A program made the position numbers and the translations under genes. From positions 913 to 57,973 of IMG/VR virus record IMGVR_UViG_3300030060_005658: 57,061 nt of DNA. One strand, given 5' to 3'. Below are positions 1 through 57,061 of this stretch, piece after piece. How positions within the stretch are numbered: the stretch's first letter is position 1; every line of letters begins with the position of its first letter. The notes below the pieces were generated by a model. That model was not told the origin of the DNA and did not search any database. It saw nothing but the letters and a program-made list of their open reading frames with translations. The stretch comes from a virus.

Positions 1-419
1 CCATGTTTCCCTTTCCCACCTCTCTTTTTTAAACTACCTATAAAGTGAGCATCTAAATAAACAGTTAATTCTCTATGTAATAAACCATGTTTTTCTCCAG
101 TAACTCTATCGGGTTTTTTCCATATTACCCAACCTTCACGTTCTGCTTGAAAATTTCTAAAACCACCGGGAATATCAAACTTCTCTAAATCAAAACGAGT
201 ATTAGAACTTTTAGACATTTCTGTTAGTATTTGTTTTAAATATACCTTTCTATGTTGAGGTTTATGTTTTCCTTTTTCTAGATAGAATCTAACCATTCTT
301 TGATTAATATCATCTAAGTTACTAAACTTAACATACTTTTTCCTATTGGTTGGTAACTTATCATTAAGAATCTTTTCAGTAAGCATAGCCCACTTATCCT
401 TAAGAATATTAAACCACAT
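1..419 (-). CDS. Tagged protein of unknown function, partial (runs off the window)
   Basis: Open reading frame from ATG at 419 to the window edge, 139 residues visible and no stop. It begins MWFNILKDK, one form of the N-terminal peptide shared by most genes of this arm. The body is basic and ends near the edge in a Lys/Gly-rich stretch. I do not recognise a domain. The ATG follows the stop of the upstream gene by a few bases (AAGTGA reads as both stop and ribosome site). Confidence 0.75.
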   Translation of the reverse strand, partial: MWFNILKDKWAMLTEKILNDKLPTNRKKYVKFSNLDDINQRMVRFYLEKGKHKPQHRKVYLKQILTEMSKSSNTRFDLEKFDIPGGFRNFQAEREGWVIWKKPDRVTGEKHGLLHRELTVYLDAHFIGSLKKRGGKGKH

Positions 420-424
420 ATTAT

Positions 425-616
425 TCACTTCTTATTAATACTATTTAATAATGCTGCATTCCAACCTTTAGTCCACATTTTAAAATCATGGTTTACATCT
501 TCACAACAAGGCTTATTACAAGTTTTTTGTTTGTTGTATATTCTAGTTTTTATTCTAATCATGTAAGGGTTTGTTTTAACTTTGTGTAAGTATTGCCTTA
601 ACATATCAACACACAA
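425..616 (-). CDS. Small Cys-containing protein, start uncertain
   Basis: 63-residue frame ending just before the tagged gene at 419. It holds a TCNKPCC cluster and aromatic residues near its C-terminus. The only starts are TTG at 616 or ATG at 604. A good AGGAG site sits instead in front of an out-of-frame ATG (MSCVLIC then stop), so either the start is unusual or there is a frameshift. Function unknown. Confidence 0.5.
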   Translation of the reverse strand: MCVDMLRQYLHKVKTNPYMIRIKTRIYNKQKTCNKPCCEDVNHDFKMWTKGWNAALLNSINKK

Positions 617-632
617 CTCATTGTATCTTCTC

Positions 633-812
633 CTACCTCTTTAGCATACCAATTAATGATTTTATTACTTTATCGAGTTCGTCTTTATCTAATGATTCTT
701 CTATCTGTTTTTTGTGGCCGTCTAATATTCTAACATACATTAGAATATCCTTATCTAATTCCTTTAGTTTATCAGGATAATCTAATTTTTTTATTGTGTT
801 TTCCCAACTCAT
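633..812 (-). CDS. Small tagged helical protein
   Basis: 59 residues, starting MSWENTIKKL, the shared tag. The rest is charged and Leu/Asp/Lys-rich, likely helical (repeats of the type LDKDxLxK). ATG at 812 overlaps the stop of the upstream terminase-like gene as ATGA, so translation is probably coupled. No domain recognised. Confidence 0.75.
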   Translation of the reverse strand: MSWENTIKKLDYPDKLKELDKDILMYVRILDGHKKQIEESLDKDELDKVIKSLIGMLKR

Positions 813-1465
813 TGTAATCTTTCCTCCATTTTACTCTTAACATCTAACCAAACTTGAGGATGGTTTTGAGCCAATACCTCTTGAACAATTTGCATTTGTG
901 CCACAATAATAGTATCCTGTCTTTTATGAATTAACTTACCCTTAAACTCCATTAGATACTTAAGTGACTCACGAATCTCTTTTGCTAGTTTAGTAAGGCT
1001 ATCAATGTAAGGAGCGTCTAATTCTGTTTCAGCAAACAATTCATCTACTTTTTCTTCAAGACGTTCAATATTTCTAGAAAGAACTGCAATTTCATCTATA
1101 TCCTTTTTAGCAATCATAGTAGCAGCAGATTTTTGAACTAATGGTTTTAGGTGCTTAGTCATATGACGCTTAACTTGTGCTTCTGAAATATTAAGAACCG
1201 TTGCTAAATCAATAGGTTTTAATTTACCTGATTCAATACCTTGTTCATATAATGCTCTATTAGGGTCGGTGCATAATTTACAACGTGGGTTACTATCATT
1301 AAAATATTCTCCCATATGATTACGTTGATGTCTCGCAGTAGTTCCACTAGGCCAGTCATTTTGAATATCTACATCATCAGGAGTTAATTGTCCAGATTCT
1401 AACGCTGCCTCTAAATCATCCCTATCTTCCGATTGGCATAATTTACAGCGTTTTCTAGTAACTAT
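809..1465 (-). CDS. Terminase small subunit-like protein with duplicated CxxC/HTH module
   Basis: The strong part is residues from the ATG at 1315: RCKLC, a helix-turn-helix segment (ATVLNISEAQVKRHMTKHL) and a long helical C-terminal half, an arrangement typical of small terminase or packaging regulators. In frame upstream the reading frame stays open to 1465 and contains a second copy of the module (RCKLC..R..LE..LESGQL.P.D...RHQRNH). No ATG, GTG or TTG exists in the extension. ATA at 1465 overlaps the upstream stop as ATAG and lies six bases after GGAGATGG, so an ATA start is my best reading, giving 218 codons. The safe minimum is 809-1315. The terminase call is inference from architecture. 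Confidence 0.65.
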   Translation of the reverse strand: MVTRKRCKLCQSEDRDDLEAALESGQLTPDDVDIQNDWPSGTTARHQRNHMGEYFNDSNPRCKLCTDPNRALYEQGIESGKLKPIDLATVLNISEAQVKRHMTKHLKPLVQKSAATMIAKKDIDEIAVLSRNIERLEEKVDELFAETELDAPYIDSLTKLAKEIRESLKYLMEFKGKLIHKRQDTIIVAQMQIVQEVLAQNHPQVWLDVKSKMEERLQ

Positions 1466-1581
1466 CTAAACCATCTCCATATTAATAATACATCAAGAAA
1501 ATTTCTTTTATTTTCCTTTTCCCAATTAGTAATCTTTTCTGACTCATCATCAAGCCAATCTTCAAGTAATCTATTGTGCAT
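1462..1581 (-). CDS. Small acidic/aromatic protein, unknown
   Basis: 39 residues, start MHNRLLEDWL, ATG at 1581 directly behind a good GGGGTGATTAA site. It lacks the shared tag. Rich in Trp, Glu and Lys. Its TAG overlaps the proposed ATA start of the terminase-like gene, suggesting coupled translation. Confidence 0.6.
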   Translation of the reverse strand: MHNRLLEDWLDDESEKITNWEKENKRNFLDVLLIWRWFR

Positions 1582-1585
1582 TTAA

Positions 1586-1984
1586 TCACCCCTCTAACGC
1601 CTCAACAATTTCATTAGTTAACATGATTATCCCATGTTCTTTAATTTGTTCCCTACCTTCTCTAGTATGATAACCTAAATTGTAAAAAATTTCATTGTCG
1701 GGTTCTCCTATTTGTCTTAATGCCTCTCTATGACCGAAAGATTCAGCAAGTTCATCTAATTCATCTAAAACTCGATAAAACTTTTCTTCATCTTCTTCTA
1801 ACTCTTTCATTCTTTTAATTTCATTTATGGAACTCTCAGGAAAACCATGTCGTCTAAGAGTATCATATAAACTTTCATGAGGTTGTTGTCTTTCTATTGG
1901 GCGATTATCATAATCAGGCTGATACTCCATAGGAGGGTCTTTATCTAACATTCTTCCATCTTTTAATATATCTTTCCAACTGAT
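1586..1984 (-). CDS. Tagged acidic protein, probable ATC start
   Basis: The tag is present as (I)SWKDILKDG. Its first residue is encoded by ATC at 1984, exactly where ATG normally stands behind GAGGTGATTAAA. An upstream ATG at 2011 lies inside the previous gene and would add nine residues with no ribosome site, and a GTG at 1993 is in frame but overlaps the Shine-Dalgarno itself. The body (about 132 residues) is very acidic in the middle (ELEEDEEKF) and probably helical. No known domain. Confidence 0.7.
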   Translation of the reverse strand: MSWKDILKDGRMLDKDPPMEYQPDYDNRPIERQQPHESLYDTLRRHGFPESSINEIKRMKELEEDEEKFYRVLDELDELAESFGHREALRQIGEPDNEIFYNLGYHTREGREQIKEHGIIMLTNEIVEALEG

Positions 1985-1989
1985 TTTAA

Positions 1990-3000
1990 TCACCTCAACA
2001 TATCCATCCAAGATTTCTTTAATTCAAAGTCAAATTGACCAGCATATCTCTTTAACATATTTTTAGTCAATGTAATTGAAAATGCTTCTACTTGACCTAA
2101 CACTTCATTATCACCAACAAGTCCTGCAACATCTTTAATTAATTCAGAAGAAGTTTTAGAAGTTATTTGTATCTTTGAATTTTGCAATTGGCGTTGTAAT
2201 TTAGTTGGAGATACTTTTCCATCTCTACCTTTAATAGCAGGACTTTTAACTAAATCATCCAATGTTTTCTTAAACTCAGGTATCTTAGATAAATCACTAG
2301 GGTCATAATTTACTTTAATATCTAAGAAAGGAATCTTAGCAGAAGGAAGCGATTTAGTTAATTTATCTAATACACCAGTTAATGAATCTTTTTCATCTAT
2401 TTTATCGCCATCACCAAATAGTGCTTGATACATTGGAGGTCTTGCAGAACCATCTTTACTCATACTCCACCAACTATCATCTACTGCTCTAATAGTTTCA
2501 TCTTTCTTTTTAGGGTCAGCGTTTCTAATTGCTACATAATCATCAGTTCTATAATGACCATATATTTCTTTGGAGACAGTTCTTCCTCTACCTCTTCTAA
2601 ATCTAACATTAAAAGGTATATTAGCAGGATTTAAATCAGAGTTATTTGAAGACATTTTGTTTAAAACTGTAACTAGTTCTTTAACCTTATTTAAGTCACC
2701 AACAGTAATTAATTCATTTGTAGTCATAATCTTTTTTAGTTCATCCATAACTTCATAATTTGCACCATCTTGATTACCAGTATTAGGTGAATTAGGTCTT
2801 TGAACTGCCGCAGAAACGTGATTAAGAACTATATCATAAAGGTTTTTTCCACCCTTTGCTCCAGTAATTCCAATATCTTCTCTACTTAATCCTTTACAAA
2901 GAGTTTCCCAATCAGAATAGAATTTACGCAACTCACCATCAAAAGTTTGAGTTACTTCATTTCTTCTTATTACTTGTCTTTTTCTTGTCTTCCTGACCAT
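1990..3000 (-). CDS. Unknown 336-residue virion/packaging-arm protein
   Basis: Starts with a strongly basic segment (MVRKTRKRQVIRRNE) and contains a second basic run (FRRGRGRTVSKE) near residue 135; the remainder is mixed helix/loop. It has no tag in its own frame, but a tagged mini-ORF (2957-3112) overlaps its start in the +1-related frame, so the native protein may be a frameshift fusion with an MWFNVLRK N-terminus. Size and position beside packaging genes would suit a structural or scaffold role; I do not recognise the family. Confidence 0.75.
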   Translation of the reverse strand: MVRKTRKRQVIRRNEVTQTFDGELRKFYSDWETLCKGLSREDIGITGAKGGKNLYDIVLNHVSAAVQRPNSPNTGNQDGANYEVMDELKKIMTTNELITVGDLNKVKELVTVLNKMSSNNSDLNPANIPFNVRFRRGRGRTVSKEIYGHYRTDDYVAIRNADPKKKDETIRAVDDSWWSMSKDGSARPPMYQALFGDGDKIDEKDSLTGVLDKLTKSLPSAKIPFLDIKVNYDPSDLSKIPEFKKTLDDLVKSPAIKGRDGKVSPTKLQRQLQNSKIQITSKTSSELIKDVAGLVGDNEVLGQVEAFSITLTKNMLKRYAGQFDFELKKSWMDMLR

Positions 3001-3112
3001 CTTCCTCTTCCTCCTTTTTCTTCTTTGAATATCTTATATTAAACAATGCACTAGTATTTGGACTTGTTGAAGTTACTACTCCTGCTACTTTTCTAAGAAC
3101 ATTAAACCACAT
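2957..3112 (-). CDS. Tagged mini-ORF, possible frameshifted N-terminus of the next gene
   Basis: 51 residues, MWFNVLRKV start, then a Lys/Glu run (KKKKEEEEDGQED). ATG at 3112 overlaps the upstream stop as TAATG. It ends inside the 1990-3000 gene after an A-rich, purine-only stretch. The downstream frame is open back to about 3031 and lies 112 bases from this ATG, so a single +1 shift would join them. A real small protein, a programmed shift and an assembly indel are all possible. Confidence 0.6.
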   Translation of the reverse strand: MWFNVLRKVAGVVTSTSPNTSALFNIRYSKKKKEEEEDGQEDKKKTSNKKK

Positions 3113-3300
3113 TACTTAACAGCATCCATTAATTCATCTAACATATCTAATGCTTCTTTAACCTTATATTGGTCATATTCTGGAACACTTTTTTCTGCAA
3201 GTAATAATGCTTTTTTAATTGTATCGAAATGTGGAGAATATCTTAAATATGATTCACTAATAATTACAGGGTCTTTTTTCATTAATTTCATCCAATCCAT
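3112..3300 (-). CDS. Small tagged protein
   Basis: 62 residues beginning MDWMKLMKKD, a tag variant with Met in the hydrophobic positions. The body is helical, ending ALDMLDELMDAVK. Stop overlaps the following ATG by one base. No known domain. Confidence 0.75.
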   Translation of the reverse strand: MDWMKLMKKDPVIISESYLRYSPHFDTIKKALLLAEKSVPEYDQYKVKEALDMLDELMDAVK

Positions 3301-3304
3301 AATA

Positions 3305-3460
3305 TCACACTCTCATAGGACAATTAGGGCCTTGTGGGGCTTTATCAGGTGAAGGTAATTTTAGTGGACATACTTCTCCACCTCTAACAAATTTTTTACA
3401 AGTTCTACAAGTTCCAGAATAATCTACTGTTCCTGCTTTAATTAATTCTTCCCACTTCAT
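3305..3460 (-). CDS. Tagged zinc-ribbon mini-protein
   Basis: 51 residues: tag MKWEELIKAG followed by CRTC, then Cys at two later positions (VCPLK and NCPMR), a pattern fit to bind one zinc. ATG at 3460 sits behind AGTGATTAAT. Shows the tag joined to a metal-binding body quite unlike its neighbours. Confidence 0.75.
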   Translation of the reverse strand: MKWEELIKAGTVDYSGTCRTCKKFVRGGEVCPLKLPSPDKAPQGPNCPMRV

Positions 3461-3465
3461 ATTAA

Positions 3466-4251
3466 TCACTTATCCTTTTTTAAAACACTAAACCAACCAA
3501 CACTATCTAAATCTTCACTAGCATATTTACTAGAAAAGTCATCATCAAAATCCTTATCTTCATCTGCCATTATTTCAGGTCTAGACATATATTCTCTGAA
3601 ATCCTTTTCTTTTTCCTGTTCTTCCATATCAGGTTGTCCTTCTATTAACATAGCACTATCTTCATCTAATTCATCTTTTTCTCTAGCAAGAAACTTACTG
3701 TATTGTAACATAGCATGAATAATATAATCTGATAAAGCACCACCAGATAATGCAGTTAAAATTTTAGTTACTTCTAAATGGTCCCATATTTGAAGGTCTA
3801 AACTACGCATAATTTCTTCTTTAGATGAACGTATAATACTATTAATTATTTTATTGATAACAGGACTATTTTTTATTTCATCTGGTATTAGCATATCATC
3901 GTCATCATATATTTCAAAAAGTTCAGTTAAATCAATACTTTCATCTTTCTCTACTTCTTCGGCCTCTTTAGCCGAAGCATCAAAAACACTACTTAAAAGC
4001 AAAGAAATAAATGTATCAATATCATCTTGAGTTATTTTATCTTTAGGTAATTTTTCAGCCTCTTCTCTTGCCTCAAACATAGTATTAAGCCCAGAAGAAG
4101 TTAAACCCTTCTTATTGCTTAATTTATTCCAAATCTCCCTATATCTCATACCGCTAACAATGGTATCAAAACGAGATTTTTCATCCTTTTTAATATACAT
4201 TAAAACACCTATTTTTTGTGACGCGCCCATGCCCTTTAATAGTTGTTCCAA
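3466..4251 (-). CDS. Acidic helical protein, start unresolved
   Basis: 261 residues in frame, starting from TTG at 4251 with no ribosome site; the first safe ATG is internal. The protein is helical and highly acidic, especially the last 80 residues (DEDSAMLIEGQPDMEEQEKE), resembling scaffold-like or DNA-mimic composition. An ATG with tag-like sequence (MNWSNFYT) lies at 4279 in another frame, 28 bases upstream; one +1 shift gives MNWSNFY fused to RLLEQLLKG. So the true N-terminus is probably tagged. Confidence 0.7.
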   Translation of the reverse strand: MEQLLKGMGASQKIGVLMYIKKDEKSRFDTIVSGMRYREIWNKLSNKKGLTSSGLNTMFEAREEAEKLPKDKITQDDIDTFISLLLSSVFDASAKEAEEVEKDESIDLTELFEIYDDDDMLIPDEIKNSPVINKIINSIIRSSKEEIMRSLDLQIWDHLEVTKILTALSGGALSDYIIHAMLQYSKFLAREKDELDEDSAMLIEGQPDMEEQEKEKDFREYMSRPEIMADEDKDFDDDFSSKYASEDLDSVGWFSVLKKDK

Positions 4252-4279
4252 TAGCCGTGTAAAAGTTAGACCAGTTCAT
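4190..4279 (-). CDS. Tag-like mini-ORF overlapping the start of the acidic gene
   Basis: 29 codons, MNWSNFYT start, in the frame offset from 3466-4251. On its own it makes no recognisable protein after residue 10. I read it as the displaced N-terminus of the acidic gene, through programmed frameshift, recent mutation or sequencing indel in the run AACTTTTACACGG. Confidence 0.35.
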   Translation of the reverse strand: MNWSNFYTAIGTTIKGHGRVTKNRCFNVY

Positions 4280-4293
4280 TATATTTTACCAAT

Positions 4294-4578
4294 TTATAAT
4301 CTCAATCCTAAACTTTGTGCAGTAACATATTTTTTCTCATCAACATCATAAAATTTAATTTCATTTCCTAAAGTAGAATGCCAACCAAATGTCCCATATA
4401 AACTATCTTTGAATTGTTTAGGCTCATAATACCTAACCCAGTTACCATTTTCTTTTTTATACAATGCCCATTTAACATATTGATGAGGTGGGGTAGAAAG
4501 ATATTTAGGTTCTCTTCCCTCTTTACGAGAAAAGGAAATCAAATACTCTTTTGCCTTAATTATATTCAACCAACTCAT
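4294..4578 (-). CDS. Tagged protein, unknown domain
   Basis: 94 residues: tag MSWLNIIKAK, then an aromatic-rich domain (KWALYKKENGNWVRYYEPK, followed by FYDVDEKKYVTAQSLG near the end) that looks like a small beta fold. ATG at 4578 overlaps the stop of the small membrane protein. Function unknown. Confidence 0.75.
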   Translation of the reverse strand: MSWLNIIKAKEYLISFSRKEGREPKYLSTPPHQYVKWALYKKENGNWVRYYEPKQFKDSLYGTFGWHSTLGNEIKFYDVDEKKYVTAQSLGLRL

Positions 4579-4718
4579 TATATTTCACCTAGTAATTTTA
4601 AACCTACATAATACAAAGTAGATAGGAAAAGAAAAAAAGAAAGTATAGTAAAACAAAACCCAAAACATATATCAATTAAACTGTATGTTGGGCTAGTAAC
4701 AACAGTAGAATTATTCAT
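4578..4718 (-). CDS. Small single-pass membrane protein
   Basis: 46 residues with one long hydrophobic segment (about residues 13-42, rich in Phe, Leu, Cys). No tag. TAATG overlap with the upstream gene and a one-base overlap with the downstream tagged gene place it in the same transcript. Size suits a holin-like or envelope-associated peptide, but no function can be assigned. Confidence 0.65.
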   Translation of the reverse strand: MNNSTVVTSPTYSLIDICFGFCFTILSFFLFLSTLYYVGLKLLGEI

Positions 4719-5197
4719 TAGTTATCCCTCCAATTAACCACTTCAGAATATTTTTTAATTTCATCAGGACTTAATATATGATTAGCGGTTATTTTAATTT
4801 CAAATTTAATAAATGTTTTATCGAAGGTATTGACCTGTAAAGACATTTTAACTACGTTCTGTAAAGGATTAGCCCAAATTGGTTCTACATAATACATTTC
4901 CCCATCTACCATCATTTTATAATAATAATCAAAACCCCATTGAGGAAATTTCATTTCATTAAGCGATTTCAAAACAGCACAAGCCACTTCTTCTGGCATA
5001 TCGTTTAATAAGAATCTGACTTCCATTTGTGTATTTTTATCTAAAATTCTAGTTTTACTCATTATTTTTTCTTGATACTCTTTTAATTTCTCAAAACACC
5101 GACTTTCTTCATCTTCTTTACTATCACTACCTAATGTAGTAGTAATCTTAGAATCTGTTCTAAGTTTGGGTTCTTTTAATAACTTAAACCAATCCAT
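4718..5197 (-). CDS. Tagged PEEVxC-family paralog 1
   Basis: 159 residues from MDWFKLLKEPKLR at 5197 behind GGGTGATAAT; an upstream in-frame ATG (5233) lies in the previous gene. Leader: tag, basic PKLRTDSKIT, then Gly-Ser and an acidic run ending in Cys. Core: helical EKLKEYQEKI and MPEEVACAVLKSL, the signature of this family. C-terminal half alternates hydrophobic and polar residues (beta-rich). Function unknown; likely acts with its seven relatives. Confidence 0.8.
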   Translation of the reverse strand: MDWFKLLKEPKLRTDSKITTTLGSDSKEDEESRCFEKLKEYQEKIMSKTRILDKNTQMEVRFLLNDMPEEVACAVLKSLNEMKFPQWGFDYYYKMMVDGEMYYVEPIWANPLQNVVKMSLQVNTFDKTFIKFEIKITANHILSPDEIKKYSEVVNWRDN

Positions 5198-5201
5198 ATT
5201 A

Positions 5202-5840
5202 TCACCCAAAAACTCCTTTGTGTAAAACTTCAATCATACGTTTATAATCTTCTTCTGTATAATCCTTATATCCAATTGGATTTCTATCTGGATTTTTAGG
5301 GTGTGATTCATAAGTTACTTGATAATATTCTACATCAGTTACGGTTATACCTTCAATGAAAATAGCAAAAACAGCATCTTGAGTGTCATCAAACCAATCG
5401 TCCCAATTTGTTGTTTTGAGTTTTTTAGTGGATTTTAAAGCAATTTCTACCAGAAATACATCAACCCTGTCCCCTTCCTCCACAACAACTTCTTCTTCAA
5501 ACATTCCACTACCTTGAGATTTTAATCTCTCAAGTAATTTTAAAACTACACAAGCAACTTTTTCATTACATAAAAAACTACCATATTCTTCACACTCAAA
5601 GGGGAACATTCTATCAAAATATTTCATATTTGATGAATCATGATGTATCCATCCTCTCTCACTATTACTTATTAGTTTTCGGTATTGCCCGCTTATTTGC
5701 ACCATTCTCATTTTATCTAAATACTCTAATACCTTCTTTAAACAATCATTATCTTCTAGTTTTGAATCAGTTCCTAAATTGGTTGTAATCTTAGAACCAG
5801 TCCTAAGTTTAGGCTGTTTTAGAATAGTTTGCCAATTCAT
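5202..5840 (-). CDS. Tagged PEEVxC-family paralog 2
   Basis: 212 residues, start MNWQTILKQPKLR. Same leader layout (TGSKITTNLGTDS, acidic stretch, Cys, helical YLDKM). The core motif is changed to CNEKVACVVLKLLERL. The middle is acidic, with a beta-rich C-terminal half (VDVFLVEIALKS, AVFAIFIEGITVTDVEYY). Overlaps the upstream relative by four bases. Confidence 0.8.
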   Translation of the reverse strand: MNWQTILKQPKLRTGSKITTNLGTDSKLEDNDCLKKVLEYLDKMRMVQISGQYRKLISNSERGWIHHDSSNMKYFDRMFPFECEEYGSFLCNEKVACVVLKLLERLKSQGSGMFEEEVVVEEGDRVDVFLVEIALKSTKKLKTTNWDDWFDDTQDAVFAIFIEGITVTDVEYYQVTYESHPKNPDRNPIGYKDYTEEDYKRMIEVLHKGVFG

Positions 5841-6463
5841 CTAAAATCTACCTCATCTGCAAACATTCCTTTTGCTAATTCTTTTAAATTATTTTTACGC
5901 TCATCTAAAGTTAGTTCATACTCACCAATTTCGCTATTATAATCAACATTAAGCCTAACGTCAATATCTTCAGAACCATCTCCATCATCCATTTTACTTA
6001 TTTCTAATTCAATTCCAGCAAATATAGCCAACCCCTTCAAAAGTGTTCTATTACCTACATAAATTCTAGCAATGATAGCAAAGGTAGACAAAGATGAAGG
6101 ATTAATTGGGTCTTTTCTATTTTCTACAAATTCATCAATTAGATACAATTGGCCTATATATTCAGCGTCATTTTCTTTACCCCTTGTAGGAAAAGACATG
6201 GGTGTTACACCATCAAAACTTAAATTACTTAATTCTTTTAATGCCTCACAAGCAATTTCTTCTGGAATTAAATCAAAATTTTTATCCATAACGCGAGTAT
6301 GTTTGAATCCTGATTCAGCCTTATTTTTAACTTTACGAATATAATTTAATAGTTGTTCTTTACACGGTGTTTTTTCTTCACTCTCTTTATCTGAACCAAT
6401 GTTGGTAGTTACTTTAGAACCAACCCTAAGTTTGGGTTGTTTTAATAAATCAAACCAGTCCAT
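5837..6463 (-). CDS. Tagged PEEVxC-family paralog 3
   Basis: 208 residues, MDWFDLLKQPKLRVGSKVTT leader, CKEQLLNYIRKVK helix, and core LIPEEIACEALKELSNL. C-terminal part holds beta-like segments (TFAIIARIYVGN, IDVRLNVDY). It ends with the residues DEVDFR, very like the ends of several relatives (KVDFR, MVEFR), so the family also shares a C-terminal signature. Confidence 0.8.
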   Translation of the reverse strand: MDWFDLLKQPKLRVGSKVTTNIGSDKESEEKTPCKEQLLNYIRKVKNKAESGFKHTRVMDKNFDLIPEEIACEALKELSNLSFDGVTPMSFPTRGKENDAEYIGQLYLIDEFVENRKDPINPSSLSTFAIIARIYVGNRTLLKGLAIFAGIELEISKMDDGDGSEDIDVRLNVDYNSEIGEYELTLDERKNNLKELAKGMFADEVDFR

Positions 6464-6468
6464 TCAAA

Positions 6469-7107
6469 TCACCCCTTATGCCAACTAAAACCAAAATTTC
6501 TTGCCTCATAATAACCTGATATTTTAAAAATATTATGCTTACCGTGAATTACATCTATTGACCTCAATCTTCCTTCTTCATCTTCATCATAAACATTTTG
6601 AACATTTTCACCATTTCCCCAACCAATTAAAATAACAAGTTTGCCTCCAATCGAAACTCGTATTTCATTATGATTTCCTTGATAATTAACTACATAAATT
6701 CTTGTAATACTATAATCACCAATTTCTTTAAAATCATCTTTTTCTTTAGAAAGCATCTTTAATGCCATACATGCTACTTCTTCTGGAACAGGGGTATATT
6801 TGAAATAAACACTCTCTTCGATATTTGTATTCCATCTACCCCCACCGTATTTTTCTTTTAAATCTATTTTATAACCTTTTTGATTTACCTGATTAGTTCC
6901 TATTCCTATAAAATATTTATGAAACGCGGGCCAACCCTTATCCCATCTTTCTTTTAACAAAGGAGTATAATTTTTCATTTTATCAGCAAGTTGTTTTAAT
7001 TTTCTATTACAAGTATCATCTTCAACATTTTCATCACTACCTAATCTAGTTGTGATTTTACTTCCTGTTCTTAATTCAGGATTCTTAATTAAATCAAACC
7101 AATTAAT
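6469..7107 (-). CDS. Tagged PEEVxC-family paralog 4, ATT start
   Basis: Read from ATT at 7107 the protein begins (I)NWFDLIKNPELRTGSK, the complete family leader, and continues to core VPEEVACMALKMLSK (213 codons). ATT lies three bases behind a perfect GGAGGTGAT site and no ATG, GTG or TTG in frame could keep the leader; the first ATG (6978) would remove 43 residues including all conserved leader sequence. This is the cleanest near-cognate start in the window. Confidence 0.8.
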   Translation of the reverse strand: MNWFDLIKNPELRTGSKITTRLGSDENVEDDTCNRKLKQLADKMKNYTPLLKERWDKGWPAFHKYFIGIGTNQVNQKGYKIDLKEKYGGGRWNTNIEESVYFKYTPVPEEVACMALKMLSKEKDDFKEIGDYSITRIYVVNYQGNHNEIRVSIGGKLVILIGWGNGENVQNVYDEDEEGRLRSIDVIHGKHNIFKISGYYEARNFGFSWHKG

Positions 7108-7111
7108 AAAA

Positions 7112-7711
7112 TCACCTCCAATCCATTTTATCTAATAACAAATTGTAATCCTTAATATTGCCCCTTACTTCATCAAATGGTAATAAGATTCTATGAGCAG
7201 GAGAAAACACTACTGGCCCATCCCCATTATCAACCATTATGGTTAATGCAATTGTAAAAACCAAATATTTCATATCATCTAAACCATACACTCTATCTTT
7301 AGATGTAATTGTTCTAGTTACTTCACACCAATAATTATCTCCTATTTGCTTATTAATAGTAGTAGAATCCCCACTAATTCCAGAAAGCATTTTTAGTGCT
7401 TTACATGCTACATCTTCTGGTAATGCAGAAAAAGATTCTTCTTCACCCTCTGTGCCATGAATGTAATAATCAACTTCTTCTTTAATAGTTCCACCAAATT
7501 TAGATTCTCTTTCTCCTTCTCTTTCTTCAAAAGGATTCTCTATGCCTAAATTAGTTAATAATCCTTTTATTTTTTTTAATTTTTCCCGATATTCTAATAG
7601 TTTTTTCTTACAAGGTTCATCGGGTTGATTACCAGAGGTTGAACTTAAGTTAGTAGTTACTTTACTACCTGCCCTTAATTTAGGGTTCTTGATAATAGTA
7701 AACCAACTCAT
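7112..7711 (-). CDS. Tagged PEEVxC-family paralog 5
   Basis: 199 residues, MSWFTIIKNPKLRAGSKVTT leader, CKKKLLEYREKLKK helix, core LPEDVACKALKMLSGIS, then a beta-rich half (YLVFTIALTIMVDNGDG) and DKMDWR end. Its last codons contain the Shine-Dalgarno of paralog 4. Confidence 0.8.
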   Translation of the reverse strand: MSWFTIIKNPKLRAGSKVTTNLSSTSGNQPDEPCKKKLLEYREKLKKIKGLLTNLGIENPFEEREGERESKFGGTIKEEVDYYIHGTEGEEESFSALPEDVACKALKMLSGISGDSTTINKQIGDNYWCEVTRTITSKDRVYGLDDMKYLVFTIALTIMVDNGDGPVVFSPAHRILLPFDEVRGNIKDYNLLLDKMDWR

Positions 7712-8196
7712 CTAAAATCAACTTCCTTAACTTTAGCATAATCTATATTATCCTTATCTAATGTTTCTCCATATTCCGTTTCATTATATAAAAATATTTC
7801 AGAGTATTTTGGATGTGGAATAGGACTATGTTCTGTATAAACTTGTAGAAAAAAGTAAACATTAAATTTATCTTCGTTTGAACGTTTTCTTGCAATATAT
7901 AGTTCACACGCAATGAACCAAATAATCCCATTTTTCTCCTTAACTGAACCAGCAAATTCATTAACCGATTTAAACTCTTTTGAATTTAATGCTTTATTTA
8001 TTATTTTTAATGTTTTACAATGAACTTCTTCAGGAATACCTTCATCCACAAAAGATCTATTACCAAGTTTATTTGCATATTCCCTTAGTTTTCTTTCACA
8101 ATCATCCTCTTCTTCTTTACTATCAATACCTAGATTAGTAGTTACTTTACTTCCAGTCCTTAACTCAGGCTGTTTAAGTAAAGTAAACCAGTTCAT
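7708..8196 (-). CDS. Tagged PEEVxC-family paralog 6
   Basis: 162 residues from MNWFTLLKQPELR at 8196; three more codons upstream (MVN) are open but would displace the tag. Leader TGSKVTTNLGIDS, acidic EEEDDC, core IPEEVHCKTLKIINKAL, end VKEVDFR. Overlaps paralog 5 by four bases. Confidence 0.8.
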   Translation of the reverse strand: MNWFTLLKQPELRTGSKVTTNLGIDSKEEEDDCERKLREYANKLGNRSFVDEGIPEEVHCKTLKIINKALNSKEFKSVNEFAGSVKEKNGIIWFIACELYIARKRSNEDKFNVYFFLQVYTEHSPIPHPKYSEIFLYNETEYGETLDKDNIDYAKVKEVDFR

Positions 8197-8198
8197 AT

Positions 8199-8462
8199 TT
8201 ACCAATCCCTACAAGCCATACATCTAGCAGAATAATCACTTCTTTTACATGATTTACAATTATGTCTTGCTCTGAAAGATTTTCTTCTTTTACCATCTCT
8301 TTTACCAGAAACAGTTACTCCCCTTTGACCCCAGTGAACTCGCTTATATCCACCTTTACCATCAGGAACACATTTCATCCACTTTTTGCCTTTAGCAGTT
8401 GAAGATGCTTTTTTGGTCGGCCCAGTGCATTTACTGGATTTTAAAGTATCAAACCAAGTCAT
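8199..8462 (-). CDS. Tagged basic Cys/His protein
   Basis: 87 residues. Tag MTWFDTLKSSK joined to a Lys/Arg/Gly-rich body with GGYKRVHWGQRGV, FRARHNCKSC and CMACRDW, giving a probable zinc site. Similar small basic proteins are widespread in tailed-phage genomes without known function (from memory, unverified). Likely binds nucleic acid. Confidence 0.75.
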   Translation of the reverse strand: MTWFDTLKSSKCTGPTKKASSTAKGKKWMKCVPDGKGGYKRVHWGQRGVTVSGKRDGKRRKSFRARHNCKSCKRSDYSARCMACRDW

Positions 8463-8731
8463 TATTTCTCATCTCTCTTTTTTTCCATTTCTGGATGAAA
8501 CTTCATGGTAACAAGTTTAGCATCTTTTTTAATTGATTTACCATCAACCAAAACTTCTACTGGATAAGGCTCATGTTTACCTGCCCAATATGCCATTTCA
8601 TATCCGCCATTTTTTAATAATTTAACAAGAAGACCTCTTTCATAATCTTTGTCTTCTGCCTGTAAAACCATTTCTTTTCCTCTAGGAAGCATCAAATCTG
8701 GCTTTTTCTTTAAAATGTCTTCCCAAGTCAT
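8462..8731 (-). CDS. Tagged small protein with beta-rich body
   Basis: 89 residues from MTWEDILKKKP at 8731 (an upstream ATG adds MIH only). The body has short beta-like segments (YEMAYWAGKHEPYPVEVLVDG). No domain recognised. Stop and next ATG overlap. Confidence 0.75.
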   Translation of the reverse strand: MTWEDILKKKPDLMLPRGKEMVLQAEDKDYERGLLVKLLKNGGYEMAYWAGKHEPYPVEVLVDGKSIKKDAKLVTMKFHPEMEKKRDEK

Positions 8732-8736
8732 ATGAA

Positions 8737-9081
8737 TCATCTCTTTGGTTTATGGGTGTAAAAATCACCATTAGTGTGTTCGTGAATAGTTCCTCTCTTT
8801 TTCATATCATCAAGAACCATTTTTAATTTTTTAGGAGAAGCAATTCCTTTAAGATTTTTCATACCCAAAGCACCACCTTCTTTCTTCACTTCAGCCAATA
8901 TTTTTCTTTCCATATCTTTACACTCATCATGGCTAATAGTTATATTACCATCTTTAAGTTCCCTTTTATTCATTCTTTCATTATGATTACCAACAAGAGT
9001 TTTTTCAAACTCTTCGTCGTCTTCATCTGTTTCCATTCTTTCTGTGCCGCAATGCATTTTTAATACGTCTTTCCAACTCAT
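8737..9081 (-). CDS. Tagged protein with possible winged-helix C-terminus
   Basis: 114 residues: tag MSWKDVLKMH, acidic linker (TDEDDEEFE), then about 60 residues (ECKDMERKILAEVKKEGG.. LKMVLDDMKKRGTIHEHTNGDFY) whose helix-helix-beta pattern resembles a winged-helix DNA-binding domain. The fold call is inference. Confidence 0.7.
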   Translation of the reverse strand: MSWKDVLKMHCGTERMETDEDDEEFEKTLVGNHNERMNKRELKDGNITISHDECKDMERKILAEVKKEGGALGMKNLKGIASPKKLKMVLDDMKKRGTIHEHTNGDFYTHKPKR

Positions 9082-9419
9082 TTTTTCATCCTCTGTGTTT
9101 TTCTTTTACTACTTTCTTTTCTGGCTAATGCTACTTTATGTGCTGCATTTAACCTCTTTTTAGTTTCAGGGTCTTTTGCTCTTTTAGCCGCCACTCTTGC
9201 TCTTTGCTCAACTAAGTTAATTATTTGAGATTGTCTTTTATGTGATTTAGATTTAAATGATGCACTTGAAAATGTTTCTCTTACATCACTAGGAGTTTTA
9301 AATTTTACAGAAACGGTATCTTTAGGGTTTTCATCTGTATATAATCTTCTTGAAGAACCTTTTGGTTTTTTACCGCTACCCTTTTTAGGTTCTTTTTTGA
9401 GAATATTAATCCAATTCAT
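9078..9419 (-). CDS. Tagged highly basic protein
   Basis: 113 residues, tag MNWINILKKEP, then Lys/Ser-rich sequence with YTDENPKDTVSVKF and a long basic helix (QIINLVEQRARVAAKRAKD). Resembles small basic proteins found in tailed and giant viruses (DUF5824-like, from memory, unverified). DNA or RNA binding is likely from composition. Confidence 0.75.
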   Translation of the reverse strand: MNWINILKKEPKKGSGKKPKGSSRRLYTDENPKDTVSVKFKTPSDVRETFSSASFKSKSHKRQSQIINLVEQRARVAAKRAKDPETKKRLNAAHKVALARKESSKRKTQRMKK

Positions 9420-9676
9420 CTTGAACCCTTCCTTCTTTTATATGTTTTACAAGCAGAACAAGTTGGCCTACATCTCCTTTTACGACCTTTTGATGCATCT
9501 TTTCTACCACAAGGTCTTGGTCCGTCTTTACTACCACAAGAAGAACAATCAATCCATCCTCCTTGTGTTTTACCACCTTTTTCTTTTCCACCCCTTCTAG
9601 AAAACCAACCATGTAAACCGGACTCTTTTTCCCTTTTGAAATTATCTCCGGCTTTTAGCGTATCAAACCAATTCAT
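9416..9676 (-). CDS. Tagged basic zinc-knuckle protein
   Basis: 86 residues: tag MNWFDTLKAGD, then GLHGWFSRRGG, CSSCGS, RPCGRKD and CRPTCSACK: at least six Cys in CxxC arrangements, plus many Arg/Lys. The GLxGWF..CxxC..CGR..CRPTxSAC pattern is one I remember as recurrent in phage proteins of unknown role. Probably binds zinc and nucleic acid. Confidence 0.75.
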   Translation of the reverse strand: MNWFDTLKAGDNFKREKESGLHGWFSRRGGKEKGGKTQGGWIDCSSCGSKDGPRPCGRKDASKGRKRRCRPTCSACKTYKRRKGSR

Positions 9677-10140
9677 CTGAAATCCACCTTCTTTAATGCT
9701 TCTTCTCTAGAAAGTCCTGCTGTTTTATTATTAAAATCTAATATAATATAAAAAGCAAATCTAGAATAATCATTAGAATGAACATTTACTTGAAAACTTG
9801 CCTCGTCTTTCATGGGGTAATAATACCATAATGTTTCAACGTCATACTGAATACCATTCTTCTCAACATATTCGCTTATTTCATCATTAGGTTGTATTCT
9901 ATTTAATTGATTCAATATTTTACAATACACTTCTTCTGGTAAATCTGAAGACATCCAATCTAAAAAAGAATATCCCAGTAAATCTGAACCTGTTTGTGAA
10001 TAATTACCAACTTTATCTGCATACTCTTTAACTTTCCTTTCACAATCATTGTCCTCATTTTCAGATTCACTACCTAAATTAGTTGTAACTTTATTACCAA
10101 CCCTTAGTTTGGGCTGTTTCAAAAGAGTAAACCAATTCAT
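9673..10140 (-). CDS. Tagged PEEVxC-family paralog 7
   Basis: 155 residues from MNWFTLLKQPKLR at 10140 behind GAAGTGATTATT. Leader VGNKVTTNLGSES, acidic NEDNDC, helix ERKVKEYADKV, core LPEEVYCKILNQLNRI, end KKVDFR. The first 13 residues are nearly identical to paralog 6 while the C-terminal halves differ widely. Confidence 0.8.
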   Translation of the reverse strand: MNWFTLLKQPKLRVGNKVTTNLGSESENEDNDCERKVKEYADKVGNYSQTGSDLLGYSFLDWMSSDLPEEVYCKILNQLNRIQPNDEISEYVEKNGIQYDVETLWYYYPMKDEASFQVNVHSNDYSRFAFYIILDFNNKTAGLSREEALKKVDFR

Positions 10141-10145
10141 AATAA

Positions 10146-10301
10146 TCACTTCTTTTTAGATTTATTTCCCCAATTTGCTGCGCCAACTTTTCTACATCTA
10201 ACTAATGCACCACTAGCATAAGCAGAAGGCCACTTTTTATATCTAGAACGCACCTTATGGTAACAAGCATCTTTCTTATTTTTTAATATATCAAACCACA
10301 T
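10146..10301 (-). CDS. Tagged small basic protein (DUF5872-like)
   Basis: 51 residues: tag MWFDILKNKKDA, then CYHKVRSRYKKWPSAYASGALVRC-like sequence with a KVGAANWGNKSKKK end. The WPSAYASGALV..CRKVGAANWG pattern is one I associate with a widespread phage domain (DUF5872), normally found without this tag. Shows the tag attached to a known, independently occurring module. Confidence 0.75.
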   Translation of the reverse strand: MWFDILKNKKDACYHKVRSRYKKWPSAYASGALVRCRKVGAANWGNKSKKK

Positions 10302-10306
10302 TTTAT

Positions 10307-10876
10307 TCACCTAAACTCAACCATACTTATTGCCTTATTTACATCTTCGTTAAACCAATTAATACCCGGAGATAATTTAGCAACATCTACACTTATAATA
10401 ACACTAGTTTCAGGAGGAAAATCTCCACCTAACCTTTTACTACCAGTATATAACCACATAAAATCTACTGAATTTCTATACATTAAATCACGAAAATTAT
10501 TATAAAATTTATCAGTAACTAATCTGTGTCTTAACTCAACATAACCATTTGGATAATAATCCATTCTTTCGATAATATGAGCCTTATTAAATACATTTGC
10601 ACTATAACCTTGTTGAGTATAAACCATTTTATTTTTATCTATCATAGATATATCTTTTAATATCGCACATAGTTCTTCTTCTGTAAAATCTTCTAACCGA
10701 TAATTATCAACTTTAACTTGCATATGTGGGCCAGACATGGATTCTATTTTATTTATATATTCTTGATACTTTCTTCTACAATCATCGTCTTCTTCTTCAG
10801 TTTTACTACCTAAATTAGTTGTAATTTTACTAGCAGGTTTTAACTCCGGTTGTTTAATAATACCAAACCAATTCAT
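10307..10876 (-). CDS. Tagged PEEVxC-family paralog 8
   Basis: 189 residues from MNWFGIIKQPELKPASKITT at 10876, acidic EEEDDDC, helix RRKYQEYINKIE, and core FTEEELCAILKDIS (divergent). End VNKAISMVEFR. The largest change from the family is the middle aromatic-rich region (residues 80-150). A repeat element (CAAAAATTTTTGGCGGAATTTT) lies just upstream. Confidence 0.8.
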   Translation of the reverse strand: MNWFGIIKQPELKPASKITTNLGSKTEEEDDDCRRKYQEYINKIESMSGPHMQVKVDNYRLEDFTEEELCAILKDISMIDKNKMVYTQQGYSANVFNKAHIIERMDYYPNGYVELRHRLVTDKFYNNFRDLMYRNSVDFMWLYTGSKRLGGDFPPETSVIISVDVAKLSPGINWFNEDVNKAISMVEFR

Positions 10877-10914
10877 ACTAAACACCTTTTCACAAAAATT
10901 TTTGGCGGAATTTT

Positions 10915-11163
10915 TTACTGCATATCTTCTTGTAGTTTCAATAATTTTTCAAACGCTATTACAGCATCACCTAATTCAGAAATACTTAAACCAATATCTC
11001 TTAATTTGTCTTGAGTTTCTTTATCACTTTTTGACTCAGGAGTAAATGTTTCAAATTCTTTAAAATTATTCATTGCTATCATTACTGCACCCTTCAAACC
11101 CTGAATAAATACATTCGCATTTTCAGAATAATATGTTTTCTTGAGTTCTTCTTCCCATTTCAT
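10915..11163 (-). CDS. Tagged helical protein
   Basis: 82 residues: MKWEEELKKTY (tag with acidic substitutions) and a helical body ending ELGDAVIAFEKLLKLQED. Flanked on both sides by the CCGCC/AAAATT repeat. No known domain. Confidence 0.7.
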   Translation of the reverse strand: MKWEEELKKTYYSENANVFIQGLKGAVMIAMNNFKEFETFTPESKSDKETQDKLRDIGLSISELGDAVIAFEKLLKLQEDMQ

Positions 11164-11614
11164 AACAATACCTCATTTTAATTTTACTTTTTCAAAAATT
11201 GTGGCGGAATTTTAGTGGCACTAGCGTTAACTTTTTAATTCTTTTTTTTCTATTTCCAGTATAAAAATATATTATTTAATTATTAAATGATTTAATTATA
11301 TTATATTCGGTTAGTATCGAATGTATTGTATTCTTATTGGCAAAGTATTATTGTTATCTTTAATATTTATTATTATTAATGTTACTGGCTTAATTAGTGG
11401 CTGCAATCCTATTAAACTCTTGTATAAAGTATTTTAGTGAAGTTTTGATTAGATATAATATAATTTATTAATTAATATTGACCCCTCGTTATTTTTATAT
11501 TGTATTTACTAAAAGTTTTCAAAATTAAACATTTAATTAGAGATAAACAAGTTCGTTATTCGCACCATTTGAATAATAAATATTAATTTAGTATTGTATA
11601 TATTGTTTCTTTAA
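11164..11614. other. AT-rich intergenic control region
   Basis: 450 bases with no supportable gene. Very high A+T, several short inverted repeats (for example around TTAATTATTAAATGATTTAATTA near 11276), and one copy of the GGCGGAATTTT repeat at 11193-11212. It lies near the point where minus-strand genes give way to plus-strand genes, so promoters and possibly a replication start are expected. I cannot fix any site. Confidence 0.4.
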
Positions 11615-11899
11615 CTATAACATGTTGTAGTATTGACTAGATATTTCTTTAATCAACTTTAATTTTAAATGATGTTTATAGTCATCTTTTACATATGTTT
11701 TCATTTGGCGCATTCCATCTAAATGATTCTTTAATTCAATACAATCCATAGACATAATAGTTCGCTTATACTTATCAAAATCACGATAATACTTTGCACT
11801 CCTTATTTCATTGAGATACTTATCACGTATATTCTCGCATCCAAACTCATTAATACTGGTTTGTCTATATTTCAATATAGAATCAAACCAATTACCCAT
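11615..11899 (-). CDS. Tagged protein, first gene of the leftward arm
   Basis: 94 residues from ATG at 11899: MGNWFDSILKYRQ, the tag with one extra residue. An upstream start (11944) would add a hydrophobic 15-residue stretch; I prefer the tag-based start. The body is helical and charged (KYLNEIRSAKYYRDFDKYKR). Function unknown. Confidence 0.65.
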   Translation of the reverse strand: MGNWFDSILKYRQTSINEFGCENIRDKYLNEIRSAKYYRDFDKYKRTIMSMDCIELKNHLDGMRQMKTYVKDDYKHHLKLKLIKEISSQYYNML

Positions 11900-12048
11900 G
11901 CAGAATGCTAAGGCTAGTATGCTATTAACTATATTGGAGCGCACATAGATATTAGACCACTAATGCATATCATCAGTCATTAAAAAAGAATCGTTTATTA
12001 TCATTAAAATTTATTATTATTTATTTTAACATTAAAAAAATTTTAGAG

Positions 12049-12071
12049 CAAAGCATATGGTGTGAACTTTG
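12049..12071 (+). promoter_or_regulatory. Palindromic operator copy 1
   Basis: CAAAG-CATATGG-TGTGA-ACTTTG, 50 bases upstream of the first rightward gene. Member of the ten-copy set with core CATATG between CAAAG and CTTTG half-sites. Confidence 0.65.
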
Positions 12072-12120
12072 TGATTACACCCCATATATGGGGTAAATGA
12101 TACCATAAATGAGGTAAAAT

Positions 12121-12528
12121 ATGTATATGGAAATATATAATTATATAGAAGAACGAGTGAAAGAAGAAAACGGTTATGTAAAAGAGGAATTCGGTGAAGA
12201 TTATTATTTTAGTGATGATGACGTTACATGTTGTTTTGGGGAAAAAATCCCAGAACATTTAATTGTAAAATATAAACTAGATAGAGATGAACCGTGTTAC
12301 ACTTCCGATAAAGATGCTATTAAAGCATTGAAGGCTTATTTTGACCAATGGGTTAAAGATACTGATGTGTTTAGTTGGGATAACATTGAGGATAAAATAC
12401 GCAAGATTAGAAATGATAATGCTAGAGATGCTAGGACTCAAGCGGCTGAAATGGGTTATCATGACTATTATGGTGGTAGTTATCATCAATCGGAGTATGT
12501 TGATAGTTTGTGGTCTAGGCATTATTAG
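12121..12528 (+). CDS. Acidic protein of unknown function
   Basis: 135 residues, start ATG 12121 behind GAGGTAAAAT. Acidic, Tyr-rich N-terminal half with FSDDDVTCCFGEK, helical middle, and a Tyr/His-rich tail (YHDYYGGSYHQSEY). First gene right of the divergence point; operator copy 1 lies upstream and a hairpin follows. No known family. Confidence 0.75.
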   Translation: MYMEIYNYIEERVKEENGYVKEEFGEDYYFSDDDVTCCFGEKIPEHLIVKYKLDRDEPCYTSDKDAIKALKAYFDQWVKDTDVFSWDNIEDKIRKIRNDNARDARTQAAEMGYHDYYGGSYHQSEYVDSLWSRHY

Positions 12529-12534
12529 ACCAAA

Positions 12535-12556
12535 TTGCGCCCTTCGGGGCCTTTTT
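12535..12556 (+). terminator. Hairpin terminator after 12121-12528
   Basis: GCCCTTCGGGGC hairpin followed by TTTTT, directly before operator copy 2. Confidence 0.6.
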
Positions 12557-12558
12557 CA

Positions 12559-12587
12559 CAAAGTTAGTGCCATATGGTTGCACTTTG
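12559..12587 (+). promoter_or_regulatory. Palindromic operator copy 2
   Basis: CAAAGT, TAGTGC, CATATGG, TTGC and ACTTTG in order; the half-sites AAAGT/ACTTT and AGTGC/GCACT make an extended dyad around CATATG. Confidence 0.7.
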
Positions 12588-12634
12588 AGCAAGACGATAA
12601 TAGACCATTTAATATAATTAAGACGGTGATAACC

Positions 12635-12871
12635 ATTAGAACAGCATACCAGATATATAGGAATAATAAGCCAACCAACGAGTTTTACAACTCAAAATGG
12701 GAGGCAAATAACGTAATAGATACCAGAAACAGAACTGCTATCTATTGGGTTATGAGAGACGTAAATAAAATGAATGGAGCAATCAGGGGTCGAAACAAAA
12801 AGGCTTTTGAAGAAGCAGTAGATTCAGTAGCAAAACCACCTTATACAATCGTAGAGATACGTATTGATTAA
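12635..12871 (+). CDS. Unknown protein, probable ATT start
   Basis: 78 codons read from ATT at 12635, four bases after the GGTGAT site, the same spacing as ATG elsewhere. GTG at 12626 is in frame but overlaps that site. The frame is open further upstream into the preceding gene, which I treat as chance. Content: ATYQ-type helices, WVMRDVNKMNGAIRGRNKKAF, end YTIVEIRID. Preceded by operator copy 2 and followed by a large hairpin. Function unknown. Confidence 0.6.
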   Translation: MRTAYQIYRNNKPTNEFYNSKWEANNVIDTRNRTAIYWVMRDVNKMNGAIRGRNKKAFEEAVDSVAKPPYTIVEIRID

Positions 12872-12919
12872 TTGGGATGCTTAGGCAGTTCTTAGAACGT
12901 AAGTCCTAAATGTCCCAAT
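12871..12919 (+). terminator. Long nested hairpin after 12635-12871
   Basis: ATTGGGA pairs with TCCCAAT, enclosing TTAGG/CCTAA with an imperfect inner stem. Could be a terminator or a structured RNA end. Confidence 0.5.
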
Positions 12920-12933
12920 TTGGGTCATATTCA

Positions 12934-12963
12934 CAAAGTTATGACCATATGATTGTAACTTTG
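12934..12963 (+). promoter_or_regulatory. Palindromic operator copy 3
   Basis: CAAAGTTATGACCATATGATTGTAACTTTG pattern (30 bases) between the preceding hairpin and the zinc mini-gene at 13029. Confidence 0.7.
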
Positions 12964-13028
12964 AGGAATCCCATCATAAATAGTTATATTAAAGAGAGTT
13001 ACAGATACAATGAGACAAAAGGTGATTA

Positions 13029-13136
13029 ATGATGAAGTCAAGATGTGATATGTGTAATGTGGTAATATCGAAAAACTGCGGTCGCACCGTCTGTTATAGG
13101 TGCTTTGTTGCACTAAAAGACCAAAAGGGCCAATAG
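13029..13136 (+). CDS. Zinc-knuckle mini-protein
   Basis: 35 residues with two CxxC pairs (CDMC and CYRC), basic, start ATG at 13029 or 13032 behind AAAGGTGATTA. A compact single-zinc fold is likely. It has its own operator upstream and terminator downstream. Confidence 0.7.
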   Translation: MMKSRCDMCNVVISKNCGRTVCYRCFVALKDQKGQ

Positions 13137-13140
13137 GCCC
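13127..13140 (+). terminator. Hairpin terminator
   Basis: GGGCC-AATA-GGCCC overlapping the stop of the zinc mini-gene, followed by CCCTTTG. Confidence 0.5.
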
Positions 13141-13150
13141 CCCTTTGTCT

Positions 13151-13175
13151 CAAAGTTAAGGGTAGCATATGGTTG
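13151..13175 (+). promoter_or_regulatory. Operator copy 4 (left half only)
   Basis: CAAAGTTAAGGGTAGCATATGGTT; the right ACTTTG half-site is missing. Confidence 0.5.
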
Positions 13176-13245
13176 GTATGTAATTAAACCTCATTTATCA
13201 GGTATTCATAAGATATGACTCAATACATTTCCTAATATCTTATTT

Positions 13246-13267
13246 CAAACCATATGGTTCTACTTTG
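13246..13267 (+). promoter_or_regulatory. Operator copy 5 (compact)
   Basis: CAAACCATATGGTTCTACTTTG, where the left half-site merges with ACC. About 90 bases upstream of the 13356 gene. Confidence 0.6.
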
Positions 13268-13355
13268 AAAGAAGCCTAATTTATACATTAAACATATGTT
13301 AGGTTGCGTCATCGAGAAAGGCTGATGCAGGAGAACAAACAAAGAAGGTGATAAA

Positions 13356-13904
13356 ATGAGTAAAACAAGTTATTACATGGATGATGAAAAATGGGACGCT
13401 ACCCGTAGTAAGGTAGACGCTTGGATTGAACAAAACGGAGATAATCCGATTGTGCCTGTTATTACAGGTATTCTTTCACAAGCACAAGAGAATGCAGATT
13501 CGCGTAAGCGATTATGGGGTGCTATTACGGCAATGTTCAGCACTGTCGACAATTCCCCAATTAAGAAGGGTAAACCGAGAGAATCGCTACCTGACGCAGT
13601 TGAAATACGAATTAGCGGTATTGTTGCTAATGTTACTGCGAAAAAGATGGAAGAGTATAACAATAATGAATATTGTGCGCTTGAAAGTCGTAGTCGTGTT
13701 ACAGCCACTTCTGAGGTCTTTTTCGGAACAGCAGAAGAATATGGTGAATATCACGGTAGTCGCGCAGAACGAATGTTAATAGACGCATATAGAGCGCATG
13801 TTAAGAATGATGAAACAGCCCGTGTATTGTGGGATGGAGAATCAATGAACGGTAATTTGCCAGATTTGCAAGTTATTACAGCCAATATGGAGGAAGAGGA
13901 GTAA
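13356..13904 (+). CDS. Unknown protein, paralog of the gene at 15494
   Basis: 182 residues, start ATG 13356 behind GAAGGTGATAAA. Shares with the 15494 product the order W-rich N-terminus, NADSR near residue 47, a helix, SPI(K/N)(K/R) then LPxxV, and an acidic EMEEEE-type end, but overall identity is low. Helical, no Cys cluster, no recognised domain. Each paralog sits behind operator copies with a long leader of about 90 bases. Possibly an abundant early protein; function unknown. Confidence 0.75.
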   Translation: MSKTSYYMDDEKWDATRSKVDAWIEQNGDNPIVPVITGILSQAQENADSRKRLWGAITAMFSTVDNSPIKKGKPRESLPDAVEIRISGIVANVTAKKMEEYNNNEYCALESRSRVTATSEVFFGTAEEYGEYHGSRAERMLIDAYRAHVKNDETARVLWDGESMNGNLPDLQVITANMEEEE

Positions 13905-13933
13905 TTCTAGCATTGTAAGTCCTTTCTCGGTGG

Positions 13934-13947
13934 CCCCCTTATGGGGG
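13934..13947 (+). terminator. Hairpin terminator
   Basis: CCCCC-TTAT-GGGGG followed by TTTACC, after 13356-13904. Confidence 0.6.
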
Positions 13948-13964
13948 TTTACCATTACATTAGA

Positions 13965-13994
13965 CAAAGTAGCAAACCATATGGTGTGACTTTG
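13965..13994 (+). promoter_or_regulatory. Palindromic operator copy 6
   Basis: CAAAGTAGCAAACCATATGGTGTGACTTTG pattern (30 bases). A TATA-like ATTATATAG lies 10 bases further on, before the ATG at 14032. Confidence 0.7.
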
Positions 13995-14031
13995 TTTAAC
14001 CACATTATATAGAAATAAATGAATAAAGGCC

Positions 14032-14331
14032 ATGAGAGCCATAACACGCGAAGCAATTAGAGCATTCTGCAACAACTATAAGTTCAAGCGGGATAATACC
14101 GAAATAAGAATCATTGAAAGAGATAATTATAGTATAACACAAATGCGCCTTCATGGTAATGTTATAGCGGAAAAGACCCCGAGCGGTTTTTATATCTCAT
14201 CATGTGGCTGGACAACAAACACAACAAAAGAACGCTTGAACGGTTTTACAGGTGTAAATATCGTTCAACGTAATTATAATTGGTATTTGAACGGTGAATA
14301 CTGGAACGGTCAAAGGATAAAGGTGATTTGA
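14032..14331 (+). CDS. Small phage-type protein of unknown function
   Basis: 99 residues: RAITREAIRAF helix, NTEIRI, MRLHGNVIAEK, GWTTNTTKERLNG and NWYLNGEYWNG. This pattern (basic helix, then a small beta domain with TTKERLNG and WYLNG) is one I remember from many tailed-phage accessory genes, all uncharacterised. Own operator upstream, own hairpin downstream. Confidence 0.75.
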   Translation: MRAITREAIRAFCNNYKFKRDNTEIRIIERDNYSITQMRLHGNVIAEKTPSGFYISSCGWTTNTTKERLNGFTGVNIVQRNYNWYLNGEYWNGQRIKVI

Positions 14332-14337
14332 ACATAT

Positions 14338-14359
14338 TGACCCTTTAGGGTCATTTTTT
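14338..14359 (+). terminator. Hairpin terminator
   Basis: TGACCC-TTTA-GGGTCA followed by six T residues, immediately before operator copy 7. Confidence 0.7.
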
Positions 14360-14360
14360 A

Positions 14361-14390
14361 CAAAGTTTATGACCATATGGTTTGACTTTG
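14361..14390 (+). promoter_or_regulatory. Palindromic operator copy 7
   Basis: CAAAGTTTATGACCATATGGTTTGACTTTG pattern, the copy closest to the consensus. Confidence 0.7.
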
Positions 14391-14458
14391 CACAAAGCCT
14401 GAAATACAGAAAAAACAAGAAATATCAGGAGCGTAAACACAAAATCAGTAAGTCGTTA

Positions 14459-14605
14459 ATGGGTATAACTAGTTATCGGCCGATTCTAGCCCATTCTGGC
14501 GAGTTATGTTTTGTGCAATACTCCGTCAATTCCTTGCATCCTGCACAGGGGGAATATGAAGTTAAAGGGTTTAACGGACCCTTAGTGAGACAATCATTAT
14601 CATAA
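14459..14605 (+). CDS. Possible small protein
   Basis: 48 residues from ATG 14459. The frame is open back into operator copy 7, so the upstream part is not trusted. AGGAG lies at 14427, more than 20 bases from this ATG; an ATC at 14444 is another possible start. Weakly supported. Confidence 0.4.
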   Translation: MGITSYRPILAHSGELCFVQYSVNSLHPAQGEYEVKGFNGPLVRQSLS

Positions 14606-14758
14606 TCAGAACATCGTTTATGATTTAACACCGTTCAGTAATCACTTTACGTTTTTAATATGACCCTTTGATACGCATATGGGCGACAAGCGTTACACGG
14701 CGAAAAACGATAATCCGTGACTAACTAATCCTGTTCATTTAAAGCAATTAATTGAATA

Positions 14759-14863
14759 TTATTCGTCATCATTGTAAGGATAACCACAATGATAACATTC
14801 TGGGCCTTCATCTTCGCAATAATGCAAAGTTCGGCCACAACCTCTTGGACATTCATAGGGCAT
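14759..14863 (-). CDS. Zinc-ribbon mini-protein
   Basis: 34 residues, acidic, CPRGC and CYHC with further Cys/His (LHYCEDEGPEC): six metal ligands. ATG at 14863 behind GGAGGTAGATTTGTA. Third gene of a small leftward operon set inside the rightward cassettes. Confidence 0.65.
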   Translation of the reverse strand: MPYECPRGCGRTLHYCEDEGPECYHCGYPYNDDE

Positions 14864-14982
14864 TACAAATCTACCTCCGTAATATGTGGTTTAAACTCCC
14901 TATGTTTCATTTCTAACAATCCGCTAATAAAATCGTCTTCATCAATAGCGTCCATTATTATTTCCAATTTATATGTTTTCAT
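14863..14982 (-). CDS. Small acidic protein
   Basis: 39 residues, MKTYKLEIIMDAIDEDDF start, helical. One-base overlap with the next gene and ATGA overlap with the previous one, so the three genes are translated together. Unknown function. Confidence 0.6.
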   Translation of the reverse strand: MKTYKLEIIMDAIDEDDFISGLLEMKHREFKPHITEVDL

Positions 14983-15062
14983 TCGTAACACCTCTTGCAT
15001 TTAACATCAATAACGTCGTAACACTTAGAACAAAAGTAAATAGATTCAAACCAATCATACAT
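14979..15062 (-). CDS. Zinc-knuckle mini-protein with tag-like N-terminus
   Basis: 27 residues: MYDWFESIYF, close to the tag MGNWFDSILK, then two CxxC pairs (CSKC, CKRC). ATG at 15062 behind GGAGGTTTCTAG. If the N-terminus is a true tag, it is one of two outside the left arm. Confidence 0.6.
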   Translation of the reverse strand: MYDWFESIYFCSKCYDVIDVKCKRCYE

Positions 15063-15156
15063 CTAGAAACCTCCAATTCTACAATAGAGAGGAAGGCGTT
15101 CAGTAATAGGTCGTTCATGCTCTTATTACTGTTTGATGTATATGAATAGGGTTTCT

Positions 15157-15180
15157 CAAAGTAAAACCATATGGTAGTAT
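15157..15180 (+). promoter_or_regulatory. Operator copy 8 (right half missing)
   Basis: CAAAGTAAAACCATATGGTAGTATT. It stands upstream of the leftward mini-operon and could serve that strand as well, since the core is palindromic. Confidence 0.5.
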
Positions 15181-15242
15181 TAATAAAAATAATAATTTAT
15201 TATTTTAAATCTAATAAGACAGGCTGAACTGATGGTCTGATT

Positions 15243-15284
15243 GTCTAGAATTCTAGACGCTTAAGTAGTCACTTTTGACTACTT
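15243..15284. terminator. Two adjacent hairpins
   Basis: A 16-base perfect palindrome GTCTAGAATTCTAGAC (15243-15258) and AAGTAGTC-ACTTTT-GACTACTT (15263-15284). They lie in a 430-base gene-free stretch (15063-15493) that otherwise holds operator copies 8 and 9 and a leader to the 15494 gene. Terminator or insulator role is inference. Confidence 0.45.
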
Positions 15285-15383
15285 TATGTATCTTAACCTA
15301 TTCGTAATAACTAACCATAATGGTTTATTTTTTACACCAATTTCCTATTTCTCATTTCTCACGATTATCATAGCCATTGAACT

Positions 15384-15403
15384 ACCATATGCTCCTAACT
15401 TTG
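15384..15403 (+). promoter_or_regulatory. Operator copy 9 (left half missing)
   Basis: ACCATATGCTCCTAACTTTG, about 90 bases upstream of the 15494 gene, the same distance as copy 5 to its paralog at 13356. Confidence 0.55.
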
Positions 15404-15493
15404 TTAAAAGGAGCCTATTATATACCCCTGTAAAGTGGAGGTATTGTCCAGCGAGGACAGGAAGAACATAACTTAGTAAAACAGGTGATTAAA

Positions 15494-16000
15494 ATGAATG
15501 ACGCAGAATGGAATAGTATGAAAGTAGAACTTGAAGAGTTCTTTAGTGTATCAACACAGGACACTTCAGCAGTTCAGGGAGTTTATGCAGGATTGGCAGC
15601 AATGGGCGATTCTAATGCAGATTCCCGAATTGGAGCAAAGAAGGCATTACAAGCATTATTGAAGGACTTTGATGGTTCTCCAATTAATAGGCGTGGAAGC
15701 CGAGGAAACCTACCTACCACAGTAGCAGTAGTTCTTGACCAACTATCGGTTGAACTACGTGATGCAGTTGCAGGTGCTTTTGACTCAAACCCTAACTTTA
15801 GGGCTATTGTCCACCGACACGGAAAAGCCGTTTCTAACGGTGCTTCTCCGAATTATACGGATGGTGCAGAGTTTGGTGCTTATATCGCTGGAAAGGCGCG
15901 AAAGGCTGGTGCAAGCCTTTATTCCTCCGGTGATTGGGATGGTTCATTAGACACCTTAGTTTCTACTATCACTGAAATGGAGGTTTACGAAGAGGAATGA
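15494..16000 (+). CDS. Unknown protein, paralog of the gene at 13356
   Basis: 168 residues from ATG 15494 (GGTGATTAAA in front; an in-frame GTG nine bases earlier is the Shine-Dalgarno itself). Shared with its paralog: NADSR, a helix of 18-20 residues, SPINRRGSRGNLPTTV, and an acidic EMEVYEEE end. Ala/Gly-rich, helical, higher G+C than neighbours. Strong terminator follows. Function unknown. Confidence 0.75.
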   Translation: MNDAEWNSMKVELEEFFSVSTQDTSAVQGVYAGLAAMGDSNADSRIGAKKALQALLKDFDGSPINRRGSRGNLPTTVAVVLDQLSVELRDAVAGAFDSNPNFRAIVHRHGKAVSNGASPNYTDGAEFGAYIAGKARKAGASLYSSGDWDGSLDTLVSTITEMEVYEEE

Positions 16001-16028
16001 TTCTTCCTTTTCGTTCTCGCTGGACAAA

Positions 16029-16084
16029 CCCCCTAATCTGGGAATTGGGCTTAATTGCCTGATTCTCAGGTTAGGGTTTTTTTT
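16029..16084 (+). terminator. Long hairpin terminator with T run
   Basis: CCCTAATCTGGGA pairs imperfectly with TCTCAGGTTAGGG; tail of eight T residues. Strongest terminator of the cassette region. Confidence 0.7.
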
Positions 16085-16089
16085 ATTTT

Positions 16090-16113
16090 CAAAGTATAAA
16101 ACAACCATATGGT
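16090..16113 (+). promoter_or_regulatory. Operator copy 10 (right half missing)
   Basis: CAAAGTATAAAACAACCATATGGT, followed by a poly-A stretch and then the long non-coding region. Confidence 0.5.
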
Positions 16114-16735
16114 CCTAAAAAAATAAATTAGGGATTACTATATTTCGCCGCCTTACGGCGATACTTTTCATATAAATACCTCACGCAGCACGTAGATATG
16201 TTAAGCCTAATTAGTTATTATGCCTTTCAAACACGCTTATTTCCTAATTACTATGTATAAACCCTCTACATAATGGTCTTACATATTACCCTATTCACAA
16301 TTGGTCTTTCTTAAGGTCAATTCCAATTAACATTAGTATAATATTACATACTCACTACTGAATACTCTTATATTAATACTAATATTGATATTAACGTATG
16401 CGTCTATTATCTAATTTGGCTCACCTTCATTTCTCATCATTTCTCATGAGTGATAAATGAAAACCTATGCAAAATGAAGAGGTTGTGTTACATAAGTTAT
16501 TAATAATATATTTCAATTATCATTTATCACATTTATCATCATCTTCTATCTTCTTCTTCTTCTTCTTCTCTTGAGAGAGTGACCCCCTATGATAAATGAG
16601 AAATGAGAAATGAAATACATTTTGAATAGGTTACGCTACACAACATACACAATACGAATCCTTTATGTTTATTCTCATCCATGATGTGATGATAAACGAC
16701 ATAATAGATAAAAAACAAACAAGGAGAATAAAAAT
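16114..16735. other. Non-coding region with inverted repeats, candidate origin
   Basis: No supportable gene in 620 bases. Contents in order: a GCCGCCTTACGGC hairpin (near 16148), very AT-rich sequence with many TATTA/TAATA words, TTCATTTCTCATCATTTCTCATGAG (16427-16450), a pyrimidine tract with CTT repeats (about 16541-16570), and ATGATAAATGAGAAATGAGAAATGAAAT (16589-16616), which is an inverted copy of the first. Iterons plus AT-rich and pyrimidine tracts would suit a replication origin; a control region for the replication operon is equally possible. Confidence 0.45.
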
Positions 16736-17611
16736 ATGACGATAGTAACAAAAGAAAAATATAATGGTTGGTTAATAGGATTTAAATCTAGTAAGATTAA
16801 ATTGTGGCGATTTATTATTGATAGTAAGGCCGAAGTAATTAAGCAAACTATGAGTAGATGGGGCGTTTCTCAGAAAACAGCAGAATCATATTATTTGAAA
16901 TATATTCCTGATTTAATTGCTTTATTAGCAACAGATGAAACAGAAAGAGAACAATATATTCAAGAACACTATTTTGCCTGTCATAAAGCAAAATATGAGG
17001 CTCATCTTTTTGAACAAAAGAAAAATAAAAAAGGTATTGAATCTAATAAGGCAAAAAGTAAAAGAGTAATTAATAAATGGTCTGAACACGAATTAAAATC
17101 TTTAGTTTCTTTACATGGTTTACACCACATGAATTGGGCTGATATAGCAGCGAAACTTAATACTACCTTTCATGGTGATAAAACAATAAGAACTAAACAT
17201 AGTGTTGCTGCTAGATATAATGGCATAAAACGTAAAGAATTAAAATCTGCATCAACAAAAAGAAATGCACCCAAAGTTAATAAGGGCGCGAAACAAGAGA
17301 ATGATAAGATTGTTCTAGATGCTACAAAGGAGGCGAAAGTAATGAGTTTTAATGATACACAGAAATCTATTTCAGTTATGTGTGATAGAATCAAAACTAT
17401 GTTACTTGCTAAGAATAAACAATATGGGGATTCAGTAATGAGTCCTATTCGTGTATTCTCTAAGGCTGATAAAACAGAACAATTGAAAGTGCGAATTGAT
17501 GATAAAATTAATCGTCTTCTTCAGGGCGATGAAAGTATTGAATCAGATGTTGATGTAATTGACGATTTGATTGGATATCTTATTCTATTAAGAATAACAA
17601 TGGAGGAATAA
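16736..17611 (+). CDS. HTH/SANT-like protein fused to nucleotide-metabolism-like C-terminal domain
   Basis: 291 residues. N-terminal helical part, then a Myb/SANT-like segment (WSEHELKSLVSLHG..NWADIAAKLN..RTKHSVAARY, about residues 120-165), a basic linker, and a C-terminal domain (NKQYGDS, KVRIDDKINRLL, DVIDDLIGYLIL) matching the DUF1599/Nmad1-like group of MazG-related proteins associated with nucleotide modification. The fusion suggests DNA binding plus nucleotide handling. Start ATG behind AAGGAGAATAAAAAT. Domain assignments are by eye. Confidence 0.7.
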   Translation: MTIVTKEKYNGWLIGFKSSKIKLWRFIIDSKAEVIKQTMSRWGVSQKTAESYYLKYIPDLIALLATDETEREQYIQEHYFACHKAKYEAHLFEQKKNKKGIESNKAKSKRVINKWSEHELKSLVSLHGLHHMNWADIAAKLNTTFHGDKTIRTKHSVAARYNGIKRKELKSASTKRNAPKVNKGAKQENDKIVLDATKEAKVMSFNDTQKSISVMCDRIKTMLLAKNKQYGDSVMSPIRVFSKADKTEQLKVRIDDKINRLLQGDESIESDVDVIDDLIGYLILLRITMEE

Positions 17612-17613
17612 AT

Positions 17614-17796
17614 ATGGATAAAACAAATGAAATGATGAAAGAAATAATTAAATTTAGACAGGAAATGCTTGAAGCATTAAGTCAAACTAAATCTCTAACG
17701 AACGAAGCATGGGCAGTATATGTTCAACATTGTGATAGATGTGATAAGATATTTCCTAGTGAAGTATGGCCTTTATATGAGGAAGTGATACAATGA
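17614..17796 (+). CDS. Small protein of unknown function
   Basis: 60 residues, helical N-terminal half, CDRCDK in the middle (one CxxC). ATG follows the previous stop by two bases; ATGA overlap with the next gene. No known domain. Confidence 0.65.
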   Translation: MDKTNEMMKEIIKFRQEMLEALSQTKSLTNEAWAVYVQHCDRCDKIFPSEVWPLYEEVIQ

Positions 17797-18266
17797 AAAG
17801 TAGACGAAGACAAAATGAAACACAAATAGTATATTGCCATAAATGCAGCGTTGGATATTCAGTATCTAGTATTACTAACAAAAGAGGTAAATTATATTGT
17901 AAAAGGTGCGGAGTAACAACTAATTTTACCCCACCTGAAAAGGAAAAGACACTTCTAGAAACAATTAAAAATCATAGGTTAAAACATCCTAGTGATAAAA
18001 TTTCTTTTGGTGAAAAACCAGTCAAGAATTGGACAACAAGAGAAATGAAAAAGATTGAAAGGTATAGAAGGTATGTAACTGTATTAAATGAGTTTGCATA
18101 TAAACATGAAAATTCTCCAGTAGTTCCAGCAATAAAGGATATGACTTTGATGCTTAAAGCAGAAAATAGTATTCAAGAAATGGATAATGCTTGGAGTGCA
18201 ATTAAAATTGTTCTACAAAGTAATGAAGAAATCAAGACCTTCATTAATAATAAAAAGAATGCTTAA
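17793..18266 (+). CDS. Zinc-ribbon protein with helical C-terminal domain
   Basis: 157 residues: CHKC...CKRCG zinc ribbon at residues 14-38, a basic linker, then a helical domain (NSPVVPAIKDMTLMLKAENS) with faint likeness to the NPIVPVITGILSQAQENA part of the 13356 product. May be a regulator. Last protein gene before the tRNA cluster. Confidence 0.65.
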   Translation: MKSRRRQNETQIVYCHKCSVGYSVSSITNKRGKLYCKRCGVTTNFTPPEKEKTLLETIKNHRLKHPSDKISFGEKPVKNWTTREMKKIERYRRYVTVLNEFAYKHENSPVVPAIKDMTLMLKAENSIQEMDNAWSAIKIVLQSNEEIKTFINNKKNA

Positions 18267-18277
18267 TTGAACAATAT

Positions 18278-18354
18278 GGGTCTATGGCTTAGTCAGGTAG
18301 AGCAACGGGCTTTTAACCCGTCGGTCAAGGGTTCAAATCCCTTTAGACCCACCA
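18278..18354 (+). tRNA. tRNA-Lys (anticodon UUU), CCA encoded
   Basis: Acceptor GGGTCTA/TAGACCC, D arm, anticodon stem ACGGG/CCCGT with loop CTTTTAA, variable loop, T arm AAGGG-TTCAAAT-CCCTT, discriminator A and genomic CCA (18352-18354). AAA is a common Lys codon in this AT-rich genome. Confidence 0.95.
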
Positions 18355-18360
18355 TATTTT

Positions 18361-18476
18361 AACTCGGTTTTTGCCAAATAAAAAAGATAAAGACCATATG
18401 TTACGTCGCCGTGATGGCAATAGGGGTTATACACTGGTTTGTTAAAACTAGTAAACAACCGAAATCTTTCCGAGTT
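18361..18476 (+). ncRNA. Pseudoknot RNA unit 1
   Basis: Closing stem AACTCGG (18361) / CCGAGTT (18470); stem 2 TTGCCA (18371) / TGGCAA (18415); stem 3 AAAGAT (18383) / ATCTTT (18464), which crosses stem 2 to make a pseudoknot and abuts the closing stem. Between stem-2 and stem-3 3' strands is a hairpin ACTGGTTT/AAACTAGT. Begins six bases after tRNA-Lys. Function unknown. Confidence 0.75.
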
Positions 18477-18479
18477 TTC

Positions 18480-18547
18480 CAAGGTTTTACACAATAATAA
18501 ATTAAACGGGGGCCAAGAACGCATTGTGTGTAGTTTAATTTTCCTTG
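18480..18547 (+). ncRNA. Pseudoknot RNA unit 2 (short)
   Basis: Same order: CAAGG (18480) / CCTTG (18543); ACACAAT (18489) / ATTGTGT (18523); AAATTAAAC (18499) / GTTTAATTT (18533). No internal hairpin between the last two strands. Stems differ in sequence from unit 1 but pair perfectly. Confidence 0.7.
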
Positions 18548-18550
18548 TTT

Positions 18551-18629
18551 GCGGTTTTGTATTAATTAAAAACGATAAAGGGTTGTAGCAAATAATAGGG
18601 GTGTGCTTCTTGCACCGAAATCGTTCCGC
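18551..18629 (+). ncRNA. Pseudoknot RNA unit 3
   Basis: GCGG (18551) / CCGC (18626); TATTA (18560) / TAATA (18593); AACGAT (18571) / ATCGTT (18620); hairpin GGTGT..GCACC between. Keeps the GGTTTT start, ATAGGGG after stem 2 and CGAAATCGTTCC end seen in unit 1. Confidence 0.75.
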
Positions 18630-18641
18630 TTTTTAATTCAT

Positions 18642-18724
18642 ATCTCGGTTTAGCAACAAATAAAAACTAGAAAACGTTCATCCATGTTGATAGTAGTGGT
18701 TTCGCTATGAACTAGTTCCGAGAT
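18642..18724 (+). ncRNA. Pseudoknot RNA unit 4
   Basis: ATCTCGG (18642) / CCGAGAT (18718); CAAC (18654) / GTTG (18686); AACTAG (18665) / CTAGTT (18712); hairpin AGTG-GTTT-CGCT between. Stem 2 is the shortest of the set. Confidence 0.7.
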
Positions 18725-18737
18725 TATTAAACATAAA

Positions 18738-18820
18738 GCAGGTATATCCGAGTTGGTCAAAGGAGCCGGAGTTAAGTTCCGGTGCTTAATGCTTCGTAGG
18801 TTCAAATCCTACTACCTGCA
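18738..18820 (+). tRNA. tRNA-Leu (anticodon UAA)
   Basis: Acceptor GCAGGTA/TACCTGC, anticodon stem CCGGA/TCCGG with loop GTTAAGT, long class II variable arm (TGCTTAATGCTTCG), T arm GTAGG-TTCAAAT-CCTAC, discriminator A. No genomic CCA, unlike the Lys tRNA. UUA is the favoured Leu codon here. Confidence 0.93.
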
Positions 18821-18830
18821 CTTTTATTCT

Positions 18831-18944
18831 ATTACTGGGTTTTGTGCCAAATAAAAACGAAAAAGGTATTTTTCATCGAGAATTCTTTCAAGGAGTTCAG
18901 GAAGGCAATAAGGGCGGTATGTGGTCAAATTCGTTCCCAGTAAT
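18831..18944 (+). ncRNA. Pseudoknot RNA unit 5
   Basis: ATTACTGGG (18831) / CCCAGTAAT (18936); TGCC (18845) / GGCA (18904); AACGAA (18856) / TTCGTT (18930). Shares GGTTTT, GCCAAATAAAAA and GGCAATA(A)GGG with unit 1. Ends 13 bases before the next start codon. Confidence 0.75.
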
Positions 18945-18957
18945 TAGAGGTGATTAA

Positions 18958-19083
18958 ATGAAATGTAAAGAATGTAATAATAGAGCAACAACGAAATATT
19001 TCCATTTTGTTGTTTGTGAAATCATTGCTATTGATTTATGTGATAAGTGTTGTGATATATATGATAGAATGCAAAAAGTGTAA
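18958..19083 (+). CDS. Zinc-knuckle mini-protein
   Basis: 41 residues with CKEC and CDKC pairs. ATG behind AGAGGTGATTAA. First gene of the long rightward operon after the RNA array; overlaps the next gene by 23 bases. Confidence 0.7.
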   Translation: MKCKECNNRATTKYFHFVVCEIIAIDLCDKCCDIYDRMQKV

Positions 19084-19216
19084 TGATACAGGAATGGTTC
19101 CAATAATAATTATTTCTCCGTTTGGTGAAAAAGAACAAGATGTTATTATTTGTGAATGTGTTCTTGAGCAAATAGAAAAAGAGTATTTAGACAAAGAGGC
19201 GACTCTTAATGAATGA
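19061..19216 (+). CDS. DnaJ-type zinc-knuckle mini-protein
   Basis: 51 residues, MIECKKCNDTGMV start (a C-x-x-C-x-D/G-T-G knuckle as in DnaJ repeats), second pair CEC near residue 34, acidic helical end. The ATG at 19061 is preferred to an upstream frame extension. Likely structural zinc. Confidence 0.65.
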   Translation: MIECKKCNDTGMVPIIIISPFGEKEQDVIICECVLEQIEKEYLDKEATLNE

Positions 19217-19358
19217 CTTATATAGAGTGGCCCCTATCCAAAAGTGTAGAAACTGTGGGGCGATAAAACCTAATTATTTAACGGGTAATTGTAATGGTTG
19301 TCCAAAGTGTATAAGTATGGGTTTTGTTTGTTGGTGTAATTATAAGGTGATTAAATGA
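19209..19358 (+). CDS. Cys-rich mini-protein
   Basis: 49 residues with seven Cys in CRNC, CNGCPKC and CWC groups; room for two zinc ions. Overlaps both neighbours (ATGA at the end). Confidence 0.65.
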   Translation: MNDLYRVAPIQKCRNCGAIKPNYLTGNCNGCPKCISMGFVCWCNYKVIK

Positions 19359-19930
19359 ATATATTTGTTTTAGATATGAGTCCAGAAATTAGTGCAAAGC
19401 ATATGGTAGATAAACATGTAGTTAAAATGCCTACTGAAAGTATGCAAATGTTATCCACTAATTTAGATTATTTTAATATTCAAAGTCCATATAAACCAGT
19501 AATGTTAAATCATCCCTGCACTATTTGGGCAAGACAAAGTTATGAAAATCATGAATGGTTATTAGAACATTGTCTAGCATTATGCAAAGAATATACTGCT
19601 AGATATGGTAAAGTTCATGCAGTTGAAAATACTTTTAATCAGTATTGGGATGAACTTCATCAACAAACACTTTATGCTCATTGGCCTACTATTGGTTTAA
19701 CTCCATTTGCTATTGCTATGGATGATGCTTATCGTGTAAAACAAAATGAAGGAGAAGATGATTTTTCTTTTGCTATTCGTTCTTATCACAATTATTATTG
19801 TTATGGTAAAAACCATATTGCCAATTGGAAAATACCAGAACACAGACCTAATTGGTTTGAAAAGAAATATTTTAAAAGAAAGAAAACAACTAATGTAAAA
19901 AGAATTAGTTGGCCACCAAGGAGAGATTAA
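19355..19930 (+). CDS. Pyrimidine dimer DNA glycosylase-like protein
   Basis: 191 residues. Matches the Pyr_excise (DenV-like) family pattern: NIFVLDMSPEISAKHMVDKHVVKM start, NHPCTIWAR, HCLALCKEYTARYGKVH, LTPFAIAMDDAY and a YYCYGKNHIANWK end. In phages such genes are annotated as UV-damage glycosylases, though this short-start branch may act differently. Plausible role: repair of viral DNA in sunlit water. Assigned by eye from several conserved blocks. Confidence 0.75.
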   Translation: MNIFVLDMSPEISAKHMVDKHVVKMPTESMQMLSTNLDYFNIQSPYKPVMLNHPCTIWARQSYENHEWLLEHCLALCKEYTARYGKVHAVENTFNQYWDELHQQTLYAHWPTIGLTPFAIAMDDAYRVKQNEGEDDFSFAIRSYHNYYCYGKNHIANWKIPEHRPNWFEKKYFKRKKTTNVKRISWPPRRD

Positions 19931-19931
19931 T

Positions 19932-20426
19932 ATGAAGTTATTGAAAATAGTAGAAGAATACTTAAATGAAAGAGACATGCAATTTGCTGTATTAAAGGAG
20001 GAATCCACAATTGCATTTGCATTTGAAGGTGTGAATAATATTCATTGGAATTGTATTTTCCAAACGAGAGAAGAAGAAGAACAGGTAATGTTTTATTCTA
20101 ATTTTAATGAAGATATTAAACCTAAATATATTCAAAATGTTATTAATTATATCATAGATGAGAATTATAGATTAGTGGTTGGTAACTTTGAAATAGATAG
20201 AAGAGATGGAGAATTAAATTATAAAACATCTCTTGATTGTAGCGAAGTTGAATTAACTCATGGTTTGCTGGACGGAATTATGTTTAATAATTTATCTACT
20301 ATGGATAAACACATAAACAATTTTAGTCGTTTGAACAGAGGAAAACCACCTGAGTTGATACAGAATGAAATTAATATAAGATTAGACAATCCAAATTGGA
20401 AAGATAGTTTGGGTGATTTAGAATGA
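19932..20426 (+). CDS. YbjN-like domain protein
   Basis: 164 residues. The pattern of beta strands and NFEIDRRDGELNYKTSLDC followed by a TMDKHINNF-type helix matches the YbjN (type III secretion chaperone-like) fold. Role in viruses unknown. Starts two bases after the glycosylase gene. Confidence 0.6.
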   Translation: MKLLKIVEEYLNERDMQFAVLKEESTIAFAFEGVNNIHWNCIFQTREEEEQVMFYSNFNEDIKPKYIQNVINYIIDENYRLVVGNFEIDRRDGELNYKTSLDCSEVELTHGLLDGIMFNNLSTMDKHINNFSRLNRGKPPELIQNEINIRLDNPNWKDSLGDLE

Positions 20427-20692
20427 AGGAAGTGAAAAAAATGAAAGTAATAAGCGAATGGAATGTAAAGAAAACAAGAAAAGAATTTGAATGCTATACC
20501 TGTGGAATGATTATTCCAATAGGTTCATCAACAAGAAATCAAAAGATTTCTACTGATGATGGTATCATAACAGTTAGAAATTGTGATTTTGAATGTGGTG
20601 TTAAAAAGAAGGTAAACTATAATAAGATAGTTTATCCTATCCTTACAGGTATAATTGCATTTGTAGCATATATGATTTGGAGTGGAATGTAA
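20423..20692 (+). CDS. Zinc-ribbon membrane protein
   Basis: 89 residues (83 from a second ATG at 20441, which has the better ribosome site). ECYTCGMIIPIGS suggests half of a zinc ribbon, completed by CDFECG. The last 22 residues form a transmembrane helix ending WSGM. Function unknown. Confidence 0.65.
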   Translation: MKEVKKMKVISEWNVKKTRKEFECYTCGMIIPIGSSTRNQKISTDDGIITVRNCDFECGVKKKVNYNKIVYPILTGIIAFVAYMIWSGM

Positions 20693-20937
20693 TGAGCGTA
20701 ACGGTTGAATTTGTTTTGATTGATGATATGGATATGCCTCCGATTGTGATAGCAATGGATAGGCAGAATCAACCAAAAGTAACAATAAATAATTATTATA
20801 GAGAATGGCTTGGTATTCATCGGAAAGTATTCGGTGGTATGGGTGAAGGTCTTTTTAATAAGATTGACCAACTAGTAGATAATATGCTTAAAGAAGGTTG
20901 GGAATATAAACAAATGGATAAGGAGGATTTGGAATGA
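20692..20937 (+). CDS. Unknown small protein
   Basis: 81 residues from the ATG in TAATG at 20692; a start at 20677 would add five residues. Beta-rich N-terminal half, helical end (FNKIDQLVDNMLKEGWEYK). No domain recognised. Confidence 0.65.
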   Translation: MSVTVEFVLIDDMDMPPIVIAMDRQNQPKVTINNYYREWLGIHRKVFGGMGEGLFNKIDQLVDNMLKEGWEYKQMDKEDLE

Positions 20938-21020
20938 ATAAGAAAATAAATATGGAAGAACATGTTGAATGGATTCTAGCAATTAGAAACTGTGCTGAAA
21001 GGATGGGGTTGATTGAATGA
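20934..21020 (+). CDS. Small helical peptide
   Basis: 28 residues (HVEWILAIRNCAERMGLIE), overlapping its neighbours by four bases on each side, which supports it as a real gene. Unknown. Confidence 0.5.
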   Translation: MNKKINMEEHVEWILAIRNCAERMGLIE

Positions 21021-21217
21021 ATTTTGAAAAAGATATGTTAATTCAAAAAATGAATCAAAACTTATGTAATCATGATAAGTATAAAATAATTAATGAAACA
21101 TTAGAATCTTTGGATTCTGGAGCAGATGTGCTTACTACTTATTTTAAGTGTAAAAAATGTGGCTTAACAGGTAGAGAAGTTACAACAATATTACCTATAA
21201 TATGGGGTGTAGAATAA
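21017..21217 (+). CDS. Zinc-binding small protein
   Basis: 66 residues, CNHDK and CKKCG with a preceding beta strand (TTYFKCKKCG): a Cys/His zinc ribbon. TAATG overlap to the next gene. Confidence 0.65.
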   Translation: MNFEKDMLIQKMNQNLCNHDKYKIINETLESLDSGADVLTTYFKCKKCGLTGREVTTILPIIWGVE

Positions 21218-22389
21218 TGGAAGAAATAGTATTACCAAAGAGAGCATTAGGAAATGGAAAATGGGACCGTATGTTAAAGAAGCGTATGGTTGAATTATCC
21301 GTAGCAGATAATTATGAAGATGCAAAACATGAATGGGTAGCAACCGGAAGAATCTGGTATATTCCCTTTTTAGGAGATTATGCAGAACGTGATAATAATT
21401 ATCTAAATGAATTTAATGCAGAAGCACATTGCCTTCATCATACAGGAAAGTGTTTATGCGGTCATAGAATTGTTTGGCACTTTGAAATTCATAATACAGA
21501 AAATGATAATTATGAGATTGTGGGTTCAGACCATATTGAATCATATCTAATTATTCGTGAAATTTCTGAAAGAACTGGTCTAAGTGAAGATGAGATTACT
21601 GACGAAATGATTGAAGAATGGTTAGATACTCGCGTTAAGTCGTTAAAGGCTCAATGGTGGTGGGACAGAAATGGTGAATTGTTTGAAGATATGTTTGATA
21701 CAGTTAAAGAAATTGACTTGCGTTTTAATGTAAGAGAAACTGGAACTTATTATGATTATGAATTAGCAATGAATCGTCCTAAGACAAAAATTAGAAAGCG
21801 TGGAACTGGCCAGTTTGGAGATTATGATTACAAAATGGCTTCAATTGTTTGGAGATGGAATCATCCAGATAATCCAAAGGCTCAAATTAATACAACAGGT
21901 TATCCTAATGACCGTCTTTATCAGGATTTAATTATCTTTTATTCTCAAGTGCAGGATTTTAGAGATAGAATGCAGAAAGAAGATGACTTCTTAGAAAAGA
22001 GAAAAGAAGAAATTCAAAACGGAAGAGAACAAACTAGAAGAAATCAGGCGATTCGTTTGGCAGATTCTATGCGTGAAGCAAGAAATGATGATTCTTTCGC
22101 AGAAGCGTGTGAGTTCTATGGAATTGAGCCATTTTCTGAAGACGTTGGTTCTAATGATTGGGAAAGAAAGTTTCTTAGAGATGTTAGAACTAGAATAATA
22201 GATGGAAAAAATCTTAGTGATAAACAGATGCAAGTATTACAACGTATTCTTACACCTAATAATGACCCACCAACTGAAAAGCAATTAAACTTTTTAGGCC
22301 GTTTAGGGTATGATGGTGCTGCGCCTAATACTAAAACAGAAGCAAGTAGGCTAATTGATGGTATTATGAAAGAAAGGAGAGGTGAATAG
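21217..22389 (+). CDS. Large phage-type protein with N-terminal zinc site and Q-L repeats
   Basis: 390 residues from MEEIVLPK at 21217. N-terminal third has HCLHHTGKCLCGH, a Cys/His cluster, followed by a WHFEIHN strand. Middle is helical and charged. The C-terminus carries two copies of a short motif: LSDKQMQVLQRIL and PTEKQLNFLGRLGYDG, a form seen in many phage proteins at the end of primase/helicase-associated genes (from memory). Function unknown; may bind nucleic acid. Confidence 0.7.
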   Translation: MEEIVLPKRALGNGKWDRMLKKRMVELSVADNYEDAKHEWVATGRIWYIPFLGDYAERDNNYLNEFNAEAHCLHHTGKCLCGHRIVWHFEIHNTENDNYEIVGSDHIESYLIIREISERTGLSEDEITDEMIEEWLDTRVKSLKAQWWWDRNGELFEDMFDTVKEIDLRFNVRETGTYYDYELAMNRPKTKIRKRGTGQFGDYDYKMASIVWRWNHPDNPKAQINTTGYPNDRLYQDLIIFYSQVQDFRDRMQKEDDFLEKRKEEIQNGREQTRRNQAIRLADSMREARNDDSFAEACEFYGIEPFSEDVGSNDWERKFLRDVRTRIIDGKNLSDKQMQVLQRILTPNNDPPTEKQLNFLGRLGYDGAAPNTKTEASRLIDGIMKERRGE

Positions 22390-22391
22390 TA

Positions 22392-22604
22392 ATGACTGAT
22401 ATAACAAGTATAGAACTATCAACATCTAGATATGATGAAATAAAGGAAGCAATGTTTATGCAACATATAGAAATAAACAATTTAAAGGCGTTAGTGCGCC
22501 ATTATGAAAAAACAATAAATATTCTCACAGGTCGGCTTATGGAGCAAGGGGAAGTTCTTATAGACCCCGACGATGTGGGAAAAGTAACAACGGAGAGTGA
22601 ATAA
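22392..22604 (+). CDS. Small coiled-coil protein
   Basis: 70 residues, one long helix (EINNLKALVRHYEKTINILTGRL). Lies just upstream of the Ubl gene. Function unknown. Confidence 0.65.
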   Translation: MTDITSIELSTSRYDEIKEAMFMQHIEINNLKALVRHYEKTINILTGRLMEQGEVLIDPDDVGKVTTESE

Positions 22605-22605
22605 A

Positions 22606-22809
22606 ATGAGATTGAGAATATTAAATGAAACTGGACATACTGTATTAGAAGTAACGGCTGAAGAGATTACGGAGTATATTGACGACCATCCCGCCCATTG
22701 GGTCTTTGTGGATGGAGAAATCGTTTCAAGAGAAAATATACGTCAAATTGATTGGACTCAAATTGAGTCAGTTGATTTAACACCCGCAATTGTCGGCGGT
22801 AACTATTAA
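22606..22809 (+). CDS. Ubiquitin-like (ThiS/MoaD-type) beta-grasp protein, C-terminal GG-NY
   Basis: 67 residues from ATG 22606. The pattern VLEVTAEEITEYI helix, HWVFVDGEIVSRENI, then IESVDLTPAIVGG parallels ThiS-like proteins (VNGEIVPR ... VEIVTAVGGG). It ends Gly64-Gly65-Asn66-Tyr67, so a two-residue tail would need removal to expose the diglycine. An E1-like protein and a JAMM protease are encoded 5 kb downstream in the same operon. Ubl identity is inference from pattern; no structure search was done. Confidence 0.6.
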   Translation: MRLRILNETGHTVLEVTAEEITEYIDDHPAHWVFVDGEIVSRENIRQIDWTQIESVDLTPAIVGGNY

Positions 22810-22821
22810 ATTGGTTTAATT

Positions 22822-22850
22822 GGGGGGGTTATCCCTAACCCCTCCTTTTA
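22822..22850 (+). terminator. G/C hairpin with T run
   Basis: GGGGTTA-TCCC-TAACCCC followed by TCCTTTTA, in the 70-base spacer after the Ubl gene. Possible internal terminator or attenuator ahead of the RNR genes. Confidence 0.55.
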
Positions 22851-22879
22851 TCCCTTTTTTAACCACAAGAGGCGTTAGC

Positions 22880-23266
22880 ATGGTATATGAAAATTTAACA
22901 AAAGAGGCATTAGCCGCATTAATGGAACATGGCTATGGTTGGATATTGAATGATATAAAAACCAATAATAATGGCAATGTTTTATTTGACCCTAATTTTT
23001 ATCCTGCTGGATATAAATTAGCAACTTCAACAACACACAAAAGTATTATAATAGCCGATGGAAAAACGGTTGTTAAAATACAAAATAAACTCTTTGAATG
23101 CATTAATCATGCAATTCAGGAGTTAGGACAACAAATAATAGAATCATATTCAGATTGGGAATTTATTTCTGATAAAGAATGGATGGTTCTTAAAAGAAAT
23201 GGTAATTGGTTAACTTGTTTTAGCACAGTTAGCGAAATACCTGTAAGAAGCACATTGAGGGCTTAA
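22880..23266 (+). CDS. Unknown protein upstream of RNR
   Basis: 128 residues from ATG 22880 behind AAGAGGCGTTAGC. Alternating strands and a central helix (HAIQELGQQIIESY). No known domain. Two bases before the RNR start. Confidence 0.6.
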   Translation: MVYENLTKEALAALMEHGYGWILNDIKTNNNGNVLFDPNFYPAGYKLATSTTHKSIIIADGKTVVKIQNKLFECINHAIQELGQQIIESYSDWEFISDKEWMVLKRNGNWLTCFSTVSEIPVRSTLRA

Positions 23267-23267
23267 C

Positions 23268-25127
23268 ATGAGAAATGACCAAAAGATATTAAGCGATATT
23301 ACAGTTCATATGAAATACTCTAAATATTTAGATTCAGAAAATCGTAGAGAAAATTGGGATGAAATTTGCGAAAGAAATATGCAAATGCATTTAAAAAAAT
23401 TCCCTGAACAAGTTCCTATGATTAAAGAAATCTATGAGAGATTTGTAAAAACAAAGAAGATATTACCTTCAATGCGTTCTATGCAATTTGCAGGAAAACC
23501 AGTAGAAATTTCTCCCAATAGAATATACAATTGTGCATATTTACCTATTGATGATATTATTGCTTTTTCTGAAGGAATGTTTTTGCTTCTTGGAGGAACT
23601 GGTGTAGGTTTTTCTGTTCAAAAACATCACACTACTTCTCTTCCTGAAATTAGAAAACCTAATTTTGATAGACAAAGAAGATATTTAATTGCTGATTCTA
23701 TTGAAGGATGGGCTGATGCAGTTAAGATTTTATTAGAATGTTATACTGGTAAAAGGTTATCAACACCTCAGTTTGATTATTCTGATATTAGACCTAAAGG
23801 TTCTTTACTAAAAACTAGTGGTGGTAAAGCACCGGGTTCTGGACCATTAAGAGAATGTCTTGTAAAAATAGAAAATATGTTACAAGAAATGCCTGATGGT
23901 CATAAAATAAAACCAATTGAAGCACATGATATTATGTGTCATATTGCTGATTCAGTATTAGCAGGTGGTATTCGTAGAGCAGCATTAATTAGTTTATTTA
24001 GTGCAGATGATAATGAAATGTTATCTGCTAAAGTAGGACATTGGTGGGAAAAGAATCCCCAAAGAGGAAGAGCGAATAATTCTGCTGTTCTTTTAAGGCA
24101 TAGAATTGATAATAGTTTCTTTTGGGATTTATGGAAAAGAATTAGAGCATCGGGTTCAGGAGAACCGGGAATATATTTTTCTAATGATAAAGATTGGGGA
24201 ACTAATCCTTGTTGTGAAATTGCATTAAGACCATTCCAATTCTGTAATTTAGTAGAAGTAAATGTTTCAAATGTTGTAGACCAAGAAGATTTGAATACGC
24301 GAGTAGTAGCAGCGAGTTATCTAGCAACATTACAAGCATCTTATACTGATTTTCACTATCTTAGAGATATATGGAAGCAAACTACTGAAAAGGATGCACT
24401 ACTAGGTGTTTCTATGACTGGTATTGCTTCTAATAAAGTATCACTATTAGATTTAGAACATGCGTCTTATTTGGTAAAGAAAACAAATGCTGAATTAGCA
24501 GAAGCAATGGGTATTAATCCTGCCGCAAGAACAACTTGTATTAAACCCGCTGGAACTACATCACTAGTATTAGGAACTAGTAGTGGAATACACGCATGGC
24601 ATTCAGAATATTATATTCGTAGGATTAGAGTTGGTAAGAATGAAGCAATTTATTCTTATCTTCAAAATAACTTTCCAGATTTAGTCGAGGATGAATATTT
24701 TAATCCTACTGAACAAGCAGTAATCTCTATCCCTCAGAAAGCACCAAAAGGTTCTATTCTTAGAAATGAAGAAGTATTTACTTTACTAGAACGCATTAAG
24801 AGATTTTCAATTAGATGGGTTAATCCCGGTCATAAAGATGGATTAAATAGTCATAATGTTTCTGCAACAGTTTCAATAAAAGAAGATGAATGGGATGGCG
24901 TTGGAGCATGGATGTGGATGAATAGACATTATTATAATGGATTATCTGTTTTACCTTATGATGGTGGAACATATATTCAAGCACCCTTTGAAACTATTAA
25001 TAAAGAAAAATATGAAGAAATGTGTGCTAATCTTGGAGATATTAATTTAGATAGTGTTGTAGAAACTAGTGATGAAACAGATAGACAAGGCGAAATTGCT
25101 TGTGCTGGTGGTTATTGCGAGATATGA
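23268..25127 (+). CDS. nrdJ: Class II (adenosylcobalamin-dependent) ribonucleotide reductase
   Basis: 619 residues, monomeric RTPR-like layout. Conserved points: YNCAYLP (Cys89 of the redox pair), GGTGVGFSVQKH, active-site NPCCE (313-317) with the radical Cys and Glu, an ACIKPAGTTS-type block (here TTCIKPAGTTSLVLG), and a C-terminal redox tail C-A-G-G-Y-C. It makes dNTPs from ribonucleotides. Needs vitamin B12 coenzyme from the host. No second subunit is present, as expected for class II. Its presence suggests high dNTP demand during replication. Confidence 0.92.
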   Translation: MRNDQKILSDITVHMKYSKYLDSENRRENWDEICERNMQMHLKKFPEQVPMIKEIYERFVKTKKILPSMRSMQFAGKPVEISPNRIYNCAYLPIDDIIAFSEGMFLLLGGTGVGFSVQKHHTTSLPEIRKPNFDRQRRYLIADSIEGWADAVKILLECYTGKRLSTPQFDYSDIRPKGSLLKTSGGKAPGSGPLRECLVKIENMLQEMPDGHKIKPIEAHDIMCHIADSVLAGGIRRAALISLFSADDNEMLSAKVGHWWEKNPQRGRANNSAVLLRHRIDNSFFWDLWKRIRASGSGEPGIYFSNDKDWGTNPCCEIALRPFQFCNLVEVNVSNVVDQEDLNTRVVAASYLATLQASYTDFHYLRDIWKQTTEKDALLGVSMTGIASNKVSLLDLEHASYLVKKTNAELAEAMGINPAARTTCIKPAGTTSLVLGTSSGIHAWHSEYYIRRIRVGKNEAIYSYLQNNFPDLVEDEYFNPTEQAVISIPQKAPKGSILRNEEVFTLLERIKRFSIRWVNPGHKDGLNSHNVSATVSIKEDEWDGVGAWMWMNRHYYNGLSVLPYDGGTYIQAPFETINKEKYEEMCANLGDINLDSVVETSDETDRQGEIACAGGYCEI

Positions 25128-25131
25128 TATT

Positions 25132-25401
25132 ATGATTAGTATCAAAGAAGCAATAGAATTACTTAATTTTATTGATATTGATAATGATACTAAAATAAAA
25201 ACTATAAGAGAATTAAAATTAACGGGGTCTCTTCACCCCTTTTGGAGTGTAATAAGAACAACACACGATGTAAATGATAGCAGAAGTTATCATAGCATCA
25301 TAAAAAATTTGCGAGAGATGAAAGAATATATCGAAGCAAATGAAGAAGAATATTTTGAAATAAGCAAGCCGATAGATTGGAATTTACAAACCTATCTTTG
25401 A
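25132..25401 (+). CDS. Unknown small helical protein
   Basis: 89 residues from ATG 25132, five bases after the RNR stop. Helical N-terminal part (KEAIELLNF), FWSVIRTTHD, helical end. No domain recognised. Confidence 0.6.
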   Translation: MISIKEAIELLNFIDIDNDTKIKTIRELKLTGSLHPFWSVIRTTHDVNDSRSYHSIIKNLREMKEYIEANEEEYFEISKPIDWNLQTYL

Positions 25402-25420
25402 CCGATTTGTTTATATGGGG

Positions 25421-25462
25421 CTTCGCTCAATGCGAAGTTACTTGAGCAGGTTTCTAATGCTC
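25421..25462 (+). promoter_or_regulatory. Alternative RNA hairpins in a leader
   Basis: CTTCGC/GCGAAG (25421/25432) and GAGC/GCTC (25444/25459) are two hairpins, but GCTCAA (25425) also pairs perfectly with TTGAGC (25442), which would break both or form a pseudoknot. Located in an 86-base spacer before the 25488 gene. Could be a terminator pair, attenuator or small riboswitch. Confidence 0.45.
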
Positions 25463-25487
25463 ATTAAAATACATAGGAGATGAAAAT

Positions 25488-25652
25488 ATGGCTGATAAAG
25501 ACCCAGAATACATTAAAACAAGTAGAGGAACAATGGCAACTAAATGCCGCATTTGTGGCGGTAGTTTGCTTTCACCATCTGAAATAAAGAAAGAAGTTCA
25601 TAAGCACTGTGATGAAACTAGAACAGGTAGCGTATATTCTATGAGGGGTTAA
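25488..25652 (+). CDS. Zinc-finger mini-protein
   Basis: 54 residues: CRICGG then H..HC (VHKHCDE), a C2-H/C finger. ATG behind TAGGAGATGAAAAT. Hairpin pair upstream. Confidence 0.7.
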   Translation: MADKDPEYIKTSRGTMATKCRICGGSLLSPSEIKKEVHKHCDETRTGSVYSMRG

Positions 25653-25653
25653 A

Positions 25654-26820
25654 ATGGAAGAATGCGTAGAAGCAGTATTTGATACCTTTGACGATTCAGC
25701 AAGAAGAATTTCTAGTGAATTTGATTACTCATTTACATATAATAATGAAACAGCATGGTCAAATCATTTTCATACACTCCGTTTTAGGAGAGAAGGTGAA
25801 AATTTTGATACCACTAATTTAACTAACTTTATGGGTATTAAGCGTGGTAGAACAGTAGATGGAATACATCAATTTAAAATTGATAATTTTATCTTACATG
25901 TAGAGCGTAGAAATAAAACATATTATGTTATGGGTTCTTTATTAAATAAATCAGAAACAATTTTATTAATTAGTAGAGTTTTATACAAGTCATGTTTTAC
26001 TAGAGATTTAACAGAGTTGTTAGAATATACGATGAAAGCAATTTCATTTCCATCTAATGTAATGTATGCAATAGAAAATAGAGCGCCTTATAAGTTTGTA
26101 AAGGATTTAAATTGGATAGAGTCAAGATTAAATGTTGAAGCAATTTCTATGACTGAATGTGCTATTGAGATTTCAGATGGTATCTGGGCTAATATATCTA
26201 TTAAAGACCTAGATACATTTGTTAATGCATTTAAAGGGCAAGGTTCAAAGCGTTCTAAGAAATGGAAGAATTGTTCTCCTAAGAAATTATGGAAAATTCT
26301 AATGGGTAAAGAGCCAAAAGAAACTGAATTAAATTTAATGGTTGAGTTTTTAGAACAAAACCGAACTCAAGAGATTGTTGAAAAGAGAGCAAGAGAATTG
26401 ATGGATGAAATGCTAGTAGATTATCCAGATAGAATTAAAATTATATCAAAGGATGATAAAACTTACATGTTAGTTAGAGGTAAAGTAACTGATTGGATTA
26501 TCACTGATGAAGCATATAAAACACAAACACAAAAAGTTTCTACTTTCTTATTTACTAAAGATAAAGATAAAAATGGAAGACCATTTGCTGATGGTTATTT
26601 ATATCCTAAAGGTGGAATATGTATTGATAATGTAAGCACAACATCTAGTGTTGGTGACCAATTTGCTGCGAGAGCATTTGCATTATTAAATGATGAAATG
26701 ACTCTAAAATTGGTTAGCACTATTAAACCATATGTTTATGGTAGAAATGGTAAAGCAGATGAAGTTATTCCTGATAGATTAGATTGGGAATATGATTATG
26801 GTAAGGAGGGATTAGAATGA
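25654..26820 (+). CDS. Unknown 388-residue protein
   Basis: Mixed alpha/beta, with a basic central stretch (QGSKRSKKWKNCSPKKLWKIL) and a likely beta domain near the end (KGGICIDNVSTTSSVGDQFAARAFALL). It overlaps the TFB gene by four bases, so may work with it. No family recognised. Confidence 0.7.
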   Translation: MEECVEAVFDTFDDSARRISSEFDYSFTYNNETAWSNHFHTLRFRREGENFDTTNLTNFMGIKRGRTVDGIHQFKIDNFILHVERRNKTYYVMGSLLNKSETILLISRVLYKSCFTRDLTELLEYTMKAISFPSNVMYAIENRAPYKFVKDLNWIESRLNVEAISMTECAIEISDGIWANISIKDLDTFVNAFKGQGSKRSKKWKNCSPKKLWKILMGKEPKETELNLMVEFLEQNRTQEIVEKRARELMDEMLVDYPDRIKIISKDDKTYMLVRGKVTDWIITDEAYKTQTQKVSTFLFTKDKDKNGRPFADGYLYPKGGICIDNVSTTSSVGDQFAARAFALLNDEMTLKLVSTIKPYVYGRNGKADEVIPDRLDWEYDYGKEGLE

Positions 26821-27728
26821 AATGTAGTGAATGCAATAGTAGAGAATTTGAATATGATGAAAGATTACAACAGAATTGTTGTATTGAATGTGGTTTTGTA
26901 ATGGTCGAAACACCATTTGAAGAGACAGTTCATATTAAATATTCAACTGATGGAGAAGCAAATAAAATATCAGATAAAGGAACATTAGGTTCTCTTATCG
27001 GTAGTGAATCTTTTGATTCCAAACATCTTAAGAGAGCATTTAGAACCACTAGAGCAAGAGTTCAATCTACTATATTCTCAAAGAATGGTGAAAGAGAAGT
27101 AAGATTTTTTAACGTATTAAAAGTTCTTTTATCTAATTATGTTACCAGTGATTCTTCATCTACTCAAGCAATAAGAGATGATATTATAACTTATTTTAGA
27201 AGATTAGATAATAAACATGAATTAAAAGGTTATAGTAATGATGAAAGAGCAGCCGCTTTGAGTTATATAGTATTTAGAGAACATGGTTGGCCAGTATCTT
27301 TACATTCTATATCTAAACATTCTGATGTAGAAAAAGGCAGGGTTTCAAAGGTAGCAAGAACTTTAGCAAGAAAACTAGGAAAAACCACTGTATTAGGTCA
27401 AGTTCCCTTTGTTTCTTGGTGTGAAAGAGAAGCAAATCTTATTGGTGGAGAAGAGTTTGGAACTGCCGTAATTAATATTGCACCATTAATGCAGAATTTT
27501 TTTACAGAATACGGTTTCCCACTTACTAGAGTTCAAGTAGCAACTACAATGTATATGTGTAATTTATTATGTGGTTTTAAATACACACAGAAAAATATTG
27601 GTAAACAATTGAAAGCCCATCCAATTTCAATGAGACAAAGTTTACAAAAAATTTGCGCTCAATTAAATATTAAGCGCGATGATTTACTCACTATGAGTAT
27701 GGATGATTTTATTAATGGAGTGTTTTGA
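26817..27728 (+). CDS. tfb: TFB/TFIIB-like transcription factor
   Basis: 303 residues. N-terminal zinc ribbon (CSECN..CCIECGFV), a B-finger-like linker (TDGEANKISDKGTLGSLIG), then two cyclin-like repeats: helix blocks around DDERAAALSYIVF..SLHSISKHSDVEKGRVSKVARTLARKLG and VQVATTMYMCNLLCGFKYTQKNIGKQL. Archaeal TFB recruits RNA polymerase with TBP; a viral copy would redirect it to viral promoters. No viral TBP is seen. Confidence 0.85.
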   Translation: MKCSECNSREFEYDERLQQNCCIECGFVMVETPFEETVHIKYSTDGEANKISDKGTLGSLIGSESFDSKHLKRAFRTTRARVQSTIFSKNGEREVRFFNVLKVLLSNYVTSDSSSTQAIRDDIITYFRRLDNKHELKGYSNDERAAALSYIVFREHGWPVSLHSISKHSDVEKGRVSKVARTLARKLGKTTVLGQVPFVSWCEREANLIGGEEFGTAVINIAPLMQNFFTEYGFPLTRVQVATTMYMCNLLCGFKYTQKNIGKQLKAHPISMRQSLQKICAQLNIKRDDLLTMSMDDFINGVF

Positions 27729-27730
27729 AA

Positions 27731-27985
27731 ATGAAATGTGCAATATGTGATGAAGAAATGAAAGATTATGAAAGCAATAACCCTTATCCCCTTTTGACGG
27801 GAAAAAATGAAAGAGTGTGTAGAGATTGTAATGATTTCGTTACTGCATCTAGAATATATTTTAGGGGTGCAGATGAGGACAGTAAACAAATACTTTGTGC
27901 TAATATAACAAATGTATTAAAAATGGGTTTTAGTTTAAAAAAAAGTAGGGAAGAATTAATGAAAAGGATGGAGGAAAAACAATGA
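27731..27985 (+). CDS. Zinc-binding small protein
   Basis: 84 residues from ATG 27731 (TTG at 27725 adds two). CAICDE and CRDCND separated by 30 residues form a treble-clef-like pair; C-terminal helix is basic. ATGA-type overlap with the E1-like gene. Confidence 0.65.
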   Translation: MKCAICDEEMKDYESNNPYPLLTGKNERVCRDCNDFVTASRIYFRGADEDSKQILCANITNVLKMGFSLKKSREELMKRMEEKQ

Positions 27986-28560
27986 GTAGAAAAATAATGA
28001 TTATAGGAGCAGGAGGAATTGGTAGTTTTCTAATTCCTTTACTAAATAGAACAGGGTTGTATGATATTACAGTGTTTGACCCAGATAAGGTTGAAACAAA
28101 GAATCTTACTTATCAGAACTTTAAGAAGGGTCATGTAGGACAAAATAAGGCTTTAGTTATGCGTCAAGAATATTCTAACGTAACACATGCTAGTCAATTT
28201 AAAGTTCTAACACCTAATCAAATTAGCGGATATGATATTGTTGTTTGTTGTGCAGATAATTTAGATGTAAGAAGGCTTCTTTATCGTCAAGGTTTTGGTG
28301 AAGATGCTAATTTAAAATGGTTAGATACAAGAGCGCAAGGAAGAAATGGTGCGGTAATATCTTACAAAGTAGATAAAAATCTAGCAAGCACTCTTTTAGC
28401 AGGAAAAGAAGGTTCTTTCTCATGTCAGGGAGAAAACTGGGATGGTAGTGCTAAAGGAGTAAATTATATGCAAGTGGTTGTAGCGGGTCTTGCTATTCAA
28501 TGGCTACAAAATTACTTCATTGATAATGAAGTATTTGAATATAAGGTGGTGAATGCCTAA
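27982..28560 (+). CDS. E1-like (ThiF/HesA family) adenylyltransferase
   Basis: 192 residues, a minimal Rossmann E1 core. IIGAGGIGSF nucleotide loop (residues 8-17), DPDKVETKNLTYQNF (family motif normally ending NLxRQ), HVGQNKA with the adenylating Lys, VVCCADNLDVRR, and FSCQGENWDG holding a candidate catalytic Cys. Such enzymes adenylate the C-terminal Gly of a Ubl. The JAMM gene follows with a one-base overlap. Confidence 0.85.
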   Translation: MSRKIMIIGAGGIGSFLIPLLNRTGLYDITVFDPDKVETKNLTYQNFKKGHVGQNKALVMRQEYSNVTHASQFKVLTPNQISGYDIVVCCADNLDVRRLLYRQGFGEDANLKWLDTRAQGRNGAVISYKVDKNLASTLLAGKEGSFSCQGENWDGSAKGVNYMQVVVAGLAIQWLQNYFIDNEVFEYKVVNA

Positions 28561-28991
28561 TGGAATGGAATCAAGAAATAAATGATATATGGAATTTAAT
28601 ACAGAAGACAACAAAGAATGTAGCAGATTTATATCCTGTTATATGGAAAACTTCTATGGAACGAGATAATAGAGAAGTGCAAGTAGTTATTGACGATAAT
28701 GATAATATATTCTCTTCAATAGGAAGTCCTTCTTTTGTTGCATTTATGCAAGCACCCGTTGGTTTAAAATTACCCATTAAAGAATGGATTCATACTCATC
28801 CTTTTGGTAGTGCTTATTTTAGTGGAACTGATGTTAAAACTGTAAGAACATTTGAACCTGTTATGGAAAAAGCAACAGTATTAGGTTATAATCAGATAGC
28901 AACTTGGACTCCTTTATTTCAAGAGCCTTATGAACACTTTGTTTGGTTACATGAAGATGTAGATTATATTCATGGAGATGAAGAAGAATGA
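28560..28991 (+). CDS. JAMM/MPN metalloprotease
   Basis: 143 residues. Perfect JAMM zinc motif: His78-x-His80 then seven residues, Ser88-x-x-Asp91, preceded by strands typical of MPN proteins (VQVVIDDNDNIF). JAMM proteases trim Ubl precursors or remove them from targets; directly coupled to the E1-like gene. The proposed Ubl ends GG-NY, which would need just such trimming. Confidence 0.85.
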   Translation: MEWNQEINDIWNLIQKTTKNVADLYPVIWKTSMERDNREVQVVIDDNDNIFSSIGSPSFVAFMQAPVGLKLPIKEWIHTHPFGSAYFSGTDVKTVRTFEPVMEKATVLGYNQIATWTPLFQEPYEHFVWLHEDVDYIHGDEEE

Positions 28992-29122
28992 CCGGTGAAT
29001 ACGGTGAAACAAAAGAAGAACTTGAATCTAAGTTAGAAATATGGCTTGAGTGGTTAGAAGACAATCCTAATGATGAAGAGGCTTTAGAACAAATTGAATA
29101 TTTGAGGGGTTGTTTAGAATAA
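28988..29122 (+). CDS. Small acidic helical protein
   Basis: 44 residues, about one third Glu, TPR-like helix pair (LEIWLEWLEDNPNDEEALEQIEYL). Overlaps both neighbours. Unknown. Confidence 0.6.
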   Translation: MTGEYGETKEELESKLEIWLEWLEDNPNDEEALEQIEYLRGCLE

Positions 29123-29202
29123 TGTGTGGAGCAATACCTAGTCAATGCGATAAATGTGGGCATTGGTATAGAATAGGAAATTGTGATAAGTGTAACGATT
29201 AA
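29122..29202 (+). CDS. Zinc-knuckle mini-protein
   Basis: 26 residues with CDKC and CDKC separated by ten residues; TAATG start overlap. Probably one zinc. Confidence 0.55.
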   Translation: MCGAIPSQCDKCGHWYRIGNCDKCND

Positions 29203-29212
29203 TGGTGATGAT

Positions 29213-29608
29213 ATGAAAAGAGCAATCACAGTTACATTTCCTGCACCATTACCTGCTACTATTACTTGTCCTATTTGTGAAGGAAATAAATGCCATGTAT
29301 GTAAAATGTCTGGTAAAATAGATGTTAAAGTAGATGCTAAAATACCTATACAAAGAGGGCATATTATAAAATACATAGCAGATAATCTTAAAGAAGTATC
29401 AGCAGAATTAACTAAAACTTATGGTTTAACTCCAGAAGTAAATACAGTTGGGGTTCATGATACTGGTGAAGGAAATTATGAGATAGTTCAGTTTAGTAGT
29501 ATCGGTGGAGCATGTTGGGTAGTATTTAGATTAGATGAAATAGAAAACCCAATGTATTTCTTTTCAAGACAAAAGTTAGACAGATGGAAAAAAGGTGGTT
29601 ATGAATGA
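29213..29608 (+). CDS. Zinc-ribbon protein with beta-rich body
   Basis: 131 residues from ATG 29213 behind GGTGATGAT. CPIC..CHVC at residues 18-32, then a beta/alpha domain (KYIADNLKEVSAELTKTYG, WVVFRLDEIENP). Function unknown. Confidence 0.65.
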   Translation: MKRAITVTFPAPLPATITCPICEGNKCHVCKMSGKIDVKVDAKIPIQRGHIIKYIADNLKEVSAELTKTYGLTPEVNTVGVHDTGEGNYEIVQFSSIGGACWVVFRLDEIENPMYFFSRQKLDRWKKGGYE

Positions 29609-29841
29609 AAGAAGAAAACATACTAGCGAGAATTGCTAGAAACGCAAGTGAAGAATTAATAATAAAAGAAGGAGTATATTGGAATTTAAAAGTTTTAGAT
29701 ATACGTTGGTTTACTAACGGACGACCAACTAAAAAAGGAGTCCGTATGAATATAGATGAAGGAAGAATATTATATAATGCATTAAGGAGGATTTACGATG
29801 GTGAGCAAAAGAGAAGCGAGACAATTATTGAAGAAGAGTAA
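29605..29841 (+). CDS. PC4-like single-stranded DNA binding protein
   Basis: 78 residues. WNLKVLDIRWFTNGRPTKKGVRMNIDEGRILYNAL follows the PC4/Sub1 signature (beta strands, then tkKGv.l..eew..L and a helix). PC4-like proteins bind single-stranded DNA and act as transcription or replication cofactors. Assignment by motif only. Confidence 0.6.
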   Translation: MKEENILARIARNASEELIIKEGVYWNLKVLDIRWFTNGRPTKKGVRMNIDEGRILYNALRRIYDGEQKRSETIIEEE

Positions 29842-30037
29842 TTCTGAACGTTCACATTCAAGTAGTGCTGTTTCTACATTTGCTACTTTATCAGATAGAA
29901 TATTACTTCTATTTGCTAAAAGGGTAGAAAGCGAAGTAGATAATAAAGATGGTAGAGGTTCTAGAGTTACATCAGAACACGTTACAAATGCTGCATTACA
30001 TATGATGACTATTATAGCAGAATTGGAGGAATTATAA
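29798..30037 (+). CDS. Small helical protein
   Basis: 79 residues, overlaps the PC4-like gene by 44 bases. Basic Ser-rich N-terminus, then a helical half with SEHVTNAALHMMTIIAEL that recalls histone-fold helices, but evidence is weak. ATG behind AAGGAGGATTTACG. Confidence 0.6.
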   Translation: MVSKREARQLLKKSNSERSHSSSAVSTFATLSDRILLLFAKRVESEVDNKDGRGSRVTSEHVTNAALHMMTIIAELEEL

Positions 30038-30156
30038 TGGGAAGAATTAAACAGATAAAGATAGCATATGAAGAAGGAAAGTCAGTAGAAGAAATAGCAA
30101 ATAGTTTAGGAATAAAATATTCTGTTGTAAGAAAAATATTATCAAAGGTGGAATAA
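30037..30156 (+). CDS. Mini helix-turn-helix protein
   Basis: 39 residues, almost entirely one HTH: IKIAYEEGKSVEEIANSLG..SVVRKILSK. TAATG overlaps at both ends. Likely a small DNA-binding regulator or a subunit of a neighbour. Confidence 0.7.
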   Translation: MGRIKQIKIAYEEGKSVEEIANSLGIKYSVVRKILSKVE

Positions 30157-31685
30157 TGACTCTAATTGCGTTTTCAAGAATGATGCAAGCAGTTGAGCGT
30201 TCTACACCTTCAAGGTCTGAAACTATCATTAAAGATAGTTGGAGTTCTTTTGATGACCCAGAACTATTAACTAAAATTATGTCTCTTGAATATGAACCTA
30301 CTAATGTTGGTTCAACAAGAGCAAAGAAATGGGTGGCTAAAGCACTAGGATTATTTGATGATGAGTTAGATAACCTTGAATCTCTTTATGGTGACTTTAC
30401 AGAAGGAATCTATTTGGATTCACAAAATAGTGTTGATTCTTCTATTACATTGCGTGAACTAGATAATTTACTTTCAATGGATTGTAGTAGTATTTCTGGT
30501 CCCTCATACCGCCTATTTCAAGAGGCATTATCGCGCATGAGTGGGGTTGAACGTAAGTGGTTCCTTCGTTTTTGGCTACGGAATCCTAGAAATGGTCTTA
30601 GAAAAGGTAATCTAGAAAAGGTGCTTAGTAAGATATATGAAAAGCCTCTAAAGCAAATTCGTAAAGATTTATCATACCATAACCTATCTGAAATTGTTTC
30701 ATATTACATTATGGATGAACAACCTCCGGTGCTTCTATCCTTTGGCCAGTTTATCAAACCAATGTTAGCAAAACCCCTAGTTTCTAAGAAAAAGAAGTTT
30801 AAGGGTGGTATAGTAGATTACAAGTATGATGGTAATAGATACCAAATACATCGTAATAGAGAGTTAGTTATTATTTTCAATAGAAGGGGCAAAGTAGTTA
30901 CAGACCAATATCCTGATGTTGTTAAAGATATATTACAGTGGGAACAAACATCATTTATATTAGATACTGAAATATATCCAATTAATCCTGATGGTAGCCC
31001 TGCTCCACATAAAGTTCTTGGAACTAGAGTTCATTCAAAGAATAAAACAGAAGCAGTAGAAAAGTGTCCTGTAAAGATGGTAATATTTGATGCTATGAAA
31101 GTTGGAGACACAGTTCTTATTGATATGTCTTTGACTGAAAGATTAAATTATATTTCTAATTTCCCTAATCAAGCAACAAGATGGTTAGAACCGGAATCAA
31201 GAAAAGCCTGTTATAATCAAGCAATAGCGGAAGGGTTTGAAGGTATTATGATTAAAAATCCTGATGCTTCTTATGCACCGGGTAAAAGAAGTAATGATTG
31301 GTTAAAACACAAACCACCTCTAATTGAATTAGATGTTGTTGTTTTAGGAGTCAAATATGGTGACGGTAAAAGGTCAGATGTATTTGGTAGTTATTTAATT
31401 GGTGTAAAGGATGGCAATAATTTTCAAAGTATTGGTTGGGTCGGAAGTGGTTTATCCGATTTACAACTAATGAGTTTAACTAGAACACTTCGTAAGCAAA
31501 TAGAATCTTACGATAAAGGTATAATGTTTACATTACCTAGAGTTGTTTTGACAGTTAAATCAGATTTAATATCTACTAATGCAGATGGAACTATTGGGCT
31601 TAGATTCCCTAGAGTTTCATCAATAAGAGATGATAAACCAGTATCAGATATTGATACTATTGAAAGAGTAAAGGAGTTGATATAA
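30156..31685 (+). CDS. lig: ATP-dependent DNA ligase
   Basis: 509 residues, archaeal/eukaryal type. N-terminal helical DNA-binding domain (RNPRNGLRKG near 145), nucleotidyltransferase motif I KYDGNR with Lys223, FNRRGK (motif III region), DTEIYP, EGFEGIMIKNP (motif IV), WLKHKP (motif V), and a C-terminal OB fold with FPR near the end. Seals nicks in replication. The set of motifs is complete. Confidence 0.93.
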   Translation: MTLIAFSRMMQAVERSTPSRSETIIKDSWSSFDDPELLTKIMSLEYEPTNVGSTRAKKWVAKALGLFDDELDNLESLYGDFTEGIYLDSQNSVDSSITLRELDNLLSMDCSSISGPSYRLFQEALSRMSGVERKWFLRFWLRNPRNGLRKGNLEKVLSKIYEKPLKQIRKDLSYHNLSEIVSYYIMDEQPPVLLSFGQFIKPMLAKPLVSKKKKFKGGIVDYKYDGNRYQIHRNRELVIIFNRRGKVVTDQYPDVVKDILQWEQTSFILDTEIYPINPDGSPAPHKVLGTRVHSKNKTEAVEKCPVKMVIFDAMKVGDTVLIDMSLTERLNYISNFPNQATRWLEPESRKACYNQAIAEGFEGIMIKNPDASYAPGKRSNDWLKHKPPLIELDVVVLGVKYGDGKRSDVFGSYLIGVKDGNNFQSIGWVGSGLSDLQLMSLTRTLRKQIESYDKGIMFTLPRVVLTVKSDLISTNADGTIGLRFPRVSSIRDDKPVSDIDTIERVKELI

Positions 31686-32167
31686 TGGTAAAAGTAGGAG
31701 ATTATACATTAATAGGTATGGACCCTTATACAGTAGCAGATATTGTAGAAGGTATTGCATATCTTAGAAAGATTTCAGAAACTAATAAAGGTAGACACAA
31801 AGAGATGAAAGTTGAATTAGTGCCATACTTTGAAGATGGAGAATGGATTATTCCTGAAAAACCACAGCATAGAGAACCTGCCGTAAAGAAAGTTAATATA
31901 CCTACTTTACTTCGGGATGCCGTTGATTTACCTATTTCAAGACCAGCACGACTTTTAATAAATGAAAATCTAGAATCTATATTAATTAGTGCAATAGATA
32001 TTGCAGAACAAAGAGCAAAACATGAAGGTAGTAAAAAAATATATCCTAGACATTGGCCTTTTATAGAAATGAATTGGGAACATATGGACAGACGAGCAAT
32101 CAATAAAGATTACGATGCATATATGGAGAGTGTAATCAATGGTGAAGAAGTGGAAGAAACGGCTTGA
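31685..32167 (+). CDS. Unknown protein following ligase
   Basis: 160 residues, one-base overlap with ligase. Mixed fold: beta N-terminal half, helical LLRDAVDLPISRPARLLINENLESILISAID. No recognised domain. Confidence 0.65.
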   Translation: MVKVGDYTLIGMDPYTVADIVEGIAYLRKISETNKGRHKEMKVELVPYFEDGEWIIPEKPQHREPAVKKVNIPTLLRDAVDLPISRPARLLINENLESILISAIDIAEQRAKHEGSKKIYPRHWPFIEMNWEHMDRRAINKDYDAYMESVINGEEVEETA

Positions 32168-32477
32168 ATCACTAAGAAATGATTATGAAGACGTAACTCA
32201 ATTTATTTTTATGGTGTATGGCCCGTTTGGTGAAAGAGATTTTAAGATTTTAGAATATTCTTTAAAAGATATATTAAATGAAAAAGAATCATTTTATATT
32301 TTCGATGATGTAAATAGAAAAGATGCGGAGACATTTAATATTTTTGAAGGATTATCTTTTCAATTATTTGTTGGGGGAAAACTAGATGAATATACTCAAA
32401 CAGCAGTTACTAATACTTTAGTTGAAGGGTTTAATTATTTAAGAATAAAAGCAGAATTTTATGGAGTTGTATCTTAA
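32139..32477 (+). CDS. Unknown small protein
   Basis: 112 residues, overlaps the previous gene by 29 bases. Basic start, then alternating strands (FIFMVYGPFGERDFKILEY) and helices. Ends in TAATG overlap. No known domain. Confidence 0.6.
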   Translation: MVKKWKKRLESLRNDYEDVTQFIFMVYGPFGERDFKILEYSLKDILNEKESFYIFDDVNRKDAETFNIFEGLSFQLFVGGKLDEYTQTAVTNTLVEGFNYLRIKAEFYGVVS

Positions 32478-32878
32478 TGTTTACTAAAGAACAACTACAA
32501 GGAATTTTACTTTCTTTACCGAAATGTGAAATACATATTAACCAAGCAAATAATATTGATATTGGTTATCGTGTGCGTCTAAGAATAAATTTTAGAGCCT
32601 CTTCTGGTGATTTTTTGTTAGCCCTCCAAAGAACACTAACTCAATATGAGATTAAATCAACCTTCAAGGAAATAGAACATAAGAGTAGACCTAAGCCTAT
32701 TCTTAGAGTAAGTGGACATAGAGATGTTTATTTACTTTCTAAATTAATACCTGATTTACCAGATGCCAAAAATGAATGGAAGAAAAATCTAGAAATAATT
32801 AATATTGTTTCTAGTGGTCAGCACTTAGAATTGTCTGGCCTTGAGAGAATATTTGAATTAAAGGAAGTGTTAGGCTGA
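32477..32878 (+). CDS. Unknown protein, LAGLIDADG-like strand/helix order
   Basis: 133 residues. YRVRLRINFRASSGDFLLALQRTL.. and PILRVSGHRDVYLLSKLIPDL give the strand-helix order of a single LAGLIDADG domain, but the catalytic signature is absent, so nuclease function is doubtful. Its stop overlaps a CTG that I take as the next start (CTGA). Confidence 0.5.
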   Translation: MFTKEQLQGILLSLPKCEIHINQANNIDIGYRVRLRINFRASSGDFLLALQRTLTQYEIKSTFKEIEHKSRPKPILRVSGHRDVYLLSKLIPDLPDAKNEWKKNLEIINIVSSGQHLELSGLERIFELKEVLG

Positions 32879-33726
32879 GTTTTTTAAGTGTTGCTAAAAG
32901 AGAAAAACCGATTATAATTACAGGAAAGGCTGGCACAGGTAAAACAACTAAAGCATTAGAAATGTTTGAGAATAGTCCAACAATTCTTTATGCTAATGAA
33001 GTTGATTACTTAGATATATTTTCTATACCAACAGATGTTGGATTCTTAATAGAAGATGTTCATTTTAAACCTAAAACAGATAATATTATGCGTATTATAA
33101 ATAATTATAAAGGGCAGGTAGTATTGACTTCTATGAATGAAAAGGATATTCCTGCTAAGATTAAAAACGCTTGTAAAAAGAAAAGAGCAGGAACTAAAAC
33201 ATTATTACAGGATTCTATCAAAGAATTGGCTCCTCATTCAGATGAACCGAAAAACTATGATATTAGTGTATTTGATATTGTTAATCAATATCTTAGGTCT
33301 AAAAATAGGGATGATATAAGAGAATTATTATTACTTAAACGTCCTCCTGATACCCAGATTCTAACATGGTTGAATGAAAATATTCATCCAAATAAAATAT
33401 CATGGATAGACCATAGTGTAAAAAGAAAATGGAGTTCAGATTATTTCTATTCGTTGCTCGCTTATACTCATAGTGGTGAGCATTATACTAGATTACAATT
33501 TCCAAAGCGTCGTAGTTATAGTGAAATACCTAAAATTTGTAGACGTTTAGGATTAAAGAAAGAAGAAAGTTATTTACTTAGCCAATTATTTAAAGATGAA
33601 GAATTTAAGGAATGGGCAAAAAAGAAACTAGATAATAGTCAATGTAGATTATTAGGTCTAGGAGAAAAGAAAAGGCGTAAGAAAACTACGCCAATAATAG
33701 CGGAGGTGTCACTTAATGAGTGGTAA
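32875..33726 (+). CDS. P-loop ATPase, clamp-loader-like, probable CTG start
   Basis: 283 residues if begun at CTG 32875 (CTGA overlap with the preceding stop, AAGTG site four bases further upstream). This start keeps the Walker A loop GKAGTGKTT near residue 20; the first ATG (32962) would delete it. Walker B FLIEDVHF follows. C-terminal part is helical. Placed just before the RFC small subunit; it may be the large clamp-loader partner or a helicase loader. The class is not firmly recognised. Confidence 0.75.
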   Translation: MSFLSVAKREKPIIITGKAGTGKTTKALEMFENSPTILYANEVDYLDIFSIPTDVGFLIEDVHFKPKTDNIMRIINNYKGQVVLTSMNEKDIPAKIKNACKKKRAGTKTLLQDSIKELAPHSDEPKNYDISVFDIVNQYLRSKNRDDIRELLLLKRPPDTQILTWLNENIHPNKISWIDHSVKRKWSSDYFYSLLAYTHSGEHYTRLQFPKRRSYSEIPKICRRLGLKKEESYLLSQLFKDEEFKEWAKKKLDNSQCRLLGLGEKKRRKKTTPIIAEVSLNEW

Positions 33727-34033
33727 ACATTTTCAACCAAGCAAATCAAGAAAAAGACACCAACAGGAAAGATATATCAATTCTGCACTACAAATGTGGT
33801 TTGATAATAATGGTGAAGAAGAATTTACCACAAGAACATTAATGTCTTTATTTATAGAAAATAAAGATAAATATAAAAGTTCCTTCAAAGGAATTAAAAA
33901 TTTAAGAAATATACCCACAGTTTATGTGGTATCAAGATATATTTCTACATTGCCTTATATATCTAAGGTATGTGATAGTAAATCGTTATGGAAAATAGAT
34001 GGTGATAAATATGTTATGGACAGAAAAGTATAG
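33716..34033 (+). CDS. Small basic protein with possible winged helix
   Basis: 105 residues. Basic start (HFQPSKSRKRHQQERY), then helices and TVYVVSRYISTLPYISKVCDSKSLWKID, suggestive of a winged-helix domain. Overlaps the ATPase gene and the RFC gene. Function unknown. Confidence 0.65.
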   Translation: MSGKHFQPSKSRKRHQQERYINSALQMWFDNNGEEEFTTRTLMSLFIENKDKYKSSFKGIKNLRNIPTVYVVSRYISTLPYISKVCDSKSLWKIDGDKYVMDRKV

Positions 34034-34922
34034 ACCGAGAAAAATAAATCAAATTGTAGGACAACATCAATTTGTTATAGATGCAGAAACATGGATTGAA
34101 AATAAGAATATGCCTAATGTATTAGCGTATGGTAAAGCCGGAACTGGTAAAACTAGTGCTGCTATGGCTCTTGCTATTGAATTATTAGGTGATGATTTCA
34201 AAGATAATTTTTATGAAATTAATGCTAGTGATGATAGGCGATTAGAAATAGTTAGAACAAATATTAAAGAAATCGCACAAACTGGTAAGTATGGTGATGT
34301 TCCGTTTAAGATTATTCTTTTGGATGAAATGGATGGAATGACTAATGATGCCCAAAATGCATTGAAAAGAATCATGGAAAGATACAGTGAAAATATTAGG
34401 TTCTTTATTACATGTAATGATAGAAGTAAGATTATATTCCCATTACAATCTAGGTGTGCTAACTACCACTTTAAACCTCTCAATGATATGCAAATGAAGG
34501 ACTTACTTTGTAACATTGCTAAAACAGAAGAAAACAAAGTTTATGACGATAAAGAAATGGAGGGTTTTATATACACGCTTCGGGGAGATATGCGTAGAGG
34601 GATTACCCAGTTACAGGCTAGTATTCATTCAAATACCCCTCTAAGTAAACAAATAGATAATGCTCTAGAAAAACCTAGAGAGATTTTGAATAAGATTGTT
34701 GATTCTGATTTGGATAGTGCATTAGATATGTTACATGATTTAATCTATGAAGGTAGAAATATTAAAAATATTTGTGGTGATTTACACGATTGTATTATAA
34801 CTGCTGAAATGGAAGCACCAAAGAAATATAAACTATTGAGAGTTATTGGAGAATCTGAATGGAGAGCAAATAATATGACTCCAAGAGTTTTAGCATCATG
34901 GATGATAGGACAAATGAGGTGA
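34011..34922 (+). CDS. rfcS: Replication factor C small subunit (clamp loader)
   Basis: 303 residues from ATG 34011 behind GGTGATAAAT. WTEKYRPRK start, Walker A GKAGTGKTS, Walker B LLDEMDGM, sensor 1 FITCND, SRC motif (QSRC), sensor 2 GDMRRGITQLQA. All RFC-box features are present. It loads the clamp at primed sites, and likely works with the 32875 product. Confidence 0.93.
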   Translation: MLWTEKYRPRKINQIVGQHQFVIDAETWIENKNMPNVLAYGKAGTGKTSAAMALAIELLGDDFKDNFYEINASDDRRLEIVRTNIKEIAQTGKYGDVPFKIILLDEMDGMTNDAQNALKRIMERYSENIRFFITCNDRSKIIFPLQSRCANYHFKPLNDMQMKDLLCNIAKTEENKVYDDKEMEGFIYTLRGDMRRGITQLQASIHSNTPLSKQIDNALEKPREILNKIVDSDLDSALDMLHDLIYEGRNIKNICGDLHDCIITAEMEAPKKYKLLRVIGESEWRANNMTPRVLASWMIGQMR

Positions 34923-34926
34923 TTAA

Positions 34927-35151
34927 ATGGATAAAGAACTTATTAGAAAGTGTATTACTTATCTATCTATAATTGAATCAATGGAAGAAATAGATAAAAA
35001 ATGGTATCAAAAGGTTTTCAGAAACCATGAAGATTGGGAGCAAGGATTACCCCAAACAATAGAAGATTTAAAACAACTACAAGAGATTATGAAAAACGCT
35101 GTTGTAATACAACAACAGCAACAACAACAAGAAAAGAAGGTGATTGGCTGA
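34927..35151 (+). CDS. Helical protein with poly-Gln stretch
   Basis: 74 residues. Helical, ending in seven Gln (encoded by a CAA/CAG repeat, 35110-35130) and KKVIG. Slippage at the repeat may vary its length. Its stop overlaps the CTG start of the next gene. Confidence 0.7.
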   Translation: MDKELIRKCITYLSIIESMEEIDKKWYQKVFRNHEDWEQGLPQTIEDLKQLQEIMKNAVVIQQQQQQQEKKVIG

Positions 35152-35288
35152 AGTGCTGTAATAAGCCAATGACTATCCTCCATGTGGAGGAAAAACCACT
35201 TAATGTCGTATTTATATGCGAATTTTGTGGAAGGCAGTATGAAAGCAAAAAGAAAAAAGAAAACAGGAATGTGATAAAATGGACATGA
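35148..35288 (+). CDS. Zinc-ribbon mini-protein, CTG start
   Basis: 46 residues if begun at CTG 35148, three bases after AAGGTGAT and overlapping the previous TGA (CTGA). The product has CC near the N-terminus and CEFCG, a zinc ribbon; starting at the first ATG (35172) would lose the first Cys pair. The stop lies nine bases into the RPA-like gene. Confidence 0.65.
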   Translation: MKCCNKPMTILHVEEKPLNVVFICEFCGRQYESKKKKENRNVIKWT

Positions 35289-36517
35289 ATGAAAATATAA
35301 AAGAACAAGTGAGAAAGGCCGCAGGTCTTTTAGGAATGAATGAAGAAGAAGGTATGGAGAAGTTTATGACTATCGTAAAAGATAATAACTTAACTCTACC
35401 AAATGATGAAACACTGGCAGTAAGCCTTTGGCGACAATACTTTATGAGCGCAAAAACATCAAAGACGACAGAAAGAAAGGGAAATACAGGTTCTCTTGTA
35501 AAGAAATGTTTTGGTTTCTTTATCAGTATAGATGAAGCAAGAAACATTAATGAAAACCTTAGAAACCGTCTTTTGGCAGAATACCGTCGAGATGCAAATG
35601 CTACATTAAGTAGTGGAAAGATTGCTATTGCAGAAGAATTGGCAGATGGTAAGTTTAATATTACTAGATACCATGATGGTGAAGAACAACAGATTAGTAA
35701 GAATACTATGCCTTCTGGTAACGTAGAAGTAGAAGATGGAGTTTATCTAATTGCTTTGGATAATAATAAGACAAAGTATAATTCAATGGATAAAAATCCG
35801 TCATATGGAACCCCATTGCCAGAATTTAATTGGCGTAGGTATGGTATTTTTGTAGGAAGAGTAGATAGTGGTGATGTTATGGTTTGGAACTTTTCATACC
35901 GTAATGAAGCCTGTAAGAACTTTAATGCAGGAACATTTAATTGGGTTCATTTTGATGCTATACCAAATGATAATCAGCGTCTTAATGGATTTACAGATGG
36001 GACATTTAATAGTTTGAAGTTTAATACAGATTTAGATACTTCTGATGAAATGTATGTTGATGTTTCTTCTCAGAACTTTGTTAGTATTCTAGCAGAAACT
36101 AATTCTGATAAGGTTGTTACTCTAATGGAATTAGAACGTATTCATCAACAAAATCAGATGAAGGATTGGGGAGAACGATATGTTATTACCGATGGTAGTG
36201 TAGTTAATATTAATATGAGGGCTACTTCTAATGGTAATAGAATTCTATCTATTACTGACTTAAATTCTGACTTTGATTATGAAGGAGATTCTTGGGGAAG
36301 CACTACTTGTTGGGTTCCATCTGAAATGAATATTGATTTTGGTATTGGTTCTCAAGTATTACTAGTTGGAAGAACTTCTCAAGGAACTGATGAAAATGGA
36401 ATGTTAAGGCCAGTAAGTATTAATGTTTCAGGATTATATGTTTTAGAGCGTCGTGGTTCTGTATCTTTTGATGTTCCACAAGATATTGAAGAAGATACTG
36501 ATTGGTTTAGCGTTTAA
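35279..36517 (+). CDS. RPA-like single-stranded DNA binding protein
   Basis: 412 residues. N-terminal helical region (KAAGLLGMNEEEGMEKFM), several beta-barrel-like blocks (RYGIFVGRVDSGDVMVWNF, FGIGSQVLLVGRTSQG..PVSINVSGLYVLE) as in archaeal RPA OB folds. No clear zinc finger. An acidic tail (QDIEEDTDWFSV) like that used by single-strand binding proteins to recruit partners. OB-fold call is from pattern. Confidence 0.65.
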   Translation: MDMNENIKEQVRKAAGLLGMNEEEGMEKFMTIVKDNNLTLPNDETLAVSLWRQYFMSAKTSKTTERKGNTGSLVKKCFGFFISIDEARNINENLRNRLLAEYRRDANATLSSGKIAIAEELADGKFNITRYHDGEEQQISKNTMPSGNVEVEDGVYLIALDNNKTKYNSMDKNPSYGTPLPEFNWRRYGIFVGRVDSGDVMVWNFSYRNEACKNFNAGTFNWVHFDAIPNDNQRLNGFTDGTFNSLKFNTDLDTSDEMYVDVSSQNFVSILAETNSDKVVTLMELERIHQQNQMKDWGERYVITDGSVVNINMRATSNGNRILSITDLNSDFDYEGDSWGSTTCWVPSEMNIDFGIGSQVLLVGRTSQGTDENGMLRPVSINVSGLYVLERRGSVSFDVPQDIEEDTDWFSV

Positions 36518-36526
36518 GGTGAGTAA

Positions 36527-36748
36527 ATGACTACAATTATTAAGAAAGATAATTTTATCTTCGACTTAAAGGAGGTGGAATTTATTACTTGGTCACATAA
36601 TCATGATGATGGCCGTTGGTTTATTAAATTTCATTTACCTTCTGGTAAAGAATGTAGAGTTAAAGTAGAAGAAAAAGAAGAAGTTGATGAAATTATTGAT
36701 AAATGGAATGCAATTAAAGATGGTGATTATAATGAGTTGGACGACTAA
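36527..36748 (+). CDS. Small beta-rich protein
   Basis: 73 residues: FIFDLKEVEFITW..RWFIKFHLPSGKECRVKVE, three or four strands then a helix. No domain recognised. Overlaps the RadA-like gene by 17 bases. Confidence 0.6.
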   Translation: MTTIIKKDNFIFDLKEVEFITWSHNHDDGRWFIKFHLPSGKECRVKVEEKEEVDEIIDKWNAIKDGDYNELDD

Positions 36749-37574
36749 AAAGGATAATGATACAGCAGTAGATACAAATGTTATAGCCGAAGCAAAGAAA
36801 GTTACTTTCGATGCTAGGCAAAAACGTTTTAATGCGAGTTTTAAAGAGTTGTTAAAGCAACAACAAGAGAAGAAAACTTCTCGACTTGTATTAGGTATTT
36901 GGGGAGAACCAAAGACCGGTAAAACTGGAATAGCATTAGATTTTCCTGAAAGACCTATTAGGGTTTTAGATTGGGATAGAGGTGTTGAATCTACATGGCG
37001 CGAATGCCACGATGCAACAGATAGAATACAGATATTTTGTCCTATTGTTATGAATGCAGATAATCAAATTGATATTACTAAAAGCGAAGATAATTCACAT
37101 GACTTCGTTAGATATGTAAGACAGGAGATTCAAGATGGATTGGACCCTATTTTTATTATTGATGGTGTTGATACTTGGTTTGATTCTTGTATTTACAAAG
37201 TTAATCCTAACCCTACAATCGTAACAAAAATGATGCCATATCAATATGGCCCTAGAAATAAAACATTCTATCATTTGTTAGAAGCGATTTATAATCTAGA
37301 TTGTGATGTAATTTATATTACTCACGAAATGGAAAGATATGTAGATAATGCACCCGTTGGTGTTCAACCTGCATGGAAAGATTGGGGTGGAAAACTAGAA
37401 CAAGAAATACATTGTTATAGAAAGAAACTTAAGGGTCAAATATTATATCAAGCAGAATTAGTTGGTAGTAGAACCAATGGTAATTTAGTTGGTAAAGTAT
37501 GGACTGTAAGAGAAGGTTCTCCACCTAATATCAAGTGGAATGGAATAACTGAATTACAAGAAGGCAAGATATAA
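36732..37574 (+). CDS. RadA/Sak4-like recombination ATPase
   Basis: 280 residues from ATG 36732 behind GGTGATTATA. Walker A GEPKTGKTG (about residue 58), DWDRGVEST, Walker B PIFIIDGVDTW, VIYITHEMERY (switch-like). This is the AAA_24/Sak4 form of RecA proteins found in phages, which anneal single strands and assist recombination. No N-terminal helix-hairpin-helix. Its MSW start is not followed by the tag pattern. Confidence 0.8.
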   Translation: MSWTTKKDNDTAVDTNVIAEAKKVTFDARQKRFNASFKELLKQQQEKKTSRLVLGIWGEPKTGKTGIALDFPERPIRVLDWDRGVESTWRECHDATDRIQIFCPIVMNADNQIDITKSEDNSHDFVRYVRQEIQDGLDPIFIIDGVDTWFDSCIYKVNPNPTIVTKMMPYQYGPRNKTFYHLLEAIYNLDCDVIYITHEMERYVDNAPVGVQPAWKDWGGKLEQEIHCYRKKLKGQILYQAELVGSRTNGNLVGKVWTVREGSPPNIKWNGITELQEGKI

Positions 37575-37909
37575 TGGATTTAAATCAATATCAAGAGGCT
37601 GCGTGTAAAACTGCTATATTTCCCACTGATAATAGCCTTCTGTATCTTACTTTAGGTTTATGTGGTGAATCCGGTGAAGTCGCTGAGAAGATAAAGAAAC
37701 ATATAAGAGATTCTGGTTCTTTACAAAATACATATCCATTACATTACAAAGAAGCGTTAGTTCGTGAGTTAGGTGATGTATTATGGTATCTTGCTAATTT
37801 AGCAAAAGAACTAAATGTTAATTTAGATTACGTGGCTAAAATAAACATAGAAAAAATTCAGAAAAGAATGGAAAATAATACACTGAAAGGTGATGGTGAT
37901 AATAGATGA
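37574..37909 (+). CDS. MazG-like nucleotide pyrophosphohydrolase
   Basis: 111 residues. LGLCGESGEVAEKIKKH and ELGDVLWYLANLAKELN hold the ExxE..ExxD metal ligands of the MazG fold. Would hydrolyse NTPs or dNTPs, fitting the nucleotide-supply theme with RNR. Confidence 0.85.
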   Translation: MDLNQYQEAACKTAIFPTDNSLLYLTLGLCGESGEVAEKIKKHIRDSGSLQNTYPLHYKEALVRELGDVLWYLANLAKELNVNLDYVAKINIEKIQKRMENNTLKGDGDNR

Positions 37910-38670
37910 AATTTAATTGTGATGCAAAAGAACTTATGGATGCAATAGAATCAACAACATTAAAAGGTAAATACAAATATGGTGATGGATTAAAATCTAA
38001 ATCTATTGGTGATTACTGTTATATGAAAACAATTGGTAATGAATTAACATTACAAAATTCAGATAATACAACGGCAGTAAGAGTAAAGTTAGAAGTAGAT
38101 GCTAATGAATCCGGCCAATGCACAGTAGAAATATCTAGAATGATTAAGTATTTGAAGAATATTAAGGGTAGTATTACCTTTACTAAAACAGACCATATTA
38201 AGATTAATTCTGGTAATGCTAATGTAAGTTTGCCAGTTGTTGTTGTTCATCCTAGTATAGATATGATTACAAAGCATGAAAATAGAATTAAGGATATTGA
38301 GTTTGGTAATCCTGAATATTTACCTGCATGGGGTAAAGTAGAATACGAAGCCGGTATTGGTTTAAATTCTGCAAATATTCAAGAGACAATGAAAGCAGTT
38401 GAAAGTGTTGGTTCTGGTGTATTTAAATTAGATTTTGATGGTGAGTCATTGACTATATCATCTTCTAAATTAAATGAATCATATTCAGAAGTCCTTGAGT
38501 TTGGTGAAAAACTATGGGCTGCTTATGGTGAAGAGGCAACAGTAGAAGTTGTATTACCATTTCATAATTTTTATGATGGTATTTTTATGATGTATTTGAA
38601 GGATGAATGTCCAATTTTGTTCGATGATGGAAAGTGTTCTATTATTCGTGCGCCTTATATGGGGAATTAA
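37906..38670 (+). CDS. pcn: PCNA-like sliding clamp
   Basis: 254 residues, the usual clamp length. Two-domain layout with beta strands and helices; C-terminal block VEVVLPFHNFYDG..CPILFDDGKCSIIRAPY matches the conserved clamp end. Lies between nucleotide metabolism and PolB. Partners with PIP-like motifs are encoded nearby (PolB C-terminus, 44627 peptide). Confidence 0.85.
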   Translation: MKFNCDAKELMDAIESTTLKGKYKYGDGLKSKSIGDYCYMKTIGNELTLQNSDNTTAVRVKLEVDANESGQCTVEISRMIKYLKNIKGSITFTKTDHIKINSGNANVSLPVVVVHPSIDMITKHENRIKDIEFGNPEYLPAWGKVEYEAGIGLNSANIQETMKAVESVGSGVFKLDFDGESLTISSSKLNESYSEVLEFGEKLWAAYGEEATVEVVLPFHNFYDGIFMMYLKDECPILFDDGKCSIIRAPYMGN

Positions 38671-38671
38671 T

Positions 38672-40336
38672 ATGATAGTTTGTTATACTGATAGTGAAAA
38701 TATTATTCGTCTTAGATGGAGAGATGGAGAAGGTAATAGAAAATCAGAAGATGTTTCTGACTTTAGACCTTACTTCTTTATTAAATCAGATGAGATGGAA
38801 TATCCTTATTATGCTATTAAGCAGGGAAGAACTAAAGTTGCAGTTGATTATCAATATGAACATGGTGATTGGGTTAATCTTAATGGTCAATCTTTAAAGA
38901 AGGTTATAGTAGAAAAATCATATGATATGAAAACTGCTAAATCAAAATGGGAAGATACTTATGAAGCAGATGTTAAATTTCATTATAGATATTGTGTTGA
39001 TAAATTACACGATATGCCAGAATATAAACTAAAGAAATGGTATTGGGATATGGAATGGTTGCCATCAGAACATGAGCATGGAGATGCAATTACTACAATT
39101 GTAATGTATGATAATTATACAGAAAAATATACTACTTATGTTTGGTTTCCAGAAGAACGTCTTGTAGAGTTTAGTGAGAGTATTAGAGTTTTTAATACTG
39201 AACAAGAACTTTTATTGGCTTTTGCTGGTGATATGATGAAGGCTGACCCTGATATGCTTATTGCATGGTTTGGTCTTAAGTTCGATTTACCTAAATTAAT
39301 AGAAAGAATGGCACATAATAGTATTGACCCTAGAATATTATCCCCTTATCATGAAGTTAAAGGTGTTGGATTTAGAAATAGTAAGTTTACTATTGGTAAA
39401 GCAGTAAATAATTACGGACCTATTCAACAACCTATTCGTGGTCGTATTACTTTAAATTTAGATTTGGCTTTTGAAAGACAATGGAATGATGCTCAAAGAG
39501 GAACTCTACCTTCTCTTTCATTAGATTATATTTCTACTGAAGTTTTAGGTGAAAAGAAATTAGTGTCTGAAAAGTTCCCAGATAAAAATGAGTTTTTTTT
39601 GAGGGCTTGGTTAGAAGATACAGAAACTTATCTAGATTATGCAAAGAAAGATGTTGAATTGATGGTAAGGATTGATGAAGAAAATTATACTTCTGAAGCA
39701 ATTTTATCATTACAACGATTACTAAAAGCACCTTTTGACGCATGTTTTTATGCTAGTAATATGGGAAGTATTTATTTTATGAGAAATGCTACATGGAAAG
39801 CACCAACTGGAAAGAAGGTAGAAAATCGTGTTGAATATGAAGGGGCTATGATTTATGACCCTCTTTCTGAAGGAACTAATGGATTACATTTTAATGTGGC
39901 TGCATTTGATTTTGCAGGTCTATATCCTTCTATGATGGTAGCAAGAAACATTAGTTGGGAAACAAAGAGTGTAAATCCTACTGAATTTGGTGTTAATATA
40001 CTTACACCTAGAGATTTCTCAGAATGTAAACATAAATCAATGTTATTTTACAAAACAGATAAATTAGGATTATTACCTTCCGCAGTTCTAGAATTGAAAG
40101 AATTACGGAATGATTATAAGCGTAGAATGAAAGAGGCTTATGTTAAAGAAGACAAAGCAGAATACGCTAAATGGAATAACAATCAAATGGCTGTGAAAAG
40201 ATTAATGGCTTCATTTTATGGAGTTACTGCTTTTCAAGGGTTTGGTTGGGCAGATGTTGATATTGCTGCATCAATAACTGCTAGTGCTAGAGAAGCAATA
40301 AGAGAAGCAGCATTTAAAGCAAAGGAGATGGAATAA
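38672..40336 (+). CDS. polB: DNA polymerase family B, N-terminal part (exonuclease, palm motifs A and B)
   Basis: 554 residues from ATG 38672. ExoI YWDMEW (DxE), ExoII AWFGLKFDLPKL, ExoIII YAKKDVELM, motif A FDFAGLYPSM, motif B QMAVKRLMASFYGV. It stops after AFKAKEME, a few residues before motif C, which is in a separate gene at 41216. A family B protein normally continues; the split resembles that of Methanothermobacter PolB1/PolB2. Confidence 0.92.
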   Translation: MIVCYTDSENIIRLRWRDGEGNRKSEDVSDFRPYFFIKSDEMEYPYYAIKQGRTKVAVDYQYEHGDWVNLNGQSLKKVIVEKSYDMKTAKSKWEDTYEADVKFHYRYCVDKLHDMPEYKLKKWYWDMEWLPSEHEHGDAITTIVMYDNYTEKYTTYVWFPEERLVEFSESIRVFNTEQELLLAFAGDMMKADPDMLIAWFGLKFDLPKLIERMAHNSIDPRILSPYHEVKGVGFRNSKFTIGKAVNNYGPIQQPIRGRITLNLDLAFERQWNDAQRGTLPSLSLDYISTEVLGEKKLVSEKFPDKNEFFLRAWLEDTETYLDYAKKDVELMVRIDEENYTSEAILSLQRLLKAPFDACFYASNMGSIYFMRNATWKAPTGKKVENRVEYEGAMIYDPLSEGTNGLHFNVAAFDFAGLYPSMMVARNISWETKSVNPTEFGVNILTPRDFSECKHKSMLFYKTDKLGLLPSAVLELKELRNDYKRRMKEAYVKEDKAEYAKWNNNQMAVKRLMASFYGVTAFQGFGWADVDIAASITASAREAIREAAFKAKEME

Positions 40337-40915
40337 ATGGGTTGTGTATATTTTATTAGACATAAAGGAACTAATCCTATTAAAATAGGACATACTTCAA
40401 AGAATAATCCCGACGATAGGATTAAGGATTTTGAAGTTGGGAGTCCATTTGGTATTGAACTAATGGGAGTTATTCTTTGTAAACATTCTGCTGATATGGA
40501 GCATACAATACATGATATGTTTAAGGACCGTAACATAAAAGGAGAATGGTATAATATAGACAAAGAAGATGTAGATGATGTTGTTAGAATCTTCTCTTAC
40601 GATAATATATCACAGTTAAATGTTTTAAGGGGAATATGTATTACTTATCAAATAACACCAGCAAAATTAATTGATATTGTAAAGAAATATAAGAAAAATA
40701 CTTCAGTAACCGATAAAGCAGGATGTATAATTCCCTCTTTATCTGATTTGCCAAATAATGATGGGTGGTGTGAAAAACAACATTTTATTGATAAAATGGT
40801 TGAGATAAATAATAAAGGAATAGCAACTATATATAGATACTGGCGTGAATTCATGAAAGATAATTATGTAATTAGAAAAGAAGGAAAAAAAGTTTTTATA
40901 AAGGAGATGAATTAA
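40337..40915 (+). CDS. GIY-YIG-related (T5orf172/MUG113) protein inside the split polB
   Basis: 192 residues. VYFIRHKGTNPIKIGHTS, then R and MEHTIHDMFKDRNIKGEWYN, the pattern of the T5orf172/MUG113 branch of GIY-YIG nucleases; the C-terminal half looks like a DNA-binding region (DNYVIRKEGKKVFIKE). Its position between the two polymerase genes at a classic insertion site suggests descent from a homing element; it could equally be a host-DNA nuclease. Confidence 0.75.
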   Translation: MGCVYFIRHKGTNPIKIGHTSKNNPDDRIKDFEVGSPFGIELMGVILCKHSADMEHTIHDMFKDRNIKGEWYNIDKEDVDDVVRIFSYDNISQLNVLRGICITYQITPAKLIDIVKKYKKNTSVTDKAGCIIPSLSDLPNNDGWCEKQHFIDKMVEINNKGIATIYRYWREFMKDNYVIRKEGKKVFIKEMN

Positions 40916-40916
40916 A

Positions 40917-41213
40917 ATGGAAAGAATAACACAATATACTAAATGCATGAGATGTGATAATGAAACAATGATACTTGAATCGAATACACAACCACCATAT
41001 GATGAAAGAGCATTTTGCTCGGAATGTGGTCATACTGAAATTAGATATGCGTTTGGCGCAATTATTTTTAATAGTGCAGTAATACCTATCAATACACCGT
41101 TTCTTACTGCATTTGAAGATTATATAAATTCAGATGAAAGTATAGAAAAGGTAAAGATATTTGTTGAAGCATTACAAATGCAAGAAGTTGAAGAAAAGAA
41201 AGAAGAGGAATAA
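40917..41213 (+). CDS. Zinc-ribbon protein
   Basis: 98 residues. CMRCDN and CSECGH form a zinc ribbon (residues 10-40); strand-rich middle, helical acidic end. Second gene inside the polB split. ATG behind AAAGGAGATGAATTAAA. Confidence 0.65.
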   Translation: MERITQYTKCMRCDNETMILESNTQPPYDERAFCSECGHTEIRYAFGAIIFNSAVIPINTPFLTAFEDYINSDESIEKVKIFVEALQMQEVEEKKEEE

Positions 41214-41215
41214 AT

Positions 41216-42157
41216 ATGGATGTAGTTTACGGGCATACTGATTCTATTTATGTAAAGATTGATTCCGTAGAACAAGCACAAGAAATTGTAGAAGAAATTA
41301 ACGAACATGTTAAAACTAAATTTCCTAATGTCTTAGGTTTAAAGGAACACCCAGTATCTTTAGAGTTTGAAAAGTATTATCAAACATTGGGTGTTGGCAC
41401 TACTAAGAATAGAAATGCTGGATTAATTTCTTGGAAGGATGGTAATTGGTTAAAAGAACCAGAATTTATCATGACTGGATTTACTGCTAAAAGAGTATCT
41501 ATTACTCCCCTAGCAAAAAGAACTCAATTAGATGTATTGAGAATGTGGGTAGAAAATAAACCTAAAACAGAAATTGTATCTTATTGTCGTTCTATTTACA
41601 ATGATGTTCTAAAGGGTAATATTGACCTTAAAGATATTACTATGAGAACTAGATATAGACCAGAAAGATTTACAATGAAATGTAATGGTAATATTGCTAA
41701 TGGTTGGAATACTAAAAAATGTAAAAAAACTATTAGTTATGATGAAGCAATCAAATTATCTGATTTACAAAACAGTGGTTCATCATTGAGATGCCCCGAA
41801 TGTAATAGTAGTTATTGGACTACATTGGAAGGTAAAAGGCTTTCATTAGGAAGTGCAACAGAAGGTGCTGTAATACATGATATTATTAACGTTAATAATA
41901 AGATTACTGACTCATTTCTTTATCTCAAAATAAGGAATTCTAATATTGTATTTACAAATCCTTTGAATGGATTACCCAGAGAAGCAAAATATATTGCTTT
42001 TAAAACAATGGATGAAATGCCAGAATATGAACCTGATTGGTCGCATTATGCTGAATCAGTAGTTAAGAAGTCAGAACCTATATTTAGGGCAATGGAATGG
42101 GACGTTACTCAAATTAAATTAGACGATAAACAAAGAAGTTTGGATGAGTGGTTTTAA
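41216..42157 (+). CDS. polB: DNA polymerase family B, C-terminal part (motif C, thumb, PIP box)
   Basis: 313 residues, starting MDVVYGHTDSIYV, so motif C (YGDTDS with His for the first Asp-preceding Gly-Asp pair, here G-H-T-D-S) sits at residue 5. The YG-H-TD change replaces the first Asp of DTD by His while the second Asp remains. KxxR/K thumb region follows; a zinc ribbon (CNGN..CKK..CPECNS) is inserted near 155-195. The C-terminus is QRSLDEWF, a clear PIP box for clamp binding. Confidence 0.88.
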   Translation: MDVVYGHTDSIYVKIDSVEQAQEIVEEINEHVKTKFPNVLGLKEHPVSLEFEKYYQTLGVGTTKNRNAGLISWKDGNWLKEPEFIMTGFTAKRVSITPLAKRTQLDVLRMWVENKPKTEIVSYCRSIYNDVLKGNIDLKDITMRTRYRPERFTMKCNGNIANGWNTKKCKKTISYDEAIKLSDLQNSGSSLRCPECNSSYWTTLEGKRLSLGSATEGAVIHDIINVNNKITDSFLYLKIRNSNIVFTNPLNGLPREAKYIAFKTMDEMPEYEPDWSHYAESVVKKSEPIFRAMEWDVTQIKLDDKQRSLDEWF

Positions 42158-42357
42158 TGTTTGGAAGAAAAGATGATAAAATAATAAAGAGAATAAGTGA
42201 ATTGGAAGAAAGATTGAATAGCATTGAAACTAAACACAATGTTAGGATTGATGAATTAGAAAAAACAATTCTTGAATTATCTATTAAACAAAGAAGAGAT
42301 GATGGATTTTTTAAGATGTTATTAGAAACAATAAAGGAGTGGAGAACAGATGAATGA
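42157..42357 (+). CDS. Small coiled-coil protein
   Basis: 66 residues from ATG 42157 (TAATG overlap). Heptad-like RISELEERLNSIETKHNVRIDELEKTILEL. Probably forms dimers or trimers. Overlaps the nuclease gene by eight bases. Confidence 0.7.
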   Translation: MFGRKDDKIIKRISELEERLNSIETKHNVRIDELEKTILELSIKQRRDDGFFKMLLETIKEWRTDE

Positions 42358-43225
42358 AATGAAAGAATATACATATCAATGGAATAGTGATTGGGCAGAT
42401 GATGAATCTAAACCAATACTTAAGATTACTAAATCTTCATTAGGAACATACAATTGGTGTCCTAAGAAATATGAATATAATTATATTCAAAGATTGCCTC
42501 AAGACCAAACAGAAGTTATGATTAAGGGTAGTATTATTCATAATAGCCGTGAAGATTTCTTTAAGAAGTTTGATGTAGAAGAAGCAAAAGAAAAAACACC
42601 TGATGAGTTATTGATGTATTGCACTACTCTTCATCCTATTGATGAATATCATGACATGTATGAAGTAATGGCAGCATTTGAAACACAACGGTTTTTAGAA
42701 TCTAAAGAACAAGATACGTTAGATACCTTTTTACCCGTCGGTAATGAAGTTGTATTAGATGCAGAAATTGTAGTTCCTAGAAATGTATCTAAGAAATATC
42801 CTTTATTGCGAGATTACACAGTTCATTTACAAGGTATTATTGATAGAGTATTCAAAGAGGGTTCTTTTTATATGCCAATGGAATTAAAAACAGGTGGTTG
42901 GAAAGATAGTAAAAGAACTGATATGCGTAAAGAAATGGCATATTACAAATTATTATATGAATCTGCCACTGATGAAGAATTGATTTCTAAGGGTCTAGAC
43001 CCGAATATTGATTTCAAGTATTGGGCATGGTATTATCCTGCTTCAAATCATTTAACGGTTGAACCTTGTAAAAAACGTAGCACAACAGCAGTATGGGATT
43101 CTATTGCTAAATTAATTAATGCATATGAAAGTGGTTTATTTGCCACTAAATTTTATGCACCTACATGTGGACAGTATTGTTCATATTTTGGTATATGTGA
43201 AGGGGTGACTGATAATTGGCTTTAA
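42350..43225 (+). CDS. PD-(D/E)XK nuclease, Cas4/RecB-like with Fe-S cluster
   Basis: 291 residues. KSSLGTYNWCPKKYEY start (first Cys), MIKGSIIHNSRE (GxxxH), GIIDRVFKEG (Asp), PMELKTGGW (ExK), Q-like YYKLLYES, and a C-terminal PTCGQYCSYFGICEG cluster: together the four Cys of a Cas4-type Fe-S cluster. Likely 5'-3' exonuclease for end processing or recombination with the RadA-like protein. Confidence 0.9.
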   Translation: MNEMKEYTYQWNSDWADDESKPILKITKSSLGTYNWCPKKYEYNYIQRLPQDQTEVMIKGSIIHNSREDFFKKFDVEEAKEKTPDELLMYCTTLHPIDEYHDMYEVMAAFETQRFLESKEQDTLDTFLPVGNEVVLDAEIVVPRNVSKKYPLLRDYTVHLQGIIDRVFKEGSFYMPMELKTGGWKDSKRTDMRKEMAYYKLLYESATDEELISKGLDPNIDFKYWAWYYPASNHLTVEPCKKRSTTAVWDSIAKLINAYESGLFATKFYAPTCGQYCSYFGICEGVTDNWL

Positions 43226-43539
43226 TAGATAATAAGATAAATGAATATTTAACAGAGAAAACTTGGACTTTTGCGGAGATTCAAGATATTGAAAGAACTG
43301 TAACTAACATTTCTGATTCAATATATGAAACAATGAAGCCAAAAGACAAGTTAGATTTAGTATGGGACACCATAGTAAATAATGCAGATGGTGAAGAGTT
43401 TAGTAGGATTTTCATAAAACAAGTAAAATACCAAATTAAGGCGATAGTAGCCGAAGGTATTAAGAACCATTTGCAGAATGCAGTAATCACATTCCCAAAG
43501 GAGAGTGATACTGATGAAAAACCTAAGCAAAATAAATAA
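43216..43539 (+). CDS. Unknown protein
   Basis: 107 residues, starting at TTG 43216 (overlapping the nuclease stop) behind GGGGTGACTGATAA. Helical, acidic, no motif recognised. The next ATG would shorten it by about 35 residues. Confidence 0.55.
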   Translation: MALIDNKINEYLTEKTWTFAEIQDIERTVTNISDSIYETMKPKDKLDLVWDTIVNNADGEEFSRIFIKQVKYQIKAIVAEGIKNHLQNAVITFPKESDTDEKPKQNK

Positions 43540-43568
43540 TATTAATTCAAGTATGAATAGTTGGGATA

Positions 43569-44630
43569 ATGATGAAGTTTCCGAGAGAAGTATGGGCAGG
43601 TAGTCATATTAAAAATGCACCACAATTTAAAAGATTAATTGTGCGTTCAAAGGATGAATATGTTAATTGGGTCAAGATGTATAACACTAGAATGAATTGC
43701 TATACTAGTGTTTATGATTTTGATAAGTTTCATATTAATTCTAAAGTAGATAGTTCTGTTATTTTAGACAGAGCATTTTTAGATTTTGATTCACATGATA
43801 GGCCATTAGAAGAATCGTTTCTAGACGTTAAAGAAACTGCTAGATATTTTTATGAGAATGATTATGTATTTAAAATGTTTTTTAGTGGAAAAGGTTTTCA
43901 TATGTTTGTTTACGGTGAAGTAGCAAATGATATTAGACAGATTCAATCTTTTTATCAGGAGTTAGTTAATCACTTGATTGATTATAGAAAGAATAATAAT
44001 CACGATGAACACCCAACTTTAGATAGTAGTGGAATACAAACTAATAGATTAAGAAGGATTCCTAATACTATGAATTTAAGTAGTGATTCTAAATTAGGTA
44101 ATGATGAAAACCCCGTTCCATTTTATTGTATTCCTTTAGTTATGTCTGATATGAATAGAGATTTAGGTGCTATTCTTTATGATGCTTTATCTCCTAGAGG
44201 TATTAAAAATAATATTGGCAATACATTAGTTAAATGGCCAGTAGTTACTACGGTAGAAGCAGCAGATGTAGAAGTAGAAATACCTAAATCAGTGGGAAAG
44301 ATTCCTTTATTACCCTGTATTCATAATGCTATTATGGTAGAAAATCCTAGTCATGAAGCAAGAGTATATCTTATTCAATGGTATAGGGATATATTATCAA
44401 TGGGTGAACGTATTATACCCTTTGAGAAACAAAAAGAAATTACCCAGATTATTATGGGCGAAATAGAATCAATCGCTGAACAAGATAATGTTTGGCTGGA
44501 TTGGGACAAATACACTACTCTTAAATATGTAAGAGGAATAGTAAACGGTGGTTACAATGCTCCCGGTTGTAAAACGAAATTAATCCCACAAGGATATTGT
44601 ATTGGAAAATGTTGGAGGTATGCAGAATGA
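43569..44630 (+). CDS. priS: Archaeo-eukaryotic primase small subunit-like protein
   Basis: 353 residues. Catalytic DFD in AFLDFDSHDRP, followed by MFFSGKGFHMFVYG (SGxGxH) and a LDSSGIQTNRLRRIPNT block containing the third conserved region of AEP primases. C-terminal helices hold a CxxGxC-like set (GCKTKLIPQGYCIGKC). Makes primers for PolB. No separate PriL was found. Confidence 0.9.
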   Translation: MMKFPREVWAGSHIKNAPQFKRLIVRSKDEYVNWVKMYNTRMNCYTSVYDFDKFHINSKVDSSVILDRAFLDFDSHDRPLEESFLDVKETARYFYENDYVFKMFFSGKGFHMFVYGEVANDIRQIQSFYQELVNHLIDYRKNNNHDEHPTLDSSGIQTNRLRRIPNTMNLSSDSKLGNDENPVPFYCIPLVMSDMNRDLGAILYDALSPRGIKNNIGNTLVKWPVVTTVEAADVEVEIPKSVGKIPLLPCIHNAIMVENPSHEARVYLIQWYRDILSMGERIIPFEKQKEITQIIMGEIESIAEQDNVWLDWDKYTTLKYVRGIVNGGYNAPGCKTKLIPQGYCIGKCWRYAE

Positions 44631-44704
44631 GACAAACAAAATTAACAGAATTTGGATTTAGAATAATTAGACAAAGAACCTTAGATGAATTTATATTTGA
44701 ATAG
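44627..44704 (+). CDS. 25-residue peptide with two PIP-box-like motifs
   Basis: MRQTKLTEFGFRIIRQRTLDEFIFE: two tandem copies of Q-x-x-L-x-x-F-x-F (QTKLTEFGF, QRTLDEFIF). PIP boxes bind PCNA. ATGA overlap with the primase gene and closeness to the clamp system support a real gene. It could link or block clamp partners, like the small PCNA inhibitor TIP of Thermococcales (comparison from memory). Confidence 0.65.
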   Translation: MRQTKLTEFGFRIIRQRTLDEFIFE

Positions 44705-44715
44705 GAAGTGATTAA

Positions 44716-44964
44716 ATGAGCGATGAAGATGATGATTGGAAAAAAGCAATGGATAAAATTGATAAAGAACGTGCTAAAAAAGAGATTCTTAAAAAACCAT
44801 ATAGATTGAGTAAGAAATTAAAATTTGGTGAAAGGGGTAAAGGCCCTTCAAAGAGCATTTGTATTATGTGTGGTAAAAGAGTTTCACCTTATACTAAAGT
44901 AATACAAGAAATAACTAATCTTACTTATTGTAAAAAGTGTGCTAAAACAAGAGGGATAATATGA
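44716..44964 (+). CDS. Basic zinc-ribbon protein
   Basis: 82 residues. Acidic N-terminus, basic middle, CIMCGK and CKKCAK zinc ribbon. ATG behind GAAGTGATTAA. ATGA overlap with the ERCC4 nuclease gene. Confidence 0.7.
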   Translation: MSDEDDDWKKAMDKIDKERAKKEILKKPYRLSKKLKFGERGKGPSKSICIMCGKRVSPYTKVIQEITNLTYCKKCAKTRGII

Positions 44965-45647
44965 TTACTATTGATGACCGTGAAAAATCAGCATTAAAGG
45001 AATATGTTATTTCTGAGGCTACTAGATTAAATATGCCCTATAAAATAGAGCGATTAAAGGTAGGAGATTATGTTCATGGTGAGTGTTGTTTTGAAGCAAA
45101 ATCAACACATGATTTCTTGGCTTCTGCAATTAGTGGAAGAATATGGAATCAAATAGATAATATGGATAGAAATTATCAAAATAATGTAGTTATTATTTAT
45201 GGTGAAATGCGAGATGCCTTGAGTTATACTCAACATTCATTTAGTAAAATGCCAGAAAGAAATAGACAAATTATGTTAAGAACTAAATTTTATGGTGCTA
45301 TGGGTGCTATGGTTTTAGATTACGATGTAAAACCTTTTTGGGTTCCTAATGTAGAAGAAGCAGCAAGAATAATAACTAGTATTTGTAAAATGAGTAAGGT
45401 AGAAAGAGTAATTAAATCACCAAAAATAATTAAAACTCTAACATCTACTGATATGAGAATAGATATACTCTCAACTATTAAAGGAGTAAGTCCTGCAAAG
45501 GCAAAACTATTATTAGAAACATTTGGTTCTATAATGGAAATTGGTGAAGCAACAACAGAAGAAATTGCTAGTTTACCTAAATTTGGTAATACAGTAGCAG
45601 AAAGAATAATTAAAGCATTAAATACAGAAGAGAGGGTGAGAATATGA
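44961..45647 (+). CDS. ERCC4/Hef-like structure-specific nuclease
   Basis: 228 residues. ITIDDREKS, VGDYV, CFEAKSTHDFLASAISGRIWNQ: the GDxxxxxxxxxERKxxxD motif with Ala replacing Arg (EAK). C-terminal tandem HhH (IKGVSPAKAKLLLETFGSIMEIG..LPKFGNTVAERI). Same layout as XPF-family nucleases without helicase, as in archaeal Hef C-terminus. Resolves forks or flaps. Confidence 0.9.
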   Translation: MITIDDREKSALKEYVISEATRLNMPYKIERLKVGDYVHGECCFEAKSTHDFLASAISGRIWNQIDNMDRNYQNNVVIIYGEMRDALSYTQHSFSKMPERNRQIMLRTKFYGAMGAMVLDYDVKPFWVPNVEEAARIITSICKMSKVERVIKSPKIIKTLTSTDMRIDILSTIKGVSPAKAKLLLETFGSIMEIGEATTEEIASLPKFGNTVAERIIKALNTEERVRI

Positions 45648-47092
45648 GTGAAGAATATGATGATGATGAACTATATTATTATGAAGAAGTTTATGAAGAT
45701 AAACCAGCAGAAGAAAGTAAATTACCTGCAATTGTAGAAGATTGGGTTAAATCAGCAACAGAAGTTTCTAAGAAGAATCCTGTTCCTGCTACAATGTTAT
45801 TCTATAATATTCTAGGTGATATAGTAAAAGATATGGTAGCATTACCAGTTGGTAGAAGTATTGAAGATTGTAGAATACATGTTCTTTGGCTTCAAACTTC
45901 AGGCTCAGGTAAATCAGAAATGTATAACTTTGTAGGCCCAGTTGTTAAAAGGCTTTATGAGATTATGGAAGAAACTCAAGGTAAGAAATATGATATATTT
46001 GATTTAGATGACTATACTGATGGAACACTTATTGGTTCTTTTAAACCAGTAGAAATAGAAGAAACAAATGATGAAGGTAACCTTCGTAGAGAAAAGAGAA
46101 TGGAACAAGTTAATGGTGCATTACATGGGCAAGGTTTGGCTTATTGGGATGAGTTTGAATATTCAGGAGTATTTAGCCAATCACAACATAAACAAAATGT
46201 AATTGTTTATTTGAATACTTTTATGAATAGTTTACATGGACAAAACTGGCAAATAAAAAAGAAACTTACTCATTCAGATTCTACTTTAGTTTGTGAATGT
46301 AGAAGAAGTTCTTATGCTACTTCTTATATTCCGCATAATCTCTCTACTCTAATTGCAGAAAAGGGAGTATTACAAAGAATGTTAATATTCGTTAGAGAAG
46401 TGGATGAAAAAGAAATTAGAGAAATGCGTGAAATGGTTATTAGGTCAATGGGTGTTATTAGCGATAGAGCAACACCTGTTGAAAAGTATGCCGTAGCATT
46501 TACTTCTATTTATACAGAAGTGTTAGAAAGATTTAATCAAGTAAATGAAGACCCACTACAAACTTTAGAATATCCAAATGAAGTGAGAGAAGTTATATTA
46601 CAACAATATTATCAAATGGAAGAGTTTATTCATAATGCTAGACCAGAAGTTAAACACGCGGCTAAGAGTTTTATTTCTAGATTGTTAGTTATGATGTTTA
46701 GATTATCTGCTCTAAATTGTATTGCAGAAGCACCTAGTATAAATGATGAAAAAGCAAAATGGGTTGTTAAACCACGAAATGCGCTTCAAGCAGCGAGAAT
46801 TGTGCGACAATCTTATATGTCGCTTGTATCATGGCTAGACGAAGCACTTAAGCAAGAACATAAGTCAGTTGTTGAGAAAACACAGGTTGCTAAATTTAAA
46901 ACGATTTATCATGGTATGAATAAAGATGATGAAGGATTTGCTCACAAAAAACTTTTATTAGATACTTTGAGGAAAGAAACTGGTAAAGGCCAAGCAACTA
47001 TTTACCGTTGGTGGAATGAAGAAGCATCAAAATACTTTGAAGAGAAAAGAATTGGCAAGAGTTATTATGTAAGATTAGAGGTGACAGAATGA
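45644..47092 (+). CDS. AAA+ replicative helicase-like ATPase
   Basis: 482 residues. Walker A TSGSGKSEMYNF, Walker B LAYWDEFEYSG, arginine-finger-like and sensor regions (VLQRMLIFVREVDE), and a C-terminal winged-helix-like domain (GKGQATIYRWWNEE). Resembles virus MCM-like or DUF3987-type helicases; I cannot separate these by eye. Placed with primase and nuclease, so probably the replicative helicase. Confidence 0.7.
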   Translation: MSEEYDDDELYYYEEVYEDKPAEESKLPAIVEDWVKSATEVSKKNPVPATMLFYNILGDIVKDMVALPVGRSIEDCRIHVLWLQTSGSGKSEMYNFVGPVVKRLYEIMEETQGKKYDIFDLDDYTDGTLIGSFKPVEIEETNDEGNLRREKRMEQVNGALHGQGLAYWDEFEYSGVFSQSQHKQNVIVYLNTFMNSLHGQNWQIKKKLTHSDSTLVCECRRSSYATSYIPHNLSTLIAEKGVLQRMLIFVREVDEKEIREMREMVIRSMGVISDRATPVEKYAVAFTSIYTEVLERFNQVNEDPLQTLEYPNEVREVILQQYYQMEEFIHNARPEVKHAAKSFISRLLVMMFRLSALNCIAEAPSINDEKAKWVVKPRNALQAARIVRQSYMSLVSWLDEALKQEHKSVVEKTQVAKFKTIYHGMNKDDEGFAHKKLLLDTLRKETGKGQATIYRWWNEEASKYFEEKRIGKSYYVRLEVTE

Positions 47093-47316
47093 AATGGGAA
47101 AATAAATATATTGTATTTGACGCAATAGATGGGCCTAAAGTTATTCAAGAAAGTTTAGATACTTTTGGAGATGAAGGTTGGGAATTAGCAACAATGATTA
47201 CCGTAGCCGGTGAAAAGATTGTAGCATTCCTTAAACGTAGGCATGGTATTGTTGAAGAAAAAGTTGATGATAAAGCAGAAAAATTAGCGAAGTTATGGGG
47301 AAATGACGGTAAATGA
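47089..47316 (+). CDS. DUF4177-like small protein
   Basis: 75 residues. MKWENKYIVFD..LDTFGDEGWELATMITVAGEKIVAFLKRR matches the short DUF4177 pattern (N-terminal WEYKVV, then eGWELv and FLKR). Helical end. ATGA overlap both sides. Note that MKW here is part of the DUF4177 fold, not the tag. Confidence 0.7.
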   Translation: MKWENKYIVFDAIDGPKVIQESLDTFGDEGWELATMITVAGEKIVAFLKRRHGIVEEKVDDKAEKLAKLWGNDGK

Positions 47317-47618
47317 GTTGGCAACAAATATTAAAAATTAGTCGTAGGGAAGCATCTGAATTAGGTGATAAATACGCTCCTGAAGATATGAAACAGTTTA
47401 GATTAGAACAATCAGAAAAACGAAAAGAAGATGCTAAACCTGCTCTTAAACAATTTTTAAATGAATTAGATAGTGATAAAACAATGGATGAAGATACTTT
47501 CAAAAAAATTAGAAATGTATTAATGCTGATAGTCCGAGATTTACAGGATGTTCCTAAACTTAGAGGAAAAAGTAGAGAACAACTTATTGAAATATTAAAA
47601 GATTATTTAGGTGAATAA
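47313..47618 (+). CDS. Tagged helical protein within the replication operon
   Basis: 101 residues, start MSWQQILKISRREA, an exact match to the tag of the leftward arm. The rest is helical with a KRKEDAKPALKQFLNEL stretch. It is the clearest tagged gene on the plus strand, 35 kb from the main tag cluster. Confidence 0.7.
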   Translation: MSWQQILKISRREASELGDKYAPEDMKQFRLEQSEKRKEDAKPALKQFLNELDSDKTMDEDTFKKIRNVLMLIVRDLQDVPKLRGKSREQLIEILKDYLGE

Positions 47619-47619
47619 A

Positions 47620-48216
47620 ATGAGTGTTTTAGCCATTGATATAGAGACAAAGAATATGTCTCATGAAATCGGTGGTTGGAATAATACTCATATGTTTCAA
47701 GTATCTACTGTTGCTACTTGGGATGGAAATAAAGGTGTTGTTTATGTTGATGAACCCGTTGATTGTTTTGCTAAAACTGGAATAGAAGTTAAACCTCTTT
47801 CAGTTCTTAAATATGATTTAGATGAACATTATGAAAATGATGGTCGTCTTTTGGGTCATAATATTGTTGCATTTGATTTACCTGTTTTAAGAGATTCAAT
47901 GGATATATATTGTATCAGAAAGTATATGAAGAAAAAAGCATATATTGATACAAGTTCATTATTAGTTTCAGGACATGGTAAAAGAATTAGATTAAACAAT
48001 TTAGTAAAACATTCATTGGGGGATTCAAAAATAATGGATAGTGCAGATGCACCCCTTTTATGGAAACAAGGAGATTTTAATTCAGTTACAGAATACTGTC
48101 TTAAAGATACACAACTCGTCTATGATTTATGGAGATTTGGTCAAAAGAATGGCTATGTATCTGCATATGATATAGATGAAGAAATTAAAAAACAATATGA
48201 GGTGAAATGGAAATGA
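47620..48216 (+). CDS. DEDD-type 3'-5' exonuclease
   Basis: 198 residues from ATG 47620 (GTG 47611 adds three). VLAIDIETKNM (Exo I, DxE), GRLLGHNIVAFDLPVL (Exo II), EYCLKDTQLVYDLW (Exo III; CLKDT). PolB-exonuclease-like stand-alone nuclease; could proofread or degrade RNA or DNA. Confidence 0.85.
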   Translation: MSVLAIDIETKNMSHEIGGWNNTHMFQVSTVATWDGNKGVVYVDEPVDCFAKTGIEVKPLSVLKYDLDEHYENDGRLLGHNIVAFDLPVLRDSMDIYCIRKYMKKKAYIDTSSLLVSGHGKRIRLNNLVKHSLGDSKIMDSADAPLLWKQGDFNSVTEYCLKDTQLVYDLWRFGQKNGYVSAYDIDEEIKKQYEVKWK

Positions 48217-48359
48217 GTGCATGGAGTTGGTTAGGCTTACTATTATACATAATGCTTATGGCAGTATTTTTCTTTGCGGCCTTTGGAACATCAAATATGT
48301 CCGAAGATAGTATTGATGAATATATGGATAAATTGATTAGAGAGTCCGGTAATAGATAA
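48213..48359 (+). CDS. Small membrane protein
   Basis: 48 residues. MSAWSWLGLLLYIMLMAVFFFAAFG is one transmembrane helix; acidic C-terminal tail. ATGA overlap with the exonuclease gene. Function unknown. Confidence 0.7.
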   Translation: MSAWSWLGLLLYIMLMAVFFFAAFGTSNMSEDSIDEYMDKLIRESGNR

Positions 48360-48517
48360 TGTCTTTAAAATGCGATTGTAAGTATTGTGGTCTTACTACG
48401 ATACCTAAGAGAATACAAGGCATTTATGTTGGTTCGACAGAAACGATAAAATTATGGGAATGTCGAGAGTGCTTTTTTGTTTGGTCAGAAAAGAATCCTC
48501 TCGGAATGCCCGTTTAA
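48359..48517 (+). CDS. Zinc-ribbon mini-protein, last gene of the rightward operon
   Basis: 52 residues. CDCKYCG and CRECF form a zinc ribbon. One-base overlap with the membrane protein (TAATG). Confidence 0.7.
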   Translation: MSLKCDCKYCGLTTIPKRIQGIYVGSTETIKLWECRECFFVWSEKNPLGMPV

Positions 48518-48694
48518 AAATTTTTGAATTTTTTATAGACATTTTTTAGTATTTCTATATTGAAATACTAATTTCAGAATAATTAGGGGTTAGTATTTCA
48601 TTTCTATTAGGAATCGGTCAGGGTATTTAAAGCGACGAATAAAATTCAAAATATCATCATCAGCATTAGAAAAATAGACCCATGTGATGCTCTA

Positions 48695-48776
48695 TACCTT
48701 CGCTCAAGCCACTGTATGAAATTAGTAGGGGTGCGGTGGCCTCGATATATTCAACAGCCCCACAGACCCCCTCAGA
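48695..48776. terminator. Structured region between converging operons
   Basis: Between stop 48517 and the converging gene at 48787. GCCAC (48708) pairs with GTGGC (48736), and the loop GGGGT (48728) can pair with ACCCC (48766): a second pseudoknot-like element. CTTC..GAAG encloses it. Probable bidirectional terminator; a structured RNA is possible. The rest of 48518-48694 is AT-rich with no gene. Confidence 0.45.
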
Positions 48777-48786
48777 AGCCTGTATT

Positions 48787-48879
48787 TTAATTACCATAAG
48801 ACGTAAATAAAATAAATCCTGCAACTACTAAAAGAAGCAAATTTACTGCTATATATACAACCTTAGTTTTAGTTTTCAT
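48787..48879 (-). CDS. 30-residue membrane peptide
   Basis: MKTKTKVVYIAVNLLLLVVAG then FILFTSYGN: a positive start and one transmembrane helix. ATG at 48879 touches the stop of the tail-fibre gene. Size and position (end of the tail genes) would suit a lysis or membrane peptide; no proof. Confidence 0.55.
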   Translation of the reverse strand: MKTKTKVVYIAVNLLLLVVAGFILFTSYGN

Positions 48880-48883
48880 GTTA

Positions 48884-50881
48884 TCATACTGTTTGATTAA
48901 CAACAAACCATCCACTTTGAGTTGCTCCTAATCCATTACTGTCTGTTAAATTATTTTTATCCCAACCTGAATAGGCCATTAAAGTAATACAACTAGCACT
49001 AGTCAAAGTTATAACATTAGCACTTGTAACCATAGCATTATTTGTGCTTCCAAAATCTATTTCATCTCCTGATTGTGGGCTAATAATAGCAGATGCACTA
49101 GTTGGATTTTTTAATGTGATTAATTGACCATTAGAAACACCTGCTGCACTAGGTAAAGCAAAGAAATTATTTGCGGTATTTCTAACATCTAATATAACAA
49201 CTCTAGCAAAAGATATATTTCCTTTACTACTAGTGGGTCCAGAAACATAAACTGCACCACCAAAATTATATCCAAAACCCGGAACTATTACTCTACCATT
49301 TGTAGGAGTTGTGATGTTATTAGCATCTAAAGACAGCATTTCTGCTGCTGCGCTTCCAGCAGCCATAGCCTTAAAAACTATTTTAAAATCTTCACTACCA
49401 GAAGAAACATCAGTTGTTACTACTTCCATTGTAGCACCAATTTCATTATTTCCTGCTGATGTTTCTACTTCAAATTGCATTCCAACTCCTAAACCATTAG
49501 CAGGAGTTCCTGATGTTATTTGTGAAAGTTTAAATGGGAATACAACTGCATTAGTTGTATCATCACTATTTTGAACTTCTAATAAATTATCTGGGGCTGT
49601 AACCCCTATTCCTACTTTTCCATCTTTATCAATACGCATTCTTTCAGCAACACTATCATCAACACTACCTGCATTTGCTAATGTTCCAAATTGTATATAA
49701 GAATCAGGAGATGCATCATGTGACCTTGCTCTAATAAATGCTGAAACTTCATTACCATCTTCTGATGCATCATTAGGTAAGAAATCAATACCACCAATTA
49801 ATTCATCTGCTGCAATGGTAGTATCTGTGCTTTCTAAAGTTAATGTAGCACCTGAAGCATTTGATACATGAAGGTCAGATAAAGGAGTATCTGTTCCTAC
49901 ACCAACTCTATCAGTGCTTGCATCAGCATAGATTAAATTAGTTTGGGTATCTCCTGCTACTTGAAAATCCATATCCATAGCATTAGGGTTAATTTGAACC
50001 TTTGGGTCATTAGTCATTTTTATATGTGCATTAGTGTTACTATCAGGTTGATTACTTGTAAATGTAGTATGACCAAAAGCATCGTGAATTACTTCAAAAT
50101 CAGAATCAGTCCCTTGAGTAGATTTAAGTCGTAAAGTTGCAGTTTCAGAATTACTTGCATTTTTAGAATTTACAACAGTTAATGCAATATCATTATCTGT
50201 TGTGCCTGTAATAGTTGTCGCGCCTGTTGCATCTACACTTAATTTAGCAGCATCAGAATCATTTCTAACCTCAAAAGCAGTATTAGCATCATCACTACCT
50301 AATCTTGCTACAATTTTTTTATCTGCATCTGTATTATCAATAATAAAATCTCCACCAGCAGTAGGAACTTCTACGGTAGTTCCACCAGAAGCAGCAGTTA
50401 TTTTACTCATTTCTGTATAACCAGAATCATTATAACCTATACTTAAACTATTTTCAGTTTTATTTACAGTAAGATATTGAAGACCAACATTTGCTGTTCC
50501 ATTATGAGTAACAACTGCAATAATAGTATCTCCTGCCGTATATTCTGGAACTTTATTTACAGCAGTAGGATTTCTAATTCTAAGAACATTTGAACTATCT
50601 GCTACTAATAAATGATAACCATTAGTATAAGTAGAACTTAAAGACATATTATTTACTGCACTAATTGAAACTTTATTACCATCTCTAAAAATAACACCTG
50701 CTCCTACGTCAATTTGGGTTGCACTATCAATTGTAATATCAAATCCACTTATTGCATAGTTTTGACCTAAACCATCAGAAAGTGCTTTAATAATTCCTGT
50801 ATGCGGAAAATCAACACCATCCTCTATTTGAGCAGTTGGTGATGTTGCACTTTTACTGTATTGATTAGGGTTACTTACCAT
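48884..50881 (-). CDS. Tail fibre/receptor-binding-like protein
   Basis: 665 residues, Thr/Ser/Asn/Asp/Gly-rich with low Cys and Trp. N-terminal block YAISGFDITIDSATQIDVGAGVIF, many short beta repeats, and segments (KVGIGVTAPDNLLEVQN; RVGVGTDTPLSDLHVS) that match the repeated motif of phage fibre proteins. Long parallel-beta trimers are likely. Located after the hub gene. Confidence 0.8.
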   Translation of the reverse strand: MVSNPNQYSKSATSPTAQIEDGVDFPHTGIIKALSDGLGQNYAISGFDITIDSATQIDVGAGVIFRDGNKVSISAVNNMSLSSTYTNGYHLLVADSSNVLRIRNPTAVNKVPEYTAGDTIIAVVTHNGTANVGLQYLTVNKTENSLSIGYNDSGYTEMSKITAASGGTTVEVPTAGGDFIIDNTDADKKIVARLGSDDANTAFEVRNDSDAAKLSVDATGATTITGTTDNDIALTVVNSKNASNSETATLRLKSTQGTDSDFEVIHDAFGHTTFTSNQPDSNTNAHIKMTNDPKVQINPNAMDMDFQVAGDTQTNLIYADASTDRVGVGTDTPLSDLHVSNASGATLTLESTDTTIAADELIGGIDFLPNDASEDGNEVSAFIRARSHDASPDSYIQFGTLANAGSVDDSVAERMRIDKDGKVGIGVTAPDNLLEVQNSDDTTNAVVFPFKLSQITSGTPANGLGVGMQFEVETSAGNNEIGATMEVVTTDVSSGSEDFKIVFKAMAAGSAAAEMLSLDANNITTPTNGRVIVPGFGYNFGGAVYVSGPTSSKGNISFARVVILDVRNTANNFFALPSAAGVSNGQLITLKNPTSASAIISPQSGDEIDFGSTNNAMVTSANVITLTSASCITLMAYSGWDKNNLTDSNGLGATQSGWFVVNQTV

Positions 50882-50882
50882 A

Positions 50883-51302
50883 TTATTCGACCTCCGCCAC
50901 TAAAGTAATATCTATTGTATCTGATGCAGTAAAAGGCCCTAATGCATCAAAATTGAATCTAGCAATCATAATTGTATCTGTTGTAACTGCCGTAGAAATA
51001 GTATCTGATACTGATAAAGCCATATTTGTTTTTAGGGTATTAAAATGAACCTCATTTGAAGGTAATGTAGCAAATATACCAAACTCTCTTATTGTTTCAC
51101 CATTAAGTGAATTAAAAGTAGCATTAAAATCAACTACATTTTCATCCGATAATACTGTTGAAAACGACGAAGAAGATGAAACTACTGAATCTAAATCATT
51201 ACTTGATGGATTTGTGCTATCACCGCCATTACCTACTTTTGCGGTTGTTGTAAATGTTTTTAAAAACATAGCCATTCTTCTTTTTGTTTCTTCGGTTATC
51301 AT
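50883..51302 (-). CDS. Tail-associated protein
   Basis: 139 residues. Beta-rich; TIREFGIFATLPSNEVHFNTLKTNMALSVSDTI and a following TIMIARF segment, the sort of pattern seen in baseplate or tail-collar proteins. Overlaps the large gene by four bases. Function by context only. Confidence 0.6.
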   Translation of the reverse strand: MITEETKRRMAMFLKTFTTTAKVGNGGDSTNPSSNDLDSVVSSSSSFSTVLSDENVVDFNATFNSLNGETIREFGIFATLPSNEVHFNTLKTNMALSVSDTISTAVTTDTIMIARFNFDALGPFTASDTIDITLVAEVE

Positions 51303-54300
51303 AAATTTATCTCCTTTAATGTAGTAGTGGAAGAACTAGTTCCTCCGGTGAATCCTAATGTAGCGGTTCCTATATTTAATGTTTGACCGAAACCTAATGT
51401 GAATGAACCCGCAGAACTAGTTTTAGTAATTATTAATTTAATTGGTTTTACTCTATATTGTTCAAGATTAATAGCAGTTTCTTCATTTTCTTTGAATGTT
51501 TGACCCCTAATGAATGCTCTTGATTTTTTATTATCAATCAATATCTCTGCAAGTTTAGCCTGTAAACCGGCATTGAAAACACCTAATTCTAATTCCATAG
51601 GACCGATTTCATATTTTATACCTAAAACTAAATATTCGCCTCTAACTATTCCATTATATTTAGATTCAAAATCTACTACATCACCCACTCTTAAATATTT
51701 TAATTTATCAGTTCCTAAAGTTACTGTAACTCTTTTACTATTTTCTGTATGTTGTTTGAGTAATCTTCTTGCTTCTGTATCTACTTCTTCTTGTGTAGTC
51801 AAGGATTCATCAGTAACTTCTAAAGTTTTAGTTCCAAATTTTTTGATTCCTCGTATATCACGCACTTTAGATTTAACCCCTCTTCCGTAAACATTAATGT
51901 CGTTATAATAATCAAATAATGAGTTTTCTCTAGTTACGCTTGTAATTTTATAATCTGGATTTTCGTCTGTTATAAATGCTTTAGTAAAATTAGAACTATC
52001 TAATATTTTAGTTAATGAAATGTTATTACCATCAAAATCTAATCTTTTATTTTTTAATCTTGCTAAGAAGTTTATAGCCGAATAAGCGTCTGCTCCTTGA
52101 AAGTTCGGTCCAATAAAATACTCAAATTCAGGAGTTGTATTATCAAATTGTATATTATTTCTTTCTAAAATATCATTGATAATATCTTCTGCTTCCAAAG
52201 TGAAACTAACAGAACAACCTATTTTTGCTGTTTTTGCACTCCTAAGAGAAACAGGTCTAGGAGTTGTAATTGTAAAAGGTGTAGAAAAAGACACTATACC
52301 TATTTGTTTTTCAAATGCAGATGAAAAAGTCAATTTTGGTATAGTTATTGTTCTACCAAAAGAAACACCATTACTATTTTTTGTTACACTTGAGGCAACT
52401 AATTCAAAAGATTGTTTTCTTTTAGTTTTACCATCTGTCGTGTAAAAAGTATATTGACCCTCTTTGAATGATGAATTTGCACCAAAGAAATCATTTGCAT
52501 CTCTAACAACATAATCACTTCCAGCCCCTATTCTATCAGGGTCAGTAATTACATACATTGATAATACAGAATCTTTGTAACCTATTCCTATTCCTCTTTT
52601 AGAATCCTTTATTTCCCCTTGTGTTTCGTTTCCGGTGATTCCTATAACAGAATTTTGAAAACCATCAGAAGAAGGAATACTAGAATACATTTCATTACTT
52701 CTAGGTTTTTTAGTATATTCAGATTTCATAGTATAAAATTCTAATTCTGTTGGTGTATTTTCATGAAAACAAACTTCAGATGGTTTAAATATTCTAAAGT
52801 AATCTATAAAAGGACTAACCCCAGTTGTTAAATCACCATCTACAACTATATTATGTGTAATGCCATCAGAATTTCCAGTAATAGTGTGTGAAACTACATA
52901 AAGTAAATTTTCAGGTTGAACGTGATATGATGAAACTTCATCCATAGTTTTCCCAGAATATTTTGCTGAAGTCACTTCATGTAAGTCAGTTAAATATCCA
53001 TTCATAGATGCTAAATAACAACCTGTTAAATTAGGACCAAAATCTAACCAATAGTTACTTGGGTGGTCATTTGTTCCACTACCATTAACATCAGAAAAAT
53101 TATTAAATCTAAGAATTGTATGTTTTTGTTCATAGTCGCCTGAACCCTTAGTAATTAACTCAACTGCCCCATTAGATGAACTGCTTTGTTTAGTAATTTG
53201 AAGTAAAGGTTTAAAGAAAAATTCTGTTCCGAGTCCTAAATAATCACTTGCTTTAATATTTACACCAACACCAAAAGAATCAAATAAACTAGAAAATACA
53301 GATGAAAATCTAGCACCGCTAGTTTTAGCATCTATTTTTACTCCTAAAGGCCCATCTGCAACAGCCATACACATTCCGTCAATTGAAGGAATATTTAGAG
53401 TATGTGGCGAATTAGAACTTCCTGAAGTTCCTCTATCTAAAGCATATTTATCAAAAAATACTACTCTTGAAGGATAATAAATGCTGTCATGTAAACTTGT
53501 TTTATTTCCTACAAAACCACTAATACTAGAATCATTGCCCTGAGATTCAACTTGAAATGCTTCTATAACTCTTGAAGGATGTATTCTATCTAATACACCA
53601 TTACCACCAGTAGTAGCACTAAATCTTACAGTAAATGCTATATCTCCATCTGGAGAACTACCACCTATTGCTGAACCTAACACTTTAACAGTATCACCAT
53701 TAGAATAAATATTTCCGGGATTACTTGTAATTGTAATACTACTAGTAACACCACTCACTAATGCATAGGTAGTATTAACAGTAACCACTAAATTATCACT
53801 AGTTGAACCTGATGTTGATACATCTTGAACGTTAATTGTTTCTCTTTTACCATGAGGTCTATCTGATTCATCAGCAAAAAGACCGGAAGTAATGTCAGCA
53901 ATTAAAAAATTAGGTCTTTGAACAATTAAACCATTAGTATTAGTATAACTCCCCACTGTTTTTTGTTGTAAAAAGAAAGGTAATAGTAAAGATTGACTGG
54001 CCAATTGTTTGCTTGAATAATTTTTATCATCCAATTTGTGATTTGCTACGGTAGATTCACTTCTAAATATTGCACCTTTATACATATTAAATCCTTCATT
54101 ATTATCATCTTCTGTTAAATCTACTGCACCACTAGAATTAGTAAAACCAGAAATATTAATTAAAGTATCTTCTTCACCAGAACCCATAACAATTGTATCA
54201 ACAGTTTCAGAACCAGTTAAATATGCTGTTTTTCTTAAATATAATTTAGTTCCCCCACTAGCACTTGTAGGAAAGTTTCCACTTTTATCAGAACCAATAC

Positions 54301-57061
54301 CATTTGTATTCTCAGAATATTTGAAAACTAAAACACTTGATGTAGTATCTGAATGTGTTTTACCAACCATATTACCATCTTCATAAAAAGCAAATTCTCC
54401 ACCTGATGTGCTAAAACCATGTCCACTAGCAGTAATTTGGCATTCAGCATTACTATTAGCAGTATAGTCGATTCCAGTAACAGTTGCTTTAATTGATGAA
54501 CGATTAACAATAGTATGTGTAGAATAAACAAAATTAGGAATAGTAGTTTTCTTTTTGACTATATTTTCTGGGTCTACTGGATTAAAATGCCAATCAAAAC
54601 ACATTTCAGTAAGACGCATAACACCAAATCTTTGTATTTCAGATGGTTCTATTGAAGATTCAGATATACTTAACGTTTCAAAACTTTCATCTGTTTTGTT
54701 TGAACGGGGCAAACTGCCAGTAATATCCTCATAAGTTATGCTACTACTTTCGGTAATTGGGTTTGATGATAACATAATATTATAATCAATAAATGATTTG
54801 CTACCATTTAGAATAGAAGTTTCTCTTTGTTTTGAATCAGGATAAATGTCAGCAGGAGAAAATACAAAATATTTTTCTGCACTCTTATGAATATGTTCAA
54901 GATATTCTTTAGCGCGATTAATTGCATTTAATCTTCCTTGATTTTCTTCACTATGTTGGTCTTGTCTACCTAAATTACCTCTACCCCAATCAATTTCACT
55001 ATCAATTGTTGATTTAGGTAAAGAAGACATTTTAGTAAAATTAGTATCAAGTTTAAAATTATGTCTAGGTATTGTTGAAGTAGCAGATTGAAAATATTTA
55101 GCATCTGCAAAATTAGAACCAACTAAAGGAGAATTTTTTACTTCTCCATGAAAAACATTTCTTGTTGCTACACCTAAATCGCTATCAGAAATTATACTAG
55201 GTGTAAATGCTGAACCGGGATAATATGAATAAGATGAAGCACTAGCACCTAATTCTGTTGGTGTATGCATAATACTTTCTATTCTTTCAGTAGAAATAGA
55301 AATTAAATTTCTACCCGATAAAGCAGGGCTATCAGAAATATGTAAATCTAAATACCTGTATAAATTTCTTCCATGAAAAGTTTCACTAGTAATGTCTCTA
55401 AAACCTATGGGTCTTGTATTAGAAAATTGTGGGTTTACTAATTGAACTACACCACCAACACCCAAACCTTGAGTATTTAGAGGAAAAAATTGTTTATTTT
55501 TATAAGATGAGACAGCATATATTTTAGTTCCATCTGTTGCTGAATAAGTTCTATCTAAAGAAATGTTATAACTAATACCAGAATTATTTCTTTTTGCTCT
55601 CTTCCATAAAATTTTACCAATTAAAGTCCCATTAGATTCATAAATATATTCATCTTGATATGTATCAAAATCAAATGGTAAATTGGCCCAAGTTCCCGCT
55701 TCAACTGTAAAGTTTGTTGAAGTTACGTTTGCAGAAAACTCCCAACCAGTATCAGATAATGTTTCTAAAGTCGCATTTTCTCTATTCAAATCAATACGCC
55801 CCAAAATAGATGGGTTAATTGCTGCCAACTCAATAACACTTTTATTATCTTTTTGGTCAATATCAATTACATCATAACTCATTATAGAATTTACAATTTT
55901 AGATTGAGAATATTTTTTATAGTAATTTGAATGGTTTAGCCCAGTCAAGGCACAATAAAAATTATTATCCTTATCTATATTATCAGGACTGAAAACATTA
56001 AAACCTCTAGCATTCTTATCTGTATTTAGTGAAGAACCGATTAAAGGTGTGCCTTCAACTAAATCTTTTCCAGAAGTAAAAATTAAACCTTTATTCGCAC
56101 TACCATCCAATGATTTAGCACTATTAGTTTTAGTATAATTAGATTCTAGTGCTTTTGAAAAAGATAATATCGGATATGAAGTGAGATGTAAAACTTCACT
56201 TGAGGCAAGAGAAGTCATAGCACCATCTTTTAATGTAATTACATTTGTTCCATCATTAAATGATGATACTTCACCGACAAAATGCTTATCAGAATTAAAA
56301 ATTAATTGTCCAACATATATTGCTTGTGTTCCAGCGGAATCACCGTCATGATGATTTAATGTAATACTAGTAGCATTAATCGCTACTGCACCAGAAGATT
56401 GTATGTTTGCAGAACCATTTGAAACTGCGGCCGAATAAGCAATAGGCCCATAAGTAGAATAAACCATATCTTCTGAATGAGTATAGTTTCTATTAATTAT
56501 AGGCCCTAACAATTCTCTAACTTTATTTCTTCCTATTACTTTAAATGATGGAATGCCTTGTATTGATTCTTCTATAATTACTTCTACTATACCTTCAAAG
56601 ACCTTTTTATCTATAATGTAATTACCAACATAAAAATCTAAAATATGCTGACTACTAACTACTGAGTTAAATCTACCTGTCTCATATGTTATTGTAGTAA
56701 ATTTATTATTAGTATCTACTGTGGCAAAAGGCAATCTTGTTCCCGCTAAAGTTCCTTGAGTTAAGAAAATTTCTAAATCAGAAATTCTGCTATCTAATTC
56801 AAAATCAACTATTAAATTTTGAGTAATTGTAGACCATCTTGGCCTAAAAGCATTTTGACTTGTATAACTTTCTTGTAACCCTCCGCTACTTCTACCACTA
56901 ATACTACTACCAAAATGACTAATTGTTAAGGTTTGAGTATTAGAACTAACTGCACTAATAGCACTAATACTATAATAATGATTACCTAATTTTATATCTT
57001 GATAATTAGCACCACTCTTCAATAAATTAGTTAAATCTTGACCATTTTCTAAAGTTGCTGT
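51299..57061 (-). CDS. Very large tail hub/tip protein, partial (runs off the window)
   Basis: At least 1,920 residues; the frame is open to the edge (TTG at 57022 is not the true start). Mostly beta-rich, low in Cys. The C-terminal 300 residues (LLKQHTENSKRVTVTLGTDKLKYLRVGDVV, KYEIGPMELELGVF) match the end of baseplate hub/late control-type proteins, as in gp27/gp44 folds. An earlier segment FLARLKNKRLDFDGNNISLTKI fits the same fold. The large middle is probably a set of host-interaction domains. Confidence 0.8.
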   Translation of the reverse strand, partial: TATLENGQDLTNLLKSGANYQDIKLGNHYYSISAISAVSSNTQTLTISHFGSSISGRSSGGLQESYTSQNAFRPRWSTITQNLIVDFELDSRISDLEIFLTQGTLAGTRLPFATVDTNNKFTTITYETGRFNSVVSSQHILDFYVGNYIIDKKVFEGIVEVIIEESIQGIPSFKVIGRNKVRELLGPIINRNYTHSEDMVYSTYGPIAYSAAVSNGSANIQSSGAVAINATSITLNHHDGDSAGTQAIYVGQLIFNSDKHFVGEVSSFNDGTNVITLKDGAMTSLASSEVLHLTSYPILSFSKALESNYTKTNSAKSLDGSANKGLIFTSGKDLVEGTPLIGSSLNTDKNARGFNVFSPDNIDKDNNFYCALTGLNHSNYYKKYSQSKIVNSIMSYDVIDIDQKDNKSVIELAAINPSILGRIDLNRENATLETLSDTGWEFSANVTSTNFTVEAGTWANLPFDFDTYQDEYIYESNGTLIGKILWKRAKRNNSGISYNISLDRTYSATDGTKIYAVSSYKNKQFFPLNTQGLGVGGVVQLVNPQFSNTRPIGFRDITSETFHGRNLYRYLDLHISDSPALSGRNLISISTERIESIMHTPTELGASASSYSYYPGSAFTPSIISDSDLGVATRNVFHGEVKNSPLVGSNFADAKYFQSATSTIPRHNFKLDTNFTKMSSLPKSTIDSEIDWGRGNLGRQDQHSEENQGRLNAINRAKEYLEHIHKSAEKYFVFSPADIYPDSKQRETSILNGSKSFIDYNIMLSSNPITESSSITYEDITGSLPRSNKTDESFETLSISESSIEPSEIQRFGVMRLTEMCFDWHFNPVDPENIVKKKTTIPNFVYSTHTIVNRSSIKATVTGIDYTANSNAECQITASGHGFSTSGGEFAFYEDGNMVGKTHSDTTSSVLVFKYSENTNGIGSDKSGNFPTSASGGTKLYLRKTAYLTGSETVDTIVMGSGEEDTLINISGFTNSSGAVDLTEDDNNEGFNMYKGAIFRSESTVANHKLDDKNYSSKQLASQSLLLPFFLQQKTVGSYTNTNGLIVQRPNFLIADITSGLFADESDRPHGKRETINVQDVSTSGSTSDNLVVTVNTTYALVSGVTSSITITSNPGNIYSNGDTVKVLGSAIGGSSPDGDIAFTVRFSATTGGNGVLDRIHPSRVIEAFQVESQGNDSSISGFVGNKTSLHDSIYYPSRVVFFDKYALDRGTSGSSNSPHTLNIPSIDGMCMAVADGPLGVKIDAKTSGARFSSVFSSLFDSFGVGVNIKASDYLGLGTEFFFKPLLQITKQSSSSNGAVELITKGSGDYEQKHTILRFNNFSDVNGSGTNDHPSNYWLDFGPNLTGCYLASMNGYLTDLHEVTSAKYSGKTMDEVSSYHVQPENLLYVVSHTITGNSDGITHNIVVDGDLTTGVSPFIDYFRIFKPSEVCFHENTPTELEFYTMKSEYTKKPRSNEMYSSIPSSDGFQNSVIGITGNETQGEIKDSKRGIGIGYKDSVLSMYVITDPDRIGAGSDYVVRDANDFFGANSSFKEGQYTFYTTDGKTKRKQSFELVASSVTKNSNGVSFGRTITIPKLTFSSAFEKQIGIVSFSTPFTITTPRPVSLRSAKTAKIGCSVSFTLEAEDIINDILERNNIQFDNTTPEFEYFIGPNFQGADAYSAINFLARLKNKRLDFDGNNISLTKILDSSNFTKAFITDENPDYKITSVTRENSLFDYYNDINVYGRGVKSKVRDIRGIKKFGTKTLEVTDESLTTQEEVDTEARRLLKQHTENSKRVTVTLGTDKLKYLRVGDVVDFESKYNGIVRGEYLVLGIKYEIGPMELELGVFNAGLQAKLAEILIDNKKSRAFIRGQTFKENEETAINLEQYRVKPIKLIITKTSSAGSFTLGFGQTLNIGTATLGFTGGTSSSTTTLKEINL

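Follow-up and report, generated by a model that had tools for sequence, protein, structure and literature searches.

A short tryptophan-containing peptide shared by otherwise unrelated late proteins of magroviruses, a candidate capsid cargo-loading motif

The window analysed here is a 57,061 nt stretch of IMG/VR record IMGVR_UViG_3300030060_005658 (positions 913 to 57,973). It is part of a magrovirus, i.e. a tailed virus of MGII/Poseidoniales archaea, hosts that are abundant in the ocean. A comparison of gene content with that of the Magrovirales (PMC10768690) found two divergent arms, genes for PolB, clamp, RFC, TFB and ligase, and, encoded on the other strand, the genes for tail and packaging. 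In the leftward arm (1-11899), 24 of about 28 genes carry a short shared peptide (the tag) or a variant of it: 19 at the N-terminus, two at the C-terminus and three as near-variants, while the other arm has a single tagged gene. An N-terminal tag was scored in the window where Trp at position 2 or 3 is followed by x-x-x-[ILVM]-[KR]. The genes are as follows, N-tagged denoting the 19.

633..812 (-), N-tagged, 59 aa, MSWENTIKK
809..1315 (-), untagged, 168 aa, small-terminase-like (Cys-rich/HTH/coiled coil; weak match to Pfam Phage_terminase, 0.039)
1586..2011 (-), near-variant close to the N-terminus, ...VIKISWKDILKDGR (...ISWKDILK)
1990..3000 (-), conserved late protein, 336 aa, C-terminal tag KKSWMDMLR*
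2957..3112 (-), N-tagged, 51 aa, MWFNVLR, with C-terminal AGVVTSTSPNTSALFN..KKKK motif
3112..3300 (-), N-tagged, 62 aa, MDWMKLMKK
3305..3460 (-), N-tagged, zinc-ribbon-like, 51 aa, MKWEELIK
3466..4200 (-), 244 aa, C-terminal tag VGWFSVLKKDK*
4294..4578 (-), N-tagged, 94 aa, MSWLNIIK
4718..5197 (-), N-tagged, paralogous family, MDWFKLLKEPKLR
5202..5840 (-), N-tagged, paralogous family, MNWQTILKQPKLR
5837..6463 (-), N-tagged, paralogous family, MDWFDLLKQPKLR
6469..6978 (-), divergent member of the paralogous family, Tyr near-variant MKNYTPLLK
7112..7711 (-), N-tagged, paralogous family, MSWFTIIKNPKLR
7708..8196 (-), N-tagged, paralogous family, MNWFTLLKQPELR
8199..8462 (-), N-tagged, basic, Cys-rich, MTWFDTLK (DUF5754-like, below cut-off)
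8462..8731 (-), N-tagged, 89 aa, MTWEDILK
8737..9081 (-), N-tagged, winged helix, MSWKDVLK
9078..9419 (-), N-tagged, basic, MNWINILK
9416..9676 (-), N-tagged, basic, Cys-rich, MNWFDTLK, GLHGWFSRRGGK module
9673..10140 (-), N-tagged, paralogous family, MNWFTLLKQPKLR
10146..10301 (-), N-tagged, basic, MWFDILK (DUF5872-like, below cut-off)
10307..10876 (-), N-tagged, paralogous family, MNWFGIIKQPELK
10915..11163 (-), N-tagged (loose), 82 aa, MKWEEELKK
11615..11899 (-), first gene of the arm, near-variant with offset tag MGNWFDSILK
47313..47618 (+), replication arm, N-tagged, MSWQQILKISRREASELGDKYAPED (MSWQQILK)

An earlier, sequence-only reading had noted that about 24 proteins of this arm share one peptide. 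The count stands and the observation is real, extending beyond one window; three further tagged genes lie in contig bases 1-912, just outside it. The Trp, described as invariant, is present in nearly all carriers, the exception being the Tyr of 6469..6978. The N-terminal pattern was recovered, but the third residue after Trp may also be Thr or Glu, and two copies are C-terminal. Relatives of the 1990..3000 protein end in KSWKMIL*, KSWVELLRV* and KKSWMEQLWRD*. In 1586..2011, the codon at which others carry ATG is ATC, and is preceded by a GGTGATTAAA site. The paralogous family of eight is genuine, with seven members joined by BLAST and 6469..6978 as a distant eighth. The AGVVTSTSPNTSALFN..KKKK motif of 2957..3112 recurs in about one gene per magrovirus genome. 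As also proposed, the tagged genes lie in the late/packaging arm: the block encloses TerS, is located directly upstream of TerL and stops near TerL/portal. The small-terminase-like gene is conserved next to the tagged block in magroviruses, and its homologue in genome G011 was matched in seven of eight compared genomes.

Across nine magrovirus genomes, 127 N-tagged genes fall into about 91 body families, and addition of 119 further IMG/VR loci raises this to 648 unique tagged proteins in about 385 families. Most magroviruses have roughly 12–24 otherwise unrelated carriers per genome. The consensus is M-[STN]-W-[KEQ]-[DN]-[IV]-[LI]-K, and conservation ends at K8. Among the late-strand genes of this contig, the strict motif occurs 15 times (shuffle mean 0.015, maximum 1), and over the nine genomes it is found in 109 late and two early genes. 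The loose motif is present in 134/604 late genes compared to 2.0 in shuffles (maximum 7), and in 2/657 early genes, where shuffles give 1.55. These comparisons, which the sequence-only reading had proposed, rule out chance as the origin of the tag. A host-derived motif is also ruled out, as no enrichment was seen across 257 Gb of prokaryote genomes, where the motif occurs at chance level only and Poseidoniales are without any match. No such tag was detected in the regions examined of Druskaviridae, which have a related MCP, and of HGTV-1, and no prior description of it was found among the papers searched.

Selection acts on the peptide, as had been argued from codon choice in the window, since the 385 family representatives show 307 distinct 18-mers and Leu is encoded by all six of its codons. 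Yet Ser2 is AGT in 93% of tags, compared to 30% elsewhere, so there is some additional DNA-level or ancestry signal at codon 2. The position of the tag is flexible: nine internal copies occur in late proteins and none in early proteins, some of them between fused modules, and C-terminal copies are seen in proteins lacking an N-terminal tag. The varied Leu codons together with the internal and C-terminal copies show that the peptide is portable and serves for docking, and is neither a leader nor a signal for initiation. Homologues of the same genes in related genomes retain the tag; many that seemed untagged turned out to carry off-pattern or internal tags, and a few are truly tagless. Bodies are replaced quickly and the tag persists; ten tagged genes of G011 have homologues in only 0–3 of eight other genomes, and its TerL, portal, protease and MCP have homologues in 6–7 of the eight. 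In the complete genome L112, conserved late proteins include the portal (1377-3014), a 715 aa protein (6475-8622), the protease (8667-9875) and the MCP (9877-11271).

The bodies are soluble and patchily distributed, and a typical tagged protein is a single module of about 100 aa. Matches above curated cut-offs identify PAP2, GNAT, pentapeptide-repeat and tRNA-ligase-type phosphodiesterase bodies; a 10-member HExxH family and ART-like HGS/HGT proteins are recognised by motif only, and basic modules and winged helices are further types. No recognisable function was found for most tagged bodies. That the bodies are otherwise unrelated was upheld, and a single homologous family is ruled out by their division into 385 BLAST families and by their different folds (PAP2, GNAT, pentapeptide, winged helix, HExxH). 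The biggest tagged family, with 49 members, includes the 8737..9081 protein. Membrane segments are predicted in 1/385 tagged bodies compared to 61/384 untagged late ORFs, a set that includes some spurious ORFs; a membrane anchor was rejected on this count and because the tag is too short. SAM lyase was left out of the body types because the tagged candidate (L290:1342-1854) scores below cut-off (20 of 28 bits) and the match above cut-off (29.5 bits), a 424 aa frame at L155:1585-2859, lacks the N-terminal tag.

The closest parallel is the capsid-targeting sequence (CTS) of T4 internal proteins (IPI, IPII and IPIII), likewise a short, constant start peptide on small, variable, otherwise unrelated proteins, in a virus that, as magroviruses do, encodes a prohead protease. 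The T4 proteins begin M-K-T-[YF]-x-E-F-[IT], and MKTYQEFI and M-S-W-K-D-I-L-K have only an aromatic-x-x-hydrophobic spacing in common, with no sequence relation. A T4-like cleavable leader, as in the parallel cited by the sequence-only reading, was not supported: unlike the CTS, the magrovirus tag is followed by no visible or common cleavage site after K8, although the protease gene is present, and it is not strictly N-terminal. There are also 12–24 carriers in most magrovirus genomes, compared to the three T4 internal proteins examined. Encapsulins, whose shells have the HK97 fold, likewise take up unrelated cargo by means of short cargo-loading peptides; those peptides, unlike the magrovirus tag, are usually C-terminal and of other sequence. 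The tagged repertoire (HExxH peptidases, GNAT, PAP2, pentapeptide, ADP-ribosyltransferase-like, basic and winged-helix types) resembles phage-injected proteins. The polyvalent proteins of phages, for which delivery with the genome has been proposed, often contain zincin-like peptidase, ART and GNAT domains, and one ART, Alt, is packaged by T4 (Iyer et al. 2017, PMC5512222). Unlike polyvalent proteins, the tagged proteins mostly have one small domain each and are unified by a peptide, not by a long fusion. Several tagged bodies belong to or resemble the DUF6321/DUF5872/DUF5754 basic modules that occur in marine phages and in giant viruses; such phage homologues in HTVC031P, S-TIP28 and P-TIM68 have no magrovirus tag, and in pelagiphages and cyanophages an untagged DUF6321 body lies within the head/packaging module.

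We consider it reasonably likely that the tag serves to load cargo into the capsid in the manner of the T4 CTS, while being unrelated to it in sequence and without a visible cleavage site. From the residue pattern and low-confidence models (pLDDT 55 and 65), it would be a short linear motif for docking, folded as a capped helix of one to two turns with Trp3, Ile6 and Leu7 forming one hydrophobic face, followed by the conserved Lys8. In the models, a disordered linker lies between the tag helix and the body; in 8737..9081 it spans 28 residues before the winged helix, and in 5837..6463 it follows a short tag helix and precedes an alpha/beta body. During head assembly, all carriers, which are small soluble accessory proteins in a fast-changing repertoire, would bind one conserved virus-encoded receptor, possibly the prohead scaffold/protease region, the portal or the inner capsid surface. 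They would thereby be packed in alongside the DNA and released into the cell at the next infection. There, basic and winged-helix proteins would bind or protect DNA and enzymes would modify host targets or blunt host defence. The best-studied magrovirus family has no cultured member (PMC10768690), and packaging into the virion is an inference. Counting against cargo loading are the missing T4-like cleavage site, the untagged MCP, portal and protease, the many bodies of no recognisable function, the position of 47313..47618 outside the late arm, and the lack of such a tag in the regions examined of Druskaviridae and HGTV-1.

That the tagged block surrounds TerS and halts at TerL/portal would also fit a tag that docks late proteins onto TerS, TerL or portal within the cell, regulating packaging, genome ends or head completion without virion entry, and in other marine phages related basic modules adjoin TerL or sit between scaffold and capsid. 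However, a role as packaging co-factors hardly accounts for 12–24 different, fast-changing adaptors, some of them with PAP2, GNAT, ART-like or peptidase bodies, and we regard this as unlikely. Slightly less likely again is recruitment to a cytosolic hub late in infection (a viral assembly site, host protein, RNA polymerase or proteasome), with the late-arm location reflecting timing only. Helices of the Trp-x-x-Ile-Leu type are generic docking motifs and one tagged gene does lie in the other arm, but the large replication arm is essentially free of the motif, its chance-level frequency in prokaryotes and absence from Poseidoniales argue against a host-wide code, and late synthesis would ill suit enzymes resembling early-acting effectors unless they are delivered.

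Two further explanations appear far more remote. The tag could be a client signal for a virus-encoded GroEL/GroES chaperonin, which is on record for magroviruses (PMC10768690); homologues of the GroEL-like protein of G011 occur in each of the seven other near-complete genomes in the comparison. Chaperonin clients normally require no sequence tag, though, many tagged proteins fall short of 100 aa and probably do not depend on a chaperonin, and the MCP, the likeliest client, is untagged, making this highly improbable. Least credible of all is a translation-initiation or 5'-cassette effect, in which a conserved ribosome-binding site and first codons spread by recombination and the peptide has no function. 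The AGT bias at Ser2 and the recurrence of GCAGGAGAGATTACA-like sequences upstream within genomes are in its favour, but residues stay constant while codons 4–8 vary, and the C-terminal and internal copies already contradict it.

If the cargo-loading reading is true, the tag would be a label, readable from sequence, for the proteins packaged and injected by archaeal viruses that rank among the most abundant in the surface ocean, and by it hundreds of otherwise anonymous genes could be predicted to encode delivered effectors. It would offer a general route to proteins that counter the defences of MGII archaea, about which almost nothing is known, and would represent an independently evolved counterpart of the T4 CTS outside bacteria with looser position rules. 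About evenly balanced, in our estimate, is the broader proposal of a universal plug-in loading code, whereby any protein gaining the tag, whether terminally or between modules, is taken up as virion cargo, and the lineage, an abundant order of marine archaeal viruses, has thereby built an interchangeable stock of hundreds of packaged proteins that act early by binding DNA or modifying the host. Relatives of the one tagged replication-arm gene, 47313..47618 (+), are found in the late arm of other magroviruses.

The window is bases 913–57973 of a 57,973-base virus contig, along which the genes are arranged as follows:

1–11.9 kb (left arm), − strand: tagged block
12.1–48.2 kb, + strand: replication proteins
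48.9–57.1 kb (right end), − strand: tail proteins

In gene content and in its two opposed arms the contig agrees with the Magrovirales, viruses of MGII/Poseidoniales archaea (PMC10768690; PMC10160649), and its clamp-loader protein has about 100 relatives (56–99% identity) in IMG/VR, on contigs as long as 97 kb. On the + strand, a ThiF/E1-like protein is directly followed by a JAB/JAMM-peptidase-like protein (HTHPFGSAYFSGTD), forming an E1-JAB pair (27982–28991); homologues of the E1-like gene occur in all eight magrovirus genomes used for comparison. The Family B DNA polymerase (38603–42157, +) appears to be in two parts separated by a GIY-YIG-like gene (40337–40915) and a small zinc protein. 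Near the contig end (bases 377–1340), near-identical coding stretches (VYLKQILTEMSKSSNTRFDLEKFDIPG...) lie on both sides of a ten-N gap (903–912), and this may be a scaffolding duplication. At a further viral locus (L111:17996–19861, +), TerL is followed by a conserved 621 aa protein with HNH-endonuclease-like and NUDIX-like regions.

The sequence-only reading had claimed one N-terminal peptide (the tag) in about 24 left-arm genes, and this count was borne out by 19 genes with the tag at their start, two with it at their end and three near-variants; three further tagged genes lie just beyond the window edge on the same contig. Across the magrovirus set the tag has the consensus M-[STN]-W-[KEQ]-[DN]-[IV]-[LI]-K. 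The comparison with shuffled N-termini that it proposed gave, for late-strand genes of the contig, 15 occurrences of the strict motif versus 0.015 when the first residues are shuffled. The gene at 1586–1968 (−) has ATC AGT TGG after its ribosome-binding site where neighbouring genes have ATG AGT TGG; the ATC is an unusual start codon, a sequence error, or the real start is an upstream GTG/TTG.

The tag is a feature of the whole magrovirus lineage. Rather than being absent from related genomes, it was found in 11 of 14 related contigs, where a DNA pattern for M-x-W-x-x-I-[LF]-K gave 44 matches (2 for the reversed control), in a single orientation per contig. Eight near-complete genomes (75–97 kb), read in pieces and added to the window's contig, carry 127 genes with an N-terminal tag, which fall into about 91 body families and, with few exceptions, lie on the late strand. 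The stricter pattern M-[STR]-W-[KNDE]-D-I-[LF]-K occurs in at least 119 IMG/VR stretches, 107 of the 119 being similar to magrovirus proteins among the matches listed. In bacteria and archaea (257 Gb of genomes) this pattern matched at 35 scattered sites; very few of these mark the start of a gene, and Poseidoniales have none. Altogether at least 648 unique proteins bear the tag, and their bodies fall into about 385 families, which upholds the claim of unrelated bodies.

The search pattern had already constrained part of each motif column, but the positions that it left free are still strongly biased: S/T/N before the Trp (75%), K/E/Q/F after it (84%) and D/N/E two residues after it (74%). At the +5 position, where K/R/N were allowed, 96% are K, and conservation stops abruptly at this residue (K8). 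The residue pattern suggests a classical helix-capping box (S/T/N/D at residue 2, D/N/E at residue 5) with W3, I6 and L7 on one face, and two low-confidence AlphaFold models with family alignments predict that the tag forms a short helix, joined to a separate body by a disordered linker. Codons vary, as had been claimed: the 385 families have 307 distinct 18-mers. Ser2, however, is encoded by AGT in 93%, so initiation context or ancestry also has some effect. Upstream of several tagged ATGs, the adjoining 16 bases are near-identical within and between five magrovirus genomes, G008–G012 (GCAGGAGAGATTACA), suggesting that ribosome-binding site and tag move as a cassette. Internal tag copies number nine in late and none in early proteins, copies also lie between fused modules, and C-terminal copies in proteins lacking an N-terminal tag number seven in late proteins (shuffle mean 0.85, maximum 4); the tag is therefore a position-tolerant docking motif.

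Tagged bodies are soluble, and their distribution is patchy: for ten tagged genes of one magrovirus genome (G011), 0–3 of 8 other genomes have a homologue, versus 6–7 for its TerL, portal, protease and MCP. Bodies above the Pfam cut-off include PAP2, GNAT, pentapeptide repeats and a tRNA-ligase-type phosphodiesterase; ART-like proteins and an HExxH family of ten members were recognised by motif only. Winged-helix bodies are nearest to Z-alpha domains (Foldseek E 0.057, TM 0.81 on target). DUF6321 is also among the recognised bodies, and in pelagiphages and cyanophages it is untagged, between scaffold and capsid genes or adjoining TerL.

The location in the late arm around TerS/TerL, the constant peptide, the fast-changing soluble bodies and domains typical of phage-delivered proteins together fit what a cargo-loading tag predicts, and because of them we propose that the tag is probably a capsid cargo-docking motif. 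It would dock its carrier proteins to a receptor, and these would be packaged and then injected. There are two main rivals: that the tag docks proteins to the packaging machinery seems unlikely, and that it recruits them to a cytosolic hub, slightly more so.

As to the T4-like parallel drawn earlier, the three T4 internal proteins compared start MKTFKEFT, MKTYQEFI and again MKTYQEFI and have the residue spacing of the tag, but the sequences are unrelated and the strict N-terminal position of the T4 capsid-targeting sequence (CTS) does not hold for the magrovirus tag; as regards CTS cleavage, conservation of the tag ends at K8. By analogy the tag may work like the T4 CTS, but because of the differences in sequence and position it is not classed as a member. 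No description of this peptide was found in the magrovirus papers searched, an incomplete coverage of the literature.

A second shared motif, AGAVTTSSxPALFNxxYxxKKKKE, is C-terminal and is carried by roughly one gene in each magrovirus genome; the proteins to which it is fused differ widely, an HExxH peptidase being one of them. Its carriers include:

window 2957–3112, − strand
viral locus L111:6313–6468
viral locus L162:1626–2519
viral locus L122:9263–9607

At three other loci (L226, L193 and L194) an internal tag immediately precedes it. RGxFT[AR] is another C-terminal signature: it closes ten tagged proteins, basic or winged-helix and belonging to three families (in L118, L134, L144, L150, L155, L163, L204, L218, L219 and L235), and almost no other ORF ends with it.
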